64,000 nucleotides of DNA from Corallococcus macrosporus DSM 14697. Lineage in GTDB: Bacteria; Myxococcota; Myxococcia; Myxococcales; Myxococcaceae. Below the pieces are notes generated by a model. That model saw nothing but the letters and a program-made list of their open reading frames with translations. It ran no database searches and was not told the origin of the DNA. The stretch is from positions 8,884,001-8,948,000 of the forward strand of contig NZ_CP022203.1 in the NCBI RefSeq assembly GCF_002305895.1, in the 5' to 3' direction. The position numbers were made by a program, and so were the translations under genes. Below are positions 1-64,000 of the stretch, one piece after another. Within the stretch, counting starts at the first letter, position 1. Every line of letters begins with the position of its first letter.

Positions 1-1731
1 CAGGATGTCCGCGCCCTTGCCCAGCGAGATGCTGGCCGGCATCTCCACGAAGATGTTGATGTCCCCCTCGTCCAGCTCCGGGAGGAACTCGCTGCCCACG
101 CGCGAGCCCACCACGCCGGTGAAGAGCACCAGCGCCGCCATGCTGGCGAACACCAGCGTCTTGCGCGGCATCAGCCACGTCACCGCGCGGGCGTAGCCGT
201 CCCGCAGCGTGCCCAGCAGCCTCGGCTCCTTCACCTCCGCGTCCTTCGGCCGCAGCAGCAGCGCGCACAACGCGGGCACCACCGTCAGCGCGAAGACGAG
301 CGCCCCCACCAGCGCGAAGCTGTACGTCAGCGACAGCGGCCGGAAGATGCGGCCCTCCACGCGCTCCAGCGTGAAGACGGGGATGAGCGCCGCGATGATG
401 ATGGCCATGGCGAAGAACGTGGGCCGCGCCACGTCCAGCGCCGAGTGCAGGATGAGCCCCAGCATCTCCCCGCGCCGCCGGGGACGCTTCACCCCCGCTT
501 CATGCAGCACGTTCTCCACCAGCACCACCGCGCCATCCACCAGGATGCCGAAGTCGATGGCGCCCATGGAGATGAGGTTCGCCGGCAGGCCCACCAGCTT
601 CAGGCCGATGAAGGCCGTCAGCAGCGCCAGCGGGATGACGGACGCGACGATGAGCGAGCAGCGCAGGCTGCGCAGGAACAGCCACGCCACCGCCACCACC
701 AGCAGCGCGCCGTGCAGCAGGTTGTGGTGCACCGTGGACAGCGTGTGCCCCACCAGGTCGTTCCTGTCATAGAAGGGCTCGATGCGCATGCCCCTGGGCA
801 GCACCCGCGCGTTCAGCGCCTCCACCTTCGCGTGCACGCCCTCCAGCACCGTGCTGGGGTTCTCCCCTCGGCGCAGCAGCACCACGCCCTCGGTGACGTC
901 CATGTCCAGGTTGTGGCTCACCGACCCGCGGCGCGGCGTGTGCGACGCCACCACCCGCGCCACGTCGCCCACCGTCACCGGCGTGCCGTCCTCGCTCTTG
1001 AGCACGATGCCCTGCACGTCCCGCGCGCCGCGCAGGTAGCCCACGCCCCGGATGAGCAGCTCCTGGTCACCCTGGCGCAGGAAGCCGCCGCCCACGTTGC
1101 GGTTGGAGCGCTCCAGCGCCTCCGTGACGTCCGCCAGCGTCAGCTCGTGCGCGAGCAGCCGCGACGGGTCCACCTGGACGTGGAACTCCTTGAGGAAGCC
1201 GCCCAGGCTCAGCACGTCCGCCACGCCGGGCACCTGGCGCAGGTGCCTCGCGATGTTCCACTCCATCTCCGAGCGCGTCTCCGTCAGCGTGTGCCGGTCG
1301 CTCAGCACGCGGAACTGGTAGATTTTGCCCAGCGGCGTGGCCTCGGGCGCCAGCCGCACGTCCGCGCCGTCCGGCATGTCCGCGTTGGACATGCGCTCCC
1401 CCACGATGGTGCGCGCCTTGAACGGGTCCACGCCGTCATCAAAAGTCAGGAAGAGGAGCGACAGCCCGAAGAGGCTCTCGCTGCGCATCTGCACCATGCC
1501 CGGCGTGCCGTTGAGCACGCGCTCCAGGGGCACCGTCACCTGCCGCTCGATTTCCTCGGGCGCCAGCCCGGGCATCTGCGCGATGACATTCACCTGCAGG
1601 TTGGTGACGTCCGGGAACGCCTCCACCGGCGTCTCCAGGTAGGCCTTCACCCCGAAGAGGCCGATGCCCAGCGTCAGCAGCAGGACGGGCAGGCGGCGCT
1701 TCACACAGAACGCGATGAGTGCTCGCAACAT
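1..1731 (-). CDS. CusA/CzcA-family heavy-metal RND efflux pump, 3' part cut by window edge
   Basis: This is an inner-membrane proton-driven pump subunit that would export metal ions through a tripartite complex with the adaptor encoded immediately upstream. The reading frame is open for 577 codons from an ATG at 1731 to the window edge, so only about the first half of a roughly 1,000-residue protein is seen. It begins MLRALIAFCVKRRLPVLLL, a typical first membrane helix of the family, followed by the VEAFPDVTNLQVNV and APEEIERQVTVPLE segments of the periplasmic porter domain. Later come the helices around LVVAVAWLFLRSLRCSLIV and the GILVDGAVVLVENVLHE segment typical of the CzcA/CusA (HME-RND) group. 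The metal (Cu/Ag versus Co/Zn/Cd) cannot be decided from this part. The adaptor gene ends 22 bp upstream of its start, so the two probably form an operon. Confidence 0.9.
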   Translation of the reverse strand, partial: MLRALIAFCVKRRLPVLLLTLGIGLFGVKAYLETPVEAFPDVTNLQVNVIAQMPGLAPEEIERQVTVPLERVLNGTPGMVQMRSESLFGLSLLFLTFDDGVDPFKARTIVGERMSNADMPDGADVRLAPEATPLGKIYQFRVLSDRHTLTETRSEMEWNIARHLRQVPGVADVLSLGGFLKEFHVQVDPSRLLAHELTLADVTEALERSNRNVGGGFLRQGDQELLIRGVGYLRGARDVQGIVLKSEDGTPVTVGDVARVVASHTPRRGSVSHNLDMDVTEGVVLLRRGENPSTVLEGVHAKVEALNARVLPRGMRIEPFYDRNDLVGHTLSTVHHNLLHGALLVVAVAWLFLRSLRCSLIVASVIPLALLTAFIGLKLVGLPANLISMGAIDFGILVDGAVVLVENVLHEAGVKRPRRRGEMLGLILHSALDVARPTFFAMAIIIAALIPVFTLERVEGRIFRPLSLTYSFALVGALVFALTVVPALCALLLRPKDAEVKEPRLLGTLRDGYARAVTWLMPRKTLVFASMAALVLFTGVVGSRVGSEFLPELDEGDINIFVEMPASISLGKGADIL

Positions 1732-1752
1732 GGGTGGGTGTCCTCGCCGCGC

Positions 1753-2856
1753 CTAGAGAAGCTGGTCCGCCGCGCCATCCAGCAAGAGCGCGCCCCGCGT
1801 GACGACCGGGTCCCCCGGTGACAGGCCCTCGATGACCTGCACCCGGCCCTCCACCGGTTGCGCGACGACGACGGGGCGCCGCACGAAGGTGCCGGCCCCT
1901 TGCTGCACGTACACCACCGACTCCTTGCCGTTGCGCAGCAGCACCGCCTCCACCGGCAAGGTCAGGCTGGCGTCCGGCGCGTCGATGCGCACGCGCCCGA
2001 ACATGCCGGGCCGCAGCCCCTGCTCCGGCGCGTCCAGGGTGATGCGCACCGGCGCCGTCCGCGAGCCGCCCGCCACCACCGCGCCCACCGACTCCACCTT
2101 CCCCTCCAGCGGCGCGTGCACCGACGGCAGCGTCACCCGCGCCCGCGCGCCCTCGCGCACCCGCGGCAAGTCACGCTCGAACACGTCCGCCACCACCCAC
2201 AGCGCCGACGGGTCCCCCACCTCCACCAGCACGTCCCCGCCCGGCTGCACGGCGATGCCCTCCGCCGCGCTCCGGCTCAACACCGTGCCCGCCAGCGGCG
2301 CGCGCAGCACCACCGTGGTGCCGCTGCCCGTGCCCACGAAGCCCACGGACGCCTGCGCCCGCGCCAGCTCCGCCCGCGCCTCCGCCAGCCGCGTCTCCGC
2401 GGACAGGCGCTCGCGCTCCGTCGTCACGCCCTGCTCCAGCATGCGGGCCTCGCGGTCGAAGGCGACCTGGGCCTCGCGCAGCGCCGCCGTCGCCGTGGCC
2501 ACCGCCGTGCGCGCCGCCGCGGCCTCCGGGCAGTCCAGCGTCACCAGCGCGTCCCCCGGCCTCACCGTGTCGCCGGTGCGCACGTGGACGCTCACCACCC
2601 GGCCCGCCAGGGGCGCCACCAGCCGGGACAGCGCCCCGTCCCGGAAGGCCACGCGCGCGGGCGCCTGGATCGCCGCGCTGCTGGCGTCCGCCCTCACCGG
2701 GCTGACGGTGACGAAGGCCCAGGAGGCCTCGGCGAGCTTCACCACCCCCTCCTTCACGGGGGCGGGCGCCGCGCGCTCGGCGGGGGCGGAGGAGGTGGCC
2801 GCGCCCGAGCAGGCGGCGGAGAAGGCCCAGAGGCCAAGGAGCAGGGTCCTGTTCAT
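1753..2856 (-). CDS. RND efflux periplasmic adaptor (membrane fusion) lipoprotein
   Basis: This is the CusB/HlyD-type adaptor that would link the pump to an outer-membrane channel. I choose the ATG at 2856 (MNRTLLLGLWAFSAACSG) over an upstream start at 2886 because it gives a standard lipoprotein signal with the lipobox FSAAC. Then follow a low-complexity Ala/Pro linker, a barrel-sandwich/lipoyl half (VVSVHVRTGDTVRPGDALV), a coiled-coil hairpin rich in Glu, Arg and Ala, the second lipoyl half (VVLRAPLAGTVLSRSAAEG) and a beta-barrel (PGMFGRVRIDAPDASLTLP). About 367 residues is normal. There is no obvious His/Met metal-binding N-terminal extension, so specificity is open. It lies directly upstream of the pump gene in the same direction. 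No outer-membrane factor gene lies in view; it may lie beyond the window edge. Confidence 0.88.
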   Translation of the reverse strand: MNRTLLLGLWAFSAACSGAATSSAPAERAAPAPVKEGVVKLAEASWAFVTVSPVRADASSAAIQAPARVAFRDGALSRLVAPLAGRVVSVHVRTGDTVRPGDALVTLDCPEAAAARTAVATATAALREAQVAFDREARMLEQGVTTERERLSAETRLAEARAELARAQASVGFVGTGSGTTVVLRAPLAGTVLSRSAAEGIAVQPGGDVLVEVGDPSALWVVADVFERDLPRVREGARARVTLPSVHAPLEGKVESVGAVVAGGSRTAPVRITLDAPEQGLRPGMFGRVRIDAPDASLTLPVEAVLLRNGKESVVYVQQGAGTFVRRPVVVAQPVEGRVQVIEGLSPGDPVVTRGALLLDGAADQLL

Positions 2857-2958
2857 GCCCCAGCCCCTGGGCAAGTCCCGGTCCACGGCGACGCGGCCTC
2901 AACCCACGAGAATCATTGAGACTGGCCACGCTCACCGGGCAGGCGTGACTGGTGCTTA

Positions 2959-4491
2959 TTGAACCACCTGTGCACTTTCGCCACAGTGCCCGGCGTGCGC
3001 ATCTCCACGAAGCTGGGCCTGGGCCTGACGCTGACGAGCGCCGTCATCCTGGGCGCCTACGGCTACAGCCAGCTCCGCAAGGAGGCGCACGACCTGCGCA
3101 CGGCCACCGAGCAGGCCACCCGCCTGCTGGCCACGGCGCTCCAGGTGGCCATGGAGAACGCGCTGCGGGACGGACAGGCGGCGGACGTGGATGAAATCCT
3201 CGAGTCGCTGGAGCACCGCGACCCCACGGTGGACGTGTTCGTCTTCGACGCCCAGGCCGTCCCCGTGGTGCGCTCCCCGGGCAGCTCGCGGACGCTGCAC
3301 CTGGTGGAGGACGCCTCCCGGCGGGTGCTGAAGACGCGGCACGCCCTCACCCACTTCGCCGGCCCGGAGAAGCTGTCGCACCTGCTCATCGTCCTGCCGC
3401 TGAGCAGCGAGGACGGCGCCGCGGTGGTGGGGGCGCTCGCGGTGCTGAAGCCACTGGACGGGCTGCGGCAGGACTTGGAGTCCACCACCCGCTCCACCGT
3501 GCTGTCGGTGCTGACGCTCATCGCCGGCATCTCCGTGGTGGGCTGGCTGCTGCTGCTGCTCTCCCTCCAGCGCCCCCTGGAGCGCGTGGTGCGGGCCATG
3601 CGCGCGGTGCGCGGCGGCGACTTCACCGCCACGGTGACGGCCGGCGGTGACGACGAGGTGGGCGAGGTCGTCCAGGCCTTCAACGGCATGGTGAAGGAGC
3701 TGGGCGAGGCGCGGCAGCGGCTGTCCGCCGAGGCGGAGTCGCGGCGGGCGCTGGAGGCGGGCCTGCGGCGCGTGGACAAGCTGGCCGCCGTGGGGCAGCT
3801 CTCCGCGGGGCTGGCGCACGAAATCGGCTCGCCGCTGCTCATCCTCAACGGGCGGGCCCAGGCCCTGGCCGCGCGCGCCGAGCTGCCCGACGACGTGCGC
3901 CGCAACGCGGGCATCCTGGTGGAGCAGTCGGAGCGCATCGAGCGCATCGTCCGCCAGCTCCTGGACCTGGCCCGCCGCAAGCCGTCGAGGCTGGAGCCCC
4001 TGGACGCGCTCGCCTCCGTGCGCGCGGTGGTGGAGCTGCTGGAGTTCGACGCGCGCAAGCGCGACGTGCGGCTGAGCTTCCATTGCGAGCAGCCCCTGCC
4101 CCGCGTGCTGGCGGACGGCGACGGGCTCCAGCAGGTGGCGCTCAACCTGCTCACCAACGCGCTGCGCGCCACGCCCCGGGGCGGCGAGGTGCGCGTGTCA
4201 CTTTCGCCGTCCACCTTCCAGCCCGCCCCCGGCCTGCGCGAGCGCCACGGCGTGCGCCTGTCCGTGGAGGACACCGGCGTGGGCATGGATGAAGCGGCGC
4301 TGGAGCGCGTCTTCGAGCCCTTCTTCACCACCTGGAGCGCCCACGGCGGCACGGGCCTGGGCCTGCCGGTGGTGAAGGCCATCATCGCCGAGCACGGCGG
4401 CGCCGTGACGGTGGCGTCCCGCGCGGGCCAGGGCACCCACTTCGCCGTGCACATTCCTTCCGAGAAGGGAGAGGGGGCGGGGGCGGTATGA
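2959..4491 (+). CDS. Membrane sensor histidine kinase (epsJ position of the eps cluster)
   Basis: This is a two-component sensor kinase that probably phosphorylates the regulator overlapping its 3' end. Two membrane helices (about residues 17-35 and 180-205) bracket a periplasmic sensor of about 145 residues, followed by a HAMP linker (LQRPLERVVRAMRAVRGGDF). The H-box is LAHEIGSPL with the phospho-accepting His near residue 287. The N-box is NLLTNAL, and the ATP-binding boxes read DTGVGMDEAALERVFEPFF and GGTGLGLPVVKAI. The first Met may be too early: GTG codons at 2986 and 2995 are alternatives. The stop overlaps the next ATG (ATGA), implying translational coupling. In M. xanthus the same position next to the nla24-type regulator is occupied by a sensor kinase of the EPS region; orthology is inferred from order. 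Confidence 0.9.
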   Translation: MNHLCTFATVPGVRISTKLGLGLTLTSAVILGAYGYSQLRKEAHDLRTATEQATRLLATALQVAMENALRDGQAADVDEILESLEHRDPTVDVFVFDAQAVPVVRSPGSSRTLHLVEDASRRVLKTRHALTHFAGPEKLSHLLIVLPLSSEDGAAVVGALAVLKPLDGLRQDLESTTRSTVLSVLTLIAGISVVGWLLLLLSLQRPLERVVRAMRAVRGGDFTATVTAGGDDEVGEVVQAFNGMVKELGEARQRLSAEAESRRALEAGLRRVDKLAAVGQLSAGLAHEIGSPLLILNGRAQALAARAELPDDVRRNAGILVEQSERIERIVRQLLDLARRKPSRLEPLDALASVRAVVELLEFDARKRDVRLSFHCEQPLPRVLADGDGLQQVALNLLTNALRATPRGGEVRVSLSPSTFQPAPGLRERHGVRLSVEDTGVGMDEAALERVFEPFFTTWSAHGGTGLGLPVVKAIIAEHGGAVTVASRAGQGTHFAVHIPSEKGEGAGAV

Positions 4492-5843
4492 GCACTCCCA
4501 GAAGACGCCTGCTCATCCTGGATGATGACGCGGGGGTGGTGGACTTCCTCCGCGAGTCCCTGGACGCGCGCGGCTACGAAGCCGTGGGGCGCACCTCGCC
4601 CGAGGAGGCGCTGGCCCTCTTCGAGCGTGAGCCCTTCGACCTGGTCATCACCGACGTGGAGATGCCCCGCATGCGCGGCACGGAGGTGCTGGAGGCGCTG
4701 CTGACGCGCAAGCCGGGCCAGCTCGTGGTGCTCATCACCGCCTTCGGCAGCGTGGAGCTGGCGGTGGCGGCGGTGAAGGCGGGCGCCTGCGACTTCGTCA
4801 CCAAGCCCTTCAACATCGACGCGCTGGTCCTCACGCTGGAGCGCGCCTTCCGCGAGCGGCAGCTCCGCCGCGAAATCGTCCGCCTGCGCGCGGCCGTCCC
4901 CGGCGACACGCCCGGCGGCCTGGTGGCCCGCAGCCCCGCCATGCAGAAGGCGCTGGAGGTGTCCCGCCGCGCCGCGCGCAGCGACGCCACCGTGCTGCTC
5001 ACCGGCGAGACGGGCACCGGCAAGAGCGCCCTGGCGCGCTTCATCCACGAGTCCAGCCCCCGGCGCGCCCAGCCCTTCCTCCAGCTCAACTGCGCCGCCC
5101 TGCCCTCGGGCCTGGCGGAGAGCGAGCTGTTCGGCGCCAGGCGCGGGGCCTACACCGACGCGCGCGAGGACCGGGCCGGCGTCTTCGTGTCGGCCGGCGG
5201 CGGCACGCTCTTCCTGGACGAGGTGGGCGAGCTGTCGCTGGAGGTGCAGGCCAAGCTGCTCCAGGCCCTGGAGACGGGGCGCGTGCGCCCGCTGGGCTCC
5301 AGCACGGAGGCGCCCGTGCGCGCCCGCGTGCTGGCCGCCACCAACCAGCCGCTGGAGGTGCTGCTGCGCGAGGGCCGCTTCCGCGCGGACCTCTACTACC
5401 GCCTCAACGTCATCCGCATCGAGGTGCCCCCGCTGCGCGAGCGGCGCGAGGACCTCCTCCCGCTGGTGGACTTCTTCCTCGGGCGCCTGGGCGAGCAGCA
5501 GCAGCGCGAGGTGCTGGGCGTGTCCGCCACCGCGATGAAGCGGCTGCTGGCCCACGCGTGGCCCGGCAACGTGCGCGAGCTGGCCAACCTGCTGGAGCGC
5601 GCGGTGGCTTTGGCCGACCACGACACGCTGGTGCCGGAGGACTTCGACCTGCCGGGCGGCGGCGACGGCGGCCTGGCGTCGCTGCTGGACCGCGCCTCGG
5701 GAGAGGCCGCGCCCCTGGAGGAGGTGGAGCGCGCCTACGTGCGCCGGGTGGTGGAGGCCCAGGGCGGCAACAAGGCCGCCGCCGCGCGCATCCTGGGCAT
5801 CAACCGGCGCACGCTGTACCGCAAGCTGGACCTGGAGGAGTGA
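4488..5843 (+). CDS. epsI: NtrC-family response regulator (EpsI/Nla24 type)
   Basis: This is a DNA-binding response regulator of the enhancer-binding family. The receiver domain has the phosphorylation motif LVITDVEMPRMRG. The AAA+ domain has Walker A GETGTGKSALARF and Walker B GGTLFLDEVGEL, and a Fis-type helix-turn-helix closes the protein (NKAAAARILGINRRTLYRK). The loop that normally reads GAFTGA and contacts sigma-54 reads GAYTDA here (encoded near 5147-5164), so the usual glycine is replaced by aspartate. It overlaps the upstream kinase gene by four bases and is followed nine bases later by the convergent glycosyltransferase. In M. xanthus the equivalent gene (epsI, also called nla24) controls exopolysaccharide production and motility; the name is transferred from synteny. 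Confidence 0.88.
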   Translation: MSTPRRRLLILDDDAGVVDFLRESLDARGYEAVGRTSPEEALALFEREPFDLVITDVEMPRMRGTEVLEALLTRKPGQLVVLITAFGSVELAVAAVKAGACDFVTKPFNIDALVLTLERAFRERQLRREIVRLRAAVPGDTPGGLVARSPAMQKALEVSRRAARSDATVLLTGETGTGKSALARFIHESSPRRAQPFLQLNCAALPSGLAESELFGARRGAYTDAREDRAGVFVSAGGGTLFLDEVGELSLEVQAKLLQALETGRVRPLGSSTEAPVRARVLAATNQPLEVLLREGRFRADLYYRLNVIRIEVPPLRERREDLLPLVDFFLGRLGEQQQREVLGVSATAMKRLLAHAWPGNVRELANLLERAVALADHDTLVPEDFDLPGGGDGGLASLLDRASGEAAPLEEVERAYVRRVVEAQGGNKAAAARILGINRRTLYRKLDLEE

Positions 5844-5852
5844 GGCGCCGCC

Positions 5853-7169
5853 TCAGTCCGCCAGCGGCATGCCCCAGTCCGGCTGAGCGCGCTCGCCCAG
5901 CACCCAGCGGTACACCTCCAGCACCTGCTCCGCCTTCGCCTCCCAGGTGAAGTGCTTGAAGATGCGCTCGCGGGCGCGCTCCCCCATGGGGCGGATGACG
6001 GACGGGTCCGCCGCCAGCTTCGTGAGCACCTCGCGCACGCGCTGGACGATTTCCTCCGGCGTGCCCATCTGGATGGCGAAGCCGGTGGCCGGGCTCACGA
6101 TTTCCCCCGGGCCGCCGTAGTCCATGACGATGGGCACCAGCCCCAGCGCCATGGCCTCGCACACCACCGCGCCGCCGAACTCGCGCACGCTGGGGAAGCC
6201 GAAGACGTGGTTCTTCGCCAGCCGGCCCTGGAGTTCGTGGTGCTTCACCCAGCCGGCGAAGGTGACGCCGGACTCGATGCCCTCGCGCGCCGCCTGGGCC
6301 TTGAGGTTGGCCATCTCCTGCCCGTCACCGATGTACTCCAGCACCACCTTGCCCTCGCGGATGAGCGGCGCGGCGGCCTCCATCAGCATGGCCATGCCCT
6401 TGTAGGGCACGAAGCGGCCCACGAAGGCCACCCGCAGCGGCAGCTCCACCGGGCCCTCCGACTTCGCCGTGCCGAAGCGCCGGGTGTCGATGGCGTTCTC
6501 CGGCACGTACACCGTCTTGCCCTGCCACCGCGCCGGCACCTGGCCTCGCGTGGCGCGCGAGCCGGTGAGGATGGCGGACGCGTGCTCCCGCGTGGACTTG
6601 TAGAAGGGCATCAGCTTGTAGACGTCCCGCACGTAGCTGAGCCACTCCTTCTCCCGCCGCCGCGCGCCGCCAAAGCCCTTGGGCCACGGCAGGCCGCCGT
6701 TGAGCGGCCCCATGACGAAGGGCACGCCCGCCTTCTTGCAGCGCGCCGCCAGGGTGCTGGGCGTGGTGGGGCTGATGGGCGTGTAGCGGTGCACCAGGTC
6801 GAACTCCCCCGCCTCGATGCGCGGGCCGAAGCGGCGCCAGAGCACCTCCTCGAAGTAGTAGTAGGGCAGCGCGCTCAGCGCGGTGGCCGTCGTCCAGCCC
6901 ACCCCCGTCTTGCCCCGCAGCACCTCGCCCACCTTGTCGAGCGGCTTCTCCACCGGCGTGGAGTCCAGCGCGGTGAACCGGGAGCCCTCCTGCACGCCCT
7001 GCTTGAGGATGTTCTCCCGGTTGCGCACGTGGGTGACCAGGTGCACGTCCGCCACCTCGGCCAGGGCGCGGTAGAGCGACCAGCCTTCGAGCGGGACGCT
7101 CACCCAGTCGGGGTTGCACAGCTCGGCAATCAGGAGGACGCGAGGGCGGGGAGCAGGCATACGTGCCAC
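5853..7169 (-). CDS. epsH: GT4-family glycosyltransferase (EpsH type)
   Basis: This 438-residue GT-B fold glycosyltransferase probably adds one sugar to the lipid-linked exopolysaccharide repeat on the cytoplasmic face. It has a Rossmann start (PRVLLIAELCNPDWVSVPLEG), a hinge region RVAFVGRFVPYKGMAML typical of GT4 enzymes, and the retaining-enzyme EX7E motif EFGGAVVCE near residue 340, followed by GLVPIVMDYGGPGEIV. No signal peptide or membrane helix is seen. It is convergent with the NtrC-like regulator and divergent from the polymerase-like gene starting at 7217, so the 47-bp gap 7170-7216 should hold both translation starts and little more. The donor sugar cannot be told. The symbol follows the M. 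xanthus eps order. Confidence 0.85.
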   Translation of the reverse strand: MARMPAPRPRVLLIAELCNPDWVSVPLEGWSLYRALAEVADVHLVTHVRNRENILKQGVQEGSRFTALDSTPVEKPLDKVGEVLRGKTGVGWTTATALSALPYYYFEEVLWRRFGPRIEAGEFDLVHRYTPISPTTPSTLAARCKKAGVPFVMGPLNGGLPWPKGFGGARRREKEWLSYVRDVYKLMPFYKSTREHASAILTGSRATRGQVPARWQGKTVYVPENAIDTRRFGTAKSEGPVELPLRVAFVGRFVPYKGMAMLMEAAAPLIREGKVVLEYIGDGQEMANLKAQAAREGIESGVTFAGWVKHHELQGRLAKNHVFGFPSVREFGGAVVCEAMALGLVPIVMDYGGPGEIVSPATGFAIQMGTPEEIVQRVREVLTKLAADPSVIRPMGERARERIFKHFTWEAKAEQVLEVYRWVLGERAQPDWGMPLAD

Positions 7170-7216
7170 TCCATCTATCCCAACCCGTGCCTGGGATGTA
7201 GCCTCCTCCGGTCCCG

Positions 7217-8803
7217 ATGTACGCCCCTCACCGGCCGCCCTACCTGCGCTACACCGCGCTGCTCGCCTTCCTGGTGCTGGCCACCGTGGGCGGCGCCCTC
7301 CTCCACCCCGTCGTGGCCCTGGCCCCGGTGCTGGGGCTGGGGGTGGTGTGGGTCATCTTGAAGGTGCCGGTGAAGTACCCGGTGGTGGTGGTGACCTGGC
7401 TCGTCCTGGCGGTGGACTACGTGCCGGAGCGGCCCCAGGCGGGCCTCTGGCCCTCGCCGCTGTACCCGCTGGGCGAGCTGATGTTCGCGCAGCTCAGCTA
7501 CATCACCAAAATCGGGGCGCTGCGCTTCCCGCTGGTGGACGTGCTCATCCTGGGGCTGATGGGGCTGGCGATGTACCGCCGGGTGAAGGGGTCCAGCATC
7601 GACCCGGAGCCCCTGCCCATGCCGCGGCCGCTGCTCTTCGCGGTGGCGCTGTCCCTCATCGCCATCCTCTGGATGGAGGTGCGGGGTATCGCCCGGGGCG
7701 GGGACATCAAGAACTCGCTCTGGCAATGGCACCAGGCCGCGATGATGCCCTTCATCGTCGCCATGTATCACTACGCGATGCGGGGGCCGGAGGACTGGCC
7801 CCTCTTCGCGAAGACCATCATCCTGGCCGGCCTCACCAAGTCCGCGGTGAGCACCTACTTCGCCATGGTGGTGGTGCACGAGCTGGGGGTGGAGGTGGAG
7901 TACACCACGTCCCACTCGGACTCGATGACCTTCGTCTTCGCCCTGCTGGTGGCGGTGCTGCGCTTCGTGGAGAAGCCCAAGTCCGCGCACGTGCTGCGCG
8001 GCCTGAGCATCATCGCGCTCATCGGCATTGGCATGATTTTCAACGACCGGCGCCTGGCCTACGTCAGCTTCGCCGGCTGCCTGCTGGCGGCCTTCCTCAT
8101 CAACCCGTGGACGCCGCTGAAGAAGTTCCTGGTCCGGCTGACGCCCTTCTTCGTGCCCTTCATCGTCGTGTACATCGCGGCGGGGTGGAACTCCGGCTCG
8201 TCCGTCTTCGCGCCGGTGCAGACCATCCGCTCGCTGATTGATGGCCAGGGCGGCGAGGGCAACCTGGACTACCGCGACATCGAGAACCTGGACATGATCG
8301 CGACGTGGGCCCAGTTCCCCATATTGGGCACCGGCTACGGCCATGAGTTCCTGGAGCCCATCCCGCTGCCGGACATCGCCTTCGTCTTCCCCCAGTACCG
8401 CTTCCACCCGCACAACTCGCTGCTGGGGCTCTTCGCCTTCGGCGGGATGCTGGGCTACACGGGCGTGTGGCTGTACCTGGCCGTCACCGTCTACCTGGTG
8501 GTGCGCGCGTACCACCGCTCCAACGTGTCGGAGCACCGCGCCGCCGCGCTCATCATCGTGGGGCTGGTGGCCACGTACATCAACCAGGTGTTCGGCGACA
8601 TGGGCATCATCTCGTACATCTGCACGTTCCAGATATCGCTGGCCGTGGCGATGACGGGGAAGCTCGCGGTGCACACCGGCGCGTGGCCCATGCCCCGCAG
8701 CCGGCTGCTGGGCGCGGCGCCCACCGCGCCCGTGCCGCCGCCGGGCGCCATCACCTATCCGAACGAGGAAGCCCCCGAGCCCACCGCCGCGCGCAAGGGC
8801 TGA
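7217..8803 (+). CDS. wzyX: Polytopic membrane protein, Wzy/O-antigen-ligase-like polymerase
   Basis: A 528-residue integral membrane protein with about ten to twelve hydrophobic helices, for example LALAPVLGLGVVWVIL, ALSLIAILWMEV, AHVLRGLSIIALIGIGM and ALIIVGLVATYINQVFG. A large extracytoplasmic loop precedes a segment reading YRFHPHNSLLGLFAFGGMLG, where the H-x-H-N signature is common in the O-antigen ligase/polymerase superfamily. The role would be to join exopolysaccharide repeat units at the periplasmic face in a Wzx/Wzy pathway. The position inside the eps cluster, between epsH and epsF, matches the EPS polymerase gene of M. xanthus (wzyX), which is the basis of the symbol. Polymerase and ligase activities cannot be separated from sequence alone. 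The C-terminal tail is proline-rich and cytosolic. It ends 15 bp from the convergent hybrid kinase gene. Confidence 0.8.
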   Translation: MYAPHRPPYLRYTALLAFLVLATVGGALLHPVVALAPVLGLGVVWVILKVPVKYPVVVVTWLVLAVDYVPERPQAGLWPSPLYPLGELMFAQLSYITKIGALRFPLVDVLILGLMGLAMYRRVKGSSIDPEPLPMPRPLLFAVALSLIAILWMEVRGIARGGDIKNSLWQWHQAAMMPFIVAMYHYAMRGPEDWPLFAKTIILAGLTKSAVSTYFAMVVVHELGVEVEYTTSHSDSMTFVFALLVAVLRFVEKPKSAHVLRGLSIIALIGIGMIFNDRRLAYVSFAGCLLAAFLINPWTPLKKFLVRLTPFFVPFIVVYIAAGWNSGSSVFAPVQTIRSLIDGQGGEGNLDYRDIENLDMIATWAQFPILGTGYGHEFLEPIPLPDIAFVFPQYRFHPHNSLLGLFAFGGMLGYTGVWLYLAVTVYLVVRAYHRSNVSEHRAAALIIVGLVATYINQVFGDMGIISYICTFQISLAVAMTGKLAVHTGAWPMPRSRLLGAAPTAPVPPPGAITYPNEEAPEPTAARKG

Positions 8804-8818
8804 GCCCCCGCCACGGCG

Positions 8819-10393
8819 TCACGCCGACGACGACCTGCCCGGCGCCACCGGCAGCACGACGTGGAAGGTGCTGCCCTCGCCCTCGTTGCCGGCGGACTCC
8901 GCCCAGATGCGGCCGCCGTGGCGCTCCACGATGCCCCGGGCAATCGACAGCCCCAGGCCCAAGCCGCCGTAGGAAATCCCGTGCGCGCGGCTGAAGCGCT
9001 CGAAGATGTCCTCCAGCTTCCCGCAGGGGATGCCCAGCCCGTGGTCCACCACCGCCACGTGCACGCGGCCCGCGTCCTCACGCGCGACCAGCCGGATGCT
9101 CCCGCCCTCCGGTGAGTAGCGCAGCGCGTTCGACACCAGGTTGGTGAACACCTGGTCCAGCCGCTCGCGGTCCCCGGGCACCAGCAGCCCTTCGGGCGCG
9201 TCCAGCTCGATGCGCTGGCCGTCCGGCAGCGGCTGGAAGTGCTCGGCCACGTCGCGCAGCAGCGCGCCCACGTCCAGCGCCCTGGGCTCCACGTGCAGCT
9301 CGCCCCGCTGGATGCGGCCCACGTCGAGCAGGTTCTCCACCAGCTTCGCCATGCGATTCACGCTGCGGTGGATGCCCTGCAACGCCTTGTCCACGCCCGG
9401 CGCCAGCGCGTCCCCCGCCTTCACCGAGGCCAGGTGCGCGTAGCCCCGCGCGGCCTGGAGCGGCGTGCGCAGCTCGTGCGCCGCCATGGTGAGGAACATG
9501 TCCTTGGCCTCGCTGGCCGCCCGCAGCGTCTCCACCGCGCGGCGCGCGTCGTCGATGTCCGTCGCCGTGGAGACCCAGCCGGCGAGCCGGCCCTGTTCAT
9601 CCCGCTCCGGGATGGTGCGGGACAGGAACCAGCGGTACTCCCCATCCGCCCGCCGCAGCCGGCACTCCTGCTCCAGCGGGTGGCCGGCGCGCTGGGCCTC
9701 CTGCCAGGCGGCGCGGAGGGGGGAGACGTCCTCCGGGTGGAGGCAGTGCAGGGTGTCCTTCCACCGCCGCCCCTGCTCCGGCGTCAGCCCCGCGTAGTCC
9801 AGCCAGCCCCGGTTCGCGTAGCCGATGGTGCCGTCCAGCAGCAGCTCCCAGACGAACTGGGGCATGGTGTCCACCAGCCGGCGGAAGCGCAGCTCGCCCT
9901 GCTGCTCCAGCATCCGCCGCTCGCGCTCCCACAGCGCCGTTTCATGCCGCTGGAGCCGCTGCTGATGGAGGTACAGCCCGACGAAGGCCTCCACCTTCCA
10001 GCGCAGCACGTCCGGGTGGAAGGGCTTCACCACGTAGTCCGCCGCGCCCACCGTGTAGCCATGCACCAGGTGGGCCTCGTCGCGGCTGTGCGCGGTGAGG
10101 AAGATGATGGGCGTGTAGCGCGTGCGCTGACGCTGCCGGATGAGGCGGGCCGTCTCGAAGCCGTCCACGCCGGGCATCTGCACGTCCAGCAGGATGACGG
10201 CGAACTCCTCCCGAAGCAGCCACCGCAGGGCCTCGGGGCCGGAGGACGCCCTCACCAGCCGCTGGCCCAGCGGCTCCAGGACGGCCTCCAGCGCGAGCAG
10301 GTTGGCCGCGTTGTCATCCACCAGCAGGACGCTCGTGACGAGCGGCTCCAGCCGGGTGGGTGCATGGAACGTGGGTTGCTCGGGCGCAGTCAC
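8819..10393 (-). CDS. epsF: Receiver-PAS-histidine kinase hybrid (EpsF type)
   Basis: This is a soluble signalling protein with its receiver at the N-terminus. I start it at GTG 10393 (VTAPEQPTFHAPTRLEP), which has GGGAGG about nine bases upstream, rather than at 10504. Order of domains: receiver with VLLVDDN and phosphorylatable LLDVQMPGVDGF (residues about 20-140); PAS (RRLVDTMPQFVWELLLDG to the PAC-like WFLSRTIPERDEQGRLAGWV); HisKA with MAAHELRTPLQAARGYAHL; HATPase with NLVSNALRYSPEGG, VDHGLGIP and GGLGLGLSIARGIVERHGG. There is no membrane segment, so it senses or relays a cytosolic signal. It sits among sugar transferase genes, as epsF does in M. xanthus, and probably regulates EPS synthesis. 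Partners are not visible from the sequence. Confidence 0.87.
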   Translation of the reverse strand: MTAPEQPTFHAPTRLEPLVTSVLLVDDNAANLLALEAVLEPLGQRLVRASSGPEALRWLLREEFAVILLDVQMPGVDGFETARLIRQRQRTRYTPIIFLTAHSRDEAHLVHGYTVGAADYVVKPFHPDVLRWKVEAFVGLYLHQQRLQRHETALWERERRMLEQQGELRFRRLVDTMPQFVWELLLDGTIGYANRGWLDYAGLTPEQGRRWKDTLHCLHPEDVSPLRAAWQEAQRAGHPLEQECRLRRADGEYRWFLSRTIPERDEQGRLAGWVSTATDIDDARRAVETLRAASEAKDMFLTMAAHELRTPLQAARGYAHLASVKAGDALAPGVDKALQGIHRSVNRMAKLVENLLDVGRIQRGELHVEPRALDVGALLRDVAEHFQPLPDGQRIELDAPEGLLVPGDRERLDQVFTNLVSNALRYSPEGGSIRLVAREDAGRVHVAVVDHGLGIPCGKLEDIFERFSRAHGISYGGLGLGLSIARGIVERHGGRIWAESAGNEGEGSTFHVVLPVAPGRSSSA

Positions 10394-10632
10394 CCGCGAT
10401 GCCTCCCTTCGAGCCTGACCCCAGGCGGTAATGCGCCCGTGGGGATTTGGCAACGGGGCCGGCCCGCTCCGCCGCCGTCCCCGGCGGACAGGCGGACACA
10501 CCACCCCCGGTCAGGACGCCCACATCATTGTGCGGGCCCGCCGCTCCGGCCAGTCCACGAAGGGCCGCCAGCGGGCCAGTGACGACCCGGCAACACCTTC
10601 CGGCGCGGGAGGACGTCCCACCGTGTGGACCG

Positions 10633-11871
10633 CTACACCACCGCCCGCTGGAGCAGCTTCGCGAGCATGTCCGCGCTGCGCTCGCTGCTGAACGTCGTCT
10701 CCACCTTGCGGCGGCCGGCCTCGCCCAGCCGGTGCGCCTCCTGGGCGTCGCGCGCCACGGCCTCCAGCCTGTCCGCCAGGATGCCGGGCTGCTGTGGGGG
10801 GACGAGGATTCCGTCCACGCCGTCATCCACCAACTCCGGCACACCGCCCGCGCCCGTCACCACCACCGGCACGCGCATGGCCATGGCCTCCATGATGGCC
10901 ACGCCCAGCGGCTCCTGGAGGCTGGCCAGGGAGAAGATGTGCGCGCGCTCGATTTCCCCGCGCACCACGTCCTCGCTCACCGCGCCCAGCAGCGTCACCG
11001 CGTCGCCCAGGCCCGACTCCTGGACCTTGGCCTCCAGCACCTTGCGGTACGTGGTGCCGCCGGCCTCGTCCTCGCCCGCGATGGACAGCCGCGCGTCCAG
11101 CCCCTTGGCGCGCAGCATCCCCACCGCGTCGATGAGGTCCGCGTGGCCCTTGCAGGGGTTGAGGCGGCCGCAAGAGAAGACGCGCAGCGGGCCCTCCCCC
11201 GTCCACGCCGCGTACGGCACGGCGCGGTTGAACTTGCGCAGCTCCACGCCCATGGGCGCCAGCTCGATGCGCGAGGGCAGCGCGCCGGCCAGTTCCTCAT
11301 GCACTTCCTTGAGCAGCTTCTTCGTGATGACGAAGGCGAACTTCGCGTGGCGCCACTTCTCGCGCTGGTTGGGGCCGTAGTCGTCCAGCGGACCGTGCAG
11401 CGTCAGGCTGTAGGGCAGCCCCGACAGGAGGTTCGCGAAGAGCGCCACGTGCGCGGCGTTGGCGCACGAGTGGACGTGGACGTGCGTCCAGCCCCGCTCC
11501 CGCGCCAGCGACGCCAGCCGGCCGCCCATGACGGCGAAGGCCAGGAGCTGCGCGCGGCCCTTCGCGTCCAGCCCCTCCGCGCGGGCGATGGAGGCCAGGC
11601 ACCGGGCCCAGCCCGTGGGCATGGCGCGGGCCACCTCCGCGGCGGCCTTGGCGACCCCCAGGGGCCCCGGCGGCGCCAGGTACTCCGTGCGCGACATGGC
11701 CTCGCGCGCCCAGCTATGCGAGATGATGCGCGCGGGCGGCGGACGCGTGGACACCAGCTCCGGCGTCACGCCCTTCCCCGGCAGCGCCTGCAGCTCGCGC
11801 CAGAAGAAGATGTGCGTCTGTCCGGGGAACTCGGGAATCAAATAGCCAATCTTCTGCACAGCGGATGGCAT
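10633..11871 (-). CDS. epsE: GT4-family glycosyltransferase (EpsE type)
   Basis: This retaining GT-B glycosyltransferase of about 412 residues is probably involved in assembling the exopolysaccharide repeat. I use the ATG at 11871 (MPSAVQKIGYLIPEFPGQTH), because the family starts at this beta strand and the upstream extension to 11940 is low-complexity. The C-terminal donor domain shows LRVFSCGRLNPCKGHADLIDAV and the EX7E motif EPLGVAIME, followed by VPVVVTGAGGVPELVDDGVDG. The His/Glu-rich FPGQTHIFFWREL opening is common in colanic-acid-type transferases. It is transcribed away from the small gene at 12126. The gap 10394-10632 on its 3' side separates it from epsF, which points the same way; co-transcription is possible. 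Sugar specificity is unknown. Confidence 0.85.
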   Translation of the reverse strand: MPSAVQKIGYLIPEFPGQTHIFFWRELQALPGKGVTPELVSTRPPPARIISHSWAREAMSRTEYLAPPGPLGVAKAAAEVARAMPTGWARCLASIARAEGLDAKGRAQLLAFAVMGGRLASLARERGWTHVHVHSCANAAHVALFANLLSGLPYSLTLHGPLDDYGPNQREKWRHAKFAFVITKKLLKEVHEELAGALPSRIELAPMGVELRKFNRAVPYAAWTGEGPLRVFSCGRLNPCKGHADLIDAVGMLRAKGLDARLSIAGEDEAGGTTYRKVLEAKVQESGLGDAVTLLGAVSEDVVRGEIERAHIFSLASLQEPLGVAIMEAMAMRVPVVVTGAGGVPELVDDGVDGILVPPQQPGILADRLEAVARDAQEAHRLGEAGRRKVETTFSSERSADMLAKLLQRAVV

Positions 11872-12125
11872 AACACGCCTGCCTGCCCCCGACACGGCGT
11901 GGGTGGGGGCGCACCCAGCCGTTACCGGGCCTCCACGCACGCGGTGGAATGGGCGCCTCGGGCCTCGCCGGGCCGCCCGGGGAGCACGCGGCGCGGCGCC
12001 CGGTGTCCGGTGTGGCCATCGTCACGGCGCTGCGCCCTGGCGGGTGGGCGGGCCGCCGCGCCCCGGGCTGCCCGGCGAGGCCGTTGGGCCGCCGCCACGC
12101 GTTGCGCTATACCGGGCGCCTCCCC

Positions 12126-12644
12126 ATGGCAGCCGATTCCAGCGCACCTCCCGCCGACGCCACTCCGACCGACAGCGCCATTCCGTCCCCGGCGCTGCAA
12201 CGGCTGTGGTTCGCCCTGGAGCGCCACGCCTGGGCCTTCCTCACCGTGGTGCCAGCGCACCCCGGCGCCCCCGCGCTGGAGGCCGCCGCGGCCGTGCTGG
12301 AGGCGGGCGCGCCCTACGCGTACACGCAGAAGATCCACCTGGAGGACGCCACCGGCCTGTCGCCCACGGCCGCCGCGCAGAAGGTGCTGGCGCTGCGCGA
12401 GCGCGTGTCCCGGGGTGAGCGCGTCGTCGCCGTCATCGACTCGCTGCTGACCCACCCGGCCAGCCTGCCCCTGGCGCTGGCCGCCGACGGCTGCCTCCTC
12501 TGCGTCACGCTAGGTGAGACGGACTTCGGCGCCGCGAACAAGACGCTGGAGTTCGTGGGCCACGAGCGCTTCCTCGGCAGCGTCACCTTTCCCCGGCTGA
12601 CGAAGAAGCAGCGCCGGGCGCTCTCCCAGAAGAAGAAGGCATGA
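12126..12644 (+). CDS. Uncharacterised small protein in the eps cluster
   Basis: I do not recognise a family for this 172-residue protein. The ATG at 12126 is preferred to an open extension back to 11949, because the downstream protein is compact and a TATACC box lies just upstream in the spacer. It has a Thr/Pro/Ala-rich N-terminus, then a regular alpha/beta pattern (LQRLWFALERHAWAFLTVVP, VVAVIDSLLTHPASLPLALA, CLLCVTLGETDF) and a very basic C-terminus (LTKKQRRALSQKKKA). The pattern of a helix, a short strand VVAVID and a strand LLCVTLG suggests a P-loop-like or Rossmann-like core, but there is no Walker motif. The stop overlaps the start of the GT2 gene by four bases, so the two are translationally coupled, and a role in EPS synthesis or its control is likely. 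A homologous small gene appears to lie at the same place in M. xanthus (between epsE and epsD). Confidence 0.75.
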   Translation: MAADSSAPPADATPTDSAIPSPALQRLWFALERHAWAFLTVVPAHPGAPALEAAAAVLEAGAPYAYTQKIHLEDATGLSPTAAAQKVLALRERVSRGERVVAVIDSLLTHPASLPLALAADGCLLCVTLGETDFGAANKTLEFVGHERFLGSVTFPRLTKKQRRALSQKKKA

Positions 12645-13654
12645 GCTCCTCCTCCGCTCCGCGGCTCAGCGTCGTCATCGCCACGTACAACCGGCTGCCC
12701 CTCATCACCCGGCTGCTGTGGCAGTTGGCCGGGCAGACGCTGCCGCCCGAGCGGTTCGAGGTCGTCGTTGTGGATGACGGCTCCAAGGAGCCCACCCGCG
12801 CGCCGCTCCAAGCCCTGGCCCTGCCCTACACCCTGCGCGTGGAGGTGCAGCAGAACGCGGGCGCCGCCGCGGCCCGGCACCGGGGCGTGCTGGCCGCGCG
12901 TGGTGACGTGGTGCTCGTCACGGATGACGACATGCAGGTGGCGCCGGACTTCCTGGAGCGGCACCTGGCGCACCACCCGCCGGGCTCGCGCACCGTGGTG
13001 CTGGGCCGCATCCGCCCCGACCCGTCCATTGGCGACATGCCGCTGTTCGAGCGCTGGTACGCGTACCTCAACAACCGCATGGCGGAGGAGCTCTCCGCCC
13101 CCGGCGCGCGGGCGCGCGGCGTGCACCTGTTCACCGGGAACGTGTCCTTCCCCCGCGCGGACTACGTGGGCGTGGGCGGCTTCGACAAGTCCCTGGGCCA
13201 GTCGGAGGACGTGGAGCTGGGCGTGCGGCTGGAGAAGGCGGGCTGCGGCTTCGTCTTCGCGCGGGACGCGTACGTGCTGCACGGCAGCGACCACGTCTCC
13301 TTCGAGCGCTGGCTGAAGCGCGCGCACCGCTACGGCATGTTCGACACGCAGGTGGCGCGCAAGCACCCGGACGTGCGCGACGTGAATCCGTGGCGGCTGC
13401 TGTTCAAGACGAACCCCCTCACCCGCCCGCTGCTGGCGGCCACGCTGGTGGCGCCGGACGCGTCGCGCGTGCTGACGCGCGCGGTGATGCACGCCGCCAA
13501 CGCCGCGGACAAGCTGGGCCTGGAGAAGGCCGCCTTCGCCGGCACCTCCGTGGTGTACGGGATGGAGTATCTGCGCGGCGCGCGCGGCGAGGCCGGCGGC
13601 TGGACGGGCATCACCCGCGAGGTCGCCCGCTACCTGCAGGGCCGGGGGGAGTAG
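12641..13654 (+). CDS. epsD: GT2-family glycosyltransferase (EpsD type)
   Basis: This inverting GT-A glycosyltransferase has 337 residues. It opens with LSVVIATYNRLPLITRLLWQL, has the first acidic motif EVVVVDDGS, and the metal-binding DxD-type motif LVTDDDMQVAPDFLERHL. A C-terminal acceptor segment, GVGGFDKSLGQSEDVELGVRLEKAG, contains the ED general-base pair (SEDVELG) common in this family. No transmembrane segment is evident, so it acts at the cytosolic membrane face on lipid-linked intermediates. It overlaps the upstream unknown gene by four bases and is followed after nine bases by the acetyltransferase gene. This tight spacing continues to epsA, arguing for one transcript of five or more genes from 12126 to 17282. 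Confidence 0.87.
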   Translation: MSSSSAPRLSVVIATYNRLPLITRLLWQLAGQTLPPERFEVVVVDDGSKEPTRAPLQALALPYTLRVEVQQNAGAAAARHRGVLAARGDVVLVTDDDMQVAPDFLERHLAHHPPGSRTVVLGRIRPDPSIGDMPLFERWYAYLNNRMAEELSAPGARARGVHLFTGNVSFPRADYVGVGGFDKSLGQSEDVELGVRLEKAGCGFVFARDAYVLHGSDHVSFERWLKRAHRYGMFDTQVARKHPDVRDVNPWRLLFKTNPLTRPLLAATLVAPDASRVLTRAVMHAANAADKLGLEKAAFAGTSVVYGMEYLRGARGEAGGWTGITREVARYLQGRGE

Positions 13655-13663
13655 TCACACACC

Positions 13664-14221
13664 ATGCTGAAGGCCAGGGACTCGATGATTGGCTCGCTCG
13701 TCACGGATGCGCTGGAGCTGGCGAAGGCCGCCAATGGCAACTCGGACGCGAAGTCCATTGCCAAGGTGGTGCTGACCAGTGACTCGTACCGCATCACCGC
13801 GCTCAACCGCGCCCGCGAGGCCGCGCTGACCTACCGCATCCCCCTGCTGAACCACGTGCTGCGCGTGGCGCAGACGGCGGTGATGGGGATTGAGATTGGC
13901 AAGGACGTCACGCTGGGCAAGGGCGTGTACTTCGTGCACAGCCTGGGCGTCGTCATCGGCGGTGACGCGCGCATCGGCGACCGCGTGCGCTTCTACGGGA
14001 ACAACACCGTGGGCACCGCGAAGGACAACGGCTACCCCGTCATCGAGGATGACGTGTGGATTGGCGCGGGGGCCCGGATTCTCGGGCCGGTGCGCATCGG
14101 CGCGCGCTCGCGCATCGGCGCCAACGCGGTGGTGCTCCAGGACGTGCCGCCGGACAGCGTGGCCGTGGGCATCCCCGCCCGCATCTTCCCGCGCAAGGAC
14201 ATGGACGACGTCGTGCTGTAG
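13664..14221 (+). CDS. epsC: Hexapeptide-repeat acetyltransferase, serine O-acetyltransferase-like (EpsC type)
   Basis: A 185-residue acyltransferase with the left-handed beta-helix fold. The hexapeptide repeats run from GIEIGKDVTLGKGVYFVHS through VVIGGDARIGDRVRFYGNNT to VWIGAGARILGPVRIGARSRIGANAVVLQDVP. The catalytic His candidate is in YFVHSLG, as in CysE-type enzymes. It is shorter than a full serine acetyltransferase at the N-terminus, which suggests it acetylates a sugar in the polysaccharide rather than making O-acetylserine for cysteine. This is inferred from context, since it sits between a GT2 gene and a glycoside hydrolase gene of the eps cluster. The acyl-CoA donor would be acetyl-CoA. 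In M. xanthus the gene in this place is epsC. Confidence 0.86.
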   Translation: MLKARDSMIGSLVTDALELAKAANGNSDAKSIAKVVLTSDSYRITALNRAREAALTYRIPLLNHVLRVAQTAVMGIEIGKDVTLGKGVYFVHSLGVVIGGDARIGDRVRFYGNNTVGTAKDNGYPVIEDDVWIGAGARILGPVRIGARSRIGANAVVLQDVPPDSVAVGIPARIFPRKDMDDVVL

Positions 14222-14259
14222 CGCGGCGGGGTAATGACGCGGTCTGGAAGGACGGAGTG

Positions 14260-16470
14260 ATGCGTTCACGAACGAAGGCGGGCGCCGCCATCCTGTCGGG
14301 CGCGCTGCTGGCCGGTGGCACCGTGACGGTGGCGCGGGCCGTGGGCGCGGAGGCGCAGGGCGCGGCGGCGACGGGCACAAGCAACGCGGCGAGCACGGGC
14401 AACGCGGCGAGCACGGGCAACGCCGCCACGACGCCCGGCACCGGCACAGAGCAGACCGCGCCGGTGATGCTGTACGACGGCGGTCTGTCCCCAGATTGGA
14501 AGGACCTCGGCTGGGCGCAGCGCGCGCTGCCCAAGGGCGCTCCCGCGCGGATGCGCCTGTTCAACTACGCCGGGTGGATTCTCTACCGGCCCAAGCTGGA
14601 GGGCACCTTCGGCGCGCTCATGTTCCGGTTCAGCGCGCCGGAGTCCTTCGGCGAGTTCCTGGAGGTCCGCCTGGACGCCCCGGGCGCCGCCAGATTCCCC
14701 CGCGTCCCCATCATCCCCGAGCTCCAGGTCCGCAAGGACGGCGAGTGGTCTGAAATCGTCATCCCCATGGAGCAGCTCAACCCGCGCGGCGAGCCCTTCG
14801 ACCGCGTGGTGTTTCGCGCGGCCAAGAGCGTGGGCCGGGAGTGGGTGCTCTTCGACAAGGTGGCGCTGGTGCCGCTGCCGCCGGACCTGGCCGCCGCGCT
14901 GGCCGCGGGAGGCGGCCGCCAGGGTCAGGGCAGTGGCCGCGAGGCGCCCATGACCATCGACTGCACCGCGCCGGGCCACCGCATCAGCCCGCTCATCTAC
15001 GGCATCGCCTTCGACGGGCTCACGGAGAAGCGCGACAAGCACCAGTACGAGCTGGGCGCCACCACGCGCCGCTGGGGCGGCAACCCCACGTCCCGCTACA
15101 ACTGGAAGCTGGGCGGCGCGTGGAACACGGCCAACGACTGGTTCTACCAGAACGTCGACATCGGCCTGAGCTACGACGACTTCCTGGAGTCCAACCGCAA
15201 GCACGGCATGACGTCCGCGCTGACGGTGCCCATCCTGGGCTGGGTGGCCAAGGACACGAAGTCCGTGGGCTTCCCGGTGACGCGCTTCGGGCCCCAGCAG
15301 CAGGAGGAGAACGGCTCGGGCAACGGCCTGGCCCGGGACGGCACGCCGCTGAAGCCCGGCTCGCCGACGCTCACCAGCGTGGAGGCGCCGCCGGAGTTCG
15401 TCGCCGAGTGGATCCGCGCCATCCGGAAGAAGGACCAGGCGCGGGGCCAGCGCAGCGTCCAGACGTACATCCTGGACAACGAGCCCATGCTCTGGAACTC
15501 CACGCACCGCGACGTACACCCGGAGCCCCTGTCCTATGACGGGCTGCTGGAGCGCACGATTGCCTACGGCACGGTGGTGCGGAAGGAAGACCCGGAGGCC
15601 CTCATCGCCGGCCCGGCCGAGTGGGGCTGGACGAACTACCTGTGGTCCGCGTTGGACTTCGCGCCGGGGAAGATGCCGCACTCGGACCGGCGCGCGCACG
15701 GCAACGTCCCGCTGCTCCCCTGGTACCTGCGGCAGCTCCGCGAGCATGAGAAGAAGACGGGCGTGCGGCTGCTCGACATCGTGGACCTGCACTTCTATCC
15801 ACAGACGAACGTGGGCGTCGGCCTGGAGGGCAACACGGACCCGGCCACCAACGCGCGCCGCATCCGCTCCACGCGCGGGCTGTGGGACCCCACCTACAAG
15901 GACGAGTCCTGGATTGGCGAGCCCGTGCGCCTCATCCCGCGCATGAAGGAGTGGATTGCCGAGAACTCCCCGGGCCTGCGCATCTCCATTGGCGAGTACA
16001 ACTTCGGCGCCTTCCGGCACATGAGCGGCGGGCTGGCGCAGGCGGAGGCGCTGGGCCGCTTCGCGCAGGAGAACATCTACTCCGCCTACTTCTGGCAGTA
16101 CCCCACGGAGGGCTCGCCGGTGTTCTGGGCGTTCCGCGCGTTCCGGAACTTCGACGGCAAGGGGGGCCGCTTCCAGGACCTGTGGGTGCCAGCGAAGGCC
16201 GCGGAGAACACCAGCGTGTTCGCCTCGCGCGACGAGGCGGGCGGCAAGCTGGTGGCGGTGGTGCTCAACTTCGACCCGGACCAGGCCGCCCAGGCGCGGA
16301 TTGAACTCAAGGGCTGCGGGACACTCGACAGCGTGCGCGTGCTGGGCTACTCGGGCGCACCTGGGGGGTTCACCGAGCAGACTCCCGGCGCGAAGGCCGC
16401 AAGCTCCCTGACCCAGCGGCTGCCGCCCTATTCCATGACCGTGCTCGACCTGACGGTGAAGAAGCCATGA
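14260..16470 (+). CDS. epsB: Exported GH44-like glycoside hydrolase (EpsB type)
   Basis: This exported hydrolase has 736 residues. I start it at ATG 14260 (MRSRTKAGAAILSGALLAGG), which gives a signal peptide ending near ARAVGAEAQG; a GTG lies one codon upstream at 14257. After a repetitive linker of GNAAST/ATGTSN units (residues about 38-60) comes a jelly-roll carbohydrate-binding region and then a (beta/alpha)8 domain starting at HRISPLIYGIAFDG. The GH44 hallmarks are WGGNPTSRYNWKLG, the acid/base Glu in YILDNEPMLWN and the nucleophile Glu in ISIGEYNFGAF. Family GH44 members are endo-beta-glucanases and xyloglucanases. Here it probably trims or releases EPS chains during export. It overlaps the transferase gene downstream by four bases. 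Confidence 0.85.
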   Translation: MRSRTKAGAAILSGALLAGGTVTVARAVGAEAQGAAATGTSNAASTGNAASTGNAATTPGTGTEQTAPVMLYDGGLSPDWKDLGWAQRALPKGAPARMRLFNYAGWILYRPKLEGTFGALMFRFSAPESFGEFLEVRLDAPGAARFPRVPIIPELQVRKDGEWSEIVIPMEQLNPRGEPFDRVVFRAAKSVGREWVLFDKVALVPLPPDLAAALAAGGGRQGQGSGREAPMTIDCTAPGHRISPLIYGIAFDGLTEKRDKHQYELGATTRRWGGNPTSRYNWKLGGAWNTANDWFYQNVDIGLSYDDFLESNRKHGMTSALTVPILGWVAKDTKSVGFPVTRFGPQQQEENGSGNGLARDGTPLKPGSPTLTSVEAPPEFVAEWIRAIRKKDQARGQRSVQTYILDNEPMLWNSTHRDVHPEPLSYDGLLERTIAYGTVVRKEDPEALIAGPAEWGWTNYLWSALDFAPGKMPHSDRRAHGNVPLLPWYLRQLREHEKKTGVRLLDIVDLHFYPQTNVGVGLEGNTDPATNARRIRSTRGLWDPTYKDESWIGEPVRLIPRMKEWIAENSPGLRISIGEYNFGAFRHMSGGLAQAEALGRFAQENIYSAYFWQYPTEGSPVFWAFRAFRNFDGKGGRFQDLWVPAKAAENTSVFASRDEAGGKLVAVVLNFDPDQAAQARIELKGCGTLDSVRVLGYSGAPGGFTEQTPGAKAASSLTQRLPPYSMTVLDLTVKKP

Positions 16471-17282
16471 GCTCCGCCGCGACTCCCGTGCCTCCTCAGT
16501 CCCCGTTCACCACCGGCCGCGCGCGCCTGAACATCGGCCAGCTCGCCATCGACCAGCTCACCTTCGAGGAAGCGGTGACAGAGATTGGCCGGCTGGTGGA
16601 TTCACGCCAGGGCGGCTACGTCTTCACGGCCAACGTGGACCACGTGGTGCTGGCCGAGGACAACGTGCCGTTCCGCGAGGCGTACTCGCGCGCCACGATT
16701 TCGGTGGTGGATGGGATGCCCATTGTCTGGGCCTCGCGCGCCATGGACGTGTCGCTGCCCGAGCGCATCGCCGGCTCCGACCTCATCCTCCCGCTGATGA
16801 AGCTGGGGGCGGAGCGCAAGTGGCGCGTCTTCCTCCTGGGCGCGGGCCCCGGCGTGGCGGAGAAGGTGGGCCGCATCGTCAGCGAGCAGTACGGCGTGGA
16901 GGTGGTGGGCTGGGATTCGCCCATGGTGCGCCTGGACGGCGGCGACGCGCAGAACGACCCGATCGTGGCGAAGATTCGCGAGAAGGACCCGCACCTGCTC
17001 CTGGTGGCGCTGGGCAGCCCGAAGCAGGAGGTGTGGATTTCGCAGGTCGCGTCCAAGCTGGGCCCCACGGTGGCCATTGGGATTGGCGCGGGGTTGGACT
17101 TCATCGCCGGGACGGCGAAGCGCGCGCCGGTGTGGATTTCGCGCGCGGGCTTCGAATGGCTGTACCGGCTGGTCAACGAGCCCAAGCGCCTGTGGCGGCG
17201 GTACATCCTGAATGACTCGCGCTTCGCCACCATTCTGCTGCGCGAGCTCTGGCAGCGGACAGGCGCGAAGAAGGCGGAGTAG
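16467..17282 (+). CDS. epsA: WecG/TagA/CpsF-family (GT26) glycosyltransferase (EpsA type)
   Basis: A 271-residue GT26 enzyme that would transfer a sugar such as N-acetylmannosamine or its uronate to a lipid-linked acceptor early in repeat-unit synthesis. The family signatures are clear: GYVFTANVDHVVLAEDN, SVVDGMPIVWASRAM, VFLLGAGPGVAEKVG, LLLVALGSPKQEVWI and VAIGIGAGLDFIAGTAKRAP. A basic C-terminal tail after PKRLWRRYILND is the usual membrane-docking region of TagA-like proteins. It is the last gene of the tightly packed eps group; a 103-bp gap follows before the type VI module, so a promoter change is likely there. The symbol follows M. xanthus epsA by order and family. Confidence 0.87.
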   Translation: MSSAATPVPPQSPFTTGRARLNIGQLAIDQLTFEEAVTEIGRLVDSRQGGYVFTANVDHVVLAEDNVPFREAYSRATISVVDGMPIVWASRAMDVSLPERIAGSDLILPLMKLGAERKWRVFLLGAGPGVAEKVGRIVSEQYGVEVVGWDSPMVRLDGGDAQNDPIVAKIREKDPHLLLVALGSPKQEVWISQVASKLGPTVAIGIGAGLDFIAGTAKRAPVWISRAGFEWLYRLVNEPKRLWRRYILNDSRFATILLRELWQRTGAKKAE

Positions 17283-17385
17283 CCGCGGACCCGCCCGGGC
17301 GGAGCTAGAGTCGGAATCTTTCGCGGGGTAGTATGGCATTGGGACGCGAGCTGCAGGGGGACACCAGCTCCCGTCCGCAAAGCCA

Positions 17386-18405
17386 ATGCGGAACGCCATC
17401 GACAACCGGACACCGTTCGCCTGCGAGCCCTTCGTGCTCCCGGATGAAGACGGACGTCCCACGCTCGTGCTCGTCGTCAAGGCGACCTACCGGCTCGGGC
17501 AGGGCGCGCTGCGGCTCGCGGAGAAGCAGGTCCCCGTGAATGCAGGGGGCACGTGGTGGGGGCCCCCAGAGGCGTCCAGCTACCGCTACGAGCCCGAGTG
17601 CGCCCCCTTCAAGCCCGCCGCGGACATCGTGCTGGTGGGGCACGCCCATGCCCGCGAGCGCAACACCACCTCCCTCCTGGTGTCGCTGAAGGTCGGAACG
17701 GCGCAGAAGGCCGTGCGCGTCGTGGGCGACAGGGTGTGGTTCAAGAGCCTGGGGAGCGTCTCCATGACGCGTCCCCTGCCCTTCGAGCGGATGCCCCTGC
17801 GGTATGAGCGGGCCTTCGGTGGGTGGGACCGCGGCGCCCCGGACCCGGCCCGCCATGCCTTCGAGCCGCGCAACCCCGTGGGCGTGGGCTTCCGCGTGGA
17901 CTCGAGGTCCTTCGAGGGGGAGCTCCGCCTGCCGAACCTGGAGGACCCGGAGCACCCGCTGAAGCAACCGGGCCAGCGCGTGCCTCCCGCGGGGTTTGGC
18001 TTCCTCTCCCCGCACTGGCAGCCACGCGCGGCCTTCGCGGGCACCTACGACGAGGCCTGGCGCAAGCAGCGCATGCCCCGGCTGCCGAAGGACTTCGACC
18101 GGCGCTACTACAACGCCGCGCCCGCCGGCCTGGTGGTGCCGGGCTACCTGAAGGGAGGCACCCCCGTCACGGTCGTCAACGCCTCCCCGCGGCCCCTCTC
18201 CTTCCAGCTCCCCGCCGAAGCTCCACCCGAGGTGAGCGTGAGCCTGTCCTTCTCGGGGGATACGCCCATGGCGCTGAAGCCCGACACCTGCATCATCGAC
18301 ACGGATGACGCGTGCGTCATGCTCCTGTGGCGAGGGAGCGTCACCCTGTGGGACGGGCCCGACGACGTCTGGGACATCGCGGTGAAGCCACCTTCAGTGG
18401 GATAG
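17386..18405 (+). CDS. DUF2169 type VI secretion-associated protein
   Basis: A 339-residue protein whose N-terminus (TPFACEPFVLPDEDGRPTLVLVVKATYRL) and the block PLPFERMPLRYERAFGGWD, PRNPVGVGFR-like and NPVG segments are hallmarks of DUF2169. That domain is found in type VI secretion loci near PAAR and DUF4150 tip genes, where it is thought to act as an adaptor or chaperone for loading effectors on the spike. It is cytosolic, with no signal peptide. It leads a co-directional run of ten genes with gaps of at most a few tens of bases, and overlaps nothing upstream. The assigned start, MRNAIDNRTPFACEP, has only a weak ribosome-binding site. No structural type VI genes (sheath, baseplate, ClpV) are in the window, so this is a detached cargo module. 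Confidence 0.8.
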   Translation: MRNAIDNRTPFACEPFVLPDEDGRPTLVLVVKATYRLGQGALRLAEKQVPVNAGGTWWGPPEASSYRYEPECAPFKPAADIVLVGHAHARERNTTSLLVSLKVGTAQKAVRVVGDRVWFKSLGSVSMTRPLPFERMPLRYERAFGGWDRGAPDPARHAFEPRNPVGVGFRVDSRSFEGELRLPNLEDPEHPLKQPGQRVPPAGFGFLSPHWQPRAAFAGTYDEAWRKQRMPRLPKDFDRRYYNAAPAGLVVPGYLKGGTPVTVVNASPRPLSFQLPAEAPPEVSVSLSFSGDTPMALKPDTCIIDTDDACVMLLWRGSVTLWDGPDDVWDIAVKPPSVG

Positions 18406-18410
18406 CGGCC

Positions 18411-19520
18411 ATGACACCCCTCGCGATGACAGGTCTGGGCATGGTGACGACGGTCGGCCATGACCTCGTGACGGCCTATGGCGCCCTCCGATGCGGGATG
18501 GCCAGGCCCTGGCCCGTGGAGTTCGAGGTGCCCGCAGACGCGGGCAACGGCAACGAGCACCTCACCGCCCACCCGCTGCGCGGCATCACCGATGGCTTCC
18601 AGGGGCTCGGGCGCTACCTGCGGATGGGGCTCCACGCCATGGAGGACCTGCTGCACCAGGGAGGCCTCCGCCAGGAGCCCGCCCGGTTCTGGCAGGGCAC
18701 GGGGCTCTACGTCGGTCTGACTCGGACAAGGAACCGGGAGCTCGATTTCTACGACGACATCCTCCAGGAGCAACTGCCCGCGCGGCTCGTGGCCGAGGCC
18801 GGGCTCGCCATCCCGGAGCACCGCCAGCACGTCGTGTTCCGGGGGCACGCCGCCGCGCTCTGGGCGCTGCGCGAGGCGTCCACCGCCATCGAGCAGGGGC
18901 ACGTCGAGCGCGCGCTCGTGCTGGGCGTGGACAGCCTCCTGGAGAGTGACACCCTGGCCCTGCTGGCGGCCACGCGGCGGCTGAAGCTGACCATCAAGCC
19001 AAGGGGACTCGTCCCGGGCGAGGCCGCGGCGGCCATCCTCCTCGAGCCGCTCCGTGACGCCAGGCGCCGGGAGGCGGTCATCCGTTGCACCGTGGAGGCC
19101 ACCGAGACGGGGCGGGAGCAGGCCACTCGCGCCTCCGGTGCCCGGTCCGCCGGTACGGCGCTGTCGGAGGTCATTGCCCGCGTCCTCCCCCAGGAGCGCC
19201 CGCTGCGGGCCATCTACGGGGACCTCAACGGGGAGGACAGCCGGGCCGACGAGTGGGCCCACACGCTCGTGCGGCTGTCGGAGGAGCACGACCTCTCCGC
19301 GGCCGCACAGCACTGGCCGGCCGTGTCCCTGGGAGACACGGGTGCCGCCAGCGGCGCGGTGGCCCTGGCCGCGGGGGCGCATGCCCTGTGGCGCCGTCAC
19401 GTCAGCGGGGGGGATATCCTGGTGTGGTCCAGCGCGGACAGCGGTGAGGTGGCCGCCGCCATCCTCCGGGGGGCTGACCCGCTCGCTTCTGCTCCAACCC
19501 CGCAGGGAGGACGCCGATGA
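18411..19520 (+). CDS. Ketosynthase-fold protein lacking recognisable catalytic residues, type VI module
   Basis: This 369-residue protein follows the thiolase/beta-ketoacyl synthase pattern: an opening MTGLGMVTTVGHDLVTAYGALRCG, a nucleophile-elbow region RGHAAALWALREASTAIEQGHV followed by LVLGVDSLLE, the VPGEAAAAILLEPL strand and SLGDTGAASGAVALAAG. In active enzymes the elbow holds Cys (ACSSSL) and later a His in HGTGT. Here the elbow reads FRGHAAAL and the later motif YGDLNGEDSRADEW, so both catalytic residues seem to be gone. The start is ATG 18411, five bases after the DUF2169 stop; the frame is open upstream to 18312 but shadows that gene. Related proteins occur beside DUF2169/DUF4150 genes in type VI loci, so a structural role in effector handling is inferred. 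Its stop overlaps the nuclease gene start by four bases. Confidence 0.72.
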   Translation: MTPLAMTGLGMVTTVGHDLVTAYGALRCGMARPWPVEFEVPADAGNGNEHLTAHPLRGITDGFQGLGRYLRMGLHAMEDLLHQGGLRQEPARFWQGTGLYVGLTRTRNRELDFYDDILQEQLPARLVAEAGLAIPEHRQHVVFRGHAAALWALREASTAIEQGHVERALVLGVDSLLESDTLALLAATRRLKLTIKPRGLVPGEAAAAILLEPLRDARRREAVIRCTVEATETGREQATRASGARSAGTALSEVIARVLPQERPLRAIYGDLNGEDSRADEWAHTLVRLSEEHDLSAAAQHWPAVSLGDTGAASGAVALAAGAHALWRRHVSGGDILVWSSADSGEVAAAILRGADPLASAPTPQGGRR

Positions 19521-20641
19521 GCGCGAAGAAGGTCAACGACCCGGACAATCGGCACATCGATGAGCGGAAGTTCCTGATCGAGCTCCACAAGAAGAGCGGT
19601 GGCAAGCCCTGCTTCTGGAAGCACGAATACGGCACCTCGAGCGACGAGTGCATCGCCATTCCCAAGGGGGAATACGACACGCACGCCTGTCATTACCGGG
19701 CCAATGGCATCAAGCGCGCGGAGAGCGAGCCCGAGGTCTACAACACGCGCCGCATTCCGGGCACGGGGGAGGCTCGGAGCGACAACCGGGAAGTGGCGAT
19801 GAAGCTGGGCTTCATCGTCATGGACACGGCCCGGCGCAAGTACACCTTCAGTCGCGAGACGCATGAGTACACCACCCTGGCCGAGGACATCGCGGCCCGG
19901 AAGAACAAGTCAGAGGCGGGCAAGGGCACCCGCTTCCTTGACGCCTACCGCGGCCGCTACGGCAAGTCTTTGGGCTGGCTCGCGAAAGACAGGCACGCCT
20001 GGGACGTCAAGCACCGCATGACGCTGGACCCGCAGGACTTCAAGCAGGTCTACGGCGCCACCAAGAACAACGCGCTCACGGACTACGACGATGCCTTCCG
20101 CGAGCTGGCCACGCCCATCGTCGACAAGGCGCAGCTCGCGCCCATCAACTTCCACATTCCCCAGAGCGACAACCCCGCGATGCAGGGCCTGGGCAAGTGG
20201 TTCCCGTACGAGCACGACCACCACCACATGATTCCCGCCAGCGCGTTTCAGGAGTTCGTGCTCAACGGGCCCAGCACCGACCCGAGCATCATGAACTACA
20301 TGTCCCGGGCGCGCATCGTCATGCAGGGCACCTGGAACATCCACAATCCAGACAACATGATCCTCCTGCCGAACGAGGTCTATCCGGGGCGCATCCTGGA
20401 CCTCGCCGCCCACATTCCCTGGCAGATGGGCGCGGACCACAAGCCGTATTCGAGGGAGCTTGAATCGGCGTTGGAGCCCGTCCTAAAGCTCATCGACGCT
20501 GGGCTGAAGCAGACTCCCGAGACGCCGCATGATGCCGAGGAGACAGCGGCCGCCGATTTCTCCCAGGCGATGAAACGAATCTGTGACAAGCAGCGTGCGA
20601 AGTTCCTCAAGAAGGGGTTCTTCGTCCTCGAGCCCAGATGA
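19517..20641 (+). CDS. AHH/HNH-superfamily nuclease, probable type VI effector toxin
   Basis: A 374-residue protein with an unrecognised N-terminal half and a C-terminal nuclease. The N-terminal part carries Cys and His in CFWKHEYGTSSDECIAIPKG and THACHYRANG, which might bind metal. The nuclease core reads YEHDHHHMIPASAF (HHHMIP at residues 235-240) and later NIHNPDNMILLPNE, the AHH variant of the HNH/Endo VII fold used by many polymorphic toxins to cut DNA or RNA. There is no signal peptide, consistent with delivery by a contractile system. It overlaps the upstream ketosynthase-like gene and is followed at once by two Imm11-like genes, which would be its immunity partners. M. xanthus has related type VI nuclease effectors active in kin discrimination. 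Target nucleic acid is not known. Confidence 0.78.
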   Translation: MSAKKVNDPDNRHIDERKFLIELHKKSGGKPCFWKHEYGTSSDECIAIPKGEYDTHACHYRANGIKRAESEPEVYNTRRIPGTGEARSDNREVAMKLGFIVMDTARRKYTFSRETHEYTTLAEDIAARKNKSEAGKGTRFLDAYRGRYGKSLGWLAKDRHAWDVKHRMTLDPQDFKQVYGATKNNALTDYDDAFRELATPIVDKAQLAPINFHIPQSDNPAMQGLGKWFPYEHDHHHMIPASAFQEFVLNGPSTDPSIMNYMSRARIVMQGTWNIHNPDNMILLPNEVYPGRILDLAAHIPWQMGADHKPYSRELESALEPVLKLIDAGLKQTPETPHDAEETAAADFSQAMKRICDKQRAKFLKKGFFVLEPR

Positions 20642-20670
20642 CCCCGGCGCAACGAGGGGATGGGAATGTG

Positions 20671-21261
20671 ATGAACAACGAAACGGCGTATCAGGTCTTC
20701 AGCATCAACCCGGATCCCCGTGTAGCCCTCCTCCGGGACGTCAGTGCGAACGTCCCAGACTACATGCAGCTCACGGATGGCATCCCCCTGAAGGGGACCA
20801 TCCCGGAGTCGACGACCTTCACCCTCTCCGAGGAGGGCGGTGACATGCTCTGCGACTTCGTCGAGAACACCTCGGGGACGCTCATCGTCTCTTCCCGGGC
20901 TCGCGAGGCATTGGAGACGGAGGGCATCACGGGCGACGACTTCGAGTACCTGCCCGTCACCCTGAAGGACAAGCGCGGCCGCGCCCTGAAGAGTCGGTTC
21001 TACATCGTCAACCCGCTCCAGAAGGTCGAGTGCATGGACCGGGAGCGCTCGGAGTTCTCCGCCAGCGCCCGCACGGACAAGATTCTGTCGGTTCAACAGC
21101 TGGTAGTGCGGCAGGATATGGTGCCTGCGAGGCTGAAGCTCTTCCGGTTGGGCGAGTGGCCGCGGGTCATCGTCATCCGCTTGGACCTGGTGCAGCGGCT
21201 CCAAGAGGCGCAACTGACCGGCCTGTTCGTGGTCGAGCAAGGCGAGGATTTCATCTGGTGA
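20671..21261 (+). CDS. Imm11-like (DUF1629) immunity protein, first tandem copy
   Basis: This 196-residue acidic cytosolic protein resembles the Imm11/DUF1629 family seen in myxobacterial toxin loci; the block KSRFYIVNPLQKVECMDRERSEF is typical. I start it at ATG 20671 (MNNETAYQVFSINPDP) because the second copy aligns from the same place; the frame is open back to 20638. It should bind and block a toxin, most simply the nuclease encoded 29 bases upstream. About 89% of residues match the next gene. The differences cluster in the first 25 residues after AYQVFSIN and in the last 65, while the middle is almost unchanged. The stop overlaps the GTG of the second copy. Confidence 0.72.
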   Translation: MNNETAYQVFSINPDPRVALLRDVSANVPDYMQLTDGIPLKGTIPESTTFTLSEEGGDMLCDFVENTSGTLIVSSRAREALETEGITGDDFEYLPVTLKDKRGRALKSRFYIVNPLQKVECMDRERSEFSASARTDKILSVQQLVVRQDMVPARLKLFRLGEWPRVIVIRLDLVQRLQEAQLTGLFVVEQGEDFIW

Positions 21262-21845
21262 GCGAGATGGCATACCAGGTCTTCAGCATCAACTCGGATC
21301 CCCGGCTGGCTTATCTTGAGGATGTCAGCGCGAACGTCCCGGACTACATGCAGCTCACGGATGGCGTCCGCCTGAAGGGGACCATCCCGGAGTCGACGAC
21401 CTTCACCCTCTCCGAGGAGGGCGGTGACATGCTCTGCGACTTCGTCGAGAACACCTCGGGGACGCTCATCGTCTCCACCCGGGCTCGCGAGGCATTGGAG
21501 GCGGAGGGCATCACGGGCGACGACTTCGAGTACCTGCCCGTCACCCTGAAGGACAAGCGCGGCCGTGCCCTGAAGAGTCGGTTCTACATCGTCAACCCGC
21601 TCCAGAAGGTCGAGTGCATGGACCGGGAGCGCTCGAAGTTCTCCGCCAGCGCCCGCACGGACGAGATTCTGTCGGTCCGACGGCTGGTGGTGCGGCAGGA
21701 GCAGGTGCCCGCGGAGCTGAAGCTCTTCCGGTTGGGCGAGTGGCCGCGCGTCATCGTCATCCGCTCGGACCTGGTGCAGCGGCTCCAAGAGGCGCAACTA
21801 ATCGGCCTGTTCGTGGTCGGCCCGGGCGAAAAGTTCACCTGGTGA
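21258..21845 (+). CDS. Imm11-like (DUF1629) immunity protein, second tandem copy
   Basis: This is a near-duplicate of the preceding gene, 195 residues, with about 21 substitutions over 191 aligned positions. I choose GTG at 21258 (VSEMAYQVFSINSDPRL), which overlaps the upstream stop in the GTGA manner and aligns with the paralogue's start; ATG 21267 is the alternative. Changed positions include charge swaps (Arg to Glu, Glu to Lys, Lys to Glu) in the end segments, suggesting altered partner recognition. The nucleotide sequence of the middle (about 21340-21640) is almost identical to that of the first copy, which indicates recent duplication or gene conversion. The likely role is immunity to the same or a variant toxin carried by competing strains. 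Confidence 0.72.
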   Translation: MSEMAYQVFSINSDPRLAYLEDVSANVPDYMQLTDGVRLKGTIPESTTFTLSEEGGDMLCDFVENTSGTLIVSTRAREALEAEGITGDDFEYLPVTLKDKRGRALKSRFYIVNPLQKVECMDRERSKFSASARTDEILSVRRLVVRQEQVPAELKLFRLGEWPRVIVIRSDLVQRLQEAQLIGLFVVGPGEKFTW

Positions 21846-21864
21846 GCGTAAAGGGACGTCAAGG

Positions 21865-22647
21865 ATGAGCATGGACCCGGGATTCGTCAGCCTCCAACTG
21901 GAGCAACTCATCGACCTGCGGCTCGAGGCGCTGCGCAAGGGGAACGCGAAGCCCCGGCACGTGCTGGACCTCTCGCGCATGTTCCGGCGCATGGGGTGCG
22001 GCACGCTGCTGGCCGGCGGTGACACCAGCTTCTTCTTCCAGGGCCTCTTCTACGCCGCCGACGCCTACCTCCAGCTCCTCGAGCGCAAGGAGCGCGACCC
22101 CTCGCTGGCGGACCCCTACGACCTGGCGCGCGGCCGGGCCGAGCCGCTGCTGGATGCCCTGGCCCTCGGAGACGCGGAGCTGGTGCGCCGCATCGACGCC
22201 CGCGCGCTGACCCAGTACCGGGAAGGCATGGAGTACGAGGAGGACTTCTGGTTCTTCATGCTGCTGCCCCGGCTCCTGGACCCGTCCATCGGCGAGCCGG
22301 AGACCCGTGAGGAATTGCGCCAGATGCACGAGGCCCTGCAGGGAATCGTCTACCCCCGCTACGACGCGGTGGTGGCGCTGGCGCGCGGAGACCGCGAGGG
22401 CTTCGAAGCGGCGCTGGAGGCCCTCATCCAGGCCTGGACAAGCCAGTTTGAGCGCGACGCGGAGTCGGAGCGGGGCAATCCCTACGCGCTGGCGACGGAG
22501 GCCGAGATCTTCGTGGAGGGGCTGGCGCTCGTCCGGCTGGCGCGCATCCGGGGCATGCCCACGCGTGAGGAGTACCGCCTCATCCCCGCCGCGACGCTGA
22601 CCGCGCCTCCGGCGGAGCAGCTCCGCGAGCCCCTCTGGAAGGACTGA
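21865..22647 (+). CDS. Imm49-like immunity protein, first copy
   Basis: A 260-residue helical, acidic protein resembling the Imm49 family. Characteristic blocks are VLDLSRMFRRMGCGTLLAGG, AADAYLQLLERKERD, DLARGRAEPLLDALALGD and GMEYEEDFWFFMLLPRL. The second copy at 24718 shares these blocks, at roughly half identity overall by eye. It sits between the Imm11-like pair and the DUF4150 tip gene, 19 bases after one and 11 before the other, on the same strand. It probably neutralises a toxin, but no second toxin gene is visible in the module, so the partner may be elsewhere or carried by other strains. No signal peptide or membrane segment is seen. Confidence 0.62.
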   Translation: MSMDPGFVSLQLEQLIDLRLEALRKGNAKPRHVLDLSRMFRRMGCGTLLAGGDTSFFFQGLFYAADAYLQLLERKERDPSLADPYDLARGRAEPLLDALALGDAELVRRIDARALTQYREGMEYEEDFWFFMLLPRLLDPSIGEPETREELRQMHEALQGIVYPRYDAVVALARGDREGFEAALEALIQAWTSQFERDAESERGNPYALATEAEIFVEGLALVRLARIRGMPTREEYRLIPAATLTAPPAEQLREPLWKD

Positions 22648-22658
22648 CGAGGCAAGCC

Positions 22659-23123
22659 ATGGCCAACCATGTCGGCGTGAACAAGATGTCGGTGGTGACG
22701 AAGGACAGCAACGGCACCTCGGTGGCGTTCCCGGACGTCTGCAAGACACCGAGCCCGGCCGGCCCCATCCCCATTCCCTATCCCAACATCGCGAAGTCCT
22801 CGGACACGGCCAAGGGAAGCAAGACGGTGACGGTGGATGGCAACCCGCCGTGCCTGAAGGACTCCCACTTCAGCACCAGCACCGGGGACGAGGCCGGCAC
22901 CGCGGGCGGAGGCGTGGTCTCGGGAAAAACCAAGGGCAAGGCCGAGTTCGTCAACTACTCGTTCGACGTGAAGATTGAAGGCAAGAACGTGGCCCGGGCC
23001 ATGGACCTCATGCTTCACAACGACAAGAACACGCCTCCCACGCCGGTGCTCCAGCCCCCCGTGATGGCCGTGGGCCAGGGCACTGGCAAGAAGACGTGTG
23101 CCATCTGCAAGGAGGATTACTAG
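22659..23123 (+). CDS. DUF4150 PAAR-like spike tip protein
   Basis: This 154-residue protein has the DUF4150 pattern: KMSVVTKDSNGTSVAFPDVCKTP, then PAGPIPIPYPNIAKSSDTAKGSKTVTVDGNP and a second half with GTAGGGVVSGKTKGKAEFVNYSFDVKIEGKNVARAMDLMLHN. Proteins of this type replace PAAR at the tip of type VI spikes and carry effectors with them. A short C-terminal extension ends CAICKEDY, a CxxC pair that might bind zinc. It is a stand-alone tip without a fused toxin, so the AHH nuclease in the same operon is its natural cargo, probably loaded with help from the DUF2169 protein. It starts 11 bases after the Imm49-like gene and ends two bases before the next. Confidence 0.82.
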   Translation: MANHVGVNKMSVVTKDSNGTSVAFPDVCKTPSPAGPIPIPYPNIAKSSDTAKGSKTVTVDGNPPCLKDSHFSTSTGDEAGTAGGGVVSGKTKGKAEFVNYSFDVKIEGKNVARAMDLMLHNDKNTPPTPVLQPPVMAVGQGTGKKTCAICKEDY

Positions 23124-23125
23124 CC

Positions 23126-23374
23126 ATGGGGGCGCCAAAGCAGAACCCCGGCCACGCCCCCGGAGCGGACCTGGCCCGGCCCGAGGCCGGCGTCATCACG
23201 AAGGTGGATGGCAAGCGGGTCCACATCGAGGGCCAGGACGAAGTCGTGCGCTCCCGCGGCAAGGCCCGCATCACCCTGCGCCGCAACGGCCGGGTCTCCA
23301 TCCAGGGCGTCGAGGTGGAGTCCAGCGCCGTGGGCAACCACCGCATCAAGGGTGGAACGGTGGGCATCAATTGA
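23126..23374 (+). CDS. Small beta-rich spike-like protein, similar to the C-terminal part of DUF6484 proteins
   Basis: An 82-residue protein beginning MGAPKQNPGHAPGADLARPE. The region ITKVDGKRVHIEGQDEVV and then KARITLRRNGRVSIQGVEVE, SSAVGNHRIKGGTVGIN looks like the repeating strands of a VgrG/gp5-type needle and matches my memory of the end of DUF6484 proteins, which occur near type VI tips. It lacks the N-terminal OB-like part of those proteins. It may form a short trimeric beta-helix connecting the DUF4150 tip to something else. Its TGA overlaps the TTG start of the following HEAT-repeat gene, so the two are coupled. The ATG at 23126 is chosen because the upstream extension overlaps the DUF4150 gene. 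Confidence 0.6.
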   Translation: MGAPKQNPGHAPGADLARPEAGVITKVDGKRVHIEGQDEVVRSRGKARITLRRNGRVSIQGVEVESSAVGNHRIKGGTVGIN

Positions 23375-24699
23375 CGGGGCTGCGCGAAGACCTGCTCCCG
23401 CGCTGGGACATCTTCGAGGAGCACCTGGACGAGGCCACCTTCCTGTGGGCCCGGCGTGAACAGTGCCTCGTGTCGCCGCGCTTCGACCTGCAGGAGACGG
23501 GGGAGGAAGAGGCGCGCCTGGTGGCACACCTCGACGCGCTGGCCGAGGCCAGCGGCGTGGTGACCCGGAAGCTGGCCGAGCCCGCGCTGGAGGAGGATGA
23601 GCCCGCGCGCGTGTCCGCCGCGGCGTACGTGCTGCTCGCCGAGCGGGGCCGGGACGCCACCGGACTGTTACTGAAGGCGCTGGAGGCAGGTGACGCGGCC
23701 CGGCACGTGGCCATCCAGGGGGCCCTGGAGTTCCGGGAGGAGCCCGGGTGGGCCGAGCGGCTGGCGCCCCTGTCCGCGTCCCCGCTGCCCGCCCTGAAGG
23801 CGCTGGCGCTCGAGGTGGCCGCGTTCCACGGCGAGTCGCTGGATGCGGGCACGCTGACCTCGCTCGCCGCGAACGGGGAGCTGGCGGTGCGGGTCTCCGC
23901 GCTCAGGAGCGCGCGGCTGTTGCCAGAGGCGGCCCGCGCGGCCCTTGTCCGCGCCGCGCTGGCGTCGCCGGAGCCCGCCGTGTGTCTGGCGGGCATCGAG
24001 CTGGGGTTGCTGGGAGGGATGCGGGCCGCCTGGAGCGCATGCCAGGAGCTGGCCGGGGTGCGCTGCGCGGAGCGTGCCCGGGCCTGGGTGCTGCTGGCGC
24101 TGGGAGGCGGGGAGAAGGCCCTGGAAGTCGTGCTGCGAGGGCTCGAGGCGAAGGAGTCTCGGCACCAGGCCCTGTGGGCCCTGGGGTTCAGCGGGCAGGT
24201 GTCCGCCGCGGAGGTCTGCCTCAAGTGGATGGCAGAGGACCCGCCCACCTCCCTCCTGGCAGCGGAAGCCTTCTGCGCCATCACCGGCCTGCGCCTCGAG
24301 GGCCCCTACGTGGGGACGTCGCCAGAGGAGCAGGAGCTGCCGCCGCTCGATGAGGACGACCTTGAGGCGGACCTGTCACCCAGGCCCGAGCAGGCGCTCC
24401 CGGTACCAGCCGCGGACGCCATCGCGGACTGGTGGCTCGGCGCCCGCAAGCAGTTCGACCCCCAGAAGCGTTACCTGTACGGGGAACCCTTCGACGGCAG
24501 GGTGCTCCTCGCGGCGCTCGCCCAGGCGCCCATGCGCCGCCGGCACGTGCTGGCGCTGGAGCTGGCCCTGCGCAGCGGAGGGGCGCTCCGGGTGCGGACA
24601 CGAGGCCGCGTGTCACGCCAGTACCACGAGCTGAAGGAGGCCTCCGGCGCGCGCCAGCGCATCTCGAGCCAGTCCTTCGATGCGCTGATGTCGAGATGA
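23371..24699 (+). CDS. HEAT-repeat protein (TIGR02270 type)
   Basis: A 442-residue protein made mostly of short helical repeats (for example ARHVAIQGALEFREEPGWAE, LPALKALALEVAAFHG, LAVRVSALRSARLL, RHQALWALGFSGQVSAAEV). The opening LREDLLPRWDIFEEHLDEATFLW and the repeat region match TIGR02270, a family found in type VI-associated clusters of proteobacteria and myxobacteria. The start is TTG 23371, overlapping the previous stop; the frame is open upstream to 23098 but that shadows two real genes. A final conserved module reads DWWLGARKQFDPQKRYLYGEPFDG. HEAT scaffolds usually bind proteins, so a role in loading tip or cargo is an inference. No enzyme motif is seen. Confidence 0.72.
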   Translation: MTGLREDLLPRWDIFEEHLDEATFLWARREQCLVSPRFDLQETGEEEARLVAHLDALAEASGVVTRKLAEPALEEDEPARVSAAAYVLLAERGRDATGLLLKALEAGDAARHVAIQGALEFREEPGWAERLAPLSASPLPALKALALEVAAFHGESLDAGTLTSLAANGELAVRVSALRSARLLPEAARAALVRAALASPEPAVCLAGIELGLLGGMRAAWSACQELAGVRCAERARAWVLLALGGGEKALEVVLRGLEAKESRHQALWALGFSGQVSAAEVCLKWMAEDPPTSLLAAEAFCAITGLRLEGPYVGTSPEEQELPPLDEDDLEADLSPRPEQALPVPAADAIADWWLGARKQFDPQKRYLYGEPFDGRVLLAALAQAPMRRRHVLALELALRSGGALRVRTRGRVSRQYHELKEASGARQRISSQSFDALMSR

Positions 24700-24717
24700 C
24701 CAATCCCCGGAGAGGAC

Positions 24718-25494
24718 ATGGGCATCAAGGAGCTTGAGTTCACCACCGAGAACATCGGCCACCTCATCGACCTGAGGCTCCAGGTCCTGCGCGAGGGGAC
24801 CGTGCACCCCAAGCATGTGCTCGACGTGTGCCTCCTCTACCGGCGGATGGGGTGCGGCACGCTGCTGGCCAGCTACGACGCGGACACGTTCTTCTATCTC
24901 CTGTACCAGGCGGCGGACAGCTACCTGCAGTTGCTCGAGCGCAAGCACCTGTGGCCAGCGCTGGACCCCTACTACCTGGCGCGCAGCCGGGCGGAGCCGC
25001 TGCTGGATGCGCTGGCCCTGGGAGATGAGGCGCTGGTGCGACGCATTGACGCGCTCGCGGAGCCTCAATGGCAGGCGGGGATGGAGTACGAGGATGAGTA
25101 CTGGTCCCTCCGGCTCCTGCCTCGACTGGCCCTGCCTGAGACGCCACGGGCGGAGCTGTTCGACCTGCTGGACCGCCTGGAGCGGGCGGTGGACGGCGCC
25201 GAGTTCCCCCGCTTCGACGTCTTGAAAGCGTTGCTCCACGGAGACCCTGAGGCGTTCGAGGAGGCACTCCTGCGGGCCATCGAGGCCTGGCAGTCCCGGA
25301 TGGAGCGCGCGAGGAAGTCGGGAACGGGCAACCCGCTGGCCCTGGCCACCGACGCCCACGTGTTCATCGAGGGGATTGCCTTCGTCAGACTGGCGCGAGC
25401 CCGGGGGCTGAGGCTCCGGACGCAGTACCCTCTCATCCCGCCCCTCGCCCTGTCAGCCCCGCCCTCGGACATCGAGCGGCGCCCCCTCTGGTGA
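24718..25494 (+). CDS. Imm49-like immunity protein, second copy
   Basis: A 258-residue paralogue of the gene at 21865, sharing HVLDVCLLYRRMGCGTLLAS, AADSYLQLLERKH, LARSRAEPLLDALALGDEALV and GMEYEDEYWSLRLLPRLA. The two copies are separated by three spike-related genes rather than lying side by side. It closes the type VI module; the next 217 bases hold no gene. It is likely an immunity protein or an orphan of a lost toxin. The ATG at 24718 follows the sequence CGGAGAGGAC, a fair ribosome-binding site. There is no membrane segment. Confidence 0.62.
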   Translation: MGIKELEFTTENIGHLIDLRLQVLREGTVHPKHVLDVCLLYRRMGCGTLLASYDADTFFYLLYQAADSYLQLLERKHLWPALDPYYLARSRAEPLLDALALGDEALVRRIDALAEPQWQAGMEYEDEYWSLRLLPRLALPETPRAELFDLLDRLERAVDGAEFPRFDVLKALLHGDPEAFEEALLRAIEAWQSRMERARKSGTGNPLALATDAHVFIEGIAFVRLARARGLRLRTQYPLIPPLALSAPPSDIERRPLW

Positions 25495-25711
25495 GGCGAC
25501 GACAACCGCGGCCATCCGCACCCCGGGCTCAAGATGAAGTCTCCCCGCGAGTTCCTCACTGCGAATTCACAACCCTGAGCTGTCCGATTTGACGGGGGGC
25601 AACTCCAGCGGCCTCCTCCCCAACTCCGGCGCCTCGCTGCTGCGCATCCGCTGATGTGAAGCCACGGGCACGGTTCCTCGGAGTGCTATTCTCCCGGCCT
25701 CTCGAGGAACC

Positions 25712-26443
25712 GTGACGGAGCGCCCCTCTCCCCCACCCGCGCAGGACGACGACGACTACGGCATGTCCCTGCCGGCGCTGGTCGTCCTGCGCATCAGCAT
25801 CGTGTTCATCGAGCTGTTCACCCGGCTCTTCGACGTCCTCCTGCTGCTGCGCCACCCCCGGCTGCTCCCGCCCTACCTGCGCCTGTGGCTGCACGAGGTC
25901 CGCGTCTCGCCGTACCGGCTGAAGCGCTCCTTCGAGACGACTCGCGTGCTCCAGGCGAGCGGGCAGATTTTCAAGGAGCTGATGTACGGCGAGATGCCGG
26001 TACACACCGGGGTGTGGCTCTTCCGGAAGGCCGGCCTGGGCCCGGGCTCAAGGCTGGTGGACCTGGGCGCGGGACGCGGCCGCACGTTGATTGCCGCGCG
26101 CTGGCTGGGCGCGGAGGCCCGAGGCATTGAGCTGATGCAGCACCACGTCGACCTCGCCCGGGCGTCCGTGGAGAAGGCGGGCGCGCAGCTCATCGTCGGC
26201 GACGCGACGCGCGCGGACCTCCAGGACGCCACGCATGTCTTCACCAACTGGACGGCGCTGACGCCTCAGACGCGGGCCCGGCTGGTGGAGCGCTTCCGCA
26301 CCTGCCGCCCCGGCACGCGCATCATCACCGTGACGCGGCCCGTGGAGGCGCCGGGCTTCACGATTGTCTCCCAGCACCGGCTGCTCTTCACCTGGGGACC
26401 GGAGCACGTCTGGATTCAAGAGGTCTCGGAGCCACGCCGATGA
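25712..26443 (+). CDS. Class I SAM-dependent methyltransferase with N-terminal hydrophobic segment
   Basis: A 243-residue protein. The first 25 residues are acidic and Pro-rich, followed by a hydrophobic stretch (LPALVVLRISIVFIELF) that may anchor it to the membrane. The Rossmann methyltransferase core shows motif I LVDLGAGRGRTLIAARWLG, the acidic end of strand 2 in ARGIEL and a motif II-like TRADLQDATHVFTNWTALTP. The substrate is unknown; the post-I region (GIELMQHHVDLARASVEKAG) resembles DOT1-like or general small-molecule methyltransferases. It starts with GTG; a TATTCT box about 20 bases upstream is a possible -10. It overlaps the DUF4326 gene by four bases. Confidence 0.75.
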   Translation: MTERPSPPPAQDDDDYGMSLPALVVLRISIVFIELFTRLFDVLLLLRHPRLLPPYLRLWLHEVRVSPYRLKRSFETTRVLQASGQIFKELMYGEMPVHTGVWLFRKAGLGPGSRLVDLGAGRGRTLIAARWLGAEARGIELMQHHVDLARASVEKAGAQLIVGDATRADLQDATHVFTNWTALTPQTRARLVERFRTCRPGTRIITVTRPVEAPGFTIVSQHRLLFTWGPEHVWIQEVSEPRR

Positions 26444-26880
26444 CCGCGACGCGCACCACGGCGGTCCATGTCCACGACGGCTGCGACGTGTACGTGGGCC
26501 GGGCCTTCCGCGCCTACGCGAAGCCGAGCCCGCTCAACCCGGTGCCCGGCCGCTTCGGCAATCCCTTCAAGCCCGGAGGCGTGCGCACTCCGGGCGCCAT
26601 GCTGCGCGCCTATTTCGCGCCGTGGCTGGGCTCGCTGCCGGAAGCGGAGCAGGCGCGCGTCCGCGAAGAGGCCCTGCGCCGCATGGGGCCAGAGGAGGAC
26701 GCCTTCGACGCGTTCCGCTGGTACCTGGCGCTGCGCACCCGGCATGACGCGGATTACCGCGCCGCGTTGCTGACGCTGCGTGGCAGACGCCTGGGCTGCT
26801 GGTGCAAGCCCGGCCCCTGTCACGCGGACATCCTGGCGGAGTGGGTGGACGCACAAGCCGGCGGAGTCAGCGCTATATAG
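26440..26880 (+). CDS. DUF4326 domain protein
   Basis: A 146-residue protein with the full DUF4326 pattern: VYVGRAFRAYAKPSPLNPVPGRFGNPFK at the front and LRGRRLGCWCKPGPCHADILAEWVD at the end. The clustered Cys and His residues in GCWCKPGPCHAD suggest a metal or thiol site. The domain is common in phages and bacterial accessory DNA; its function is not established. It overlaps the methyltransferase gene by four bases and ends eight bases before the cyclodeaminase-family gene. The stop lies inside a perfect 14-bp palindrome, GCGCTATATAGCGC, at 26870-26883. Confidence 0.8.
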   Translation: MTATRTTAVHVHDGCDVYVGRAFRAYAKPSPLNPVPGRFGNPFKPGGVRTPGAMLRAYFAPWLGSLPEAEQARVREEALRRMGPEEDAFDAFRWYLALRTRHDADYRAALLTLRGRRLGCWCKPGPCHADILAEWVDAQAGGVSAI

Positions 26881-26883
26881 CGC
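26870..26883. promoter_or_regulatory. Perfect 14-bp palindrome before the cyclodeaminase-family start
   Basis: GCGCTATATAGCGC is a perfect inverted repeat with an AT core in a GC-rich background. It overlaps the DUF4326 stop codon and lies five bases before the next ATG. It could be an operator or simply a fortuitous -10-like TATA element. Confidence 0.3.
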
Positions 26884-26887
26884 CGCC

Positions 26888-27853
26888 ATGCCCACCCTCA
26901 TCCTCAGCGCGAAGGACCTCCGCAGCCTCTACACCGTCGAGCTCGGCCTCACCGCCGTCGAGCGGGCCTTCCGTGCCCACGGCCTCGGCGAGTCGCTGAT
27001 GCCGCCCAAGGTGTACCTCTCCCTGCCCGCCTATGACGGCGACTTCCGCGCCATGCCCGCGTTCCTCGACGGCGCCGCGGGCGTGAAGTGGGTCAACGCC
27101 CATCCGCGCAACCCGGAGAAGCACCACCTGCCCACCGTCCGCGCCCTCTACATCCTCAGCGACCCGGACACCGCCTCCCCCCTGGCCATCCTCGACGGCA
27201 CCCTCCTCACCGCCTGGCGCACCGGCGCCGCCGGCGGCGTGGCCTCCAAGTTCCTCGCGAAGAAGCAGCCCCGCACCCTGGGCCTCGTCGGCTGCGGCGT
27301 GCAGGCCCGCGTGCTCATCGACTCGCACCGCGCCCTCTTCGGCGACGGCCTGGAGCTGCTGCTCGCGGACACTTCCGAGGCCGCCGCCAAGGCCCTCCAG
27401 GCCGAGAAGGGCGGCCGCATCGTCAGCACCCAGGAGGCCTGCGGCGCCGACATCGTCTGCACCGCCACCCCCGCCCGCGTCCCCGTGGTGAAGCGCGAGT
27501 GGTTCCAGCCCGGCGCCCACATCAACGCCATGGGCGCGGACGCCCCCGGCAAGCAGGAGTTGGACGCGCGCCTCCTCACCGAAGGCCGCGTCTTCATCGA
27601 CGACACCGAGCAGGCCCTCCACTCCGGCGAGGTCAACGTCCCGCTGCACGACGGCCTCCTCCGCGCCGAGCAGATCGCGGGCACCCTGGGCGAGGTCGTC
27701 GCCGGCAAGAAGCCCGGCCGCACCAGCGACACCGCGCTCACCGTCTTCGACTCCACCGGGCTCGCCCTCCAGGACGTGGCACTGGCCCGCGCCCTCTATG
27801 ACGCCGCCCTGGCGCGAGGACTCGGACAGGCCCTCGACATCGTCGGGAGCTGA
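26888..27853 (+). CDS. Ornithine cyclodeaminase / mu-crystallin family dehydrogenase
   Basis: A 321-residue NAD(P)-dependent enzyme of the ornithine cyclodeaminase/alanine dehydrogenase/ketimine reductase family. It begins MPTLILSAKDLRSLYTVELG at 26888; the open frame back to 26780 overlaps the preceding gene and is not used. The substrate region AAGVKWVNAHPRNPEKHHLP contains the conserved Lys (KWVN) of the family. The Rossmann segment is LGLVGCGVQARVLIDSHRAL, and the strand GADIVCTATPARVPVV and INAMGADAPGKQELD follow as expected. The family includes ornithine, lysine and alanine enzymes as well as opine and siderophore-precursor synthases, so the substrate is not assigned. It is probably co-transcribed with the two genes before it. 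Confidence 0.85.
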   Translation: MPTLILSAKDLRSLYTVELGLTAVERAFRAHGLGESLMPPKVYLSLPAYDGDFRAMPAFLDGAAGVKWVNAHPRNPEKHHLPTVRALYILSDPDTASPLAILDGTLLTAWRTGAAGGVASKFLAKKQPRTLGLVGCGVQARVLIDSHRALFGDGLELLLADTSEAAAKALQAEKGGRIVSTQEACGADIVCTATPARVPVVKREWFQPGAHINAMGADAPGKQELDARLLTEGRVFIDDTEQALHSGEVNVPLHDGLLRAEQIAGTLGEVVAGKKPGRTSDTALTVFDSTGLALQDVALARALYDAALARGLGQALDIVGS

Positions 27854-28631
27854 GGTCCACCCTCCCCCTGATAGCGGCGTGCGGATGAAGCGAACAGGCG
27901 GAGGCTGTTGAGTGACGGTGCCGCCGCTTCCTTGAGCCTGGCCAGCGGGTCGTCCGAGCAGCGCTGGCCGCCCACACGGGCCGAGCGCGCATCGACGTCA
28001 GCGAATCAGGGGCGCCATGAGGCAGGACGCCAGGCGGGCCGGGGCGCACTTGAGGCGCTCGCTGTTTGGAAATGTCGGGACATTTCGCGGCGCAAAACCC
28101 CCGACATTCCCGAACAGCGAGCTCCGGGACCGGCTCCGCCCCCCCGGCGCGAGGGCTCCGTTGGGGCGACACCGCGGAGGGGACGCCCACTGCGACGGCT
28201 CCTTCGCTCAGCGCATCTGAGCCGATATGAGTCGAGCGCGCTCGCGTCTCGTCCCTCCCTCCGCGGCATGAGGCTCGGACGCACCCCGCCCCGGGCGCAC
28301 CGCCTCCTGAAGAGAATCCGCGCCGCCGCGACAAGCCGCCGTGATGCCCCCCCGTGCAATGCCTGTCGCACGGCCGCGGGTGCTTCGCCGCTCCCGCTGG
28401 ATGACTTTGGCTTCAAGTCAATCGCGCCCAGGCCGCGCACGCGGCGCGTCAGGGCCATGAGCATGCATTGCACATGTGTCTTGAATGCCTCGGGTGAACC
28501 CGCCTCGGGGTGATGCGCGACCCGCGTGGACAGGTGATGGCTGTCATGCACGCGAGCCAGGCATGCGCCCGCTTCCCCGGGCGCTTTGCTTGCATGAATA
28601 CGCAGCGCGGTATTCTTCGAGCGAGCCCCCC
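27854..28631. other. Intergenic region of 778 bp with one strong imperfect inverted repeat
   Basis: I see no convincing gene here: open frames on both strands are short and lack family motifs or codon bias. The only clear structure is the inverted repeat at 28057-28122. The last 150 bases before the secreted-protein gene hold several CATGCA-like words (GCATGCATTGCACATG, TTGCATGAATACG), which are more AT-rich than the surroundings and may include the promoter of the gene at 28632. Confidence 0.5.
28057..28122. repeat. 23-bp imperfect inverted repeat with nested 7-bp palindrome
   Basis: Left arm 28057-28079 (starts GCTCGCTGTTTGG) and right arm 28100-28122 match at 21 of 23 positions around a 20-base spacer. 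The left arm's end also forms a second small palindrome with the spacer, AAATGTC-GG-GACATTT at 28070-28085. It could fold as a stable hairpin in RNA or be a binding site for a dimeric or tetrameric regulator. No oligo-T follows, so it is not a standard terminator. Confidence 0.6.
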
Positions 28632-31490
28632 ATGCCCTCACACGCCGCTTCACCTGCCTTGCCGCGCGGCGCGCTCGCGCGCGTCGCGTTCGTCCTCGTC
28701 ACGCTGACGGGTCTGCTGCTGACCGGGCCCGCACGGGCGGCCACCAACGCCGAGTCCGCGCAGCGCGCCATCAACTACCTCAGCGCGGACGCGGCGAACT
28801 GGTCGGCGCGCTTCGGCTGCACGTCGTGCCACCGCCACGGCGCGGCGATGTTCGGCCTCGCGAACGCGCGCACCACCGGCTACGACCTGGACGCGCTCAC
28901 ATACAACGGGCGCACCAACCGGGAGAACCTGGAGTTCATCGCCGGGCGGCTCGTCTCCGAGCAGCGCGCGGACGGCTCGTGGTTCCACGAGGGCGTCCAC
29001 TACCCCAACGCCAAGACGAGCTACTCCGCCTTCGGACTGGCGGGCTATGACGCGCACCTGGGCACGCGCTACTCGGACGCGCTGGTGCGGGCCGCGGACT
29101 GGGCGCTGACGCGGCAGGAGGCCACCGGCCGCTGGCGCGAGGACTTCCCCTTCTACCCGGTGGGCTACGGCAACGTGGGCGTCACCGCCCGGATGATGAC
29201 GGCCGTCGCCCAGGCCCGGCAGCGCGTGGACCCGGCCCGGGCCGCGCAATACCAGGCCGCGCTGGAGCGCGCCGCGGCCTACGTGCGCGCGCACATGAAT
29301 GACGGGACGGACGGCCCGGGCAACGACGGCCAGCGCTACACGCACCAGGTGGCGTGGGCCATGGTGGGCCTGAAGGCCGCGGGCCCCGGCGCGGACAACG
29401 TGAATGCCCAGGCCCTGGAGGCCATGGCCACGCGGCTGCTGTCCACGCGCGCGGGCGGCGGCGCGCCGGGCTGGGGCTCGCTGGAGGGCGACGCGCCGGA
29501 CGAGTTCGCCACCGGCATCTCCCTGTACGCGCTGTGCCTCGCCGGCCGGAAGCCCGGCGCGGACGGGCGCATGTCGGAGGCGCTGGAGTGGCTCAAGTCG
29601 CGGCAGGCGGCCGACGGGAGCTGGGGCGCGGACACGCGCTACCCGGACATCCCCACCACCTTCGCCTCGCTGGGGCTGGCGTGCTTCGGCGACTACAGCG
29701 TGGGCGTCAGCGTGAGCGGCGGCGCGCGCCGGCCCTTCGAACACGACTTGCCGCGCGCGCAGTCCGTCACCTACCCCGTCACGGTGCGCAACCACGGCTA
29801 CCAGACGGACAGCTACCGGCTGAGCACCCAGGGCGGCCTGCCCGGGTGGACCGCCTCGCTGAGCCGCGCCACGCTGGAGCTGGCGCCCGACACCGAGGCC
29901 ACCCTCACCCTCACCGTCACGGCGCCGGAGGGACTGGCGCCGTCGCTCAGCTCGGAGGTCATGGTGGTGGCGGCGTCCCAGGAGGCCGCGGGCGTGAAGG
30001 GCTCGGTGCGCGTCACCACGTACACCAACCCGCCGCCGCCCACCGACGGCGTGCCCACCACCACCACGCTGCTGGCGCCGGTGGACGGCCAGCTCACGGT
30101 GGCGCTGGACAACACGCTGTCCGCGCGCGTGGTGGATGACCGCGGCTGGGAGGCGCGCGGCCCCGGCATGGGCGTGGTGACCTTCTCCGTGGCGGGCGTC
30201 ACGGTGGGCGCGGACAACGACGCGGACGGGGACGGCGTGTACACCTTCGTGTGGCGGCCCCGCGCCTCCACCTGGAGCGAGCTGGGCGTGCAGGACCTGC
30301 GCGCGGTGTACTCGGGCGTGACGCTTTCGCCCGCGCGGGAGAACCGGCTGGGCAGCGCCGCGGCCTTCGCGGTGGAGGTGCACCCGTCCCCCTACCCCGC
30401 GCCGTCGGTGACGCTGTGCGGCCTGCCGGGCTTCACGGACGCGCTGACGCTGGAGGCGTGCGGCTTCGTCACCCCGCTGGCGGCGGGCGCGGAAATCGAC
30501 TCGGCCACCTTCGTCATCCAGGGCGTGAGCCACCCGGTGGCCCCCGACCCCAGCGGCGGCTTCGTGGACGCGGTGCTGCCCCTGGTGGACGGGCCCAACG
30601 TCATCCGGCTGGTGGCCACCGACACCTTCGGCGGCATCGCCAGCGAGGAGGCCGTGGTCATGGTGGACAACACCGCGCCGGGCATCACCTTCGTCTCCCC
30701 CACGCCCGGCGCGGCCATGGCGACCTACAGCGTGGACGTGCGCATGGTGGTGCGAGACTGGTCCCCGGTGCGCGTGGAGACCAACTGGATACAGGTGACG
30801 GACGTGCCCGCGGGCGGCGGGGACGTGACGCACCGGGTGGACCTGTGGCCGGGGGAGAACCTCATCCTGGTGCGGGCCACGGACTCGGTGGGCCACGTCA
30901 CGGAGCGGATGCTGACGGTGTGGGTGGACGCGGCGGCGCCGTGGGTGTCCACGGGCCTGCCGGACGGGTGGCTGGTGGGGCCGCAGCCCCAGGACGCCAT
31001 GCCCTACGACATCGGCGTGTACTCCGCGTCCGCCACCACGGTGACGCTGTCCCCGGGGCGCGCGTACGCACTGCCCCGGGGCGGCGGCGGCGTGCAGGCC
31101 ACGGTGGACCTGGTGCCCGGGGACAACGTCTTCACCATCGACGTGACGAGCGAGACGGGACTGCGCACCACCCTGACGCGCACGGTGCGCTACGACGACG
31201 CGCCGCCCCAGGCCGCGCTGCTGCTGCCCGCGCCGGGGCAGGCGTACAGCGGCGTCGTGGTCATCACCGCGCGGGTGACGGACGCGGTGAGCGGGGCGCG
31301 GTGGGTGGCCTTCACGCGGGACGGCTCGGGCATCCGGGCCGCCACGCTCCAGCCGGACGGCACCTGGACGGCGGAGCTGGACACGCGCGAGCTGGTGGAC
31401 GGCGAGCACACCGTGGAGGTGTGGATGGACGACGCCGCGGGGAACTTCGCCGTCCAGACGTTCCCCTTCGTCACGCGGAACGCGCCGTAG
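28632..31490 (+). CDS. Secreted CxxCH + terpene-cyclase-like toroid + Ig-like domain protein
   Basis: This 952-residue exported protein starts at ATG 28632, with a signal peptide whose hydrophobic core is ARVAFVLVTLTGLLLTG and a cleavage site near ARAATN. A haem-c binding motif CTSCH lies at residues 63-67, within FGCTSCHRHGAAMFGL. Next come squalene-cyclase/prenyltransferase-type alpha-toroid repeats (RADGSWFHEGVHYPNAKTSY, ALEWLKSRQAADGSWG) to about residue 360. The rest is a chain of beta-sandwich domains with CARDB- and Ig-like features (VRNHGYQTDSYRLS, TTTTLLAPVDGQ, VMVDNTAPGITFVSPTPG). Proteins with CxxCH and such toroids occur in deltaproteobacteria and planctomycetes without known activity. 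It might be an extracellular or outer-surface binding protein. It appears monocistronic and faces the convergent XRE gene. Confidence 0.72.
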   Translation: MPSHAASPALPRGALARVAFVLVTLTGLLLTGPARAATNAESAQRAINYLSADAANWSARFGCTSCHRHGAAMFGLANARTTGYDLDALTYNGRTNRENLEFIAGRLVSEQRADGSWFHEGVHYPNAKTSYSAFGLAGYDAHLGTRYSDALVRAADWALTRQEATGRWREDFPFYPVGYGNVGVTARMMTAVAQARQRVDPARAAQYQAALERAAAYVRAHMNDGTDGPGNDGQRYTHQVAWAMVGLKAAGPGADNVNAQALEAMATRLLSTRAGGGAPGWGSLEGDAPDEFATGISLYALCLAGRKPGADGRMSEALEWLKSRQAADGSWGADTRYPDIPTTFASLGLACFGDYSVGVSVSGGARRPFEHDLPRAQSVTYPVTVRNHGYQTDSYRLSTQGGLPGWTASLSRATLELAPDTEATLTLTVTAPEGLAPSLSSEVMVVAASQEAAGVKGSVRVTTYTNPPPPTDGVPTTTTLLAPVDGQLTVALDNTLSARVVDDRGWEARGPGMGVVTFSVAGVTVGADNDADGDGVYTFVWRPRASTWSELGVQDLRAVYSGVTLSPARENRLGSAAAFAVEVHPSPYPAPSVTLCGLPGFTDALTLEACGFVTPLAAGAEIDSATFVIQGVSHPVAPDPSGGFVDAVLPLVDGPNVIRLVATDTFGGIASEEAVVMVDNTAPGITFVSPTPGAAMATYSVDVRMVVRDWSPVRVETNWIQVTDVPAGGGDVTHRVDLWPGENLILVRATDSVGHVTERMLTVWVDAAAPWVSTGLPDGWLVGPQPQDAMPYDIGVYSASATTVTLSPGRAYALPRGGGGVQATVDLVPGDNVFTIDVTSETGLRTTLTRTVRYDDAPPQAALLLPAPGQAYSGVVVITARVTDAVSGARWVAFTRDGSGIRAATLQPDGTWTAELDTRELVDGEHTVEVWMDDAAGNFAVQTFPFVTRNAP

Positions 31491-31509
31491 CGGGGCCCGG
31501 CGGCGCGGC

Positions 31510-31890
31510 CTACTTCTTCTTGTGCTGCATCGCCGAGGCGACCAGGTTCATCAGCTTGAGCTGCACCGCCGTCAGCTTGCGCAGGTTGCGCATCAGCCGC
31601 CGCATCTCCGGCGTGTCGTCCTCGCGATGCTTCGCGGCGGCCTTCTCCTTCACCGGCGGCGGGGCGGTGAAGCCCTCCCCCAGGCCCAGCAGCTCGTGGG
31701 GCGGCACGTTCAGCACCGTGCACAGCCGGCGCAGGTTCTGGACGCTGGGCAGCATGTGGCCGCGCTCCAACCGCCCGTACACCTCCGACGCCATCCCGAT
31801 GCGCTCGGCGACATCCGCCTGCGTCAGGCCCATCCGCACCCGGGCGGCTCTCGACGCGGCCCCCAGCATGCTCGCCAGTTCTGTGTCCAT
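31510..31890 (-). CDS. XRE-family helix-turn-helix regulator
   Basis: A 126-residue DNA-binding protein. The start is taken at ATG 31890 (MDTELASMLGAASRAAR) because the frame upstream to 31977 is unlike the family. The helix-turn-helix covers residues about 10-65: ARVRMGLTQADVAERIGMAS, EVYGRLERGHMLPSVQNLRRL and CTVLNVPPHELLGLGEG. The C-terminal half is basic (APPPVKEKAAAKHREDDTPEM, RRLMRNLRKLTAVQLKLM) and probably helical, perhaps for dimerisation. It converges with the secreted-protein gene, the stops being 19 bases apart. Its targets are unknown. Confidence 0.82.
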   Translation of the reverse strand: MDTELASMLGAASRAARVRMGLTQADVAERIGMASEVYGRLERGHMLPSVQNLRRLCTVLNVPPHELLGLGEGFTAPPPVKEKAAAKHREDDTPEMRRLMRNLRKLTAVQLKLMNLVASAMQHKKK

Positions 31891-32010
31891 GCGTGTGTCA
31901 GTCCACGGAAGGGGGGCCGGCCCGCCGCCCGTCCGGAAGACGCCGGGCAAACCCTCAAGGTCGGGTACTTTCACCATACCTTCCGCGTTTTTTCAAAGCG
32001 CTCGCGCGCC

Positions 32011-32532
32011 TCAGCGGGCGGGGGTGCTCTCCGCCGCATCCAGCAGCAACCGGCGGCGCTCCGCCGCGGTGAACAGCGTGGACAGGGGCAGGCCCAGGAA
32101 GACGGCGTGCAGCACAATCTGCGGGAACTGCGGCACCTCCAGGAACCACGGGTAGGAGCCGCGCCCGACGAACTGGAAGTTCACCAGCCACACGAAGATG
32201 CCGTAGAGCATCCCCACCGCCGCCTGGAACTCCCAGCGGCTGCGCCCGTCCGGCGGCAGCCACGCGTCCAGCACCGAGTAGAAGAGCCCCACCACCGCCG
32301 CAATCACCAGGTGCACGCCCACGCCCAGCAGCAGGGCCGTGCCGTCCGCCACCTGGGCCGTGAAGGCCTGGGGCCCCAGCAGCACCGCCGCGGACATGCG
32401 CACCGGCCGCAGGGGGCCGTCCCCCGACGCCACCGCCAGCACCACCTCCGCCAACGCCAGCACCACGCCCGCGGCCATCCCGAAGAGCAGGCCGTTGGTG
32501 GCGGACCAGGGCGTGTACCTCCGCCGTGCCAT
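32011..32532 (-). CDS. Four-helix integral membrane protein of unknown function
   Basis: A 173-residue protein starting at ATG 32532 (MARRRYTPWSATNGLLFGMA), with AGGGAGG about nine bases upstream. Hydrophobic helices are visible at NGLLFGMAAGVVLALAEVVL, TALLLGVGVHLVIAAVVGLF, FQAAVGMLYGIFVWLVNFQF and FPQIVLHAVFLGLPLSTLFT. Positive residues at the start place the N-terminus in the cytoplasm. A Trp/Phe-rich loop (VGRGSYPWFLEVPQFPQ) sits between helices three and four. Similar small membrane proteins are common in myxobacteria; I do not recognise a named family. It is in the same direction as the XRE gene 120 bases downstream. Confidence 0.75.
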   Translation of the reverse strand: MARRRYTPWSATNGLLFGMAAGVVLALAEVVLAVASGDGPLRPVRMSAAVLLGPQAFTAQVADGTALLLGVGVHLVIAAVVGLFYSVLDAWLPPDGRSRWEFQAAVGMLYGIFVWLVNFQFVGRGSYPWFLEVPQFPQIVLHAVFLGLPLSTLFTAAERRRLLLDAAESTPAR

Positions 32533-32882
32533 CCTTCCTCCCTCCTTGCCAGGGGCCGCCGCATGCCCGGCCCTCCGTTCAACCTGGGCACGTCCGCCGC
32601 GGGCGGGCAGCCAGGACGCGCCGAGGGCTCGCGATGCCCCGCCTCCCCGGCCGTCCACCGGGCCGGCCTCGCGTTTCCATGGCCAGCCCCGAAGGGCCAT
32701 TCAACAGTGACTCCCGGGACTTCGAGCCTGTCCTTTCTTCCGTCCCGGAGGCCGCAAGCCTGTAACTCCTGCAGCACGGGTCACCCGGCACCTGCCCCAG
32801 CTTGTTGAAAATCCAAGCGCCGGGGTGTGGGCACGCCGTTGGCATACGAAGCATCCCCGGAAAGGACGAAGGACACCGGGAC
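32533..32882. other. Divergent intergenic region, 350 bp
   Basis: This spacer separates the divergent membrane-protein gene and the ParE-like gene. It holds no convincing ORF. Upstream of 32883 the sequence GAAAGGACGAAGGACACC gives purine-rich ribosome-binding options. No clear -35/-10 pair stands out. Confidence 0.45.
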
Positions 32883-33158
32883 ATGCCGCAGCTCCGCCAA
32901 CGACAGGGCCCTCACCGCGTGCATTACGCGCCACAAGCGTGGCGGGAGGTGGGCCGCATGACGGCGGAGACGTTCCACGCGCTGCAGCAGGTGCTGGAGC
33001 GCCTGGGAGATTCGGCCCTGCGTGCGCCCGCCGCCGCCAACGGGCTGGTGGCGCGCCATGTCGTGCCGCAGCACGGGCTGGAGCTGGAGTACGCGTGGGA
33101 TGAGCGCTCGCGCACCCTCACGCTGCTGGGGCTCGCCCGCGTCCACGACGCGCCCTGA
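32883..33158 (+). CDS. Small protein with a RelE/ParE-like pattern
   Basis: A 91-residue protein starting at ATG 32883 (MPQLRQRQGPHRVHYAPQA). It follows the RelE/ParE layout: a first strand HRVHYAP, the helix pair AWREVGRMTAETFHALQQVLERLG, and late strands LELEYAWDERSRTLTLLGLARV. It is somewhat longer between helix and sheet than usual. No antitoxin-like gene lies beside it, so it may be a solitary or domesticated member. The upstream frame extension to 32802 is not supported. The identification is by fold pattern only and could be wrong. Confidence 0.5.
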   Translation: MPQLRQRQGPHRVHYAPQAWREVGRMTAETFHALQQVLERLGDSALRAPAAANGLVARHVVPQHGLELEYAWDERSRTLTLLGLARVHDAP

Positions 33159-33420
33159 GCGGCGCCACCCACCGGCCCCGCGCCGTCCCCGGGGGCCGCC
33201 GTCCCGTCCCCATTCCCCGCGCGCCTTGAGCGGATAGAGTGTTTGAGCTTCAACTTCATGGGAGGATTTCCCGTTTGAAACCAGGACGTGGCTCCGCGCC
33301 AGGCGTAGAGACGGGGCAGCGGGGGCGCGCGGGCAACGTGCGCTCCTTCACGCGCGGCTCGGGCGCCGGTGAGGCGGGGGCTTACCTCCGCGCCGGGCGC
33401 CTCCCTACCTTGGACGGGTG

Positions 33421-34764
33421 ATGTTCCAAACGGGCGAGGAACAGCGTCACCCGCTTGAGGAAGGCGGGCCCCATTCACCCTGGAAGTCCCGCGCCTGGAG
33501 CGAGCTGGAGACGGCGCGCGCGCGCGTGCTGGCGATGCTCGGCGGGCTGCCGGAGGCCGCGCTGCGCCGTCAGCATTCGCCCCTCATGTCGCCGCTCATC
33601 TGGGACGTGGCGCACGTGGCCAACTACGAGGAGCAGTGGCTGCTGCGGGCGCTGGGGGCGCCGGCCATCACCGACCCGGCCTTCGACGCCATCTACGACG
33701 CCTTCCGGCACCCGCGCGCCACGCGCGCCGAGCTGCCGCTGCTGCCCCCCGAGGCCGCCTTCGCCTACGCGCGGCGCGTGCGGGAGGCGGTGCGCGAGCA
33801 CCTGGACCGGCTGCCCGAGGACAGCGCGGCGCCGCTGCTGCGGGGCGGCTACGTCTTCGGCATGGTGGCACAGCACGAGCAGCAGCACGCGGAGACGCTG
33901 GCCGCCACGCTGCAGCTCATGACGGCGCCGGCGTACCCCGTGCCCCCGGCGCGCCCGCGCCCCCGGCCCGGCGCGGTGCCCCAGGGCGAGGTCTTCATCC
34001 CCGGCGGCGAGGTGCGGCTGGGCAGCACCGGGCCCTGGGCCTACGACAACGAGCGGCCCGCGTTCACCCAGGACGTGGCCCCGTTCCTGATGGACGCGCA
34101 CCCCGTCACCAACGGTGACTACCGGGTGTTCGTGGAGTCGGGGGGCTACGAGGATGCGCGCTGGTGGCACCCCAAGGGCTGGGCGCTTGTCCAGGCGGAG
34201 GGGCTGAGGCACCCGGGCTTCTGGCTCCCCCAGGGCAACCACACCTGGCTGAGGCGGCGCTTCGGACAGGTGGAGCCGCTGCCCGGGGACGAGCCGGTGC
34301 AGCACGTGTGCTGGTACGAGGCGGACGCCTACGCGCGCTGGGCCGGCAAGCGGCTGCCCACCGAGGCCGAGTGGGAGAAGGCCGCGCGCGGCGGCGATGG
34401 CCGCCCCCGCGAGTACCCCTGGGGTGACACGCCGCCCACGCGCGCGCACGCCACCCTGGGCGGAGACACCTGGGGCCCGGCGCCGGTGGGCAGCCATCCG
34501 CGGGGCGTCAGCCACGACGGCGTCTGGGGCCTGCTGGGTGACGTGTGGGAGTGGACGGCGAGCGACTTCCGCCCCTACGCGGGCTTCAGCGCCTTTCCCT
34601 ACCCGGAGTACTCCGAGGTGTTCTTCGGCGAGGCCTACAAGGTCCTCCGGGGAGGCGCGTGGGCCAGCGCACCGGTGGCGGTGCGCAACGGCTTCCGCAA
34701 CTGGGACTTCCCCAACCGCCGGCAGATTTTCGCCGGCTTCCGCTGTGCACGGAACGCGAGGTGA
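33421..34764 (+). CDS. egtB: Ergothioneine biosynthesis sulfoxide synthase EgtB
   Basis: A 447-residue non-haem iron enzyme that joins hercynine with a thiol donor (gamma-glutamylcysteine or cysteine) using oxygen, in ergothioneine synthesis. The N-terminal DinB-like domain carries the iron site: His in WDVAHVANYEEQW and the HX3HXE motif in QHEQQHAETLAATLQLM. The C-terminal formylglycine-generating-enzyme-like domain shows GEVFIPGGEVRLGSTG, PVTNGDYRVFVESGGY, LPTEAEWEKAARGGDG, LLGDVWEWTASDF and the final VRNGFRNWDFPNRRQIFAG. Start is ATG 33421 or the GTG one codon before. It lies ten bases upstream of egtD. No egtA, egtC or egtE is adjacent, which favours a cysteine-using variant or genes elsewhere. 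Confidence 0.9.
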   Translation: MFQTGEEQRHPLEEGGPHSPWKSRAWSELETARARVLAMLGGLPEAALRRQHSPLMSPLIWDVAHVANYEEQWLLRALGAPAITDPAFDAIYDAFRHPRATRAELPLLPPEAAFAYARRVREAVREHLDRLPEDSAAPLLRGGYVFGMVAQHEQQHAETLAATLQLMTAPAYPVPPARPRPRPGAVPQGEVFIPGGEVRLGSTGPWAYDNERPAFTQDVAPFLMDAHPVTNGDYRVFVESGGYEDARWWHPKGWALVQAEGLRHPGFWLPQGNHTWLRRRFGQVEPLPGDEPVQHVCWYEADAYARWAGKRLPTEAEWEKAARGGDGRPREYPWGDTPPTRAHATLGGDTWGPAPVGSHPRGVSHDGVWGLLGDVWEWTASDFRPYAGFSAFPYPEYSEVFFGEAYKVLRGGAWASAPVAVRNGFRNWDFPNRRQIFAGFRCARNAR

Positions 34765-34773
34765 GGTGAGGCG

Positions 34774-35799
34774 ATGCGGGTGACGACGGTACCGACGGTG
34801 ACGACTCCGGGCGAGGACACGCAGCCCACGCCGGGAGTCCAGGTGGACGTTTACGTGAAGCCGGGGGACGCGAAGCGCGCCCTGCGCGAGGAGGCGCTCC
34901 AGGGCCTGTGTGGCATGCCCAAGGAGCTGTCTCCCAAGTGGCTCTACGACGAGCGCGGCAGCCAGCTCTTCGACGACATCACCCGGCTGCCGGAGTACTA
35001 CCCCACGCGGCGCGAGCGGGAAATCCTGCTGGCCCACGCGGGCGACATCGCGCGGCTGAGCGGCGCGGACACATTGATTGAGCTGGGCAGCGGCACCAGC
35101 GAGAAGACGCGCCTCCTGCTGGACGCGCTGGAGGAGGCGGGCCAGCTCGCGCGCTTCGTCCCCTTCGACGTGAGCGAGGCCTTCCTGCGGCGCGCGGCGA
35201 CGGGCCTGGCGCGTGAGTACCCCGGCATCACCGTGCACGCGGTGGTGGGCGACTTCGAGCGGCACCTGGGCCAGCTCCCCAACGGCGGCCGGCGGCTGGT
35301 GGCCTTCCTGGGCGGCACCATCGGCAACCTGAAGCCGGCGCAGCGCGCGCTCTTCCTGCGCCAGCTCTCCGCCGGGTTGCAGCCGGGGGACGGGCTGCTG
35401 CTGGGCACCGACCTCATCAAGGACCGCGAGCGGCTGTACGCCGCCTACAACGACAGCGCGGGCGTGACGGCCGAGTTCAACCGCAACGTGCTCAAGGTGC
35501 TCAACCGCGAGCTGGGCGGGGACTTCGACCCGGGGGCCTTCGAGCACATCGCGCCCTTCGACGAGCAGAACGCCTGGATTGAGATGCGCCTGGTGTCCCG
35601 GCGCGCGCAGAAGGTGTGGCTGTCCACGCTGCGCAAGCAGGTGGACTTCGCCGAAGGCGAGGTGCTGCGCACGGAGGTGAGCTGCAAGTTCCACCAGGAC
35701 CAGGTGGCATCCGAGCTGTCGGCCGCGGGGCTCACGCTGGCCGAGTGGTGGACGGACGCGGCGGGCGACTTCGCCCTCTCCCTGGCCTTCAAGCGCTGA
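34774..35799 (+). CDS. egtD: L-histidine N-alpha-methyltransferase EgtD
   Basis: A 341-residue SAM-dependent methyltransferase that converts histidine to hercynine, the first step of ergothioneine synthesis. Family signatures: KWLYDERGSQLFDDITRLPE, YYPTRREREIL, the SAM site LIELGSGTSEKTRLLLDAL, VPFDVSEAFLRRAA, RLVAFLGGTIGNLKPAQRA, LGTDLIKDRERLYAAYND, and FNRNVLKVLNRELGGDF. The C-terminal segment WIEMRLVSRRAQKVWLSTLR and FHQDQVASELSAAGL completes the standard length. It follows egtB by ten bases in the same direction, so product flows from this enzyme to EgtB. The first 25 residues before KPGDAKRALREEALQG are variable. Confidence 0.92.
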   Translation: MRVTTVPTVTTPGEDTQPTPGVQVDVYVKPGDAKRALREEALQGLCGMPKELSPKWLYDERGSQLFDDITRLPEYYPTRREREILLAHAGDIARLSGADTLIELGSGTSEKTRLLLDALEEAGQLARFVPFDVSEAFLRRAATGLAREYPGITVHAVVGDFERHLGQLPNGGRRLVAFLGGTIGNLKPAQRALFLRQLSAGLQPGDGLLLGTDLIKDRERLYAAYNDSAGVTAEFNRNVLKVLNRELGGDFDPGAFEHIAPFDEQNAWIEMRLVSRRAQKVWLSTLRKQVDFAEGEVLRTEVSCKFHQDQVASELSAAGLTLAEWWTDAAGDFALSLAFKR

Positions 35800-35898
35800 G
35801 GCGAAGGTGCTCCAAGGGGGCGCGGGGCGGGGACTCCCCCCGCCTTCGCGCCCCGCGCCGTTTCCAGGGTGTGGAACGGCGTCAGGGGCGGCGGTGCT

Positions 35899-36090
35899 TC
35901 AGCGGCGCGGGTTGCGGCGCGAGCCGCTCCGCACCGGCACGGGCACCGGCTGCGGGGACGGACGCGTCCAGGCCGCCCAAAGCGCCCCCAGCCCGGCGAC
36001 CACGAGGCCCCCCACGGCGATCAACTGCTCCCCGACGGGTGCGATGTCCACGGTGGCGAGCGGGAGGGGGAGCATTCCGGAGAACGACAT
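35899..36090 (-). CDS. Small single-span membrane protein
   Basis: A 63-residue protein starting at ATG 36090 (MSFSGMLPLPLATVDIAPVG), chosen because AAGGAG lies seven bases upstream, an excellent ribosome-binding site. One hydrophobic helix (QLIAVGGLVVAGLGALWAAW) is followed by a basic Pro/Arg tail (VPVPVRSGSRRNPRR). An open frame continues upstream to 36288 but lacks support. Neighbours are egtD (convergent) and a lipoprotein gene. No family is recognised; small transmembrane proteins of this kind are common in myxobacteria. Confidence 0.6.
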   Translation of the reverse strand: MSFSGMLPLPLATVDIAPVGEQLIAVGGLVVAGLGALWAAWTRPSPQPVPVPVRSGSRRNPRR

Positions 36091-36382
36091 GCGGGGACTC
36101 CTTGCGAGGGCACTGCGTGGAGGTCCTGGATGGGCCCGAGGCGAGCACCCAACGCAGTCCGGGAGGGTGGAGGTTAGAGATTCGTGACGGTCAGGGGAAG
36201 CCCCTGGGCGTCGATGTCGGCGTGGCGTGCACGGAAGTGCACCCTGGATGCATAACGATGGGACACCCGAGGCGCGCTGGATGTTCACGAGCCGGTGACG
36301 AACGCCTGCTCGCCTGCCTCCCCACCGCCAGGAGGAGACACTCCCACCCCCCTCGACGTGCGATTGCGCCAGACGCGCCGTG

Positions 36383-36925
36383 CTACGGCAGCGCGCCCTG
36401 CACCCGGATTTCGCGGCAGGCGTCGGTGGCCCGCAGCACGTCCTCGGCGGACGCGCCCGGCAGGCTGGCGCAGAGGAACAAGTCGTTGCCCACGCGCCGC
36501 GCGCCGAAGAAGCCGGGGGCCTCCGGGCCCACGCCGCCGTCGGCCAGCCTGGGCGCCAGGGTGATGCGCAGGAGCGAGTAGCGCTCCGTCTCTTCTTCCT
36601 GGTCCAGGGAGAACTCGAAGTCCTTCAGCTCCTCGCGGACGCGCTCCACCAGCGTCTCGATGGAGGGCAACTGCGCGCCCTCTCCGCGCTTCAGGTCCAC
36701 CCGCAGCACGGGGCGGCCCGGCGGGCCCGCCTGGAAGCTGTCATCCGGCGCCACCTGCGCGGACCAGCCGTCCGGCAGCGGCACCTTCACGCCGGAGCGG
36801 CTGGCGGATGGACGGCCATCCTCTCCGGTGTCGGAAGCAGCCCCCTGCTGACCGCAGCCCTTGCAGCCGCCCAGGAGGGAGAGCGCCAGCAGCGAGGCTG
36901 GCGCCATGTGCTTCCAGGGACGCAC
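36383..36925 (-). CDS. Lipoprotein of unknown function downstream of bacM
   Basis: A 180-residue protein starting MRPWKHMAPASLLALSLLGG, with the lipobox LLGGC and a CKGCG cluster after it. The mature part has a Ser/Ala-rich linker, the strand-like VKVPLPDGWSAQVAPDD, and a compact alpha/beta region ending DVLRATDACREIRVQGALP. It lies three bases downstream of bacM in the same direction, making a probable four-gene operon parA-parB-bacM-lipoprotein. Whether it takes part in shape or segregation is unknown. A second possible start is the Met at residue 7. Confidence 0.75.
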   Translation of the reverse strand: MRPWKHMAPASLLALSLLGGCKGCGQQGAASDTGEDGRPSASRSGVKVPLPDGWSAQVAPDDSFQAGPPGRPVLRVDLKRGEGAQLPSIETLVERVREELKDFEFSLDQEEETERYSLLRITLAPRLADGGVGPEAPGFFGARRVGNDLFLCASLPGASAEDVLRATDACREIRVQGALP

Positions 36926-36928
36926 GCC

Positions 36929-37375
36929 CTACTTCTTCTCGCCACCCGGCGGGGGCGGACGGGGACCGGTGCCCAGGTTCTCCATCTTCAGCGAGCCCTC
37001 GAAGATGACGCCGCGGTCCATGGACAGCGACGGCGTCTCCAGGTTGCCCTTCACGCGGCCCGGCGTCTTGAGCTCGATGATTTGCGTGGCCTTCACGTTG
37101 CCTTCGACCTGGCCGTTGATGATGACGGTGCCGGCCTGGATTTCGGCCTGGACCTTGGCGCCATCCCCAATGACGAGCACGTCCTTGGTGATGATCTGCC
37201 CCTGGAACTTGCCGTCGATACGGACCTGCCCTTCGAAGGTCAGCTTCCCCTCGAACTCGCTCCCCTTGCCCAGGAGCGTGTGGACCTCACCAGAACGCTG
37301 CGACACGGATTCCTCCTCCCGCCTGAACAGAGGCTTGCTGGGTGCTTCGTCTTTTTTCCCGCCAAGGAGCGCCAC
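36929..37375 (-). CDS. bacM: Bactofilin BacM
   Basis: A 148-residue bactofilin, a cytoskeletal protein that polymerises without nucleotides through a right-handed beta-helix. The core is the repeating GSEFEGKLTFEGQVRIDGKF, GQIITKDVLVIGDGAKVQAE, IQAGTVIINGQVEGNVKATQ, IIELKTPGRVKGNLETPSLS pattern. The N-terminal MALLGGKKDEAPSKPLFRRE tail is like that of M. xanthus BacM, which is processed near residue 27, and the C-terminus is Pro-rich (GPRPPPPGGEKK). In M. xanthus bacM is next to parB, as here (gap of three bases), and is needed for normal cell shape. The other bactofilins (BacN, O, P) that position ParABS are encoded elsewhere. Confidence 0.92.
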   Translation of the reverse strand: MALLGGKKDEAPSKPLFRREEESVSQRSGEVHTLLGKGSEFEGKLTFEGQVRIDGKFQGQIITKDVLVIGDGAKVQAEIQAGTVIINGQVEGNVKATQIIELKTPGRVKGNLETPSLSMDRGVIFEGSLKMENLGTGPRPPPPGGEKK

Positions 37376-37378
37376 GTC

Positions 37379-38272
37379 CTACTCCTTCCTGAGAAGCTTC
37401 AAGAGCCGGTCGAGGTCATCGTACGAGAAGAAGTCCACCTCGATGGTGCCCTTTCCGGGGCTTCGTTCGGTGAGCCGGACCTTGGTCCCCAGCCGCCGCT
37501 GAAGCTCCTCCACCAGTGCCTTCACCTGCGGGCTCTGCTTGGGTGCCGCCTTGCCCGCGTCCTTCTTCCCGCTGGAGCGACTCTGCTGGACCAGGCGCTC
37601 CGTGTCACGCACGGAGAGCTTCTTCTCCGCGACTTGCCTGGCCAGGTTCTGCAGCTCCGGCAGCCGGGGCACGCCCAGCAGCGCGCGCGCGTGGCCCATG
37701 CTGAGCGAGCCATCCGCCACCATGCCCTTGACGTCCGCGGGCAGCGCCAGCAGGCGCAGGGCGTTGGCCACCGTGGAGCGCTCCTTGCCCACGCGCACAC
37801 TGACCTGCTCCTGCGTGAGCTTGAACTCCTCCACCAGGCGCTTGTAGCCCTCCGCCTCTTCAATGGGGTTCAGGTCCGCGCGCTGGAGGTTCTCCACCAG
37901 GGCCAGCTCGAAGGCCTGGACCTCCGTCACGTCGCGGACGATGGCGGGCACTTCCTTGAGGCCGGCGGCCTGGGAGGCGCGCCAGCGGCGCTCGCCCGCG
38001 ATGATGCGGTAGCCGTCACCGTCCTTGCGGACGAGGATGGGCTGGAGCACGCCCTGCGCCTTGATGGACTCGGAGAGCTCCTTGAGCTTCTCCTCGTCGA
38101 AGTAGGTGCGCGGCTGCTCCTTGTCGCGGTGGATGGACTCGATGGGGAGCTTGAGGACGCCGGCCTTCGCGGCCTGCTCGCCGCCCTTGCCGGAGCCGGC
38201 GGCGCCCGCCTGGGGGATGAGGGCGGACAGGCCGCGTCCCAGGGCCCGCTTCTGTGCGTCTGCTTTCACCAC
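37379..38272 (-). CDS. parB: Chromosome segregation protein ParB
   Basis: A 297-residue ParB that binds parS sites and spreads as a CTP-dependent clamp. N-terminal domain: KQKRALGRGLSALIPQ-type start, box I in IESIHRDKEQPRTYFDEEKL, and box II (CTP site) GYRIIAGERRWRASQAAGL, followed by ALVENLQRADLNPIEEAEGY. The helix-turn-helix is KLTQEQVSVRVGKERSTVANALRLLALP. A Lys/Pro linker precedes the dimerisation domain VKALVEELQRRLGTKVRLTERSP. The gene stop is three bases from bacM and its start 25 bases from the parA stop. Its targets are visible as the parS cluster at 42859-46063 in the same window. Confidence 0.96.
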   Translation of the reverse strand: MVKADAQKRALGRGLSALIPQAGAAGSGKGGEQAAKAGVLKLPIESIHRDKEQPRTYFDEEKLKELSESIKAQGVLQPILVRKDGDGYRIIAGERRWRASQAAGLKEVPAIVRDVTEVQAFELALVENLQRADLNPIEEAEGYKRLVEEFKLTQEQVSVRVGKERSTVANALRLLALPADVKGMVADGSLSMGHARALLGVPRLPELQNLARQVAEKKLSVRDTERLVQQSRSSGKKDAGKAAPKQSPQVKALVEELQRRLGTKVRLTERSPGKGTIEVDFFSYDDLDRLLKLLRKE

Positions 38273-38297
38273 GTCGTGACTCCAGCCAGGGCGCGGC

Positions 38298-39089
38298 TCA
38301 AGCCACGCGCCTGCGAGGGCTCTTGGGGGTGTCCCGCTTCATCAGCTCGCGGCCCAGCGCGAGGTAGCTCTCACACCCCTTCGACTTGATGTCGTACAGG
38401 ATGATGGGCTTCCCGAAGGAGGGGCACTCGGACAGGCGCACGTTGCGCGGGACGATGACCTCGAACACCTGCTTCTTGAAGTACCCGCGCACCTCTTCCA
38501 CGACCTGGTGGGCGATGTTGGCCCGCGAGTCGAACATGGTGAGCAGGATGCCCTCCATCTTCAGGTCCGGGTTGAGGCCCTGCTTCACCAGGTCGATGGT
38601 GTGGGTGAGCTGCGAGAGTCCCTCGAGCGCGTAGTACTCGCACTGGAGCGGGATGAGCACGGAGTCCGCGGCGGCCAGCGCGTTGAGCGTCAGCAGGCCG
38701 AGCGACGGCGGACAGTCGATGATGATGTAGTCGTATTCAGGGGCCAGCGGGCGCAGGGCATCGCGGAGGCGGAACTCGCGGTTGTCCTGGTTGACCAGCT
38801 CGACTTCGGCGCCGGTGAGGTCCGGCGTGGCCGGCACCACCTGGAGGTAGCGCAGCTCCGTGGGGTGGAGCAGCTCCTGGATGGGCCGGTCGTTGAGCAG
38901 CGCTTCGTAGATGGTGCCGTGGATGTTGTCCTGCTTGATGCCCAGGCCGCTGCCCGCGTTGCCCTGTGGGTCCATGTCCACCAGCAGCGTGCGCCGCTCC
39001 GCCGAAGCCAGGCTCGCGGCGAGGTTGATGGCGGTGGTGGTCTTCCCGACGCCGCCCTTCTGGTTGGAGATGCAGATGATACGACCCAC
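38298..39089 (-). CDS. parA: Chromosome partitioning ATPase ParA
   Basis: A 263-residue Walker-type ATPase that drives segregation of ParB-parS complexes over the nucleoid. The start is GTG 39089 (VGRIICISNQKGGVGKTT), preceded by a GAGAGGA ribosome-binding site; an upstream ATG frame to 39167 would add an unusual extension. Deviant Walker A is KGGVGKTTTAINLAA, A' is LLVDMDPQGNAGSGLG, and Walker B is YDYIIIDCPPSLGLLTLNAL. The C-terminus is basic (ELMKRDTPKSPRRRVA), consistent with nonspecific DNA binding. It leads the parA-parB-bacM operon. The region upstream contains a possible promoter at 39170-39198. Confidence 0.95.
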   Translation of the reverse strand: MGRIICISNQKGGVGKTTTAINLAASLASAERRTLLVDMDPQGNAGSGLGIKQDNIHGTIYEALLNDRPIQELLHPTELRYLQVVPATPDLTGAEVELVNQDNREFRLRDALRPLAPEYDYIIIDCPPSLGLLTLNALAAADSVLIPLQCEYYALEGLSQLTHTIDLVKQGLNPDLKMEGILLTMFDSRANIAHQVVEEVRGYFKKQVFEVIVPRNVRLSECPSFGKPIILYDIKSKGCESYLALGRELMKRDTPKSPRRRVA

Positions 39090-39169
39090 GGTGGCCCATC
39101 CTCTCTCTGCCCGGCCGTTGGCCTGGGCCCCGCGCGTGATGCAGTGCACGGTTGCGCGCTGATCCACGC

Positions 39170-39198
39170 TGCTAGCACGCGGTTTGGTATCGGATCAA
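39170..39198 (-). promoter_or_regulatory. Possible promoter of the parA-parB-bacM operon
   Basis: Read on the minus strand, TTGATC (39198-39193) and CTAGCA (39175-39170) are separated by 17 bases, about 80 bases before the parA GTG. The -35 match is good and the -10 match moderate. Confidence 0.35.
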
Positions 39199-39300
39199 AT
39201 TCACGGCGAGCCTTGCTTCCCTGCTCTCTTCACGGGGGTTTGCGCTGGCCTGGAGGCCGGTGGCGGGTGCCCGGAAGGGGCCTGGAGGCTGGCCGGGTGT

Positions 39301-39320
39301 GCCTCCTTATATAAGGAGGC
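39301..39320. promoter_or_regulatory. Perfect 20-bp palindrome, AT-centred
   Basis: GCCTCCTTATATAAGGAGGC is fully self-complementary with a TTATATAA core. It lies about 210 bases upstream of the parA start in very GC-rich DNA. It might be an operator, a cruciform or an unwinding element. Confidence 0.5.
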
Positions 39321-39786
39321 GGCGCGCCGGGGTGCCAGTGGAACGGGGGCCCGGAGGGCTCGTGTCAGGCCCCTATATAATGATGCGGCCCGCGCCGCGG
39401 GCCCGTGACTCACGGGTTTCCGTGGCGGGCTTGGGGCGGTGGACGGCGGACAGGCCTGGCCGCTTGTTCCCGGTGGAACCGTTTCGGCGGCGCGCGGGTG
39501 GCGTGGCGGCGGCCGGGCGAGCGGGCGCACGGGGGCGGCTGGGAATGCGGCCAGCGCGGCCGGTGCGGAGCGTCAGCGGACCTTTGTGCCAGTTTTCAGG
39601 GGGTGAGCGGCGGCGGACTTCTCGCGGAGCCGGCGTGGCTCCGCGAGGTTCGCGCGCGTGCCCCTTCATGCGGCCGTACCTCCCACCGCGCCCGGCGGGG
39701 CGGAGCGCCTGCTGGAGGCGCCCTTCGCCACGCCCGGGGCCCCCGCCTGAGCGGGAGCCGCGGGACGCGGCGCGGTGGTGCGGACC

Positions 39787-41847
39787 TCAGCAGTTGTCGG
39801 GCTTCTGGGTGAGGACGTAGAGGAAGAGGGCGAAGTTGGCCACCAACTGGAGCATCACGACGGCCACGTAGGCGCCGCCCGTGGCCCAGAGCGCGGCGAC
39901 CTGCGCGATGAGCATGGTGCAGTTGGCGGCGATGGTGAACCAGCTCCCCGTCAGCGCGGCGCCGAAAATCTTGCCCAGGGTCCCCGCCGTGTAGAACGCC
40001 TTGATGATTCGGATGATGCTGTTGACGTCCTGTTGGGAGTACTTCGCCACGCTCTCCACCGTGTTGAGCAGCGCGGTGCTCTCCGAGACGGCCTTCTGGA
40101 TGGGGGAGATGAGGTTCGCCCCCGCGAAGCCCACGCCGAACGCCGCCAGCAGCATGGAGAAGGCCGTCGCCGCCACGGAGACGACCCACCCGATGCACGC
40201 GGTGTTGACGGTCAGCACCATCCGGCCGGCCTCCACCCTGCCCCGCGCGGTGTGGTGGTAATAGACGAAGTGGTTGCCCTCCACCTGGCCGGTGAAGGCG
40301 CCCACGGGCACGCCCCCGGGGCCGCCCACCCGCGCCAACCCCTGGTTCAGGTTGTCGCGGTAGAGCGACCGCATCCGCTCCCGCGTTGACTCGGGGAGCG
40401 CGGCCAGCAGGGGCTCCAGCGAGGCGAGCACGGACTGCGCCTGCGGCTGCGTCAGCAGCTTCTGGGTGGGGAAGGCCACCGGCGCCGCGAAGAATTGCTG
40501 GGCGGAGGGCAGCGGCGGATCCGCCTTCGCCACCTGCTGCCCCCTGACCTCCGCCCCCGGCGGGGGCGTGGAGTCCGACGGCGGCGTGGTGACGATGCCA
40601 GGCGTGGCCGTGTTGAGGAACAGCGGCGGGTGGCCCGTCACCTGGTTGCTCAGGACGATGCCATTCCAGGCGTAGTACGCCACGCAGCCGTCGACGTCGC
40701 TGGGGTCCCGCGACATGTACTGCTGCACCTCGCTGGCGGTGAGCGCTCGGGACCAGAGCCCCGCGGCCTGGAGGTGGCCCTGGAAATCGTAGGTCGCGCC
40801 TCCGGGGGCGGTGGAACTTGGCTGGGCGCCGAAGAGCCAGACGGGCTGCGCCAGCCGGGGCAGGACCTGCCCGCCGATGGTCATGTCGAGCTGGCCGTCC
40901 AGGTAGATGAGCAGCGTGCTGCCGTCATAGGTGGCCGCCAGGTGGTGCCACGTGTCGGGAGGCAAATGCAGCGTATGCCCCCAACCCTGCCCGCCGCCGT
41001 TGGCGCTGGATTTGGTGACCTGGAGATTGTACCCGTTGCCGTCCCACTGCAGGCCCAGCGAGAGCCCCTCGTTGCTGACGCCGTCCTGGCACGCGAACAG
41101 GGTATGCGAATCGTCCTGGAAGGGAGAGGGCGCGCCGACGTTGAACCACGCGTGCACGCTGAAGGGGCCGCCGTCCGCGACCGTCGTGAGGTTGTCGCGG
41201 GGTGAGGGCTGCGCCGCGCCGTTCACCAGCCGCAGCGACGGCGCCAGCATCACCACCTGCGCGCCGTGCTCCAGGTTCGCCTGCCCCTGGTTGTGTCCGG
41301 AGACATCCGCGGTGGAGCCATCGCTGAAGCTGAAGCAGGCGGCGAGCGTCGGGTCCGGCTGCGGGACGTCCCACACCGGCTTGAGCTGGTCGCCGGAGCG
41401 CATGGCGGACCAGAAGGCGACGTTGAAGAACTGCGCGTCGCAGGACGAGCCCAGCACGAACGGCGACGTGCTTCCCGCGATGTTGGACTGGCTCCCTTCA
41501 ATGAGGACCGTGCCGTCCACGTACACCGTGTAGCGGCCGGCGTTGGCGCCGGTCGACTCGAAGTTGATGAGGACGTACTGCCACCTGTCGGCCCGCAGCT
41601 CGATTTCGGAGACCTGATGCTGTGACGAGCCCGAGAGCCTGAACATCAGCTTCAAGCCGTGCAGGCCCAGGTACCAATTGGAGCCGGACTCCAGCAGCTT
41701 GCCGTCGTAGCTGGGCGCGCGCGGCCGGAGCCAGAAGCCGATGGCGTAGGACGCGCTTCCACTCAGGTCGAGCATGCAATGCCCGCCGAGTTGGATGTAC
41801 TGGCCATGGCGGAGGTCGGCAGCGCCGTATTGATACATGGGTCTCAT
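39787..41847 (-). CDS. Two-LamG-domain protein with hydrophobic C-terminal region
   Basis: A 686-residue protein starting at ATG 41847 (MRPMYQYGAADLRHGQYIQL), with GGAG eight bases upstream; a second Met is three codons later. Two concanavalin-type LamG domains are visible: residues about 15-180 (YVLINFESTGANAGRYTVYVDG) and about 205-385 (WHHLAATYDGSTLLIYLDGQ, HLQAAGLWSRALTASEVQQY). After a Pro-rich linker, a last region of about 200 residues holds hydrophobic segments (GWVVSVAATAFSMLLAAFG, IFGAALTGSWFTIAANCTML, ATGGAYVAVVMLQLVANFAL). There is no N-terminal signal peptide, odd for LamG proteins. The layout, binding modules plus membrane-active tail, would fit a delivered pore-former or a surface protein exported by another route. 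It sits alone between the par operon and parS. Confidence 0.72.
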   Translation of the reverse strand: MRPMYQYGAADLRHGQYIQLGGHCMLDLSGSASYAIGFWLRPRAPSYDGKLLESGSNWYLGLHGLKLMFRLSGSSQHQVSEIELRADRWQYVLINFESTGANAGRYTVYVDGTVLIEGSQSNIAGSTSPFVLGSSCDAQFFNVAFWSAMRSGDQLKPVWDVPQPDPTLAACFSFSDGSTADVSGHNQGQANLEHGAQVVMLAPSLRLVNGAAQPSPRDNLTTVADGGPFSVHAWFNVGAPSPFQDDSHTLFACQDGVSNEGLSLGLQWDGNGYNLQVTKSSANGGGQGWGHTLHLPPDTWHHLAATYDGSTLLIYLDGQLDMTIGGQVLPRLAQPVWLFGAQPSSTAPGGATYDFQGHLQAAGLWSRALTASEVQQYMSRDPSDVDGCVAYYAWNGIVLSNQVTGHPPLFLNTATPGIVTTPPSDSTPPPGAEVRGQQVAKADPPLPSAQQFFAAPVAFPTQKLLTQPQAQSVLASLEPLLAALPESTRERMRSLYRDNLNQGLARVGGPGGVPVGAFTGQVEGNHFVYYHHTARGRVEAGRMVLTVNTACIGWVVSVAATAFSMLLAAFGVGFAGANLISPIQKAVSESTALLNTVESVAKYSQQDVNSIIRIIKAFYTAGTLGKIFGAALTGSWFTIAANCTMLIAQVAALWATGGAYVAVVMLQLVANFALFLYVLTQKPDNC

Positions 41848-42858
41848 GAAGATGGCTCCAGGGTGAGAGAAACCGCGCCCGCCAGAGGTGACGGACGTCG
41901 GGACCGCGGCCTCGCCAGAGCAAGGGGCACGCCATGCCGTGCGCGCGCACGTGCTCGCTCGGACTCGCTCGGACTCGCGCGGCGTGAGCGCGCCGCGTGC
42001 GTCCCAGCGTCACGCAGGTGAGTCGAACCAGGACGCACCCGCGCCCTGCTGACGAGCGTCATGGCTTTGCACGGTCGAGCGCTTCGCCGTGTCCATGAAC
42101 GACCCGCGTGGGCGCGAGGTTGGCCGTGCCTGCCGAGGGTCCGCCTCGGCAGGAGCGCTGCGCCCCACCCTGAGCTGGAGGAGCGGAGCGCGAGGCCTGG
42201 CGTGGGACAGCGGATGGGACGGCGACTCGTGCTCGTGCGGAGGTGCCGCGCGAATGGCCTCGGACCTCTCACCTCCTCCACGCACCGCACCGGCTCGATG
42301 TGACGGCTCGGCCATCGCGACGCCTCCCCCTTGCTCCACATGAACGCGCGACCTTGCCCAGGCACGAGGACATGCCGTCGCACGAACCGGCGATGCGGCC
42401 ACGCGCACCGTCACGCCGCGCGCGCTGCTCCCAACGATAGGGGTGGTGGCGCATCGACACGCTGTCATCACCGTCGGCGGCCATCGCGCTCCGCGAGGCA
42501 CGACCACCGCGTTGACCGCGGAGGCCCAGGAGCACGGAGGCGCCGCGGTTCGAAGCGCCGGGACGGAGCGCGACACGATGCACGACGGGCATGAGCCATG
42601 GGTCTCCATGGGCGTGTGCGCGGGACCTTCCAGTTACCCGCCTGCGAGACTCGCGCGGAGCTCCGATGCACCGCGATGCCCGCTGCGGGTTCCATGCGGC
42701 CCAGGCCCTTGAGTGAGGGGTGAGCGCGGGTTGCCCTTTCAGGGCCCCTGACGCGTGCATGGCGGAGTCCTCACCGGCCCAGGCGAATCGCGCGCACCGC
42801 GCGACATGAACGCGGAGCCGTCAGCGGTCGGCTCGCGCCAGTGCCCGGTCCTCACCGC
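41848..42858. other. Non-coding flank of the centromere
   Basis: About 1 kb with no convincing gene. Open frames exist on both strands but have no family motif and lack the third-position GC pattern of the real genes around. No parS 14-mer occurs before 42859. Confidence 0.5.
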
Positions 42859-43437
42859 GTTCCACGTGGAGCAACCCCTGAGCACCGGCGGATGAGCGGC
42901 CGCCATCTTCTTCGTTGGGGTGCATGCGTCAGCACGGTCATCCAACGCGCGCACTCACGCTGAGCGGTTCGCGGGCACGGAGCGACGCGGTGCTCTTGAG
43001 GTGCTCGCGTCAGCACGCGCATCGAACACCCGCACTGACGATGCGCAGGGCGCGAGCGCGAAGCGCCCCGGGGCTCATGAGGTTCCTTTCCTCATCACCG
43101 CCCCCGAGGAGCGCGCATGCGGCCCGGCGTCTCCAGCCGCCGCGAAGAAGCACCTCAGGCACCGATGCTTCGGTCCACAGGAAGCTGGCGTCCGCGAACA
43201 CGCCGGTTCCTGCCGTGGCCACCCGTGATGAAGCGGCGGCTGGCGCCCCGTGTCGAGCTGGCGATGCACCACGAGCACGCTCGGGCCCCGGCATCGTTGC
43301 TTCGGTTCACATGGGGGCGGCGTTCGCGAGCGCGCGGGCACGCCGCCGCGACCATGACCGATGAAGCCGTATCTGGCCCCTCGCATGAAACTCGCGATGC
43401 GCGGCGAACACGCAGGGCGCGCGAGCACCGTGCTCGC

Positions 43438-43451
43438 GTTCCACGTGGAAC
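43438..43451. promoter_or_regulatory. parS site, perfect 14-mer
   Basis: GTTCCACGTGGAAC, fully palindromic; ParB-binding site. Confidence 0.93.
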
Positions 43452-43574
43452 TGGCGATGCACCGCGAACACGCGGGCACACCGCCACGACAACCCGCGAT
43501 GAAGCAGCGGCCAGGGCTCCACGTGGAACTGGCGATGCACCGCGAACACGCAGGGGCCCCGACACCGTGCTCGC

Positions 43575-43588
43575 GTTCCACGTGGAAC
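43575..43588. promoter_or_regulatory. parS site, perfect 14-mer
   Basis: GTTCCACGTGGAAC; lies in the first copy of the approximately 140-bp duplicated unit. Confidence 0.93.
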
Positions 43589-43665
43589 TGGCGCTTGCGG
43601 GCGCGTGGGACCACCGCCACGACAACCCGCGATGAAGCGGCCGTTGGCGCGAGCACCGCGCCCGC

Positions 43666-43679
43666 GTTCCACGTGGAAC
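43666..43679. promoter_or_regulatory. parS site, perfect 14-mer
   Basis: GTTCCACGTGGAAC, preceded by GCGCCCGC as at 44071. Confidence 0.93.
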
Positions 43680-43724
43680 TGGTGATGCACCGCGAACCCG
43701 CAGGGGCCCCAACACCGTGCTCGC

Positions 43725-43738
43725 GTTCCACGTGGAAC
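43725..43738. promoter_or_regulatory. parS site, perfect 14-mer
   Basis: GTTCCACGTGGAAC, only 45 bases after the previous site, one of the tightest pairs. Confidence 0.93.
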
Positions 43739-43856
43739 TGACGTTCATGAACTGCGGGACCACCGCCACGGCGACCCGCGATGAAGCAGCGGCCAGGGCT
43801 CCACGTGGAACTGGCGATGCACCGCGAACCCGCAGGGGCCCCAACACCGTGCTCGC

Positions 43857-43870
43857 GTTCCACGTGGAAC
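43857..43870. promoter_or_regulatory. parS site, perfect 14-mer
   Basis: GTTCCACGTGGAAC; counterpart of the 43575 site in the second copy of the duplicated unit. Confidence 0.93.
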
Positions 43871-44078
43871 TGGCGCTTGCGAGCGCGTGGGCACACCGCC
43901 ACGACAACCCGCGATGAAGCAGCGGCCAGTGTTCCACTTGGAACTGGCGATGCACCGCGAACACGCGTGAGTCCAGGCACCGCGCCCGCGTTCCACGTGG
44001 ACCTGACGTTCATGACCTGCGGGACCACCGCCACGGCGACCCGCGATGAAGCGGCCGTTGGCGCGAGCACCGCGCCGC

Positions 44079-44092
44079 GTTCCACGTGGAAC
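44079..44092. promoter_or_regulatory. parS site, perfect 14-mer
   Basis: GTTCCACGTGGAAC, followed by TGGTGATG as at 43680. Confidence 0.93.
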
Positions 44093-44238
44093 TGGTGATG
44101 AGGCGGACATGAACAAGGACTCGCGCAACCGCCGCGTTGGCGCGCGCACGCGGACGCGCACGTCCAAGTGAAGCGGCGCGAAGCGGAGCACGCGCGCACG
44201 CTCAATCACCATGCGCTCCATGCTCGGGCTCTTTGCCT

Positions 44239-44252
44239 GTTCCACGTGGAAC
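44239..44252. promoter_or_regulatory. parS site, perfect 14-mer
   Basis: GTTCCACGTGGAAC in unique flanking sequence. Confidence 0.93.
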
Positions 44253-44312
44253 GAAGCACCCGCATGGGCGCGCTGGATGCGCGCAAGCCAGCGAGCCGCT
44301 CATCGCTCCCGC

Positions 44313-44326
44313 GTTCCACGTGGAAC
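44313..44326. promoter_or_regulatory. parS site, perfect 14-mer
   Basis: GTTCCACGTGGAAC in unique flanking sequence. Confidence 0.93.
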
Positions 44327-44607
44327 ACGCAGAGCGCTGAGCACGCGCAGAAGCCGACGTCGGCGCGTCATCAACCGAGTCTCCCTGCTCCACCTGGACC
44401 AGGGCGCGGGCACTGCGCCTGACCACCGCGCGTTCGCACGTCGGCAACCGCGTCACCCTGTTCCACGTGAAACGACGACGACCACGCATGAGCATCCGGA
44501 ACTCGCATCGGCAACCGCGCCGCCCTGTCCCACGTGGAACGAGGAGCGCAGGCCTGAGCGTGAACAAGCGACCGCGCGCACCGTGTTCAGCCGCGCCTGC
44601 GGTTCGT

Positions 44608-44621
44608 GTTCCACGTGGAAC
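44608..44621. promoter_or_regulatory. parS site, perfect 14-mer
   Basis: GTTCCACGTGGAAC, flanked by TTCGT and CACGGATGG. Confidence 0.93.
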
Positions 44622-44679
44622 CACGGATGGCTTGAGCAGTTGCCCGCGCGTCACCGCCACATGCGCATGCCTTCACCGT

Positions 44680-44693
44680 GTTCCACGTGGAAC
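44680..44693. promoter_or_regulatory. parS site, perfect 14-mer
   Basis: GTTCCACGTGGAAC, 58 bases after the previous site. Confidence 0.93.
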
Positions 44694-44922
44694 GCCCGGC
44701 GAGGCGCAGCTCAACACCTTCAGGACCCGCGTATCCCAGCCACTGCCTTCTCCATGGGTTCACGGCGTCACGCCGTTCCGCGTGGAACGGCCGAACAGAT
44801 GAGCGCGCGAGCACCACGCAACGCCGCGTGCTCGCATCGCCCACGCCGCACGAACCGCGACAGACCTCGCGGCTGAGCCCTTCGTCTCCGTGCTTCGAGA
44901 CCCACGCGCAGACCTGCTTCAT

Positions 44923-44936
44923 GTTCCACGTGGAAC
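44923..44936. promoter_or_regulatory. parS site, perfect 14-mer
   Basis: GTTCCACGTGGAAC followed by CGTGGA, a right flank shared by several later sites. Confidence 0.93.
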
Positions 44937-45067
44937 CGTGGAAGACACCGCGCATGAGCGCTCACGTCCGCGTTCGATCCTTCCTTCCGCACCGCGAGCG
45001 GCGAAGGAAATCGCCCATCCGCGCGCCACACGGGTCCAGACCCGCCACGCACTCGAGCCCTCTTTGT

Positions 45068-45081
45068 GTTCCACGTGGAAC
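45068..45081. promoter_or_regulatory. parS site, perfect 14-mer
   Basis: GTTCCACGTGGAAC followed by CGTGG. Confidence 0.93.
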
Positions 45082-45199
45082 CGTGGCGGAGCGCACCCGC
45101 CCGCGCACCACGACTGCGCGCTTCGTGATGCACGGTGAAGTGGAACGCGCAGGAGCCCCAGGCCAGTTCAGCCAGACCAAGCGCCCAGGCCTGCTTCGT

Positions 45200-45213
45200 G
45201 TTCCACGTGGAAC
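45200..45213. promoter_or_regulatory. parS site, perfect 14-mer
   Basis: GTTCCACGTGGAAC in the first copy of the 75-base repeat; the second copy at 45360 carries a changed central base. Confidence 0.93.
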
Positions 45214-45505
45214 CTTGGAGGGCACCGCGCATGGGCGCTCGCAGCCGTTCATCGCGGCCGTGCGTTCGCTCCTTTCCACATCGAGATGGGCAGCGAAGTG
45301 AATCGCTCATCCGCGCGCCACACGGGTCCGCACCGGCCACGCGCCCAGGCCTGCTTCGTGTTCCAAGTGGAACCGTGGAGGGCACCGCGCATGGGCGCTC
45401 GCAGCCGTTCATCGCGGCCGTGCACTTCGTGGTGCACGGTGGAGCCAAACGGGCATGCGCACCCCAAGCCGGTTCAGACCGGCCACGTACTCAGTCCTTC
45501 TTCGT

Positions 45506-45519
45506 GTTCCACGTGGAAC
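45506..45519. promoter_or_regulatory. parS site, perfect 14-mer
   Basis: GTTCCACGTGGAAC followed by CGTGGATGG. Confidence 0.93.
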
Positions 45520-45803
45520 CGTGGATGGCGGCGCAACGCGTATGAGCAACTCTCGTCCGCTCGCCGCACCGATGCGGTCGGTCCGCCGCGCTGTTCCACC
45601 GCGCACGGCGGAGGTCCGGGCATGAGCACCGAAGCCGGTCGTCGTGGTCGCCCGCACGTCTTCCTATTTCACGTGGAACCGTGGCGCGCATACGCACGCG
45701 CTGCCCATCCATCACGTGCATGCGTTCGCACCTTCGCGCCCCACCACCACGGAACGGACATGCGCGCGTCGCCGTCACTCATCCCGTCCACGCGCCTCTT
45801 CCC

Positions 45804-45817
45804 GTTCCACGTGGAAC
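45804..45817. promoter_or_regulatory. parS site, perfect 14-mer
   Basis: GTTCCACGTGGAAC in unique flanking sequence. Confidence 0.93.
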
Positions 45818-46049
45818 CAGCGGGGCAGTTCGCATGCGCGCAGCCATGGTGTTCGGGTGTTCGCACCTTCGTGCCCCAACACCACGCGATGGGCGCGGGC
45901 GCACCAATCCCTCACCACGCCCCACTTCCTGTTCCATGTGGAGCCCCTGCGCATGTCCCGCCCGCTCATCACGTTCACGCGTTCGCGCACCATCGCGATG
46001 GACATGAGCGGACCCCAGCCGTTCATCACGACTGCCCGCGACGCCTCCT

Positions 46050-46063
46050 GTTCCACGTGGAAC
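46050..46063. promoter_or_regulatory. parS site, perfect 14-mer
   Basis: GTTCCACGTGGAAC; the last perfect site on the rsmG side of the cluster. Confidence 0.93.
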
Positions 46064-46490
46064 GGCCAGGAGCACGCGCCTCGCATGGGTCCACCGCATC
46101 CGCGGTCGAGCGTTCGCGCCTCCTGCTCCGCCGCGGACAACGGTGGTGCCGCGCATGAGCCAGTCGCGCCACCAAACCCAGTCCACTCAGTGCCTCACAC
46201 GCTCAACGGGCACGTCCGCATCGATGCGCAGGCACCAGGTCCCATGCCCCAACGTGGCGCGGGAAGTCCATCCAGCACCCGCGCGGATGACGGCGGGTCA
46301 CCGGCGTGAGTCCCCCGCTCCACGCGAGAGGAGCGCCAAGTAGAAGACGGGAGTCCGCCACGGGTGTTCGCGGTGATGCCCCGCGTCCGCTGGCTTCCGG
46401 GCTCCACGCGCAACCGAGCACCGGCGGCACACGCGAACAGCAGTTGCGCGTCACCCACGGCGCATGCGCTCGGCGCCCACGGCCCCGCGC

Positions 46491-46970
46491 CGCGCCGAGC
46501 ATCCGCACCCGCGACGCGCCGAGCATCCGCACCCGCGACGCGCCGAGCATCCGCACCCGCGACGCGCCGAGCATCCGCACCCGCGCCGCGCCGAGCATCC
46601 GCACCCGCGACGCGCCGAGCATCCGCACCCGCGCCGAGCATCCGCACCCGCGCCGCGCCGAGCATCCGCACCCGCGCCGCGCCGAGCATCCGCACCCGCG
46701 ACGCGCCGAGCATCCGCACCCGCGACGCGCCGAGCATCCGCACCCGCGACGCGCCGAGCATCCGCACCCGCGCCGCGCCGAGCATCCGCACCCGCGACGC
46801 GCCGAGCATCCGCACCCGCGACGCGCCGAGCATCCGCACCCGCGACGCGCCGAGCATCCGCACCCGCGCCGCGCCGAGCATCCGCACCCGCGCCGCGCCG
46901 AGCATCCGCACCCGCGACGCGCCGAGCATCCGCACCCGCGACGCGCCGAGCATCCGCACCCGCGACGCCC
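46491..46970. repeat. 24-bp tandem repeat, 20 copies
   Basis: The unit begins GAGCATCCGCACCCGCG and continues with (A/C)CGCGCC. Copies start at 46497, 46521, 46545, 46569, 46593 and 46617, then a short 19-base unit leads to 46636, and from there every 24 bases to 46948. Copies differ almost only by A or C at one position. Being a multiple of three, the repeat keeps long open frames in all phases on both strands, but the products (ASAPATRR, DARRVAGA types) are artefacts. It lies about 430 bases outside the last perfect parS site. Confidence 0.92.
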
Positions 46971-48192
46971 GCTCTTCTTGATGCCGTGGACTCACGATGA
47001 CCGAAGCCAACGCGGCCGAAGCTGGAGCAACTCCGCCAGCCGGACGCCGCGCATGTCGTGCCCGCGCCCGCGCTCGACTCGGCCCAGGCATCGAGCCCAC
47101 GGTGCATCCAGTTGGCGCACCGGTTCGGCTCCGCGCCATCCGCGACGAAGCCGTGCGCCGAGCCGCCTCCTTCACCGACAAGTTCATCCGACGTCGGCTC
47201 GCGTCCGTGAAGGAGGATGCGGCTGCTTTCCCAGCGCCATCTGTGCAGCGCGCTTCCAGGTCGAAGCCTGAGCGACTGCGTTCCGCCTGGAGCACGAACC
47301 GGGCGAACGCGCGACGGATGGAGGCCACCGCGAGGACGCGTGCGCCCCGTCCCCCACCCATCACACCGCGCACGCGGTTGCTCGCCGCGACCCGGTGCCT
47401 GACGACTTCTCCCCCTCCCCTGCCCCGCTCCACATGGAACGGGGCTCACCGCCACAGCCATCGAAGTGCCGCGGACCCGCGACTGCGTTCACGACGCGCT
47501 CATCCGTCCCGATGAATCGGCGCCGCGCGAAACGGCGGCGAGGGTGGACGCCATGGCCAACCGGGCCGAGCCTGTATCGATGCGACCCAGGTGACCTTGT
47601 CGCGAGGAGCCCTCGTCCAACGCGCGGGTTCTCCTCGGCATCCAGGGCACATGGGAGCAGTGCTTCGGATGACGATGGGCTCGCGGCCAACAGCAAAGGC
47701 CCGCGGACGAATGCACCGGCGTGTGACGGAGACTCCGCCCGAACACCGAACCCGTCGGCGAACACCTTGAGGCGGGGTCCTCGCCTTGCTGACAGGCGAG
47801 CAGCCTCATGGCGCGACCGCCATACAAGGCCCAGGCATCCAACGGCACGAGCCTCGTCATGCCCGCTCGCTGGCCAGCAAAGCGACCATGCTGGCGCTCC
47901 ATCAGCGCCCCGCGCTCCGACCTGGCTTCCTTGCGAAACGGCATGCACTTGGGCGGAAGCACCGGACTCCAACCGTGCTTCCGAGTCACTGGGTACCAGG
48001 CCGCTCACCGAGCAGGACTCCATCCCCTCCCCTGCCAGTGCCTCAAGTCGATGTGCGTCGTCACCAGCCAGCTCATCGCATACGCCGCTGAACGAACTCC
48101 GAACGCGGCCATCAAGCCGGCGCCGCGCCAATCGCCAAGCGTCTTCGCCGACGAACGCGCTGACTCCGTGCCCCAGTCCAACGGAGCAGCGC
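46971..48192. other. Non-coding stretch between the tandem repeat and the SUKH remnant
   Basis: About 1.2 kb with no recognisable gene. Both strands have open frames of 100-300 codons, but their translations have no motif and contradictory codon bias. One outlying parS-like word with two mismatches (GCTCCACATGGAAC) is at 47427-47440. Confidence 0.5.
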
Positions 48193-48508
48193 ATGACCAA
48201 CGCGATACCGTCACCCGACGTTCATGCCCGCGTGCTCCACGCCCGGGTCAACGAAGTGGAGAAGCTCGTCACAGCCCGTCAGCCTCGCCGAGGTTGAGCG
48301 CTTCGAGGCCCGACTCGGCGTTCCGCTCCCGGCCGGCTTCCGCGCGCTCCTCCTGAGAGCGGGCGCGGGCGCGGGGCCGTACTACGGCGTGTGGCGCCCC
48401 AAACGCATCTGGGATGAAACAAACAGTCTGGGATGCGCTGTGGGCCGCCGGGGAGCCGACCTGGACATCAGCACGACCACCGGCTGCATGGCTTGGGGGG
48501 CCGATTGA
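48193..48508 (+). pseudogene. Frameshifted, truncated SUKH/SMI1-KNR4-like gene
   Basis: An ATG at 48193 opens MTNAIPSPDVHARVLHARVN and runs as far as EVEKLV in one frame. Around 48280-48296 the coding sense moves to another frame, which reads SLAEVERFEARLGVPLPAGF, RALLLRAGAGAGPYYGVWRP and then KRIWDETNSLGC. The second part is the start of a SUKH (SMI1/KNR4) domain: the EVERFEARLGVPLPAGFRALL helix and YYGVW are its usual first motifs. It stops at 48508, well before a normal SUKH length of about 150-200 residues. SUKH proteins are immunity proteins to nuclease toxins, so this looks like a decayed immunity gene at the edge of the centromere. Confidence 0.62.
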
Positions 48509-48656
48509 GCCGTATGCCCGACTCCCCTCCCGCCCCCACCTTCCTCAGCCTGGATGACGGTCGCGCTCCAGCAGCGCTCGTTGCCGTCACGGGTACACGG
48601 ATGAAGCGCGCAAGCTTCGTCACGCGCGAGCACCGTGTGCAGCGCCCACTCCACGC

Positions 48657-49313
48657 TCACGAACGCGAAGCCACGGGCTCCACGAAGTACGTCTGCTTGT
48701 GTCGCGGATCCGCCTCGTAGGCATCGGCGAATGCGAGCGCGCCCGCTTCGCTCTCCAGCCGCGCCACCTCCGCGCGATGGCCGTATTCATCCTGGCGGAT
48801 GACAGCCCAGTCCTTCCGCGCGGGCTCCGCAGGGGCCGGCGTGCCACGGAGCTCGACGTAGTACGACTGCTTGTGCGCACGCGCTTCGAGGATGCGCGCG
48901 AAGCACGCCACATGGGCGCGCTCGGGAGACACCGCGACGTCGTAGCGGTTGCCCGTCTCATCCATGCGCGTCACGGCCCAGCCTTCTCGCGCGAGCGGGC
49001 GTCCGGCATCCGCACGCCACTCCACGACCTCGTCCTTCAACCCGAGGTGCGCCATGGCGTGGTCGACTTCCAAGGGCTCGATGAAGACCTGGAACCGGTC
49101 GGCCTCGCGCAACGAGACGACCACCAGCTCGAGCCCACACTCGCAAGCCCAACCCCAGTGCGCTTCCTGGAAGCGCCCGTCATCGCGAGCCACCACCCGA
49201 TGCGGCGTCCCCCACTGACGCTCGAAGCCGGAGCGCGAGGCCTTCATCGTGACGGCGTGAGCGTGACGCTCGAACAACCAGGCGCGAGGACGGTCCGTCG
49301 GAAGCGGCTTCAT
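48657..49313 (-). CDS. Unrecognised protein with a duplicated C-terminal motif
   Basis: A 218-residue protein starting at ATG 49313 (MKPLPTDRPRAWLFERHAHA). I do not recognise a family. The first half has a Trp/Cys segment EAHWGWACECGLELVVVSLR and the strand-rich DRFQVFIEPLEVDHAMAHLG. The second half contains two related units: REGWAVTRMDETGNRYDVAV ending with HKQSYYVE, and RKDWAVIRQDEYGHRAEVAR ending with HKQTYFVE. These give a W-A-V-x-R ... G-(N/H)-R ... H-K-Q-(S/T)-Y-(Y/F)-V-E repeat of about 55 residues. The codon pattern is that of a real gene, unlike the adjacent centromere. It is in the same direction as rsmG and mnmG, but separate from them. Confidence 0.72.
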   Translation of the reverse strand: MKPLPTDRPRAWLFERHAHAVTMKASRSGFERQWGTPHRVVARDDGRFQEAHWGWACECGLELVVVSLREADRFQVFIEPLEVDHAMAHLGLKDEVVEWRADAGRPLAREGWAVTRMDETGNRYDVAVSPERAHVACFARILEARAHKQSYYVELRGTPAPAEPARKDWAVIRQDEYGHRAEVARLESEAGALAFADAYEADPRHKQTYFVEPVASRS

Positions 49314-49541
49314 GCGTGACACCTCCGCGATGAAACCTAACGAGCACCCGAACTCGCGCCCACCCAATCTGGCGAAGCGCGAGCCCGTCCAAAGCGCTCA
49401 GCGTTCAAAGCGCCAGGCCGTGAAGTGGAGCACGAGCGCACTCACGAACCCGGGGTAGAGAGCGCCCAACCACAGCTCGACGAGCGAGTCGCTCCGTCCG
49501 TCCTCGGCTGCATCCGCGGGGCGGATGGGCGCGCCCCTCCC

Positions 49542-50195
49542 CTACTCCCTGGCGAACACCGCCACCTGCCGCTCGGCGCCGGAGAACGGCAGCCGGTACG
49601 CCCGCGCGGAGACGACGCGCAGCTGCCGCTCCGCCGCGCGCGCCGCCAGCTCCGCGTCCGTCTGCGCCTTGCCGAGCATCGCCACCACGCGCCCGCCCGG
49701 CTCCACATACGCGGGCGCCAGCGCGAGCCAATCCGGCAGGTCCATGAACGCGCGCGCAATCAGCACCTCGGCGCGCGGAATCCCCTCCGTCTCCGGCGCG
49801 CCCTCCGCGCGCGCGTGCAGTCCGCGCACGCCCTGCAAACCGAGGCTCGCCGCCGCGGCCTTGATGAACGCGACCTTCTTGCCCACCGTGTCCACCAGCG
49901 TCACGCCCAGCGCCGGCAACGCCAGCTTCAACGGCAGCCCTGGGAAGCCCGCGCCCGCGCCCAAATCCAGCAACGTCGCCGCGCTCGTGACTTCCGGCAG
50001 CACCGCGAGCGAATCCAGGAAGTGCTTCTCCAGCACCTCCTCCGGCGCCGTAATCGCCGTGAGGTTCACCTTCGCGTTCCACTTGAGCAGCTCGCTCATC
50101 AACCGCTGGAGCCGCGACCCCAGGTCCGCCGCCACCGTCACTCCCAGCGCCCGGCACCCCGCCGCGAGCTGATCCTCGAACCGCGCGTTATCCAC
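49542..50195 (-). CDS. rsmG: 16S rRNA (guanine527-N7)-methyltransferase RsmG (GidB)
   Basis: A 217-residue SAM-dependent methyltransferase that modifies G527 of 16S rRNA. The SAM site is LLDLGAGAGFPGLPLKLALP, preceded by KWNAKVNLTAITAPEEVLEK and HFLDSLAVLP, and followed by VTLVDTVGKKVAFIKAAAAS. All these are standard for the family. The start is GTG 50195 (VDNARFEDQLAAG), lying within a DnaA-box sequence. The start is 98 bases from the mnmG stop, and the two are normally co-transcribed. After its TAG stop, the same frame stays open for 48 more codons, ending at 49398 with a hydrophobic segment (WLGALYPGFVSALVLHFTAW); no good start is present for that piece. Confidence 0.94.
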   Translation of the reverse strand: MDNARFEDQLAAGCRALGVTVAADLGSRLQRLMSELLKWNAKVNLTAITAPEEVLEKHFLDSLAVLPEVTSAATLLDLGAGAGFPGLPLKLALPALGVTLVDTVGKKVAFIKAAAASLGLQGVRGLHARAEGAPETEGIPRAEVLIARAFMDLPDWLALAPAYVEPGGRVVAMLGKAQTDAELAARAAERQLRVVSARAYRLPFSGAERQVAVFARE

Positions 50196-50280
50196 AAGCC
50201 CTCCGCTTCAAACCTACCTGCAACCCACTGGAATCATTCAGGAGACGGCAATCCCCAGAGTTTCCCACACCTTGTCCACA
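50188..50280. promoter_or_regulatory. DnaA-box-like cluster between mnmG and rsmG
   Basis: A perfect box TTATCCACA at 50188-50196 overlaps the rsmG start codon. A one-mismatch box TTGTCCACA is at 50272-50280, and a weaker TTTCCCACA ends at 50269. These are the only such cluster I noticed; it may be an origin-related DnaA site. Confidence 0.5.
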
Positions 50281-50293
50281 GCCCCATATTTGA

Positions 50294-52141
50294 TCAGTCC
50301 TCGGGCTGCGAGCAGACTGAGGGCGCCCCGGTTCCGCGCTTGAGCGCCACCAGCAGCAGCGACACCGCGGCGGGCGTCAGCCCTGGAATCCGGCGGGCCT
50401 GCCCCACCGTCCCCGGCCGATGCGCGGTCAGCTTCTCCACCGCCTCCGCGCTCAGCCCCCGCACCTCATTGAAGCGGTAGCCCTCCGGAATCCGCCAGCG
50501 GTCCGTGGACTCGGCCTCGCGCGCCGCGGCCCTGGCGGCCTGGGCCACGTAGCCCTCGTACTTCACCTCGACCTCCACCTCCTCGGCGACGTCGGGGGAC
50601 AGCGCCGGCCAGTCCTCGCGGCCCTCGCCGAGCTGCGCGTACGTCATCTCCGGCCGCCGCAGCTTCACCGCCAGCCCGGTGCGCTTCAGCCGCGCCACCT
50701 CCTCCGTCACCGCGCGGCCCCTCGCCTCCGCTCGCTCCAAGGCCTCGCGCGGGAGCAGCCCCACGCGGTGCCCATGCCGAGCCAGGCGCAGGTCCGCGTT
50801 GCCCTCGCGCAGCTTCAGGCGGTGCTCGGAGCGGCTGGTGAACATGCGGAACGGCTCGTCCACGCCCTTGGTCACCAGGTCATCCACCAGCACCGCGCCG
50901 TGGGCCTCGTCGCGGCCGGGCAGGAGCGGCGGCTCGCCCTTCACCTGGAGCGCGGCGTTGATGCCGGCCCACAGGCCCTGGAAGGCGGCCTCCTCGTAGC
51001 CCGAGGTGCCGTTGAGCTGCCCCGCGAAGTACAGGCCGGCGATGGCCTTCGTCTCCAGCGTGGCCTTGAGCTGCGTGGGCGGCGCGTAGTCGTACTCCAC
51101 CGCGTAGCCGAAGCGGACCACCTCCACCTGCTCCAGGCCTGGAATCGTGCGCAGGAAGTCGAGCTGCACGTCCGCGGGCAGGCTGGTGGACAGGCCCGCC
51201 GGGTACACCAGCGGCGAGGTGGGCCCCTCGGGCTCCAGGAAGACCTGGTGCCGCTCACGCGAGGCGAAGCGCACCACCTTGTCCTCCAGCGACGGGCAGT
51301 AGCGCGGCCCCCGGCCGACGATGTCCCCCTGGAACAGCGGCGAGCGGTGCAGGTTCTCCCGCAGCACCGCGTGCGTGCGCGGCGTCGTCTCCGTGAGCGC
51401 GCACATCACCGAGGGCTGACGGGGGAACGGCATGCCGCCCTCCCCTTCCACCTTGGTGCGCCAGGAGAAGGGCCGCGCCCGCGTGTCTCCCGGCTGCGGC
51501 TCCAGCGCGTCCCAGTCGATGCTCGCGCGCGCCAGCCGCGCCGGCGTGCCCGTCTTGAAGCGGCCCAGCGTGAAGCCCAGCGCGCGCAGCGACTCCGACA
51601 GGCCGCGCGCCGCCTCGTCGCCCAGACGACCGCCGACCTCCTTCTGCTCGCCCACGTGCATCAGCGCCTGGAGGAAGGTGCCCGTGGTGAGCAGCACCGC
51701 GGAGGCCGCCACCTGCGTGCCGTCCTTCAGCACCACGCCCTCCACCCGGCCGCCGCCCGCCACCAGCGCGGCGACCTCGCCCTCGCGCACCGTGAGGTCC
51801 GGCTGGGAGAAGAGCACCTCCTGCATGCCCACCGCGTAGGCGTCACGGTCGCAGAGCAGCCGGGAGGCCTGCACCGCGGGGCCCTTGGAGGCGTTCAGCG
51901 TCTTGAAGTGCGTGCCCGCCTTGTCGGCCGCGCGCCCCATCTCGCCGCCCAGCGCGTCCAACTCACGCACCAGGTGGCCCTTGGCCGTGCCGCCCACCGC
52001 CGGGTTGCAGCTCATCACCGCCGAGCGCTCGCGCTTCAGCGTCAGGCCCAACGTGGCCAATCCCATCCGCGCGCAGGCGAGCGCCGCCTCGCAGCCCGCA
52101 TGGCCCAGCCCCACCACGATGACGTCGTACCGGAGTCCCAT
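50294..52141 (-). CDS. mnmG: tRNA uridine-5-carboxymethylaminomethyl modification enzyme MnmG (GidA)
   Basis: A 615-residue FAD protein that with MnmE makes the cmnm5U34 modification of tRNA. The dinucleotide-binding start is [20 protein letters not shown]. Further MnmG signatures: [82 protein letters not shown] and the late [20 protein letters not shown]. The C-terminal MnmE-binding region ends with [20 protein letters not shown] and [20 protein letters not shown]. Length is normal and no defects are seen. It begins just after a 757-base intergenic region; mnmE is not in the window. Its neighbour rsmG is downstream. Confidence 0.96.
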
Positions 52142-52898
52142 GTCTCACGAAGGTCGCGGGCGACATGGGCAGGCTGACCTGCCCCTGCCACCGTTTCGCG
52201 CCTTCGTATGACGCCCATCCCGGGCCCTTGGCAAGCAAAGGCCCCGAGGACGGGCGGGCACCCGGCGAAGCGAGCGCCCTGCCCTGCCCTCGTTCGAGAA
52301 TTTACGGAAGCGCGCGAGGCAGCCAGTGGGAGGGGTTGAGGCGCTGCCTGCCTCGCGCGCACCGGCCACCCGGCGGAAGGTCGAGCCAGGCCCGCGAGCC
52401 TGAGCGCGCCCCCCGTCCCGGGCGGCAAAAACCAGGTTGTCGCGTGGGGAGAAAGGAATGGCGCCGCCCGCCCCCCCGGGATGACGGCACCGCTCCCGCT
52501 CAACGGACCCGAAGGCCCGCCCCACGCTGGCGCGGCCCCCAGCCCCCATGGCCAGGGCACCACGCTTTTCCCCCGCGCGCGGGCGGCATGGCAGCGCCGC
52601 GCGCGGGGGAATGGGTGTCGCTTACACGGCTGGGTGGACTCGCTCCGTGCGGTGAGGGCGCAACGGCGACATCGACTCGGGCCACCAGGGCCCGACACCT
52701 TCGTGTGCGCGACGGGAAAAGGAATAACCCGGGGGTCTGACATGCGGGCGGATGCCCAGGGGCCGCCGCTTGGGGTGTGGGTACAGCATTGGCGTTCCCT
52801 TCCAGCAATCGTGCTTCTGGATGCGCCGCGGATTCACGGTGCGGAGGTCGAGCGCCGGTTATTCGCCGGGGCTCGGCCCTCCTCGGCCCAGGGAGTCC
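52142..52898. other. Divergent intergenic region of 757 bp with a 13-bp hairpin
   Basis: This spacer lies between mnmG and the divergently transcribed transporter, and I see no gene in it. Perfect arms GCGCGCGAGGCAG (52310-52322) and CTGCCTCGCGCGC (52348-52360) form a hairpin around a 25-base loop, about 170 bases upstream of mnmG. The AT-rich words GAATTTACGG (52297) and AAAAGGAATAACC (52717) are the only promoter-like sequence I can point to. Confidence 0.5.
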
Positions 52899-54146
52899 AT
52901 GACCACGCCTTCGACCAGACCCGCTGTGCAGGGCACGCTCGGCCTCGAGCTGCTGCTGGGGACGCTGACCGCGTTCGCGCCGCTCTCCATCGACATGTAT
53001 CTGCCGGCGCTGCCGCGCATCGCGGAGGACCTCCAGTCCAGCGCGCCGGCCATCCAGCTCACGCTCGCGTCGTGCTTCGCGGGGCTGGCGCTGGGGCAGC
53101 TCTTCACCGGGCCGCTCATCGACCGCTTCGGCCGGACGCGTCCGCTCTACGCGGGCCTGGTTTTGTATGTGCTGGGTTCGCTGGGCTGCGCGCTGGCGCC
53201 GTCGGCCGCCGCGCTGGTGGCCATGCGCTTCGTGCAGGCGCTGGGTGGCTCGGTCGCCCTGGTGGTGCCGCGCGCGGTGGTGCGGGACTTGTGGTCGGGC
53301 GCCAACGCCGCGCGGACCATGTCCCGGCTGATGCTGGTCATGGGCGTGGCGCCCATCCTCGCGCCGCTGCTGGGCGGGCTGGTGCTTCAGTCCCTGGGAT
53401 GGCGGGCCATCTTCGTGGTGCTGGCGGTGGTGGGCGCGGTGGCGCTGGCGCTCGTGTTGAAGGCGCTGCCGGAGACGGCGCCGCCGCATGAGGCCTCGCA
53501 GACGATGCTCTCCCGGCTGGGCGCCTTGATGAAGGACCCGGACTTCGTGGGCCCCGCGCTGGCTGGAGGCTTCGCGCAGGCGGGCCTGTTCGCATACATC
53601 GCGGGCTCGCCGTTCGTGTTCATCTCCTTGTTTGGCGTTCCGGAGGAGCACTTCGGCTGGTTCTTCGGCATCAATGCGATGGGGTTGATTGCGGTGGCGC
53701 AGCTCAACCGCAAGCTGGTGACGCACCTGCCGCTGCACCGGCTGCTGCGTCTGGCGTTGAGTCTGTGTGTCATCGCGGCGGTGGCGGTGCTGGCGGTGGC
53801 GTGGACGGGCTTCATGGGGCTGTGGGGCATCGCTGTGTCGCTGTTCTTCTTCGTGTCGGCCATGGGGCTGGTGGGGCCGAACGCGGCGGCGATTGCGCTG
53901 GAGCGGCACGCGGCGCGCGCGGGCATGGCGTCGGCCGCGCTGGGCGCGCTCCAGTTCACGGCGGCGGCGGGGGCGTCGTGGGCGGTGAGCACGTTCAACA
54001 ATGGCACCGCGATGCCCATGGCCGGTGTCATGGCCGCCATGGCGCTGCTCGCGTGGCTGGCCGCGTTCTTCGGGCTCCGGGCGCGCACGCGGGAGCAGCG
54101 GGCAGGGGAACTGGAAGGCGTGGCGTCAGGGCAGGGCGCGGCCTGA
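52899..54146 (+). CDS. Bcr/CflA-family multidrug efflux MFS transporter
   Basis: A 415-residue drug:proton antiporter of the DHA1 type. I start it at ATG 52899 (MTTPSTRPAVQGTLGLELLL), with GGGAG seven bases upstream; the frame is open back to 52752. The first helix contains the Bcr/CflA signature APLSIDMYLPALPRIAEDL, followed by motif A-like TGPLIDRFGRTRPLYAGL and the antiporter helix RFVQALGGSVALVVPRAVVR. About twelve helices are present. The family includes bicyclomycin, chloramphenicol and sulfonamide exporters; the substrate is not known. The mnmG gene is divergent, and a repeat array begins about 100 bases downstream. Confidence 0.86.
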   Translation: MTTPSTRPAVQGTLGLELLLGTLTAFAPLSIDMYLPALPRIAEDLQSSAPAIQLTLASCFAGLALGQLFTGPLIDRFGRTRPLYAGLVLYVLGSLGCALAPSAAALVAMRFVQALGGSVALVVPRAVVRDLWSGANAARTMSRLMLVMGVAPILAPLLGGLVLQSLGWRAIFVVLAVVGAVALALVLKALPETAPPHEASQTMLSRLGALMKDPDFVGPALAGGFAQAGLFAYIAGSPFVFISLFGVPEEHFGWFFGINAMGLIAVAQLNRKLVTHLPLHRLLRLALSLCVIAAVAVLAVAWTGFMGLWGIAVSLFFFVSAMGLVGPNAAAIALERHAARAGMASAALGALQFTAAAGASWAVSTFNNGTAMPMAGVMAAMALLAWLAAFFGLRARTREQRAGELEGVASGQGAA

Positions 54147-54246
54147 GCGTTGGGGGGCATAGCTCGGGGCAGGGCTCCCGGGCCATGACTGACTCGGGAG
54201 CGGTGCGCATCGCTCCCGATGGTCGCCGCGGCTCACGCGACCAGGT

Positions 54247-55393
54247 TGGAATGAACGTTCCGTCCACCGCGCTCGGCGGCGGGTGGAGTCACCGACGCTG
54301 CTTGGAAGGAACGCTCCGTCCACGGCGCTCGGCGGCGGGCGGAGTCACCGACGCTGCTTGGAATGAACGTTCCGTCCACGGCGCTCGGCGGCGGGTGGAG
54401 TCACCGACGCTGCTTGGAAGGAACGTTCCATCCACGGCGCTCGGCGGCGGGTGGAGTCACCGGCGTTGATTGGAAGGAACGTTCCGTCCACTGCGCTGAC
54501 CCCGGGCAGGTGGCCACCTCTGCCTGGAAGGAACGTTCCGTCCACTGCGCTGACCCCGGGCAGGTGGCCACCTCTGCCTGGAAGGAACGTTCATTCCACC
54601 GCGCATGACGGCGGGCAGGGTGACCGGCTTTGCCTGGAAGGCACGTTCATTCCACCGCCCATGACGGCGGGCGGGGTGACCGGCTTTGCCTGAAAGGCAC
54701 GTTCATTCCACCGCCCATGACGGCGGGCGGGGTGACCGGCTCTGCCTGGAAGGAACGTTCATTCCACCGCCCATGACGGCGGGCGGGGTGACCGGCTCTG
54801 CCTGGAAGGAACGTTCATTCCACACCGCACCTGACTGTGGGCAGGATGGCCGGCTCTGCCTGGAAGGAACGTTCATTCCACCGCGCGCGGTGGCGGTGGC
54901 CGGCTCCGCCTGGAAGGAACGTTCATTCCACGGCGCGCGGTGGCGGGCGGAGTGGCCGGCTCTCCGTGGAAGGAGCGCTCATTCCAACGTGCGCGTTGGC
55001 AGGCGGAGTGGCTGGCTCTCCGTGGAAGGAGCGTTCCGTCCACCACAATCGGCAGCAACTACGGTGACGGAGCTTACATGGAATGAAAAATCCGCCCGCA
55101 AACGCCTGACGGTGGGCAGGGTGGTCGCCGCTGCCTGGAATGAACGTTCCCTCCACCGTGCTTGGCGGCGGGGGAGCACCCGGCGCAACTTGGAAGGAAC
55201 GTTCCTTCCACCGCGCTGACTCGGGGCAGGGTGGCCGCCGCTACCTGGACTGAGTGGCCGCCGACCGCGAGCGGCAACAGCGACCTAATGTGACCGAGCC
55301 TGCTTGGAATGAACGTTCCCTCCACCGTGCCTGGCGGCGAGCAGTGTGAGCGCCTCTACCTGGAATGAACGTTCCTTCCGCTGCGCCTGACTA
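54247..55393. repeat. Array of about 20 degenerate 56-62-bp repeats with a GGAAnGAACGTTCC core
   Basis: Each unit contains TGGAA(G/T)GAACGTTCC(N)TCCA, which is palindromic around AACGTT, followed by roughly 40 bases rich in CGGCGGG. The last array half uses TTCATTCCA on the right side. I count cores starting near 54247, 54303, 54359, 54415, 54474, 54535, 54575, 54635, 54690, 54746 and 54802, and then about every 60 bases to 55371. Two copies (near 55079 and 55246) are strongly decayed. The open frames across the array are artefacts. The array ends abruptly at 55393, where an IS-derived segment begins, and one more unit appears after that segment at 57356-57402. Confidence 0.88.
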
Positions 55394-55684
55394 AGAGTTC
55401 CTTTCAAAAATAGCCCCGTAGGTGCGCCAGGATGCGTCCGCTCCCTGGCGTGAACACCTTCGGGGGCATGTGGCGTGAGCTGGTGCCTGATGCCCGCTGG
55501 AAGCGGATGGCCCCACTGCGACCGCGCCGTCGCCATGCCCCCACGAGAGGGCGGGCCAGGTGTGATGACCGGGCGGCGCTGCGCGGCATCATGTTCGTGC
55601 TCAAGACTGGCATTGCCTGGGAGGACCTGCGGGCCGAGGTTTTCGGCGTGAGCGGCATCACCTGCTGGCGTCGGCTGGACGCGT
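55394..55684 (+). mobile_element. IS5-family fragment, 5' end, left copy
   Basis: This 291-base fragment has the IS end AGAGTTCCTTTCAAAAATAG. An ORF from 55432 reads MRPLPGVNTFGGMWRELVPD and then ARWKRMAPLRPRRRHAPTRG, followed by CDDRAALRGIMFVLKTGIAW, EDLRAEVFGVSGITCWRRLD. That is the N-terminal part of an IS5-type transposase. It stops just after GACGCGT, where an unrelated acyltransferase remnant begins. A second copy in inverted orientation is at 57066-57356. No DDE domain remains, so it cannot move alone. Confidence 0.78.
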
Positions 55685-56118
55685 AGCCCCTGCAGCCCGC
55701 GCCACGACAGCCACGTCTCCAGCCGCCCCGTGAGCAGCAGGGCACCCGTGGCCGCCGCCACGTTCAACTGCGCGTCCTCACGCACCCACCCCGTGGGCGG
55801 CACGTACGTCTTGCCCGGCACGAAGCGCACCGAGAGGAAGCCCTCGCCCACGGTGAGCGCCAGCGAGGCCCAGAACGCGGGGTCCATCCGCGCCGAGCGG
55901 CGAGCGAGGAAGCGTCCCACGTCGCCCGCCGTCACGCGCGCATGCGCCATGCTCTCCGCGATGACGAAGCCACTGATGGCAAAGAACCCCGTGGCGCCCG
56001 CGTCCCCCCGGTGCAGCACGGAGCCCAGGTAGGCGTCGAGCCCGGCCAGGTGCCCACCCTCACGTGCATGGAAGCCCACCACCGCCAGCGCCGCGAAGCG
56101 CATCGATGAAGACATCAC
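55685..56118 (-). pseudogene. Acyltransferase-3 family gene, 5' fragment cut by the IS fragment
   Basis: Read from GTG/ATG at 56118/56115, the protein starts MMSSSMRFAALAVVGFHARE and contains GDAGATGFFAISGFVIAESM and FLARRSARMDPAFWASLALT. These match the first helices and the RR-x-x-R motif of OafA/YrhL-type membrane acyltransferases. About 145 residues of an expected 350 or more remain. The coding frame then runs into the IS5 fragment at 55684. The lost 3' part is not seen anywhere in the window. It is inside the captured segment bounded by the inverted IS copies. Confidence 0.65.
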
Positions 56119-56213
56119 GAGGTCGGGGGCCCGCTGACATCCGGGGGCGAAGATTGGACGTCAGCCCCTCGCGCGTTTGCGACCGGGCCCCGGCCACGCG
56201 GTAGCCTTACGCC

Positions 56214-56630
56214 ATGGCCACTCGCACGTCGACGAAGCGCACAGCCAGGCGCGCCTCGCTGCTCACCGACGCACTCCTGGAGGGCCAGCTCCGGCTGGCG
56301 AAGCTCGACCCGAAGCAGCGCAAGGCCCTGCTCACCGCCCTCACCCGTAATGAGAAGGGCAACATGGCCGAAGCCATCTCCGAACTCCGGGAGCGCGTCG
56401 AGTCTGGCCGCTTGCTCTACGGCACGCCGGGAGCGGACGTGAGCGAGACCTTCGACAACATCTGGGACATGTACATCGGCGGCGGCGTCCAGGAGGAGCT
56501 CGACGCCCTCTTCCCGGACGAGGAGCAGGAGGACGCGCGGAGCGGCCTCCATGACGAGGTCCGCACGGTGTACTCACGCCTGTTCACCGCGATGGCGAAG
56601 CAGGACGGCATCCTGGCTTCGCGCAGGTGA
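56214..56630 (+). CDS. Unrecognised small helical protein
   Basis: A 138-residue charged, mostly helical protein: MATRTSTKRTARRASLLTDA, GQLRLAKLDPKQRKALLTAL, MAEAISELRERVESGRLLYG, and ETFDNIWDMYIGGGVQEELD. I do not recognise it. It is the only complete gene in the segment bounded by the inverted IS5 fragments, and is followed six bases later by the decayed TIGR02996 gene in the same direction. The codon pattern looks real. Its start has a moderate ribosome-binding site. Confidence 0.6.
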   Translation: MATRTSTKRTARRASLLTDALLEGQLRLAKLDPKQRKALLTALTRNEKGNMAEAISELRERVESGRLLYGTPGADVSETFDNIWDMYIGGGVQEELDALFPDEEQEDARSGLHDEVRTVYSRLFTAMAKQDGILASRR

Positions 56631-56639
56631 CGCCCAGTG

Positions 56640-57065
56640 ATGGACGAGCTCACCCAGCAGCTCCTCGCCGCGGTGGTCGCCCAGCCCGAGGAGGACGCGC
56701 CCAGGTTGGTCTACGCCGACCACCTTCAACAGCAGGGCGACCCTCGGGGCGAGTTCATCGCCGTGCAGGTAGCCCTGGCCGCCGAGCCCGCGTCCCCGCC
56801 ACGACGCGCTGAAGGCCCGGGCTTGGGCGTTGGAGCACCAGCACGCCGCGCGTGGCGCGCCGAGCTGGGACTCAATCCAAGGCAGGCCGGAGACTTCCGG
56901 CGAGGCTTTATCGAGGCCGTCACCCGGCCCGAGCCCGAGGGCTCACGGCTCTCATCTCGCTGAGCCTGGACTCCAACAACATGGGCGATGGGGGTCGCGT
57001 GCGCTCACCACCACCGGCTGGCTCGCGATCAAAGTGCTGGACCTGGATGACACTCGAACCCCGGC
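56640..57065 (+). pseudogene. TIGR02996 leucine-rich-repeat protein gene, frameshifted and truncated
   Basis: It opens MDELTQQLLAAVVAQPEEDA, PRLVYADHLQQQGDPRGEFI, the standard TIGR02996 start of myxobacterial and planctomycete LRR proteins. The sense then slips frame near 56795 (continuing as HDALKARAWALEHQHAA), returns near 56852 (AWRAELGLNPRQAGDFRRGF) and slips again near 56945, where LTALISLSLDSNNMGDGG is a leucine-rich repeat. The gene is cut off by the right IS5 fragment at 57066. At least three frame changes plus truncation make it a clear relic. Confidence 0.68.
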
Positions 57066-57356
57066 ACGCGTCCAGCCGACGCCAGCAGGTGATGCCACTC
57101 ACGCCGAAAACCTCGGCCTGCAGGTCCTCCCAGGCGATGCCAGTCTTGAGCACGAACCTGATGGCGCGCAGCGCCGCCCGGTCATCGCACCTGGCCCGCC
57201 CTCTCCTGGGGGCGTGGCGACGACGTAGTAGCAGTGGGGCTATCCGTTTCCGGAGGGCATCAGGCACCAGCTCACGCCTCATTCCCCCGAAGGTGTTTAC
57301 GCCAGGAAGCGGACGCATCCTGGCGCACCTACGGGGCTATTCTTGAAAGCAACTCT
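57066..57356 (-). mobile_element. IS5-family fragment, 5' end, right (inverted) copy
   Basis: This copy has the same length (291 bases) and the same two boundaries as the left copy, in opposite orientation. Read on the minus strand its end is AGAGTTGCTTTCAAGAATAG, and the ORF (start 57318) reads MRPLPGVNTFGGMRRELVPD and then ALRKRIAPLLLRRRHAPRRG, differing in several residues. Both copies break after GACGCGT. A further repeat-array unit resumes immediately outside at 57357. Confidence 0.78.
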
Positions 57357-57402
57357 CAGGGTGGGGTGGCCGGCGCTGCTTGGAATGAACGTTCCATCCA
57401 TT
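57356..57402. repeat. Last unit of the GGAAnGAACGTTCC array, beyond the IS-bounded segment
   Basis: CAGGGTGGGGTGGCCGGCGC, then TGCTTGGAATGAACGTTCC and ATCCA. This fits onto the half unit left at 55381-55393 (CTGCGCCTGACT), showing that the 1.96-kb segment was inserted within one unit. Confidence 0.75.
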
Positions 57403-57479
57403 GAATCCAACACCCGAAGGGGCAGGGGAGGGCCCCCGGCACCCCCAGCCCGGGAATCCGTGGCACTGTCTCGCATGCC

Positions 57480-58259
57480 ATGACCTCCACCACCCGTACC
57501 GTCCAAGGCCCCGCGGGCTCACTCGCTGTCACCGAGACCGGGACCGGCGGACTCCCGGTCGTCTTCGTCCACAGCAACGCGGGCCGTCGTGAGCAGTGGA
57601 CCGCGCAGCAGGCGCACCTGAAGCAGCGCTCCGTGTCGTTCGACCTGCGCGGCATGGGCGACTCGGCGCTCGACCCCCAGGAACGCTACGGCGCCGAGGA
57701 CATGGCCCATGACCTCCACGCGGTGGCCACCGCCATGGACCTGGAGCGCTTCGTCCTGGTGGGCCACAGCTTCGGCGGCTACGTCACGGCGGAGTACGCC
57801 CGTCGCTGGCCGGAACGGCTCGCCGGGCTCGTCATCGTGGATGCCGCGGGGACGATGCCACCGCTTGCGCCCGAGCAACTCCGAGGCTTCCACGAGGGCA
57901 CACGCCCCGAGTCCTACCGCGCCTTCATGGACGCATGGTTCACGCCGCCCCTCCAGAACGCGAAGCCCCACACACGCGAATCCGTGATGCGCTGGCTGCA
58001 CACCACGCCGCGCGAGGTGGTCGTCGGCGCGATGGAGAGCATGCTCACGTTCAATTCGGACCGCGTCATGGAGCGTTACAAGGGCCCGTTCCATACGTTG
58101 GTCGTGGACGCCTTCATCCAGCCCCATGCCTACCACCTGCTGTACCCGGGCACGCCGCACACCGTGTTCTCAGGTGTCAGCCATTGGCTGATGATGGATG
58201 AACCCGCGCGCTTCAACGCCGCGCTGGATGCATTCCTCGCCACGCTGCCGCCGCGTTGA
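57480..58259 (+). CDS. Alpha/beta hydrolase
   Basis: A 259-residue cytosolic hydrolase of the alpha/beta fold. Oxyanion region: VVFVHSNAGRREQWTAQQAH. Catalytic Ser in the elbow VLVGHSFGGYVTAEYARR. The acid is probably in HTLVVDAFIQ and the His in VFSGVSHWLMMDEPARFNAA. The closest groups are non-haem haloperoxidase-like and ester hydrolases, but the substrate is unknown. The ATG at 57480 follows CATGCC with a weak ribosome-binding site. It lies between the repeat array and a small unknown gene and may be co-transcribed with the latter. Confidence 0.85.
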   Translation: MTSTTRTVQGPAGSLAVTETGTGGLPVVFVHSNAGRREQWTAQQAHLKQRSVSFDLRGMGDSALDPQERYGAEDMAHDLHAVATAMDLERFVLVGHSFGGYVTAEYARRWPERLAGLVIVDAAGTMPPLAPEQLRGFHEGTRPESYRAFMDAWFTPPLQNAKPHTRESVMRWLHTTPREVVVGAMESMLTFNSDRVMERYKGPFHTLVVDAFIQPHAYHLLYPGTPHTVFSGVSHWLMMDEPARFNAALDAFLATLPPR

Positions 58260-58293
58260 GCGGGGAGGGGCGTCACACATTGGATTGCCGCTC

Positions 58294-58656
58294 ATGCCCC
58301 CATCATCCCCACCTCCCTATGGCCCACGTGAGCTGGCTCAGGACCTTCGACGTCTCATGGAACTGCCTGCCCAGACAAAGGCAGAGCAGACCCTGTGGTA
58401 CGACGAGGCGCAAAAGGTCCAGGACCGCATCAAGGTCTCTGAGCAACTCCTCGGCATCCCTCATTCTCTCTGGCACTTCTTCTCGGACGCGGACGTCAGG
58501 GCCACCGAGCCGGCCATCCGGGATGCACAGTTCGAGCAACTGCGTGCCCACATCGCCGTGCTGGAGACCGGCGCCGTCCCTCCGGATGACAGCCAGCCCG
58601 GCACGCTGGGCGGCCTCTTCCGCGCGCTCCGGCAAGCAGTGCGAAGCAAGCGCTGA
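58294..58656 (+). CDS. Unrecognised small helical protein
   Basis: A 120-residue protein starting at ATG 58294 (MPPSSPPPYGPRELAQDLRR), then helical: LMELPAQTKAEQTLWYDEAQ, KVQDRIKVSEQLLGIPHSLW, ATEPAIRDAQFEQLRAHIAV. No family is recognised and no membrane or signal segment is visible. It follows the hydrolase by 34 bases on the same strand and is closed by a strong terminator-like hairpin, which supports its being a real gene. Confidence 0.65.
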   Translation: MPPSSPPPYGPRELAQDLRRLMELPAQTKAEQTLWYDEAQKVQDRIKVSEQLLGIPHSLWHFFSDADVRATEPAIRDAQFEQLRAHIAVLETGAVPPDDSQPGTLGGLFRALRQAVRSKR

Positions 58657-58680
58657 AGCCATTCCGTTTCACTCAAGCAA

Positions 58681-58715
58681 AAGCCCCGCGGCGCCACTGG
58701 GGCACCGCGGGGCTT
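58681..58715. terminator. Hairpin terminator between convergent genes
   Basis: Perfect 11-base arms AAGCCCCGCGG (58681-58691) and CCGCGGGGCTT (58705-58715) around a 13-base loop, in the 89-base gap between two converging genes. With A and T at the arm ends it may act in both directions. Confidence 0.75.
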
Positions 58716-58745
58716 CGCGTCACATCGGGACTCGCTACCGCCGCG

Positions 58746-61562
<2,817 letters not shown>

Positions 61563-61906
61563 GCGGTCCTCGCGGGTCGTCTGTGAATGCACCGGCTTCT
61601 AACCCGAGTTGTCGCTCGGGCCATCCCGAACGGTGGCACTCCGAGCAACCCGGCGTCGCTGGGACGTCCACGGCGGGTCCGCCGCGCCGCGGCGTTCCGT
61701 GAGAGGGACGGCGGCGCTCCCCGCGCGCCCGCTCCGCCGCCCGGCGAGGACAAGGGGTGGCCAGCCCCGCCCCGTCCGCGCGCGGACAGAGGCGCGCGCA
61801 GGGAAAACGGGGGGATGCCGCAAGCATCGTCGGCGAGGCGCGTTAGTAGTAAGGACCTCTCGCCAGGGCCGCCCCCTGTCTCTCCGGGCACCAGGAGTCC
61901 CTTCGG
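61563..61906. other. Divergent intergenic region, 344 bp
   Basis: No gene is believable here; the open frames are GC-rich artefacts. It should hold promoters for the M16 gene (leftward) and sppA (rightward). The words CGCGTTAGTAGTAAGGAC near 61840 are the least GC-rich part and the best -10 candidate for sppA. Confidence 0.45.
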
Positions 61907-63700
61907 ATGAAACGATTTCTCATCGGCGCGCTGGCCTTCGTGGGCGCGCTGTCTGTCCTCTTCGTGGTGGGCCTCGTGGGCCTGATGCTGCTCGCGTCCG
62001 CGAGCAAGCCGGGCGTGCCCTCCAACCTCGTGCTGGAGCTGGACCTGGAGAACCCGCTGCCGGAGCACGGGGCAGGGGACTCGCTGATGGGGGCCTTTGG
62101 CGAGGAGCCCACCACGGTGCGTGACGTGGTGGAGGCGCTGGAGAAGGCCGGGGAGGACGCGCGCGTGAAGGCGCTGCTGGTCCGCATCGGCCACCCGGGG
62201 ACGCCGGCCGCCGCGCAGGAGCTGCGCGACGCGGTGAAGGCCTTCCGCGCCAAGGGCAAGAAGGCGGTGGCCTACTCGGACACCTTCGGGGAGCTGGGCA
62301 ACAGCACGCTGGCCTACTACCTGGCGTCCGCCTTCGATGAAATCTACCTGCAGCCGTCGGGTGACGTGAACATCAACGGGCTCGCCTTCGAGCTGCCCTT
62401 CGCGCGCGCCGCCTTCGACAAGCTGGGCGTGACGCCGCGCTACTTCGCTCGCCACGAGTACAAGAACGCCGTCAACAGCTACACGGAGCAGGACTACACC
62501 GCGCCGCACCGCGAGGCCACCGAGCGCTTCACGAACAGCCTCTTCGGCCAGATTGTGAAGGGCATCGCCGAGGACCGCGGGCTGACGGAAGAAGTCGTGC
62601 GCGGGCTGGTGGACAAGGCGCCGCTGATGGCCAGCGAGGCGCTGGAGGCGAAGCTGGTGACGGGCCTGCGCTACCGGGACGAGGTGCTCGGCGGGCTGGA
62701 GGCGCAGGCCGGCGAGGGCGCGCGATTCCTCTACGTGAAGAAGTACCTGGAGCGCGCCGGGCGGCCGTACGCGGCCGGCGGGGACACCATCGCCCTGGTG
62801 TACGGCGTGGGCGAGGTGATGCGCGGGAAGAGCCAGTCCAACCCGCTGTCGGGCGGGCAGGGCATGGGCGCGGAGAGCGTCGCCGCGGCGCTGCGCAAGG
62901 CCACCGAGGACGCGCGGGTGAAGGCCATTGTCTTCCGCGTGGACAGCCCGGGCGGCAGCTACGTGGCCAGCGACACCGTGCGCCGCGAGGTGCAGCGCGC
63001 GCGGGAGGCGGGCAAGCCCGTCATCGTCACCATGGGCAGCTACGCCGCCAGCGGCGGCTACTTCGCCGCCATGGAGGCGGACCGCATCGTGGCGCAGCCG
63101 GGCACGCTCACCGGCAGCATCGGCGTGTACGCGGGCAAGTTCGTCACGGCCGCCTTCTGGGAGAAGCTGGGCGTGAACTTCGACAGCGTGTCCGCGGGGA
63201 AGAACGCGGAGATGTTCGGCTCGGACGCGGACTACACGCCGGAGCAGGCGGCCCGCATGGAGGCGACGCTGGACCGCATCTACGCGGACTTCACGACGCG
63301 CGTGGCGGCCACCCGGAAGCTCCCGCTGGAGCAGGTGCAGGCGCTGGCCAAGGGCCGCGTGTGGACGGGTGAGGATGCCCTGGCGAACGGGCTGGTGGAC
63401 GCGCTGGGCGGCTACTCGAAGGCGCTCGCGCTGGCGAAGGAGGCCGCGAAGCTGCCGGCCGACGCCCGCGTCAACGTGGAGGTGTACCCGCGCAAGAAGC
63501 CCGCGTCCGCGGTCCTCTCCGAGCTGCTGGGCCAGCGGGGTGACAACAGCGAGGACGACGCCGCCTCCATCAGCGTCCTGGCGCCGTGGGACGGCCTGGT
63601 GGCGGGCGTGCGCCAGGTGTACGCCGTGGGCGCGCGCATGGGCCTCTTCGAGGGCACGCGCGGCGAGCTCTACGCCCCGCTGCCCGAGGCGAGCTGGTAG
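61907..63700 (+). CDS. sppA: Signal peptide peptidase SppA (S49 family)
   Basis: A 597-residue two-domain S49 protease, as in E. coli SppA67K, which degrades cleaved signal peptides. One N-terminal membrane helix (FLIGALAFVGALSVLFVVGL) anchors it with the active domains outside the cytoplasm. The N-terminal domain supplies the catalytic Lys, probably in RHEYKNAVNSYTEQDYTAPH. The C-terminal domain has the nucleophile in IVTMGSYAASGGYFAAMEAD, followed by PGTLTGSIGVYAGKFV. The helix-rich KGRVWTGEDALANGLVDALG segment is conserved as well. It is divergent from the M16 peptidase gene, both being envelope proteases. A 75-base gap leads to a convergent dioxygenase-like gene. Confidence 0.92.
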   Translation: MKRFLIGALAFVGALSVLFVVGLVGLMLLASASKPGVPSNLVLELDLENPLPEHGAGDSLMGAFGEEPTTVRDVVEALEKAGEDARVKALLVRIGHPGTPAAAQELRDAVKAFRAKGKKAVAYSDTFGELGNSTLAYYLASAFDEIYLQPSGDVNINGLAFELPFARAAFDKLGVTPRYFARHEYKNAVNSYTEQDYTAPHREATERFTNSLFGQIVKGIAEDRGLTEEVVRGLVDKAPLMASEALEAKLVTGLRYRDEVLGGLEAQAGEGARFLYVKKYLERAGRPYAAGGDTIALVYGVGEVMRGKSQSNPLSGGQGMGAESVAAALRKATEDARVKAIVFRVDSPGGSYVASDTVRREVQRAREAGKPVIVTMGSYAASGGYFAAMEADRIVAQPGTLTGSIGVYAGKFVTAAFWEKLGVNFDSVSAGKNAEMFGSDADYTPEQAARMEATLDRIYADFTTRVAATRKLPLEQVQALAKGRVWTGEDALANGLVDALGGYSKALALAKEAAKLPADARVNVEVYPRKKPASAVLSELLGQRGDNSEDDAASISVLAPWDGLVAGVRQVYAVGARMGLFEGTRGELYAPLPEASW

Positions 63701-63775
63701 CGCGTCCGACCGGGACGCGTCCGCGTGGCACCGGGACGCCCCGGGGGCCACGCGGGCGGCGCCCGGTGGCCAGGC

Positions 63776-64000
63776 TCAGCGCGGAGACAGGGGCGACGGC
63801 GCGTCTGGAAGCGGGGGCAGCGGCCTGCCGAACAGGGAGTGGTAGCGGAGCTCCCGGGAGACGCAGCGGTGCCGGCGCGTGTCGAAGACGAGGCACCGCT
63901 CCACGGGCCCCGCGTAGACGTGCAGGGAGATGGCGGGGCCTCCCGCCGCGGTGACGCGGTGGATGGGGGCCTCCGGGCAGCGGCGGTCGACGGAGCCCGG
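63776..64000 (-). CDS. Cysteine dioxygenase-like protein, C-terminal part, cut by window edge
   Basis: The last 74 codons of a gene read on the minus strand. The sequence EAPIHRVTAAGGPAISLHVY followed by AGPVERCLVFDTRRHRCV resembles the final strands of a cysteine dioxygenase cupin: the third iron-ligand His would be in SLHVY, and the H-R-V before it is also typical. It ends with LPPLPDAPSPLSPR. The N-terminal two iron ligands lie outside the window, so activity cannot be judged. It converges with sppA. Other thiol dioxygenases or cupins remain possible. Confidence 0.6.
   Translation of the reverse strand, partial: PGSVDRRCPEAPIHRVTAAGGPAISLHVYAGPVERCLVFDTRRHRCVSRELRYHSLFGRPLPPLPDAPSPLSPR

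What the first reader, a model, noticed from the sequence alone, without database searches (positions are those of the whole stretch)
17386..25494. A compact ten-gene type VI cargo module without structural type VI genes
DUF2169, a ketosynthase-fold protein, an AHH nuclease, two Imm11-like proteins, an Imm49-like protein, a DUF4150 tip, a spike-like 82-residue protein, a HEAT-repeat protein and another Imm49-like protein are packed in one direction with overlaps of four bases or gaps mostly below 30. It sits directly after epsA, i.e. as an accessory block between the eps cluster and the conserved genes further on. All parts needed to load and neutralise one nuclease effector are present, but no sheath, baseplate, Hcp or VgrG.
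Basis: partly seen in the sequence, partly recalled or inferred. Interest (0 to 1): 0.72.

Follow-up and report, generated by a model that had tools for sequence, protein, structure and literature searches.

The report
Type VI toxin-loading module in Myxococcus
This stretch of a Myxococcus chromosome carries a ready-made kit (a DNA-cutting toxin, its probable antidotes and the parts that mount it on the tip of a molecular syringe encoded far away) of a type already known to let myxobacteria kill non-kin, but here with a recurring four-gene cargo unit that had not been recognised as such.

Summary
In detail: ten co-directional ORFs fill 17386-25494 with gaps of -4 to +19 nt. The reading 'type VI cargo module' is supported, but such a module is not unusual. 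The same genome holds one complete T6SS (5.91-5.93 Mb), two VgrGs, 13 DUF4150 tips, 8 DUF2169 genes and at least six more AHH modules with a free-standing tip. In M. xanthus such PAAR-AHH-immunity loci, all away from the single T6SS, are proven kin-discrimination loci, so lack of structural genes is the norm. The parts match the published DUF2169 'synteny type A'/Tvp class II set: DUF2169 (TvpA), catalytically dead ketosynthase (TvpD), PIPY/DUF4150 tip, a TvpC cut down to its VgrG-like beta-prism (the 82-residue protein), and a HEAT protein; VgrG comes from elsewhere. New here: in 57 of 67 loci, and in other genera and another family, pseudo-ketosynthase, AHH, Imm11 and Imm49-like genes occur as one cassette that covaries in sequence and also exists without tip genes. 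Imm49-like may therefore not be a simple antidote. The site after epsA is a toxin hotspot: 7 of 8 nearest relatives carry a SitA5 (outer-membrane-exchange) AHH toxin plus Imm11 there instead.

The parts
16467..17282 (+). epsA-type WecG/TagA glycosyltransferase gene; left boundary of the insertion site, conserved in all 27 Myxococcus genomes searched
17386..18405 (+). DUF2169 protein (TvpA/Tap2-type chaperone of the PIPY tip), 339 aa
   Evidence: Pfam DUF2169 3e-96; matches solved DUF2169 structure 8vth at 3.7e-25
18411..19520 (+). PRK06147-like pseudo-ketosynthase (TvpD), 369 aa; the column of the catalytic cysteine is not cysteine
   Evidence: NCBIfam PRK06147 5e-51; alignments
19517..20641 (+). 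AHH-type HNH/EndoVII nuclease effector, 374 aa; separate Cys/His-rich N-terminal domain of about 150 aa plus nuclease domain with intact HHHMIP...WNIHN motif
   Evidence: Pfam AHH 8.8e-5; alignment A1
20638..21261 (+). Imm11-family immunity protein, copy A
   Evidence: Pfam Imm11 3.8e-16
21258..21845 (+). Imm11-family immunity protein, copy B (GTG 21258 or ATG 21267); 170 of 191 residues identical to copy A: a lineage-specific tandem duplication
   Evidence: one copy only in L101 and L102
21865..22647 (+). Imm49-like all-helical protein, copy a (cargo-cassette position)
   Evidence: Pfam Imm49 3e-13; model pLDDT 95; position conserved in L101, L102
22659..23123 (+). DUF4150/PIPY spike-tip protein, stand-alone, with PIPY motif (PIPIPYPNI)
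   Evidence: Pfam Tox-PAAR-like 2.5e-42; sequence
23126..23374 (+). 82-residue TvpC remnant: VgrG-like beta-prism without the DUF6484 OB domain
   Evidence: homologues of about 170 aa in sister modules carry DUF6484 (6e-18) plus the same C-terminus; profile also hits the T6SS VgrG
23371..24699 (+). TIGR02270 HEAT/armadillo-like protein of the DUF2169 accessory set (TTG start)
   Evidence: NCBIfam TIGR02270 1.5e-82
24718..25494 (+). Imm49-like protein, copy b (position after the HEAT gene, conserved in L101 and L102)
   Evidence: Pfam Imm49 1e-11; 71% and 67-68% to the same-position copies
25712..26443 (+). methyltransferase-like gene; right boundary of the insertion site

Best explanation
It is a horizontally exchanged T6SS tip-plus-cargo module for killing non-kin myxobacteria. 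DUF2169 and the dead ketosynthase hold the hydrophobic PIPY tip (with, if it works, the TvpC remnant) until it is placed on a VgrG made from another locus. The free-standing AHH DNase rides on that tip and is fired by the single T6SS apparatus. In the recipient it degrades DNA unless the matching Imm11 protein is present; here that gene is duplicated. The pseudo-ketosynthase, AHH, Imm11 and Imm49-like genes form a cargo cassette that is exchanged and evolves apart from the tip/HEAT half. Shown here: gene content, conserved order, cassette recurrence and covariation, site polymorphism, an apparatus in the same genome. Inferred: delivery, DNase activity, which immunity gene is cognate, the role of Imm49-like proteins.
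For: Families match the published DUF2169 synteny type A and Tvp class II sets. Complete T6SS in the same genome: TssJ/K/L/M/B/C/E/F/G, Hcp, ClpV, plus two VgrGs. M. xanthus AHH toxins next to stand-alone PAAR genes away from the single T6SS are proven: PAAR deletion abolishes the colony boundary (as toxin deletion does), the toxins degrade DNA, and the paired immunity gene rescues E. coli. Imm11 is the documented AHH partner. Nuclease motif intact. Quartet in 57 of 67 loci, 17 of these without PIPY nearby, and in other genera and another family of the order. Mantel: AHH-Imm11 0.36, AHH-Imm49 0.40, Imm11-Imm49 0.49, Imm49-KS 0.47, but Imm49-PIPY -0.03 and KS-PIPY 0.05.
Against: No experiment on this locus. 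The AHH score barely passes the Pfam cut-off. The AHH model was poor (mean pLDDT 48), so the N-terminal domain's role is unknown. The 82-residue protein lacks the OB domain of TvpC and may not work. No VgrG lies in the block, so which VgrG it uses is unknown. Loci were collected by AHH, PIPY or Imm49 hits and the profiles were iterated on part of the same set, so cassette counts are not a random sample; distances between modules are not independent.
Confidence: 0.78

Rival explanations
1. Immunity depot: the Imm11 pair and the Imm49-like pair are all antidotes (a two-protein immunity per toxin, partly against foreign toxins), and the block is mainly defensive.
For: Orphan Imm11+Imm49 pairs without toxin or ketosynthase exist (L123, L139) and surplus Imm11 genes or Imm11+Imm49 pairs sit beside full cassettes (L128, L141). 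Imm49-like covaries most with Imm11 (0.49). Imm11 is duplicated here.
Against: An intact toxin and a full loading set are present. Imm49 stays single where Imm11 is multiplied (Imm11:Imm49 of 2:1, 3:1 or 4:1 in 12 loci). In all 5 loci where Imm49 is on the other strand from Imm11 it shares the strand of the ketosynthase-like gene.
Confidence: 0.4
2. Imm49-like proteins are cargo-loading partners of the pseudo-ketosynthase, not antidotes; together they attach the unfused toxin to the tip.
For: Imm49-KS covariation 0.47, same-strand pairing in 5 of 5 divergent loci, 22 same-strand KS neighbours, absence from the five fused PIPY-effector loci L029, L030, L032, L034, L036. The literature pairs Imm49 with REase-type toxins, not AHH, and the single adjacent immunity protein suffices in E. 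coli for the M. xanthus toxins, which by gene order is probably Imm11-type.
Against: Orphan Imm11+Imm49 pairs without ketosynthase (L123, L139) and one Imm49 alone (L137). No covariation with PIPY. The predicted fold is a TPR-like helical repeat with no telling match.
Confidence: 0.3
3. The block is a decayed island: TvpC is truncated, VgrG is missing and the nuclease is no longer delivered.
For: 82-residue TvpC without OB domain; no VgrG in the block.
Against: All ten frames are open, tightly coupled and with GC3 of 0.87-0.93 like the host genes; eight of the genes are conserved in order in two other genomes; M. xanthus loci also lack VgrG and are active.
Confidence: 0.12

Closest known systems
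M. xanthus PAAR-linked AHH kin-discrimination loci (MXAN_0050/MXAN_0049 and three homologues; PMC12077131)
   Same: AHH nuclease with its own N-terminal part, downstream immunity gene, stand-alone PAAR gene, no T6SS apparatus genes nearby, a single T6SS elsewhere, two VgrGs in the genome
   Different: Here DUF2169 adjoins, the toxin has a longer N-terminal domain of another type, Imm11 is duplicated and two Imm49-like genes are present; activity untested
DUF2169 'synteny type A' (Proteus pef-like, P. aeruginosa vgrG1b-tse7; Sachar 2025, PMC11883445)
   Same: DUF2169 + thiolase-like + DUF6484-type + armadillo-like + DUF4150
   Different: No vgrG in the cluster; PIPY not fused to the toxin; DUF6484 domain missing from the small protein; DUF2169 absent from most related myxobacterial modules (found in 14 of 41)
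Tvp class II (P. aeruginosa PA0096-PA0098; Monlezun 2026, PMC13373197)
   Same: TvpA, TvpD, a TvpC relative and a DUF4150 protein
   Different: TvpD here travels with the cargo rather than the tip; TvpC is reduced to a beta-prism; cargo is a separate protein
SitA5/Imm11 outer-membrane-exchange toxin locus
   Same: AHH nuclease and Imm11 families, same chromosomal site after epsA in relatives
   Different: Delivered by outer-membrane exchange (lipoprotein escort domain; from the family name and general knowledge), convergent to epsA, no T6SS parts

Membership tests
DUF2169 synteny type A / Tvp class II accessory module | DUF2169 protein (TvpA) | tested here: met
   Pfam 3e-96; 8vth 3.7e-25
DUF2169 synteny type A / Tvp class II accessory module | PRK06147 thiolase-like protein (TvpD) | tested here: met
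   NCBIfam 5e-51 over 355 residues, below the equivalog cut-off
DUF2169 synteny type A / Tvp class II accessory module | DUF6484-type TvpC with OB fold and short beta-prism | tested here: not met
   82-residue protein has the prism only; sister modules have the whole protein
DUF2169 synteny type A / Tvp class II accessory module | DUF4150/PIPY tip | tested here: met
   2.5e-42, PIPY motif
DUF2169 synteny type A / Tvp class II accessory module | armadillo/HEAT-like protein | tested here: inconclusive
   TIGR02270 1.5e-82; identity with the published IPR006911 component not checked
DUF2169 synteny type A / Tvp class II accessory module | vgrG in the cluster | tested here: not met
   full VgrG genes at 5.91 and 6.75 Mb only
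Myxococcus PAAR-linked AHH kin-discrimination locus | AHH nuclease with intact motif | tested here: met
Myxococcus PAAR-linked AHH kin-discrimination locus | stand-alone PAAR-type gene in the same locus, T6SS elsewhere | tested here: met
Myxococcus PAAR-linked AHH kin-discrimination locus | immunity gene directly downstream of the toxin | tested here: met
   Imm11 start overlaps the toxin stop by 4 nt
Myxococcus PAAR-linked AHH kin-discrimination locus | T6SS-dependent killing of immunity mutants | not testable with these tools
   needs strains
Imm49 immunity family (PF15575) | profile match above cut-off | tested here: met
   50.3 and 45.4 bits against 30.1
Imm49 immunity family (PF15575) | neutralises the adjacent toxin | not testable with these tools
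   needs co-expression

The most novel reading that the evidence does not exclude
Imm49-like proteins and the dead ketosynthase (TvpD) form a cargo-specific loading pair that fastens unfused toxins to DUF4150 tips, so an 'immunity' family has a delivery role and T6SS cargo moves between strains as a four-gene cassette (loader, toxin, antidote, co-loader) that plugs into separately encoded tips.
Probability: 0.27. Interest if true: 0.62.

Novelty: new variant of a known kind. Interest (0 to 1): 0.42.

Why it matters
It puts a sequence-only guess in its proper place: one of a large family of exchangeable T6SS tip/cargo modules that give myxobacteria their kin barcodes. It adds two testable points. 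First, cargo in this group travels as a four-gene cassette in which the 'PAAR chaperone' TvpD follows the toxin rather than the tip. Second, one chromosomal site has been filled by AHH-Imm11 pairs belonging to two different delivery systems (outer-membrane exchange and T6SS).

Tried and rejected
Polyketide or fatty-acid role for the ketosynthase-like gene: rejected; the active-site cysteine column is not cysteine and the best family is PRK06147. A VgrG or Hcp hidden in the block: none. Reading the 82-residue protein as a complete spike: rejected. The toxin's N-terminal domain as a general T6SS marker shared by unrelated toxins: in 145 genomes of the order it was found in 11 genomes, 13 matches; nearly all coincide with AHH matches, so no evidence of wider use. 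Structure of the AHH effector: seven sequences gave a poor model, so no fold search was made. Fold search of the Imm49-like model: only TPR-like helical repeats at Z up to 9 and no Foldseek E below 0.06; no informative match. Sequence search of Imm49-like against the PDB: nothing. Promoter/terminator scan: nothing above shuffles. A direct match to the M. xanthus DK1622 MXAN_0049/0050 sequences was not possible; assignment of L035 to that locus rests on gene order and position. An early idea that Imm49 belongs to every PIPY module was dropped: five fused-PIPY loci have none.

Full report
What is there. The block 17386-25494 holds ten same-strand ORFs with translational coupling: four 4-nt overlaps and other gaps of at most 19 nt. 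Profiles name DUF2169, a PRK06147-like ketosynthase-fold protein, an AHH nuclease, two Imm11, two Imm49-like proteins, a DUF4150 (Tox-PAAR-like) protein, an 82-residue protein without a family of its own and a TIGR02270 HEAT-like protein. The toxin, both Imm11 genes and the PIPY gene are lower in GC (62-65%) than the remaining genes (68-74%), as expected of recently exchanged cargo.

Corrections to parts. The 82-residue protein is the C-terminal VgrG-like beta-prism of a TvpC protein. Sister modules encode about 170-residue versions whose first half is DUF6484 (6e-18), and the profile also detects the T6SS VgrG of the same genome. The ketosynthase-like protein lacks the catalytic cysteine: where the PksJ ketosynthase has its active-site residue, the window has GHAAAL and paralogues have other residues. 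The DUF4150 protein has the PIPY motif. The DUF2169 protein matches the solved DUF2169 structure 8vth.

Apparatus. The genome is a single contig of 8,973,512 bases. It has one full T6SS: VgrG, TssJ, K, L, M, B, C, Hcp, E, F, G and ClpV between 5.91 and 5.94 Mb. A second VgrG lies at 6.75 Mb. There are 8 DUF2169 and 13 DUF4150 genes, none beside these apparatus genes. M. xanthus is described the same way: one T6SS, two VgrGs, and PAAR genes all away from it and joined to toxin-immunity genes. 'Without structural type VI genes' is thus the normal state.

Family of modules. Scanning each DUF4150 and DUF2169 neighbourhood in the genome gave seven modules with a free-standing PIPY, including this one: L031, L033, L035, L037, L038, L039, L040. 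Each has HEAT, ketosynthase-like, AHH, Imm11 and Imm49-like genes. Five loci (L029, L030, L032, L034, L036) have HEAT, DUF2169, ketosynthase-like and a PIPY-toxin fusion without Imm11 or Imm49. In Wang et al. 2025, four such M. xanthus toxins are shown to be PAAR-dependent kin-discrimination DNases neutralised by the adjacent immunity protein. I infer from position and order that L035 corresponds to MXAN_0050/0049; I could not check it by sequence.

Cargo cassette. I collected loci by three routes (AHH hits, free-standing PIPY hits, Imm49 hits without a PIPY or AHH nearby). Of 67 loci with AHH or Imm49, 57 contain the full quartet ketosynthase-like + AHH + Imm11 + Imm49, and 17 of those 57 have no PIPY in the fetched stretch. 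Several of the ten exceptions are cut by a contig end. In a further 16 loci from other genera and two other families, the quartet was again usual, including one genome of another family in the order (L185). In 48 non-redundant quartets, sequence distances correlate among the four (Spearman 0.25 to 0.49, all p 0.002). In the 32 that also have PIPY and HEAT, Imm49-PIPY is -0.03, KS-PIPY 0.05 and Imm11-PIPY 0.00; HEAT does correlate with KS (0.31) and Imm11 (0.39). So TvpD, described as a PAAR co-chaperone, follows the cargo here. DUF2169 was found in only 14 of 41 loci holding Imm49 and PIPY, against the near 1:1 ratio reported elsewhere.

What Imm49-like does. The 2012 survey pairs Imm11 with AHH and Imm49 with REase-type toxins. 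For a loading role: copy number stays at one where Imm11 multiplies, and in all five loci where Imm49 lies opposite to Imm11 the ketosynthase-like gene shares its strand. For an immunity role: orphan Imm11+Imm49 pairs with neither toxin nor ketosynthase (L123, L139), and the highest covariation being with Imm11. The two copies in the window are old paralogues, each with a same-position counterpart in two Archangium-type genomes. The predicted structure is a confident all-helical repeat without a telling match. I leave the role open, with immunity slightly ahead.

Origin and site. Full-length relatives of the toxin occur in two genomes of one other genus (69% and 59%; one is Archangium violaceum Cb vi76), in Corallococcus and in one other Myxococcus. 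The two Archangium-type loci keep the order DUF2169-KS-AHH-Imm11-Imm49-PIPY-HEAT-Imm49, with a single Imm11 and no room for TvpC. None of 20 other Myxococcus genomes has the module after epsA. The epsA-to-methyltransferase interval varies from 2.6 to 15.7 kb, and in 7 of the 8 nearest relatives the first genes after epsA are a convergent Imm11 gene and a SitA5-family AHH toxin, an outer-membrane-exchange toxin. In one of the seven (L086) another Imm11 gene lies between the two. The site has therefore been used by AHH-Imm11 pairs of two delivery systems. The window's genome keeps a SitA5 relative (75%) elsewhere.

Limits. No wet data exist for this locus; sampling was directed, not random; distances between modules are not independent; the delivery, the DNase activity and the immunity assignments are inferences from homologues.

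Noticed in passing
L081, L082, L084-L088, L097 (directly after epsA): SitA5-escort AHH toxin with Imm11 gene 16-26 nt after epsA, convergent, at the site where the window has its T6SS module: a toxin hotspot shared by two delivery systems.
   Followed up: yes
L123, L139 (about 9.3-10.7 kb in each): Orphan Imm11+Imm49 pairs with no toxin, ketosynthase or tip gene nearby; L137 has an Imm49 alone.
   Followed up: partly
L034:2672-3442: A 257-residue DUF6484 protein with two tandem beta-prism repeats, a longer TvpC variant.
   Followed up: no
L107 (own genome, about 103-107 kb): A quartet cassette whose toxin is related to the window's in both its N-terminal domain and its nuclease part, with two Imm11 copies and no PIPY, HEAT or DUF2169: a tip-less cargo cassette in the same genome.
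   Followed up: partly
own genome, 146399-146563 (L023) and 1.82, 2.25, 5.56 Mb (L026-L028): A weak VipB-like sheath match and three weak phage-GPD/VgrG-like matches outside the T6SS locus; possibly phage-tail or extracellular injection systems.
   Followed up: no
own genome, whole: 8 DUF2169 genes against 13 DUF4150 genes; most cargo modules lack an adjacent DUF2169, unlike the near 1:1 ratio reported for other bacteria.
   Followed up: partly

What the first reader, a model, noticed from the sequence alone, without database searches (positions are those of the whole stretch)
41848..48192. A coding-free stretch of about 6.3 kb around the centromere
Myxobacterial genomes are gene-dense, yet between the LamG gene and the SUKH remnant I find no believable gene. 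Many long open frames exist, but they are GC-driven and contradict each other. The stretch carries parS sites, segmental duplications and a 20-copy tandem repeat, so it behaves like a dedicated centromere domain.
Basis: seen in the sequence. Interest (0 to 1): 0.62.

Follow-up and report, generated by a model that had tools for sequence, protein, structure and literature searches.

The report
Gene-free, fast-evolving bacterial centromere (parS array)
The 6.8-kb stretch truly holds no intact gene: it is the chromosome's centromere, about 26 binding sites for the segregation protein ParB set in fast-changing, repeat-built filler DNA, and the same gene-free block has grown in place across the whole group of myxobacteria.

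Summary
A gene-finding model trained on 800 kb of this genome elsewhere finds no gene from 41848 to 48656; all 45 open frames of 100 aa or more score as non-coding, and their number is what shuffled DNA gives. The only protein trace is a broken SUKH-1 remnant (48197-48508). In the sample only an rRNA operon is a comparably long non-coding run; the next is 1.9 kb.
The stretch holds 26 parS sites (16 perfect, all the perfect sites of the chromosome) at 42860-46062, between parA-parB and rsmG-mnmG, about 43 kb from dnaA. It is the orthologue of the known Myxococcus xanthus parS cluster.
Comparison with 39 relatives adds what I did not find in the papers searched. The parA-rsmG gap grows from about 75 bp with one parS to 8-14 kb with 18-48 sites in Myxococcus. 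None of 721 parS lies in a predicted gene. In close species pairs, parS motifs stay nearly unchanged while the filler changes faster than synonymous sites, with frame-breaking indels and species-specific repeat units. The 24-bp repeat is private to this genome.
"Centromere" and "gene-free" are well supported. That being gene-free is itself selected is plausible but unproven.

The parts
41848..48656 (.). Coding-free stretch (6,809 bp) between the LamG gene and the conserved gene 48657-49367
   Evidence: GC phase, HMM, ORF scores, Pfam/NCBIfam/Rfam
42860..46062 (.). parS array: 26 sites with at most 1 mismatch to TTCCACGTGGAA, 16 perfect
43439..44091 (.). Left part of the array: units of about 132 bp, each with two parS (spacings 59 + 73), tandemly duplicated
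44924..46062 (.). Right part of the array: mostly one parS per 119-160 bp unit with related spacers
46484..46968 (.). 24-bp tandem repeat, 20.4 copies, not found in any relative's locus or in 800 kb of the genome sample
48197..48508 (+). Broken remnant of a SUKH-1 (SMI1/KNR4) gene; only profile positions 1-36 match
   Evidence: Pfam PF09346 E 1.9e-5
41848..42043 (-). Upstream region of the LamG gene, 71% identical in L019; probably its promoter/leader
   Evidence: function inferred
37379..38272 (-). parB
   Evidence: TIGR00180 E 8e-57
38298..39167 (-). parA
   Evidence: Walker A motif KGGVGKTT in the translation; orthologous and adjacent to parB in all loci
39787..41847 (-). LamG-domain gene lying inside the parA-rsmG interval; otherwise found only in L019
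   Evidence: Pfam PF13385
48657..49367 (-). Conserved Myxococcus gene of unknown function, first gene right of the stretch
   Evidence: tblastn 45-87% in most genus loci, positive coding score
49542..50195 (-). rsmG (gidB)
   Evidence: assigned from the translation and its place next to mnmG; conserved beside mnmG in nearly all loci; no profile search run on this frame
50294..52141 (-). mnmG (gidA)
   Evidence: Pfam GIDA E 6e-149

Best explanation
The stretch is the chromosome's regional centromere and its filler. parS sites sitting between parA and rsmG were multiplied in place by repeated tandem duplication of units of about 60-240 bp, giving an array with no genes in it. Each parS loads ParB clamps, which then slide into the neighbouring DNA; many close sites in cis build one dense partition complex that ParA pulls to the pole. 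Selection preserves the parS motifs and their clustering. The spacers and the parS-free shoulders are fast-changing, satellite-like DNA. Shown here: no genes, parS identity and conservation, place, expansion in place, duplication structure, spacer turnover. Inferred from M. xanthus work: ParB loading, sliding and segregation.
For: Non-coding. All perfect parS of the genome here. parAB and rsmG/mnmG flanks, dnaA about 43.5 kb away. Expansion series on a tree: one parS in 75-78 bp, then 3-5 in 0.4-2 kb, 9-20 in 2.7-8 kb, 18-48 in 8-14 kb; gap against parS number Spearman 0.86; 0 of 721 parS in predicted coding DNA. Close pairs: parS 94-100% against non-parS 80-93% where well aligned; indels mostly not multiples of 3 (2 of 30, 6 of 42, 7 of 44); substitutions flat over three phases; filler rate exceeds third codon positions next door in most comparisons. 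Flanks 95% identical but only 24-29% of the interval alignable. Species-specific units: 132 bp here, 136 in L059, 236 in L028, 238 in L032. M. xanthus ParB binds this motif and the cluster in vitro (PMC3899335, PMC3778016).
Against: No ChIP, transcript or segregation data could be examined for this species. About half of the stretch carries no parS, so this model treats that half as filler, whereas total interval length stays fairly constant in the genus (CV 0.15) although sequence does not.
Confidence: 0.88

Rival explanations
1. Selected gene-free platform: being free of genes and promoters is itself useful, because RNA polymerases and other bound proteins stall or knock off sliding ParB clamps. 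The block, shoulders included, is kept clear so that clamps can spread and condense the DNA. (This is an addition to the best explanation rather than a contradiction of it.)
For: No parS in coding DNA in 40 loci and few genes inside arrays. Shoulders without parS persist in Myxococcus, and in g18 genomes the non-coding block is 11.3-11.5 kb while parS spans only 2.4-3.2 kb. Interval length is steadier than sequence or site number. No sigma-70-like promoter in the stretch. Single bound proteins block ParB sliding in vitro, and M. xanthus ParB mutants spread unusually far, which the authors tentatively put down to low transcription (PMC9242446).
Against: In most g26 genomes a gene abuts the array with almost no shoulder. 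LamG sits next to the array here. Genes occur between parS groups in L024 and L060. A sigma-70 consensus scan is weak evidence in a high-GC myxobacterium. Non-coding DNA is also what tandem duplication of intergenic DNA gives for free.
Confidence: 0.35
2. Gene graveyard: the stretch is mainly decayed genes, and the parS sites merely survive in it.
For: A real SUKH-1 remnant lies at the right edge.
Against: No other protein trace in any of the frames beyond a chance-level match. Much of the filler consists of repeats of parS-bearing units. Relatives have equally gene-free but mostly unalignable DNA.
Confidence: 0.05
3. Hidden genes or a structured non-coding RNA: the stretch carries unusual short genes or RNA missed by the models.
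For: Small genes and novel RNAs escape such searches; no transcript data were available.
Against: Flat phase substitution, single-base indels and rapid turnover in close relatives; no Rfam family above chance; no strongly conserved block in the right shoulder.
Confidence: 0.04

Closest known systems
Myxococcus xanthus chromosomal parABS centromere (22-24 parS in about 3 kb upstream of parA)
   Same: Same motif, same place next to parAB near oriC, similar site number. Locus L020 reproduces the published DK1622 site distances exactly (2,859, 3,038 and 3,491 bp).
   Different: Here a LamG gene lies between parA and the array, and the sub-repeats and the 24-bp array are private. The gene-free, satellite-like nature is not discussed in the passages of the two M. 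xanthus papers that I searched.
Chromosomal parS of other bacteria (Bacillus subtilis, Caulobacter, Pseudomonas, Streptomyces; from general knowledge)
   Same: Same 16-bp palindrome and ParB/ParA partners.
   Different: Fewer or widely spread sites, usually among genes; no compact array of tens of sites in several kb of non-coding DNA.
Regional satellite centromeres of eukaryotes
   Same: Works like them in layout only: a conserved binding motif within fast-turning, tandemly duplicated, gene-free, species-specific DNA.
   Different: Different proteins, sequence-specified loading, kilobase not megabase scale; an analogy, not kinship.

Membership tests
Chromosomal parABS centromere | Cluster of parS palindromes far above chance | tested here: met
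   26 sites with at most 1 mismatch; 1.3 expected in the window even allowing 2 mismatches; all 16 perfect genomic sites here
Chromosomal parABS centromere | parA and parB on the same chromosome, close to the sites | tested here: met
   parB TIGR00180, parA adjacent, about 3.7 kb from the first site
Chromosomal parABS centromere | Near the replication origin | tested here: met
   dnaA at base 138; the array ends about 43.5 kb before the chromosome end
Chromosomal parABS centromere | parS motifs under purifying selection | tested here: met
   94-100% against 80-93% for the rest of the well-aligned interval in close species pairs; tested in relatives, not on the window itself
Chromosomal parABS centromere | ParB binds the sites in vivo and the locus drives segregation | not testable with these tools
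   Binding in vitro and segregation roles were shown for M. xanthus in papers; no data for this species
Protein-coding region | Codon periodicity, coding score or protein homology | tested here: not met
Regional satellite-like centromere (descriptive) | Tandemly duplicated, species-specific units and rapid turnover | tested here: met
   within-array best-partner identity 0.65 against 0.51 to the nearest other species
Regional satellite-like centromere (descriptive) | Absence of genes is selected, not incidental | tested here: inconclusive
   Shoulders persist in Myxococcus but hardly in g26; LamG tolerated

The most novel reading that the evidence does not exclude
Myxococcaceae have evolved a bacterial counterpart of a regional satellite centromere: a gene-free block that grew in place from one parS to tens, is renewed by tandem duplication, keeps its size while its sequence turns over, and is kept free of genes because sliding ParB clamps need an unobstructed track.
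Probability: 0.35. Interest if true: 0.7.

Novelty: new member of a known kind. Interest (0 to 1): 0.5.

Why it matters
The parS cluster is known in M. xanthus, but its gene-free nature, in-place expansion and satellite-like turnover were not mentioned in the papers I could search. M. xanthus ParB spreads unusually far, and low transcription was suggested as a possible reason; a gene-free block of nearly 9 kb around the sites (8.8 kb in L020, which has the M. xanthus layout) is a concrete alternative that can be tested in a model organism. The lineage also gives a natural series from one to about 48 sites for asking what extra parS copies do.

Tried and rejected
Helical phasing of parS spacings: no signal. 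A second conserved motif besides parS: none convincing in the k-mer scan, apart from a C-rich AGGGGAGG-type enrichment left unexplained. The 24-bp repeat as a shared centromere part: rejected, private to this genome among the loci searched. parS number as a function of genome size within the genus: no clear correlation (rho 0.28, p 0.16). A conserved ncRNA in the right shoulder: no conserved island; no Rfam hit above chance. tblastx similarity to relatives inside the stretch: short scattered pieces in several frames on both strands, so DNA homology rather than coding.

Full report
WHAT WAS CHECKED. The window is bases 8,884,001-8,948,000 of a complete 8.97-Mb chromosome. Left of LamG are parA (38298-39167) and parB (37379-38272; TIGR00180). 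To the right come a conserved unknown gene (48657-49367), rsmG (49542-50195) and mnmG (50294-52141). So the stretch sits inside the classic mnmG-rsmG-parA-parB neighbourhood and splits rsmG from parA. dnaA is at base 138 of the chromosome, so the array is about 43.5 kb from the origin-proximal end.

NO GENES. The high GC content makes strong codon periodicity in real genes here. The range of GC over the three phases averages 0.37 outside the stretch and 0.085 inside. A seven-state HMM with coding frames on both strands, trained on 40 segments (800 kb) of the same genome outside the window, calls 41821-48624 non-coding apart from a 63-nt blip and the 24-bp repeat, whose period mimics codons. 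In those 800 kb the only comparable non-coding run is an rRNA operon (6.7 kb); the next is 1.9 kb. There are 45 frames of 100 aa or more; base-shuffled copies give 37.5 on average. Every one of the 45 scores as non-coding, whereas the eight flanking genes tested score positive. Of 58 frames from the stretch plus the neighbouring 48657-49367 ORF, Pfam matches one, the first 36 positions of SUKH-1 at 48197-48508. The stretch without intact genes therefore ends at 48656.

WHAT IS IN IT. parS (TTCCACGTGGAA core) occurs 26 times with at most one mismatch at 42860-46062, 16 times perfectly; those are all the perfect sites of the chromosome. The left part repeats a unit of about 132 bp with two parS; the right part repeats units of 119-160 bp with one. 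The 24-bp repeat (46484-46968) occurs in no relative's locus and nowhere in the genome sample.

COMPARISON. Perfect parS counts are 15-35 in all 27 genomes of the genus, 3-19 in the core genera I compared in detail, and mostly 0-5 elsewhere in the class. I fetched the parAB region of relatives; 40 loci including the window span parA to rsmG. In two outgroup genera the gap is 75-78 bp with one parS (imperfect in L057). In other families of the order parS also sits in or near this gap, with few copies; one of those outgroup sites (in L111) falls in predicted coding DNA. On a tree of ParA+ParB+RsmG+MnmG the gap and site number rise together: 3-5 sites in 0.4-2.2 kb, 9-20 in 2.7-8.4 kb, 18-48 in 7.8-13.9 kb in Myxococcus; a g18 pair has 12.7-12.8 kb with 15-23 sites (Spearman 0.86). 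The rise is not strictly monotonic: some g16 genomes hold only 3-5 sites. Across the 40 loci 721 parS were found and none in predicted coding DNA.

HOW IT EVOLVES. In close pairs of species (flanks 96-98% identical) the parS motifs are 94-100% identical where well aligned while other interval DNA is 80-93%; in two pairs (L020/L022, L039/L040) poorly aligned array sections lower both figures outside those parts. Indels are mostly single bases and seldom multiples of three, and substitutions are flat over phases at rates mostly above third codon positions of neighbouring genes. At 95% flank identity only a quarter of this window's interval still aligns. Flanks of parS resemble other copies in the same array more than those of the nearest species (0.65 against 0.51 here), though in the closest trio (L020, L022, L023) orthologous copies are still more alike. 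Repeat units differ between species. This is turnover by duplication and decay.

IS IT KNOWN. M. xanthus has a published cluster of 22-24 parS about 4 kb upstream of parA, bound by ParB in vitro (PMC3899335, PMC3778016). The site distances in locus L020 equal the published DK1622 coordinates (2,859, 3,038 and 3,491 bp), so L020 is M. xanthus or has its exact layout; its non-coding block is 8.8 kb. The words intergenic and non-coding do not occur in the M. xanthus chromosome paper and intergenic not in the ParABS paper, and searches for an account of such arrays in other myxobacteria or as satellite-like DNA found none. The library holds open-licence papers only, so this is weak evidence of novelty. 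The object itself is a new member of a known kind.

MECHANISM. From established ParB work, each parS catalyses closing of a ParB-CTP clamp that slides away; neighbouring sites add up to one dense complex moved by ParA. Whether gene-free DNA is selected so that clamps slide freely is open. For: single bound proteins block sliding in vitro, and M. xanthus ParB mutants spread unusually far, tentatively attributed to low transcription (PMC9242446); parS-free shoulders persist in Myxococcus. Against: in most g26 genomes a gene abuts the array, and LamG sits beside it here. I put this at about one in three.

LIMITS. No expression or binding data were available; the coding model was trained on one genome and applied to relatives; only 9% of the genome was sampled for the background; species names of G genomes are not given.

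Noticed in passing
window 54247-55044: Fourteen copies of a 56-bp repeat with GGAACGTTCC (parS half-sites in reversed order) in a 1.5-kb non-coding run; the array is at a single place in the genome apart from short weak matches. A similar 60-bp repeat lies next to rsmG in L051.
   Followed up: partly
L030 and L032, parA-rsmG interval: Non-coding blocks of 11.3-11.5 kb of which parS covers only 2.4-3.2 kb; L032 also has about 10 copies of a 127-bp repeat without parS.
   Followed up: partly
L028, parA-rsmG interval 3794-5193: Higher-order repeat: three parS at 77/78/81-bp spacing inside a 236-bp unit repeated about six times.
   Followed up: partly
window 47404-47424 and 48016-48036, and Myxococcus intervals: CCCTCCCC/AGGGGAGG-type words are enriched in 10 of 13 genus intervals (63 against 4.4 expected); meaning unknown.
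   Followed up: no
window 39787-41847 and L019: A LamG gene in the parA-parS gap is present here and in L019 (77% identical) but not in L018, the sister of L019, so it was moved or lost repeatedly.
   Followed up: no
window 48657-49367: Conserved Myxococcus protein of unknown function with what look like internally repeated segments and no Pfam match, beside the centromere in most genus loci.
   Followed up: no
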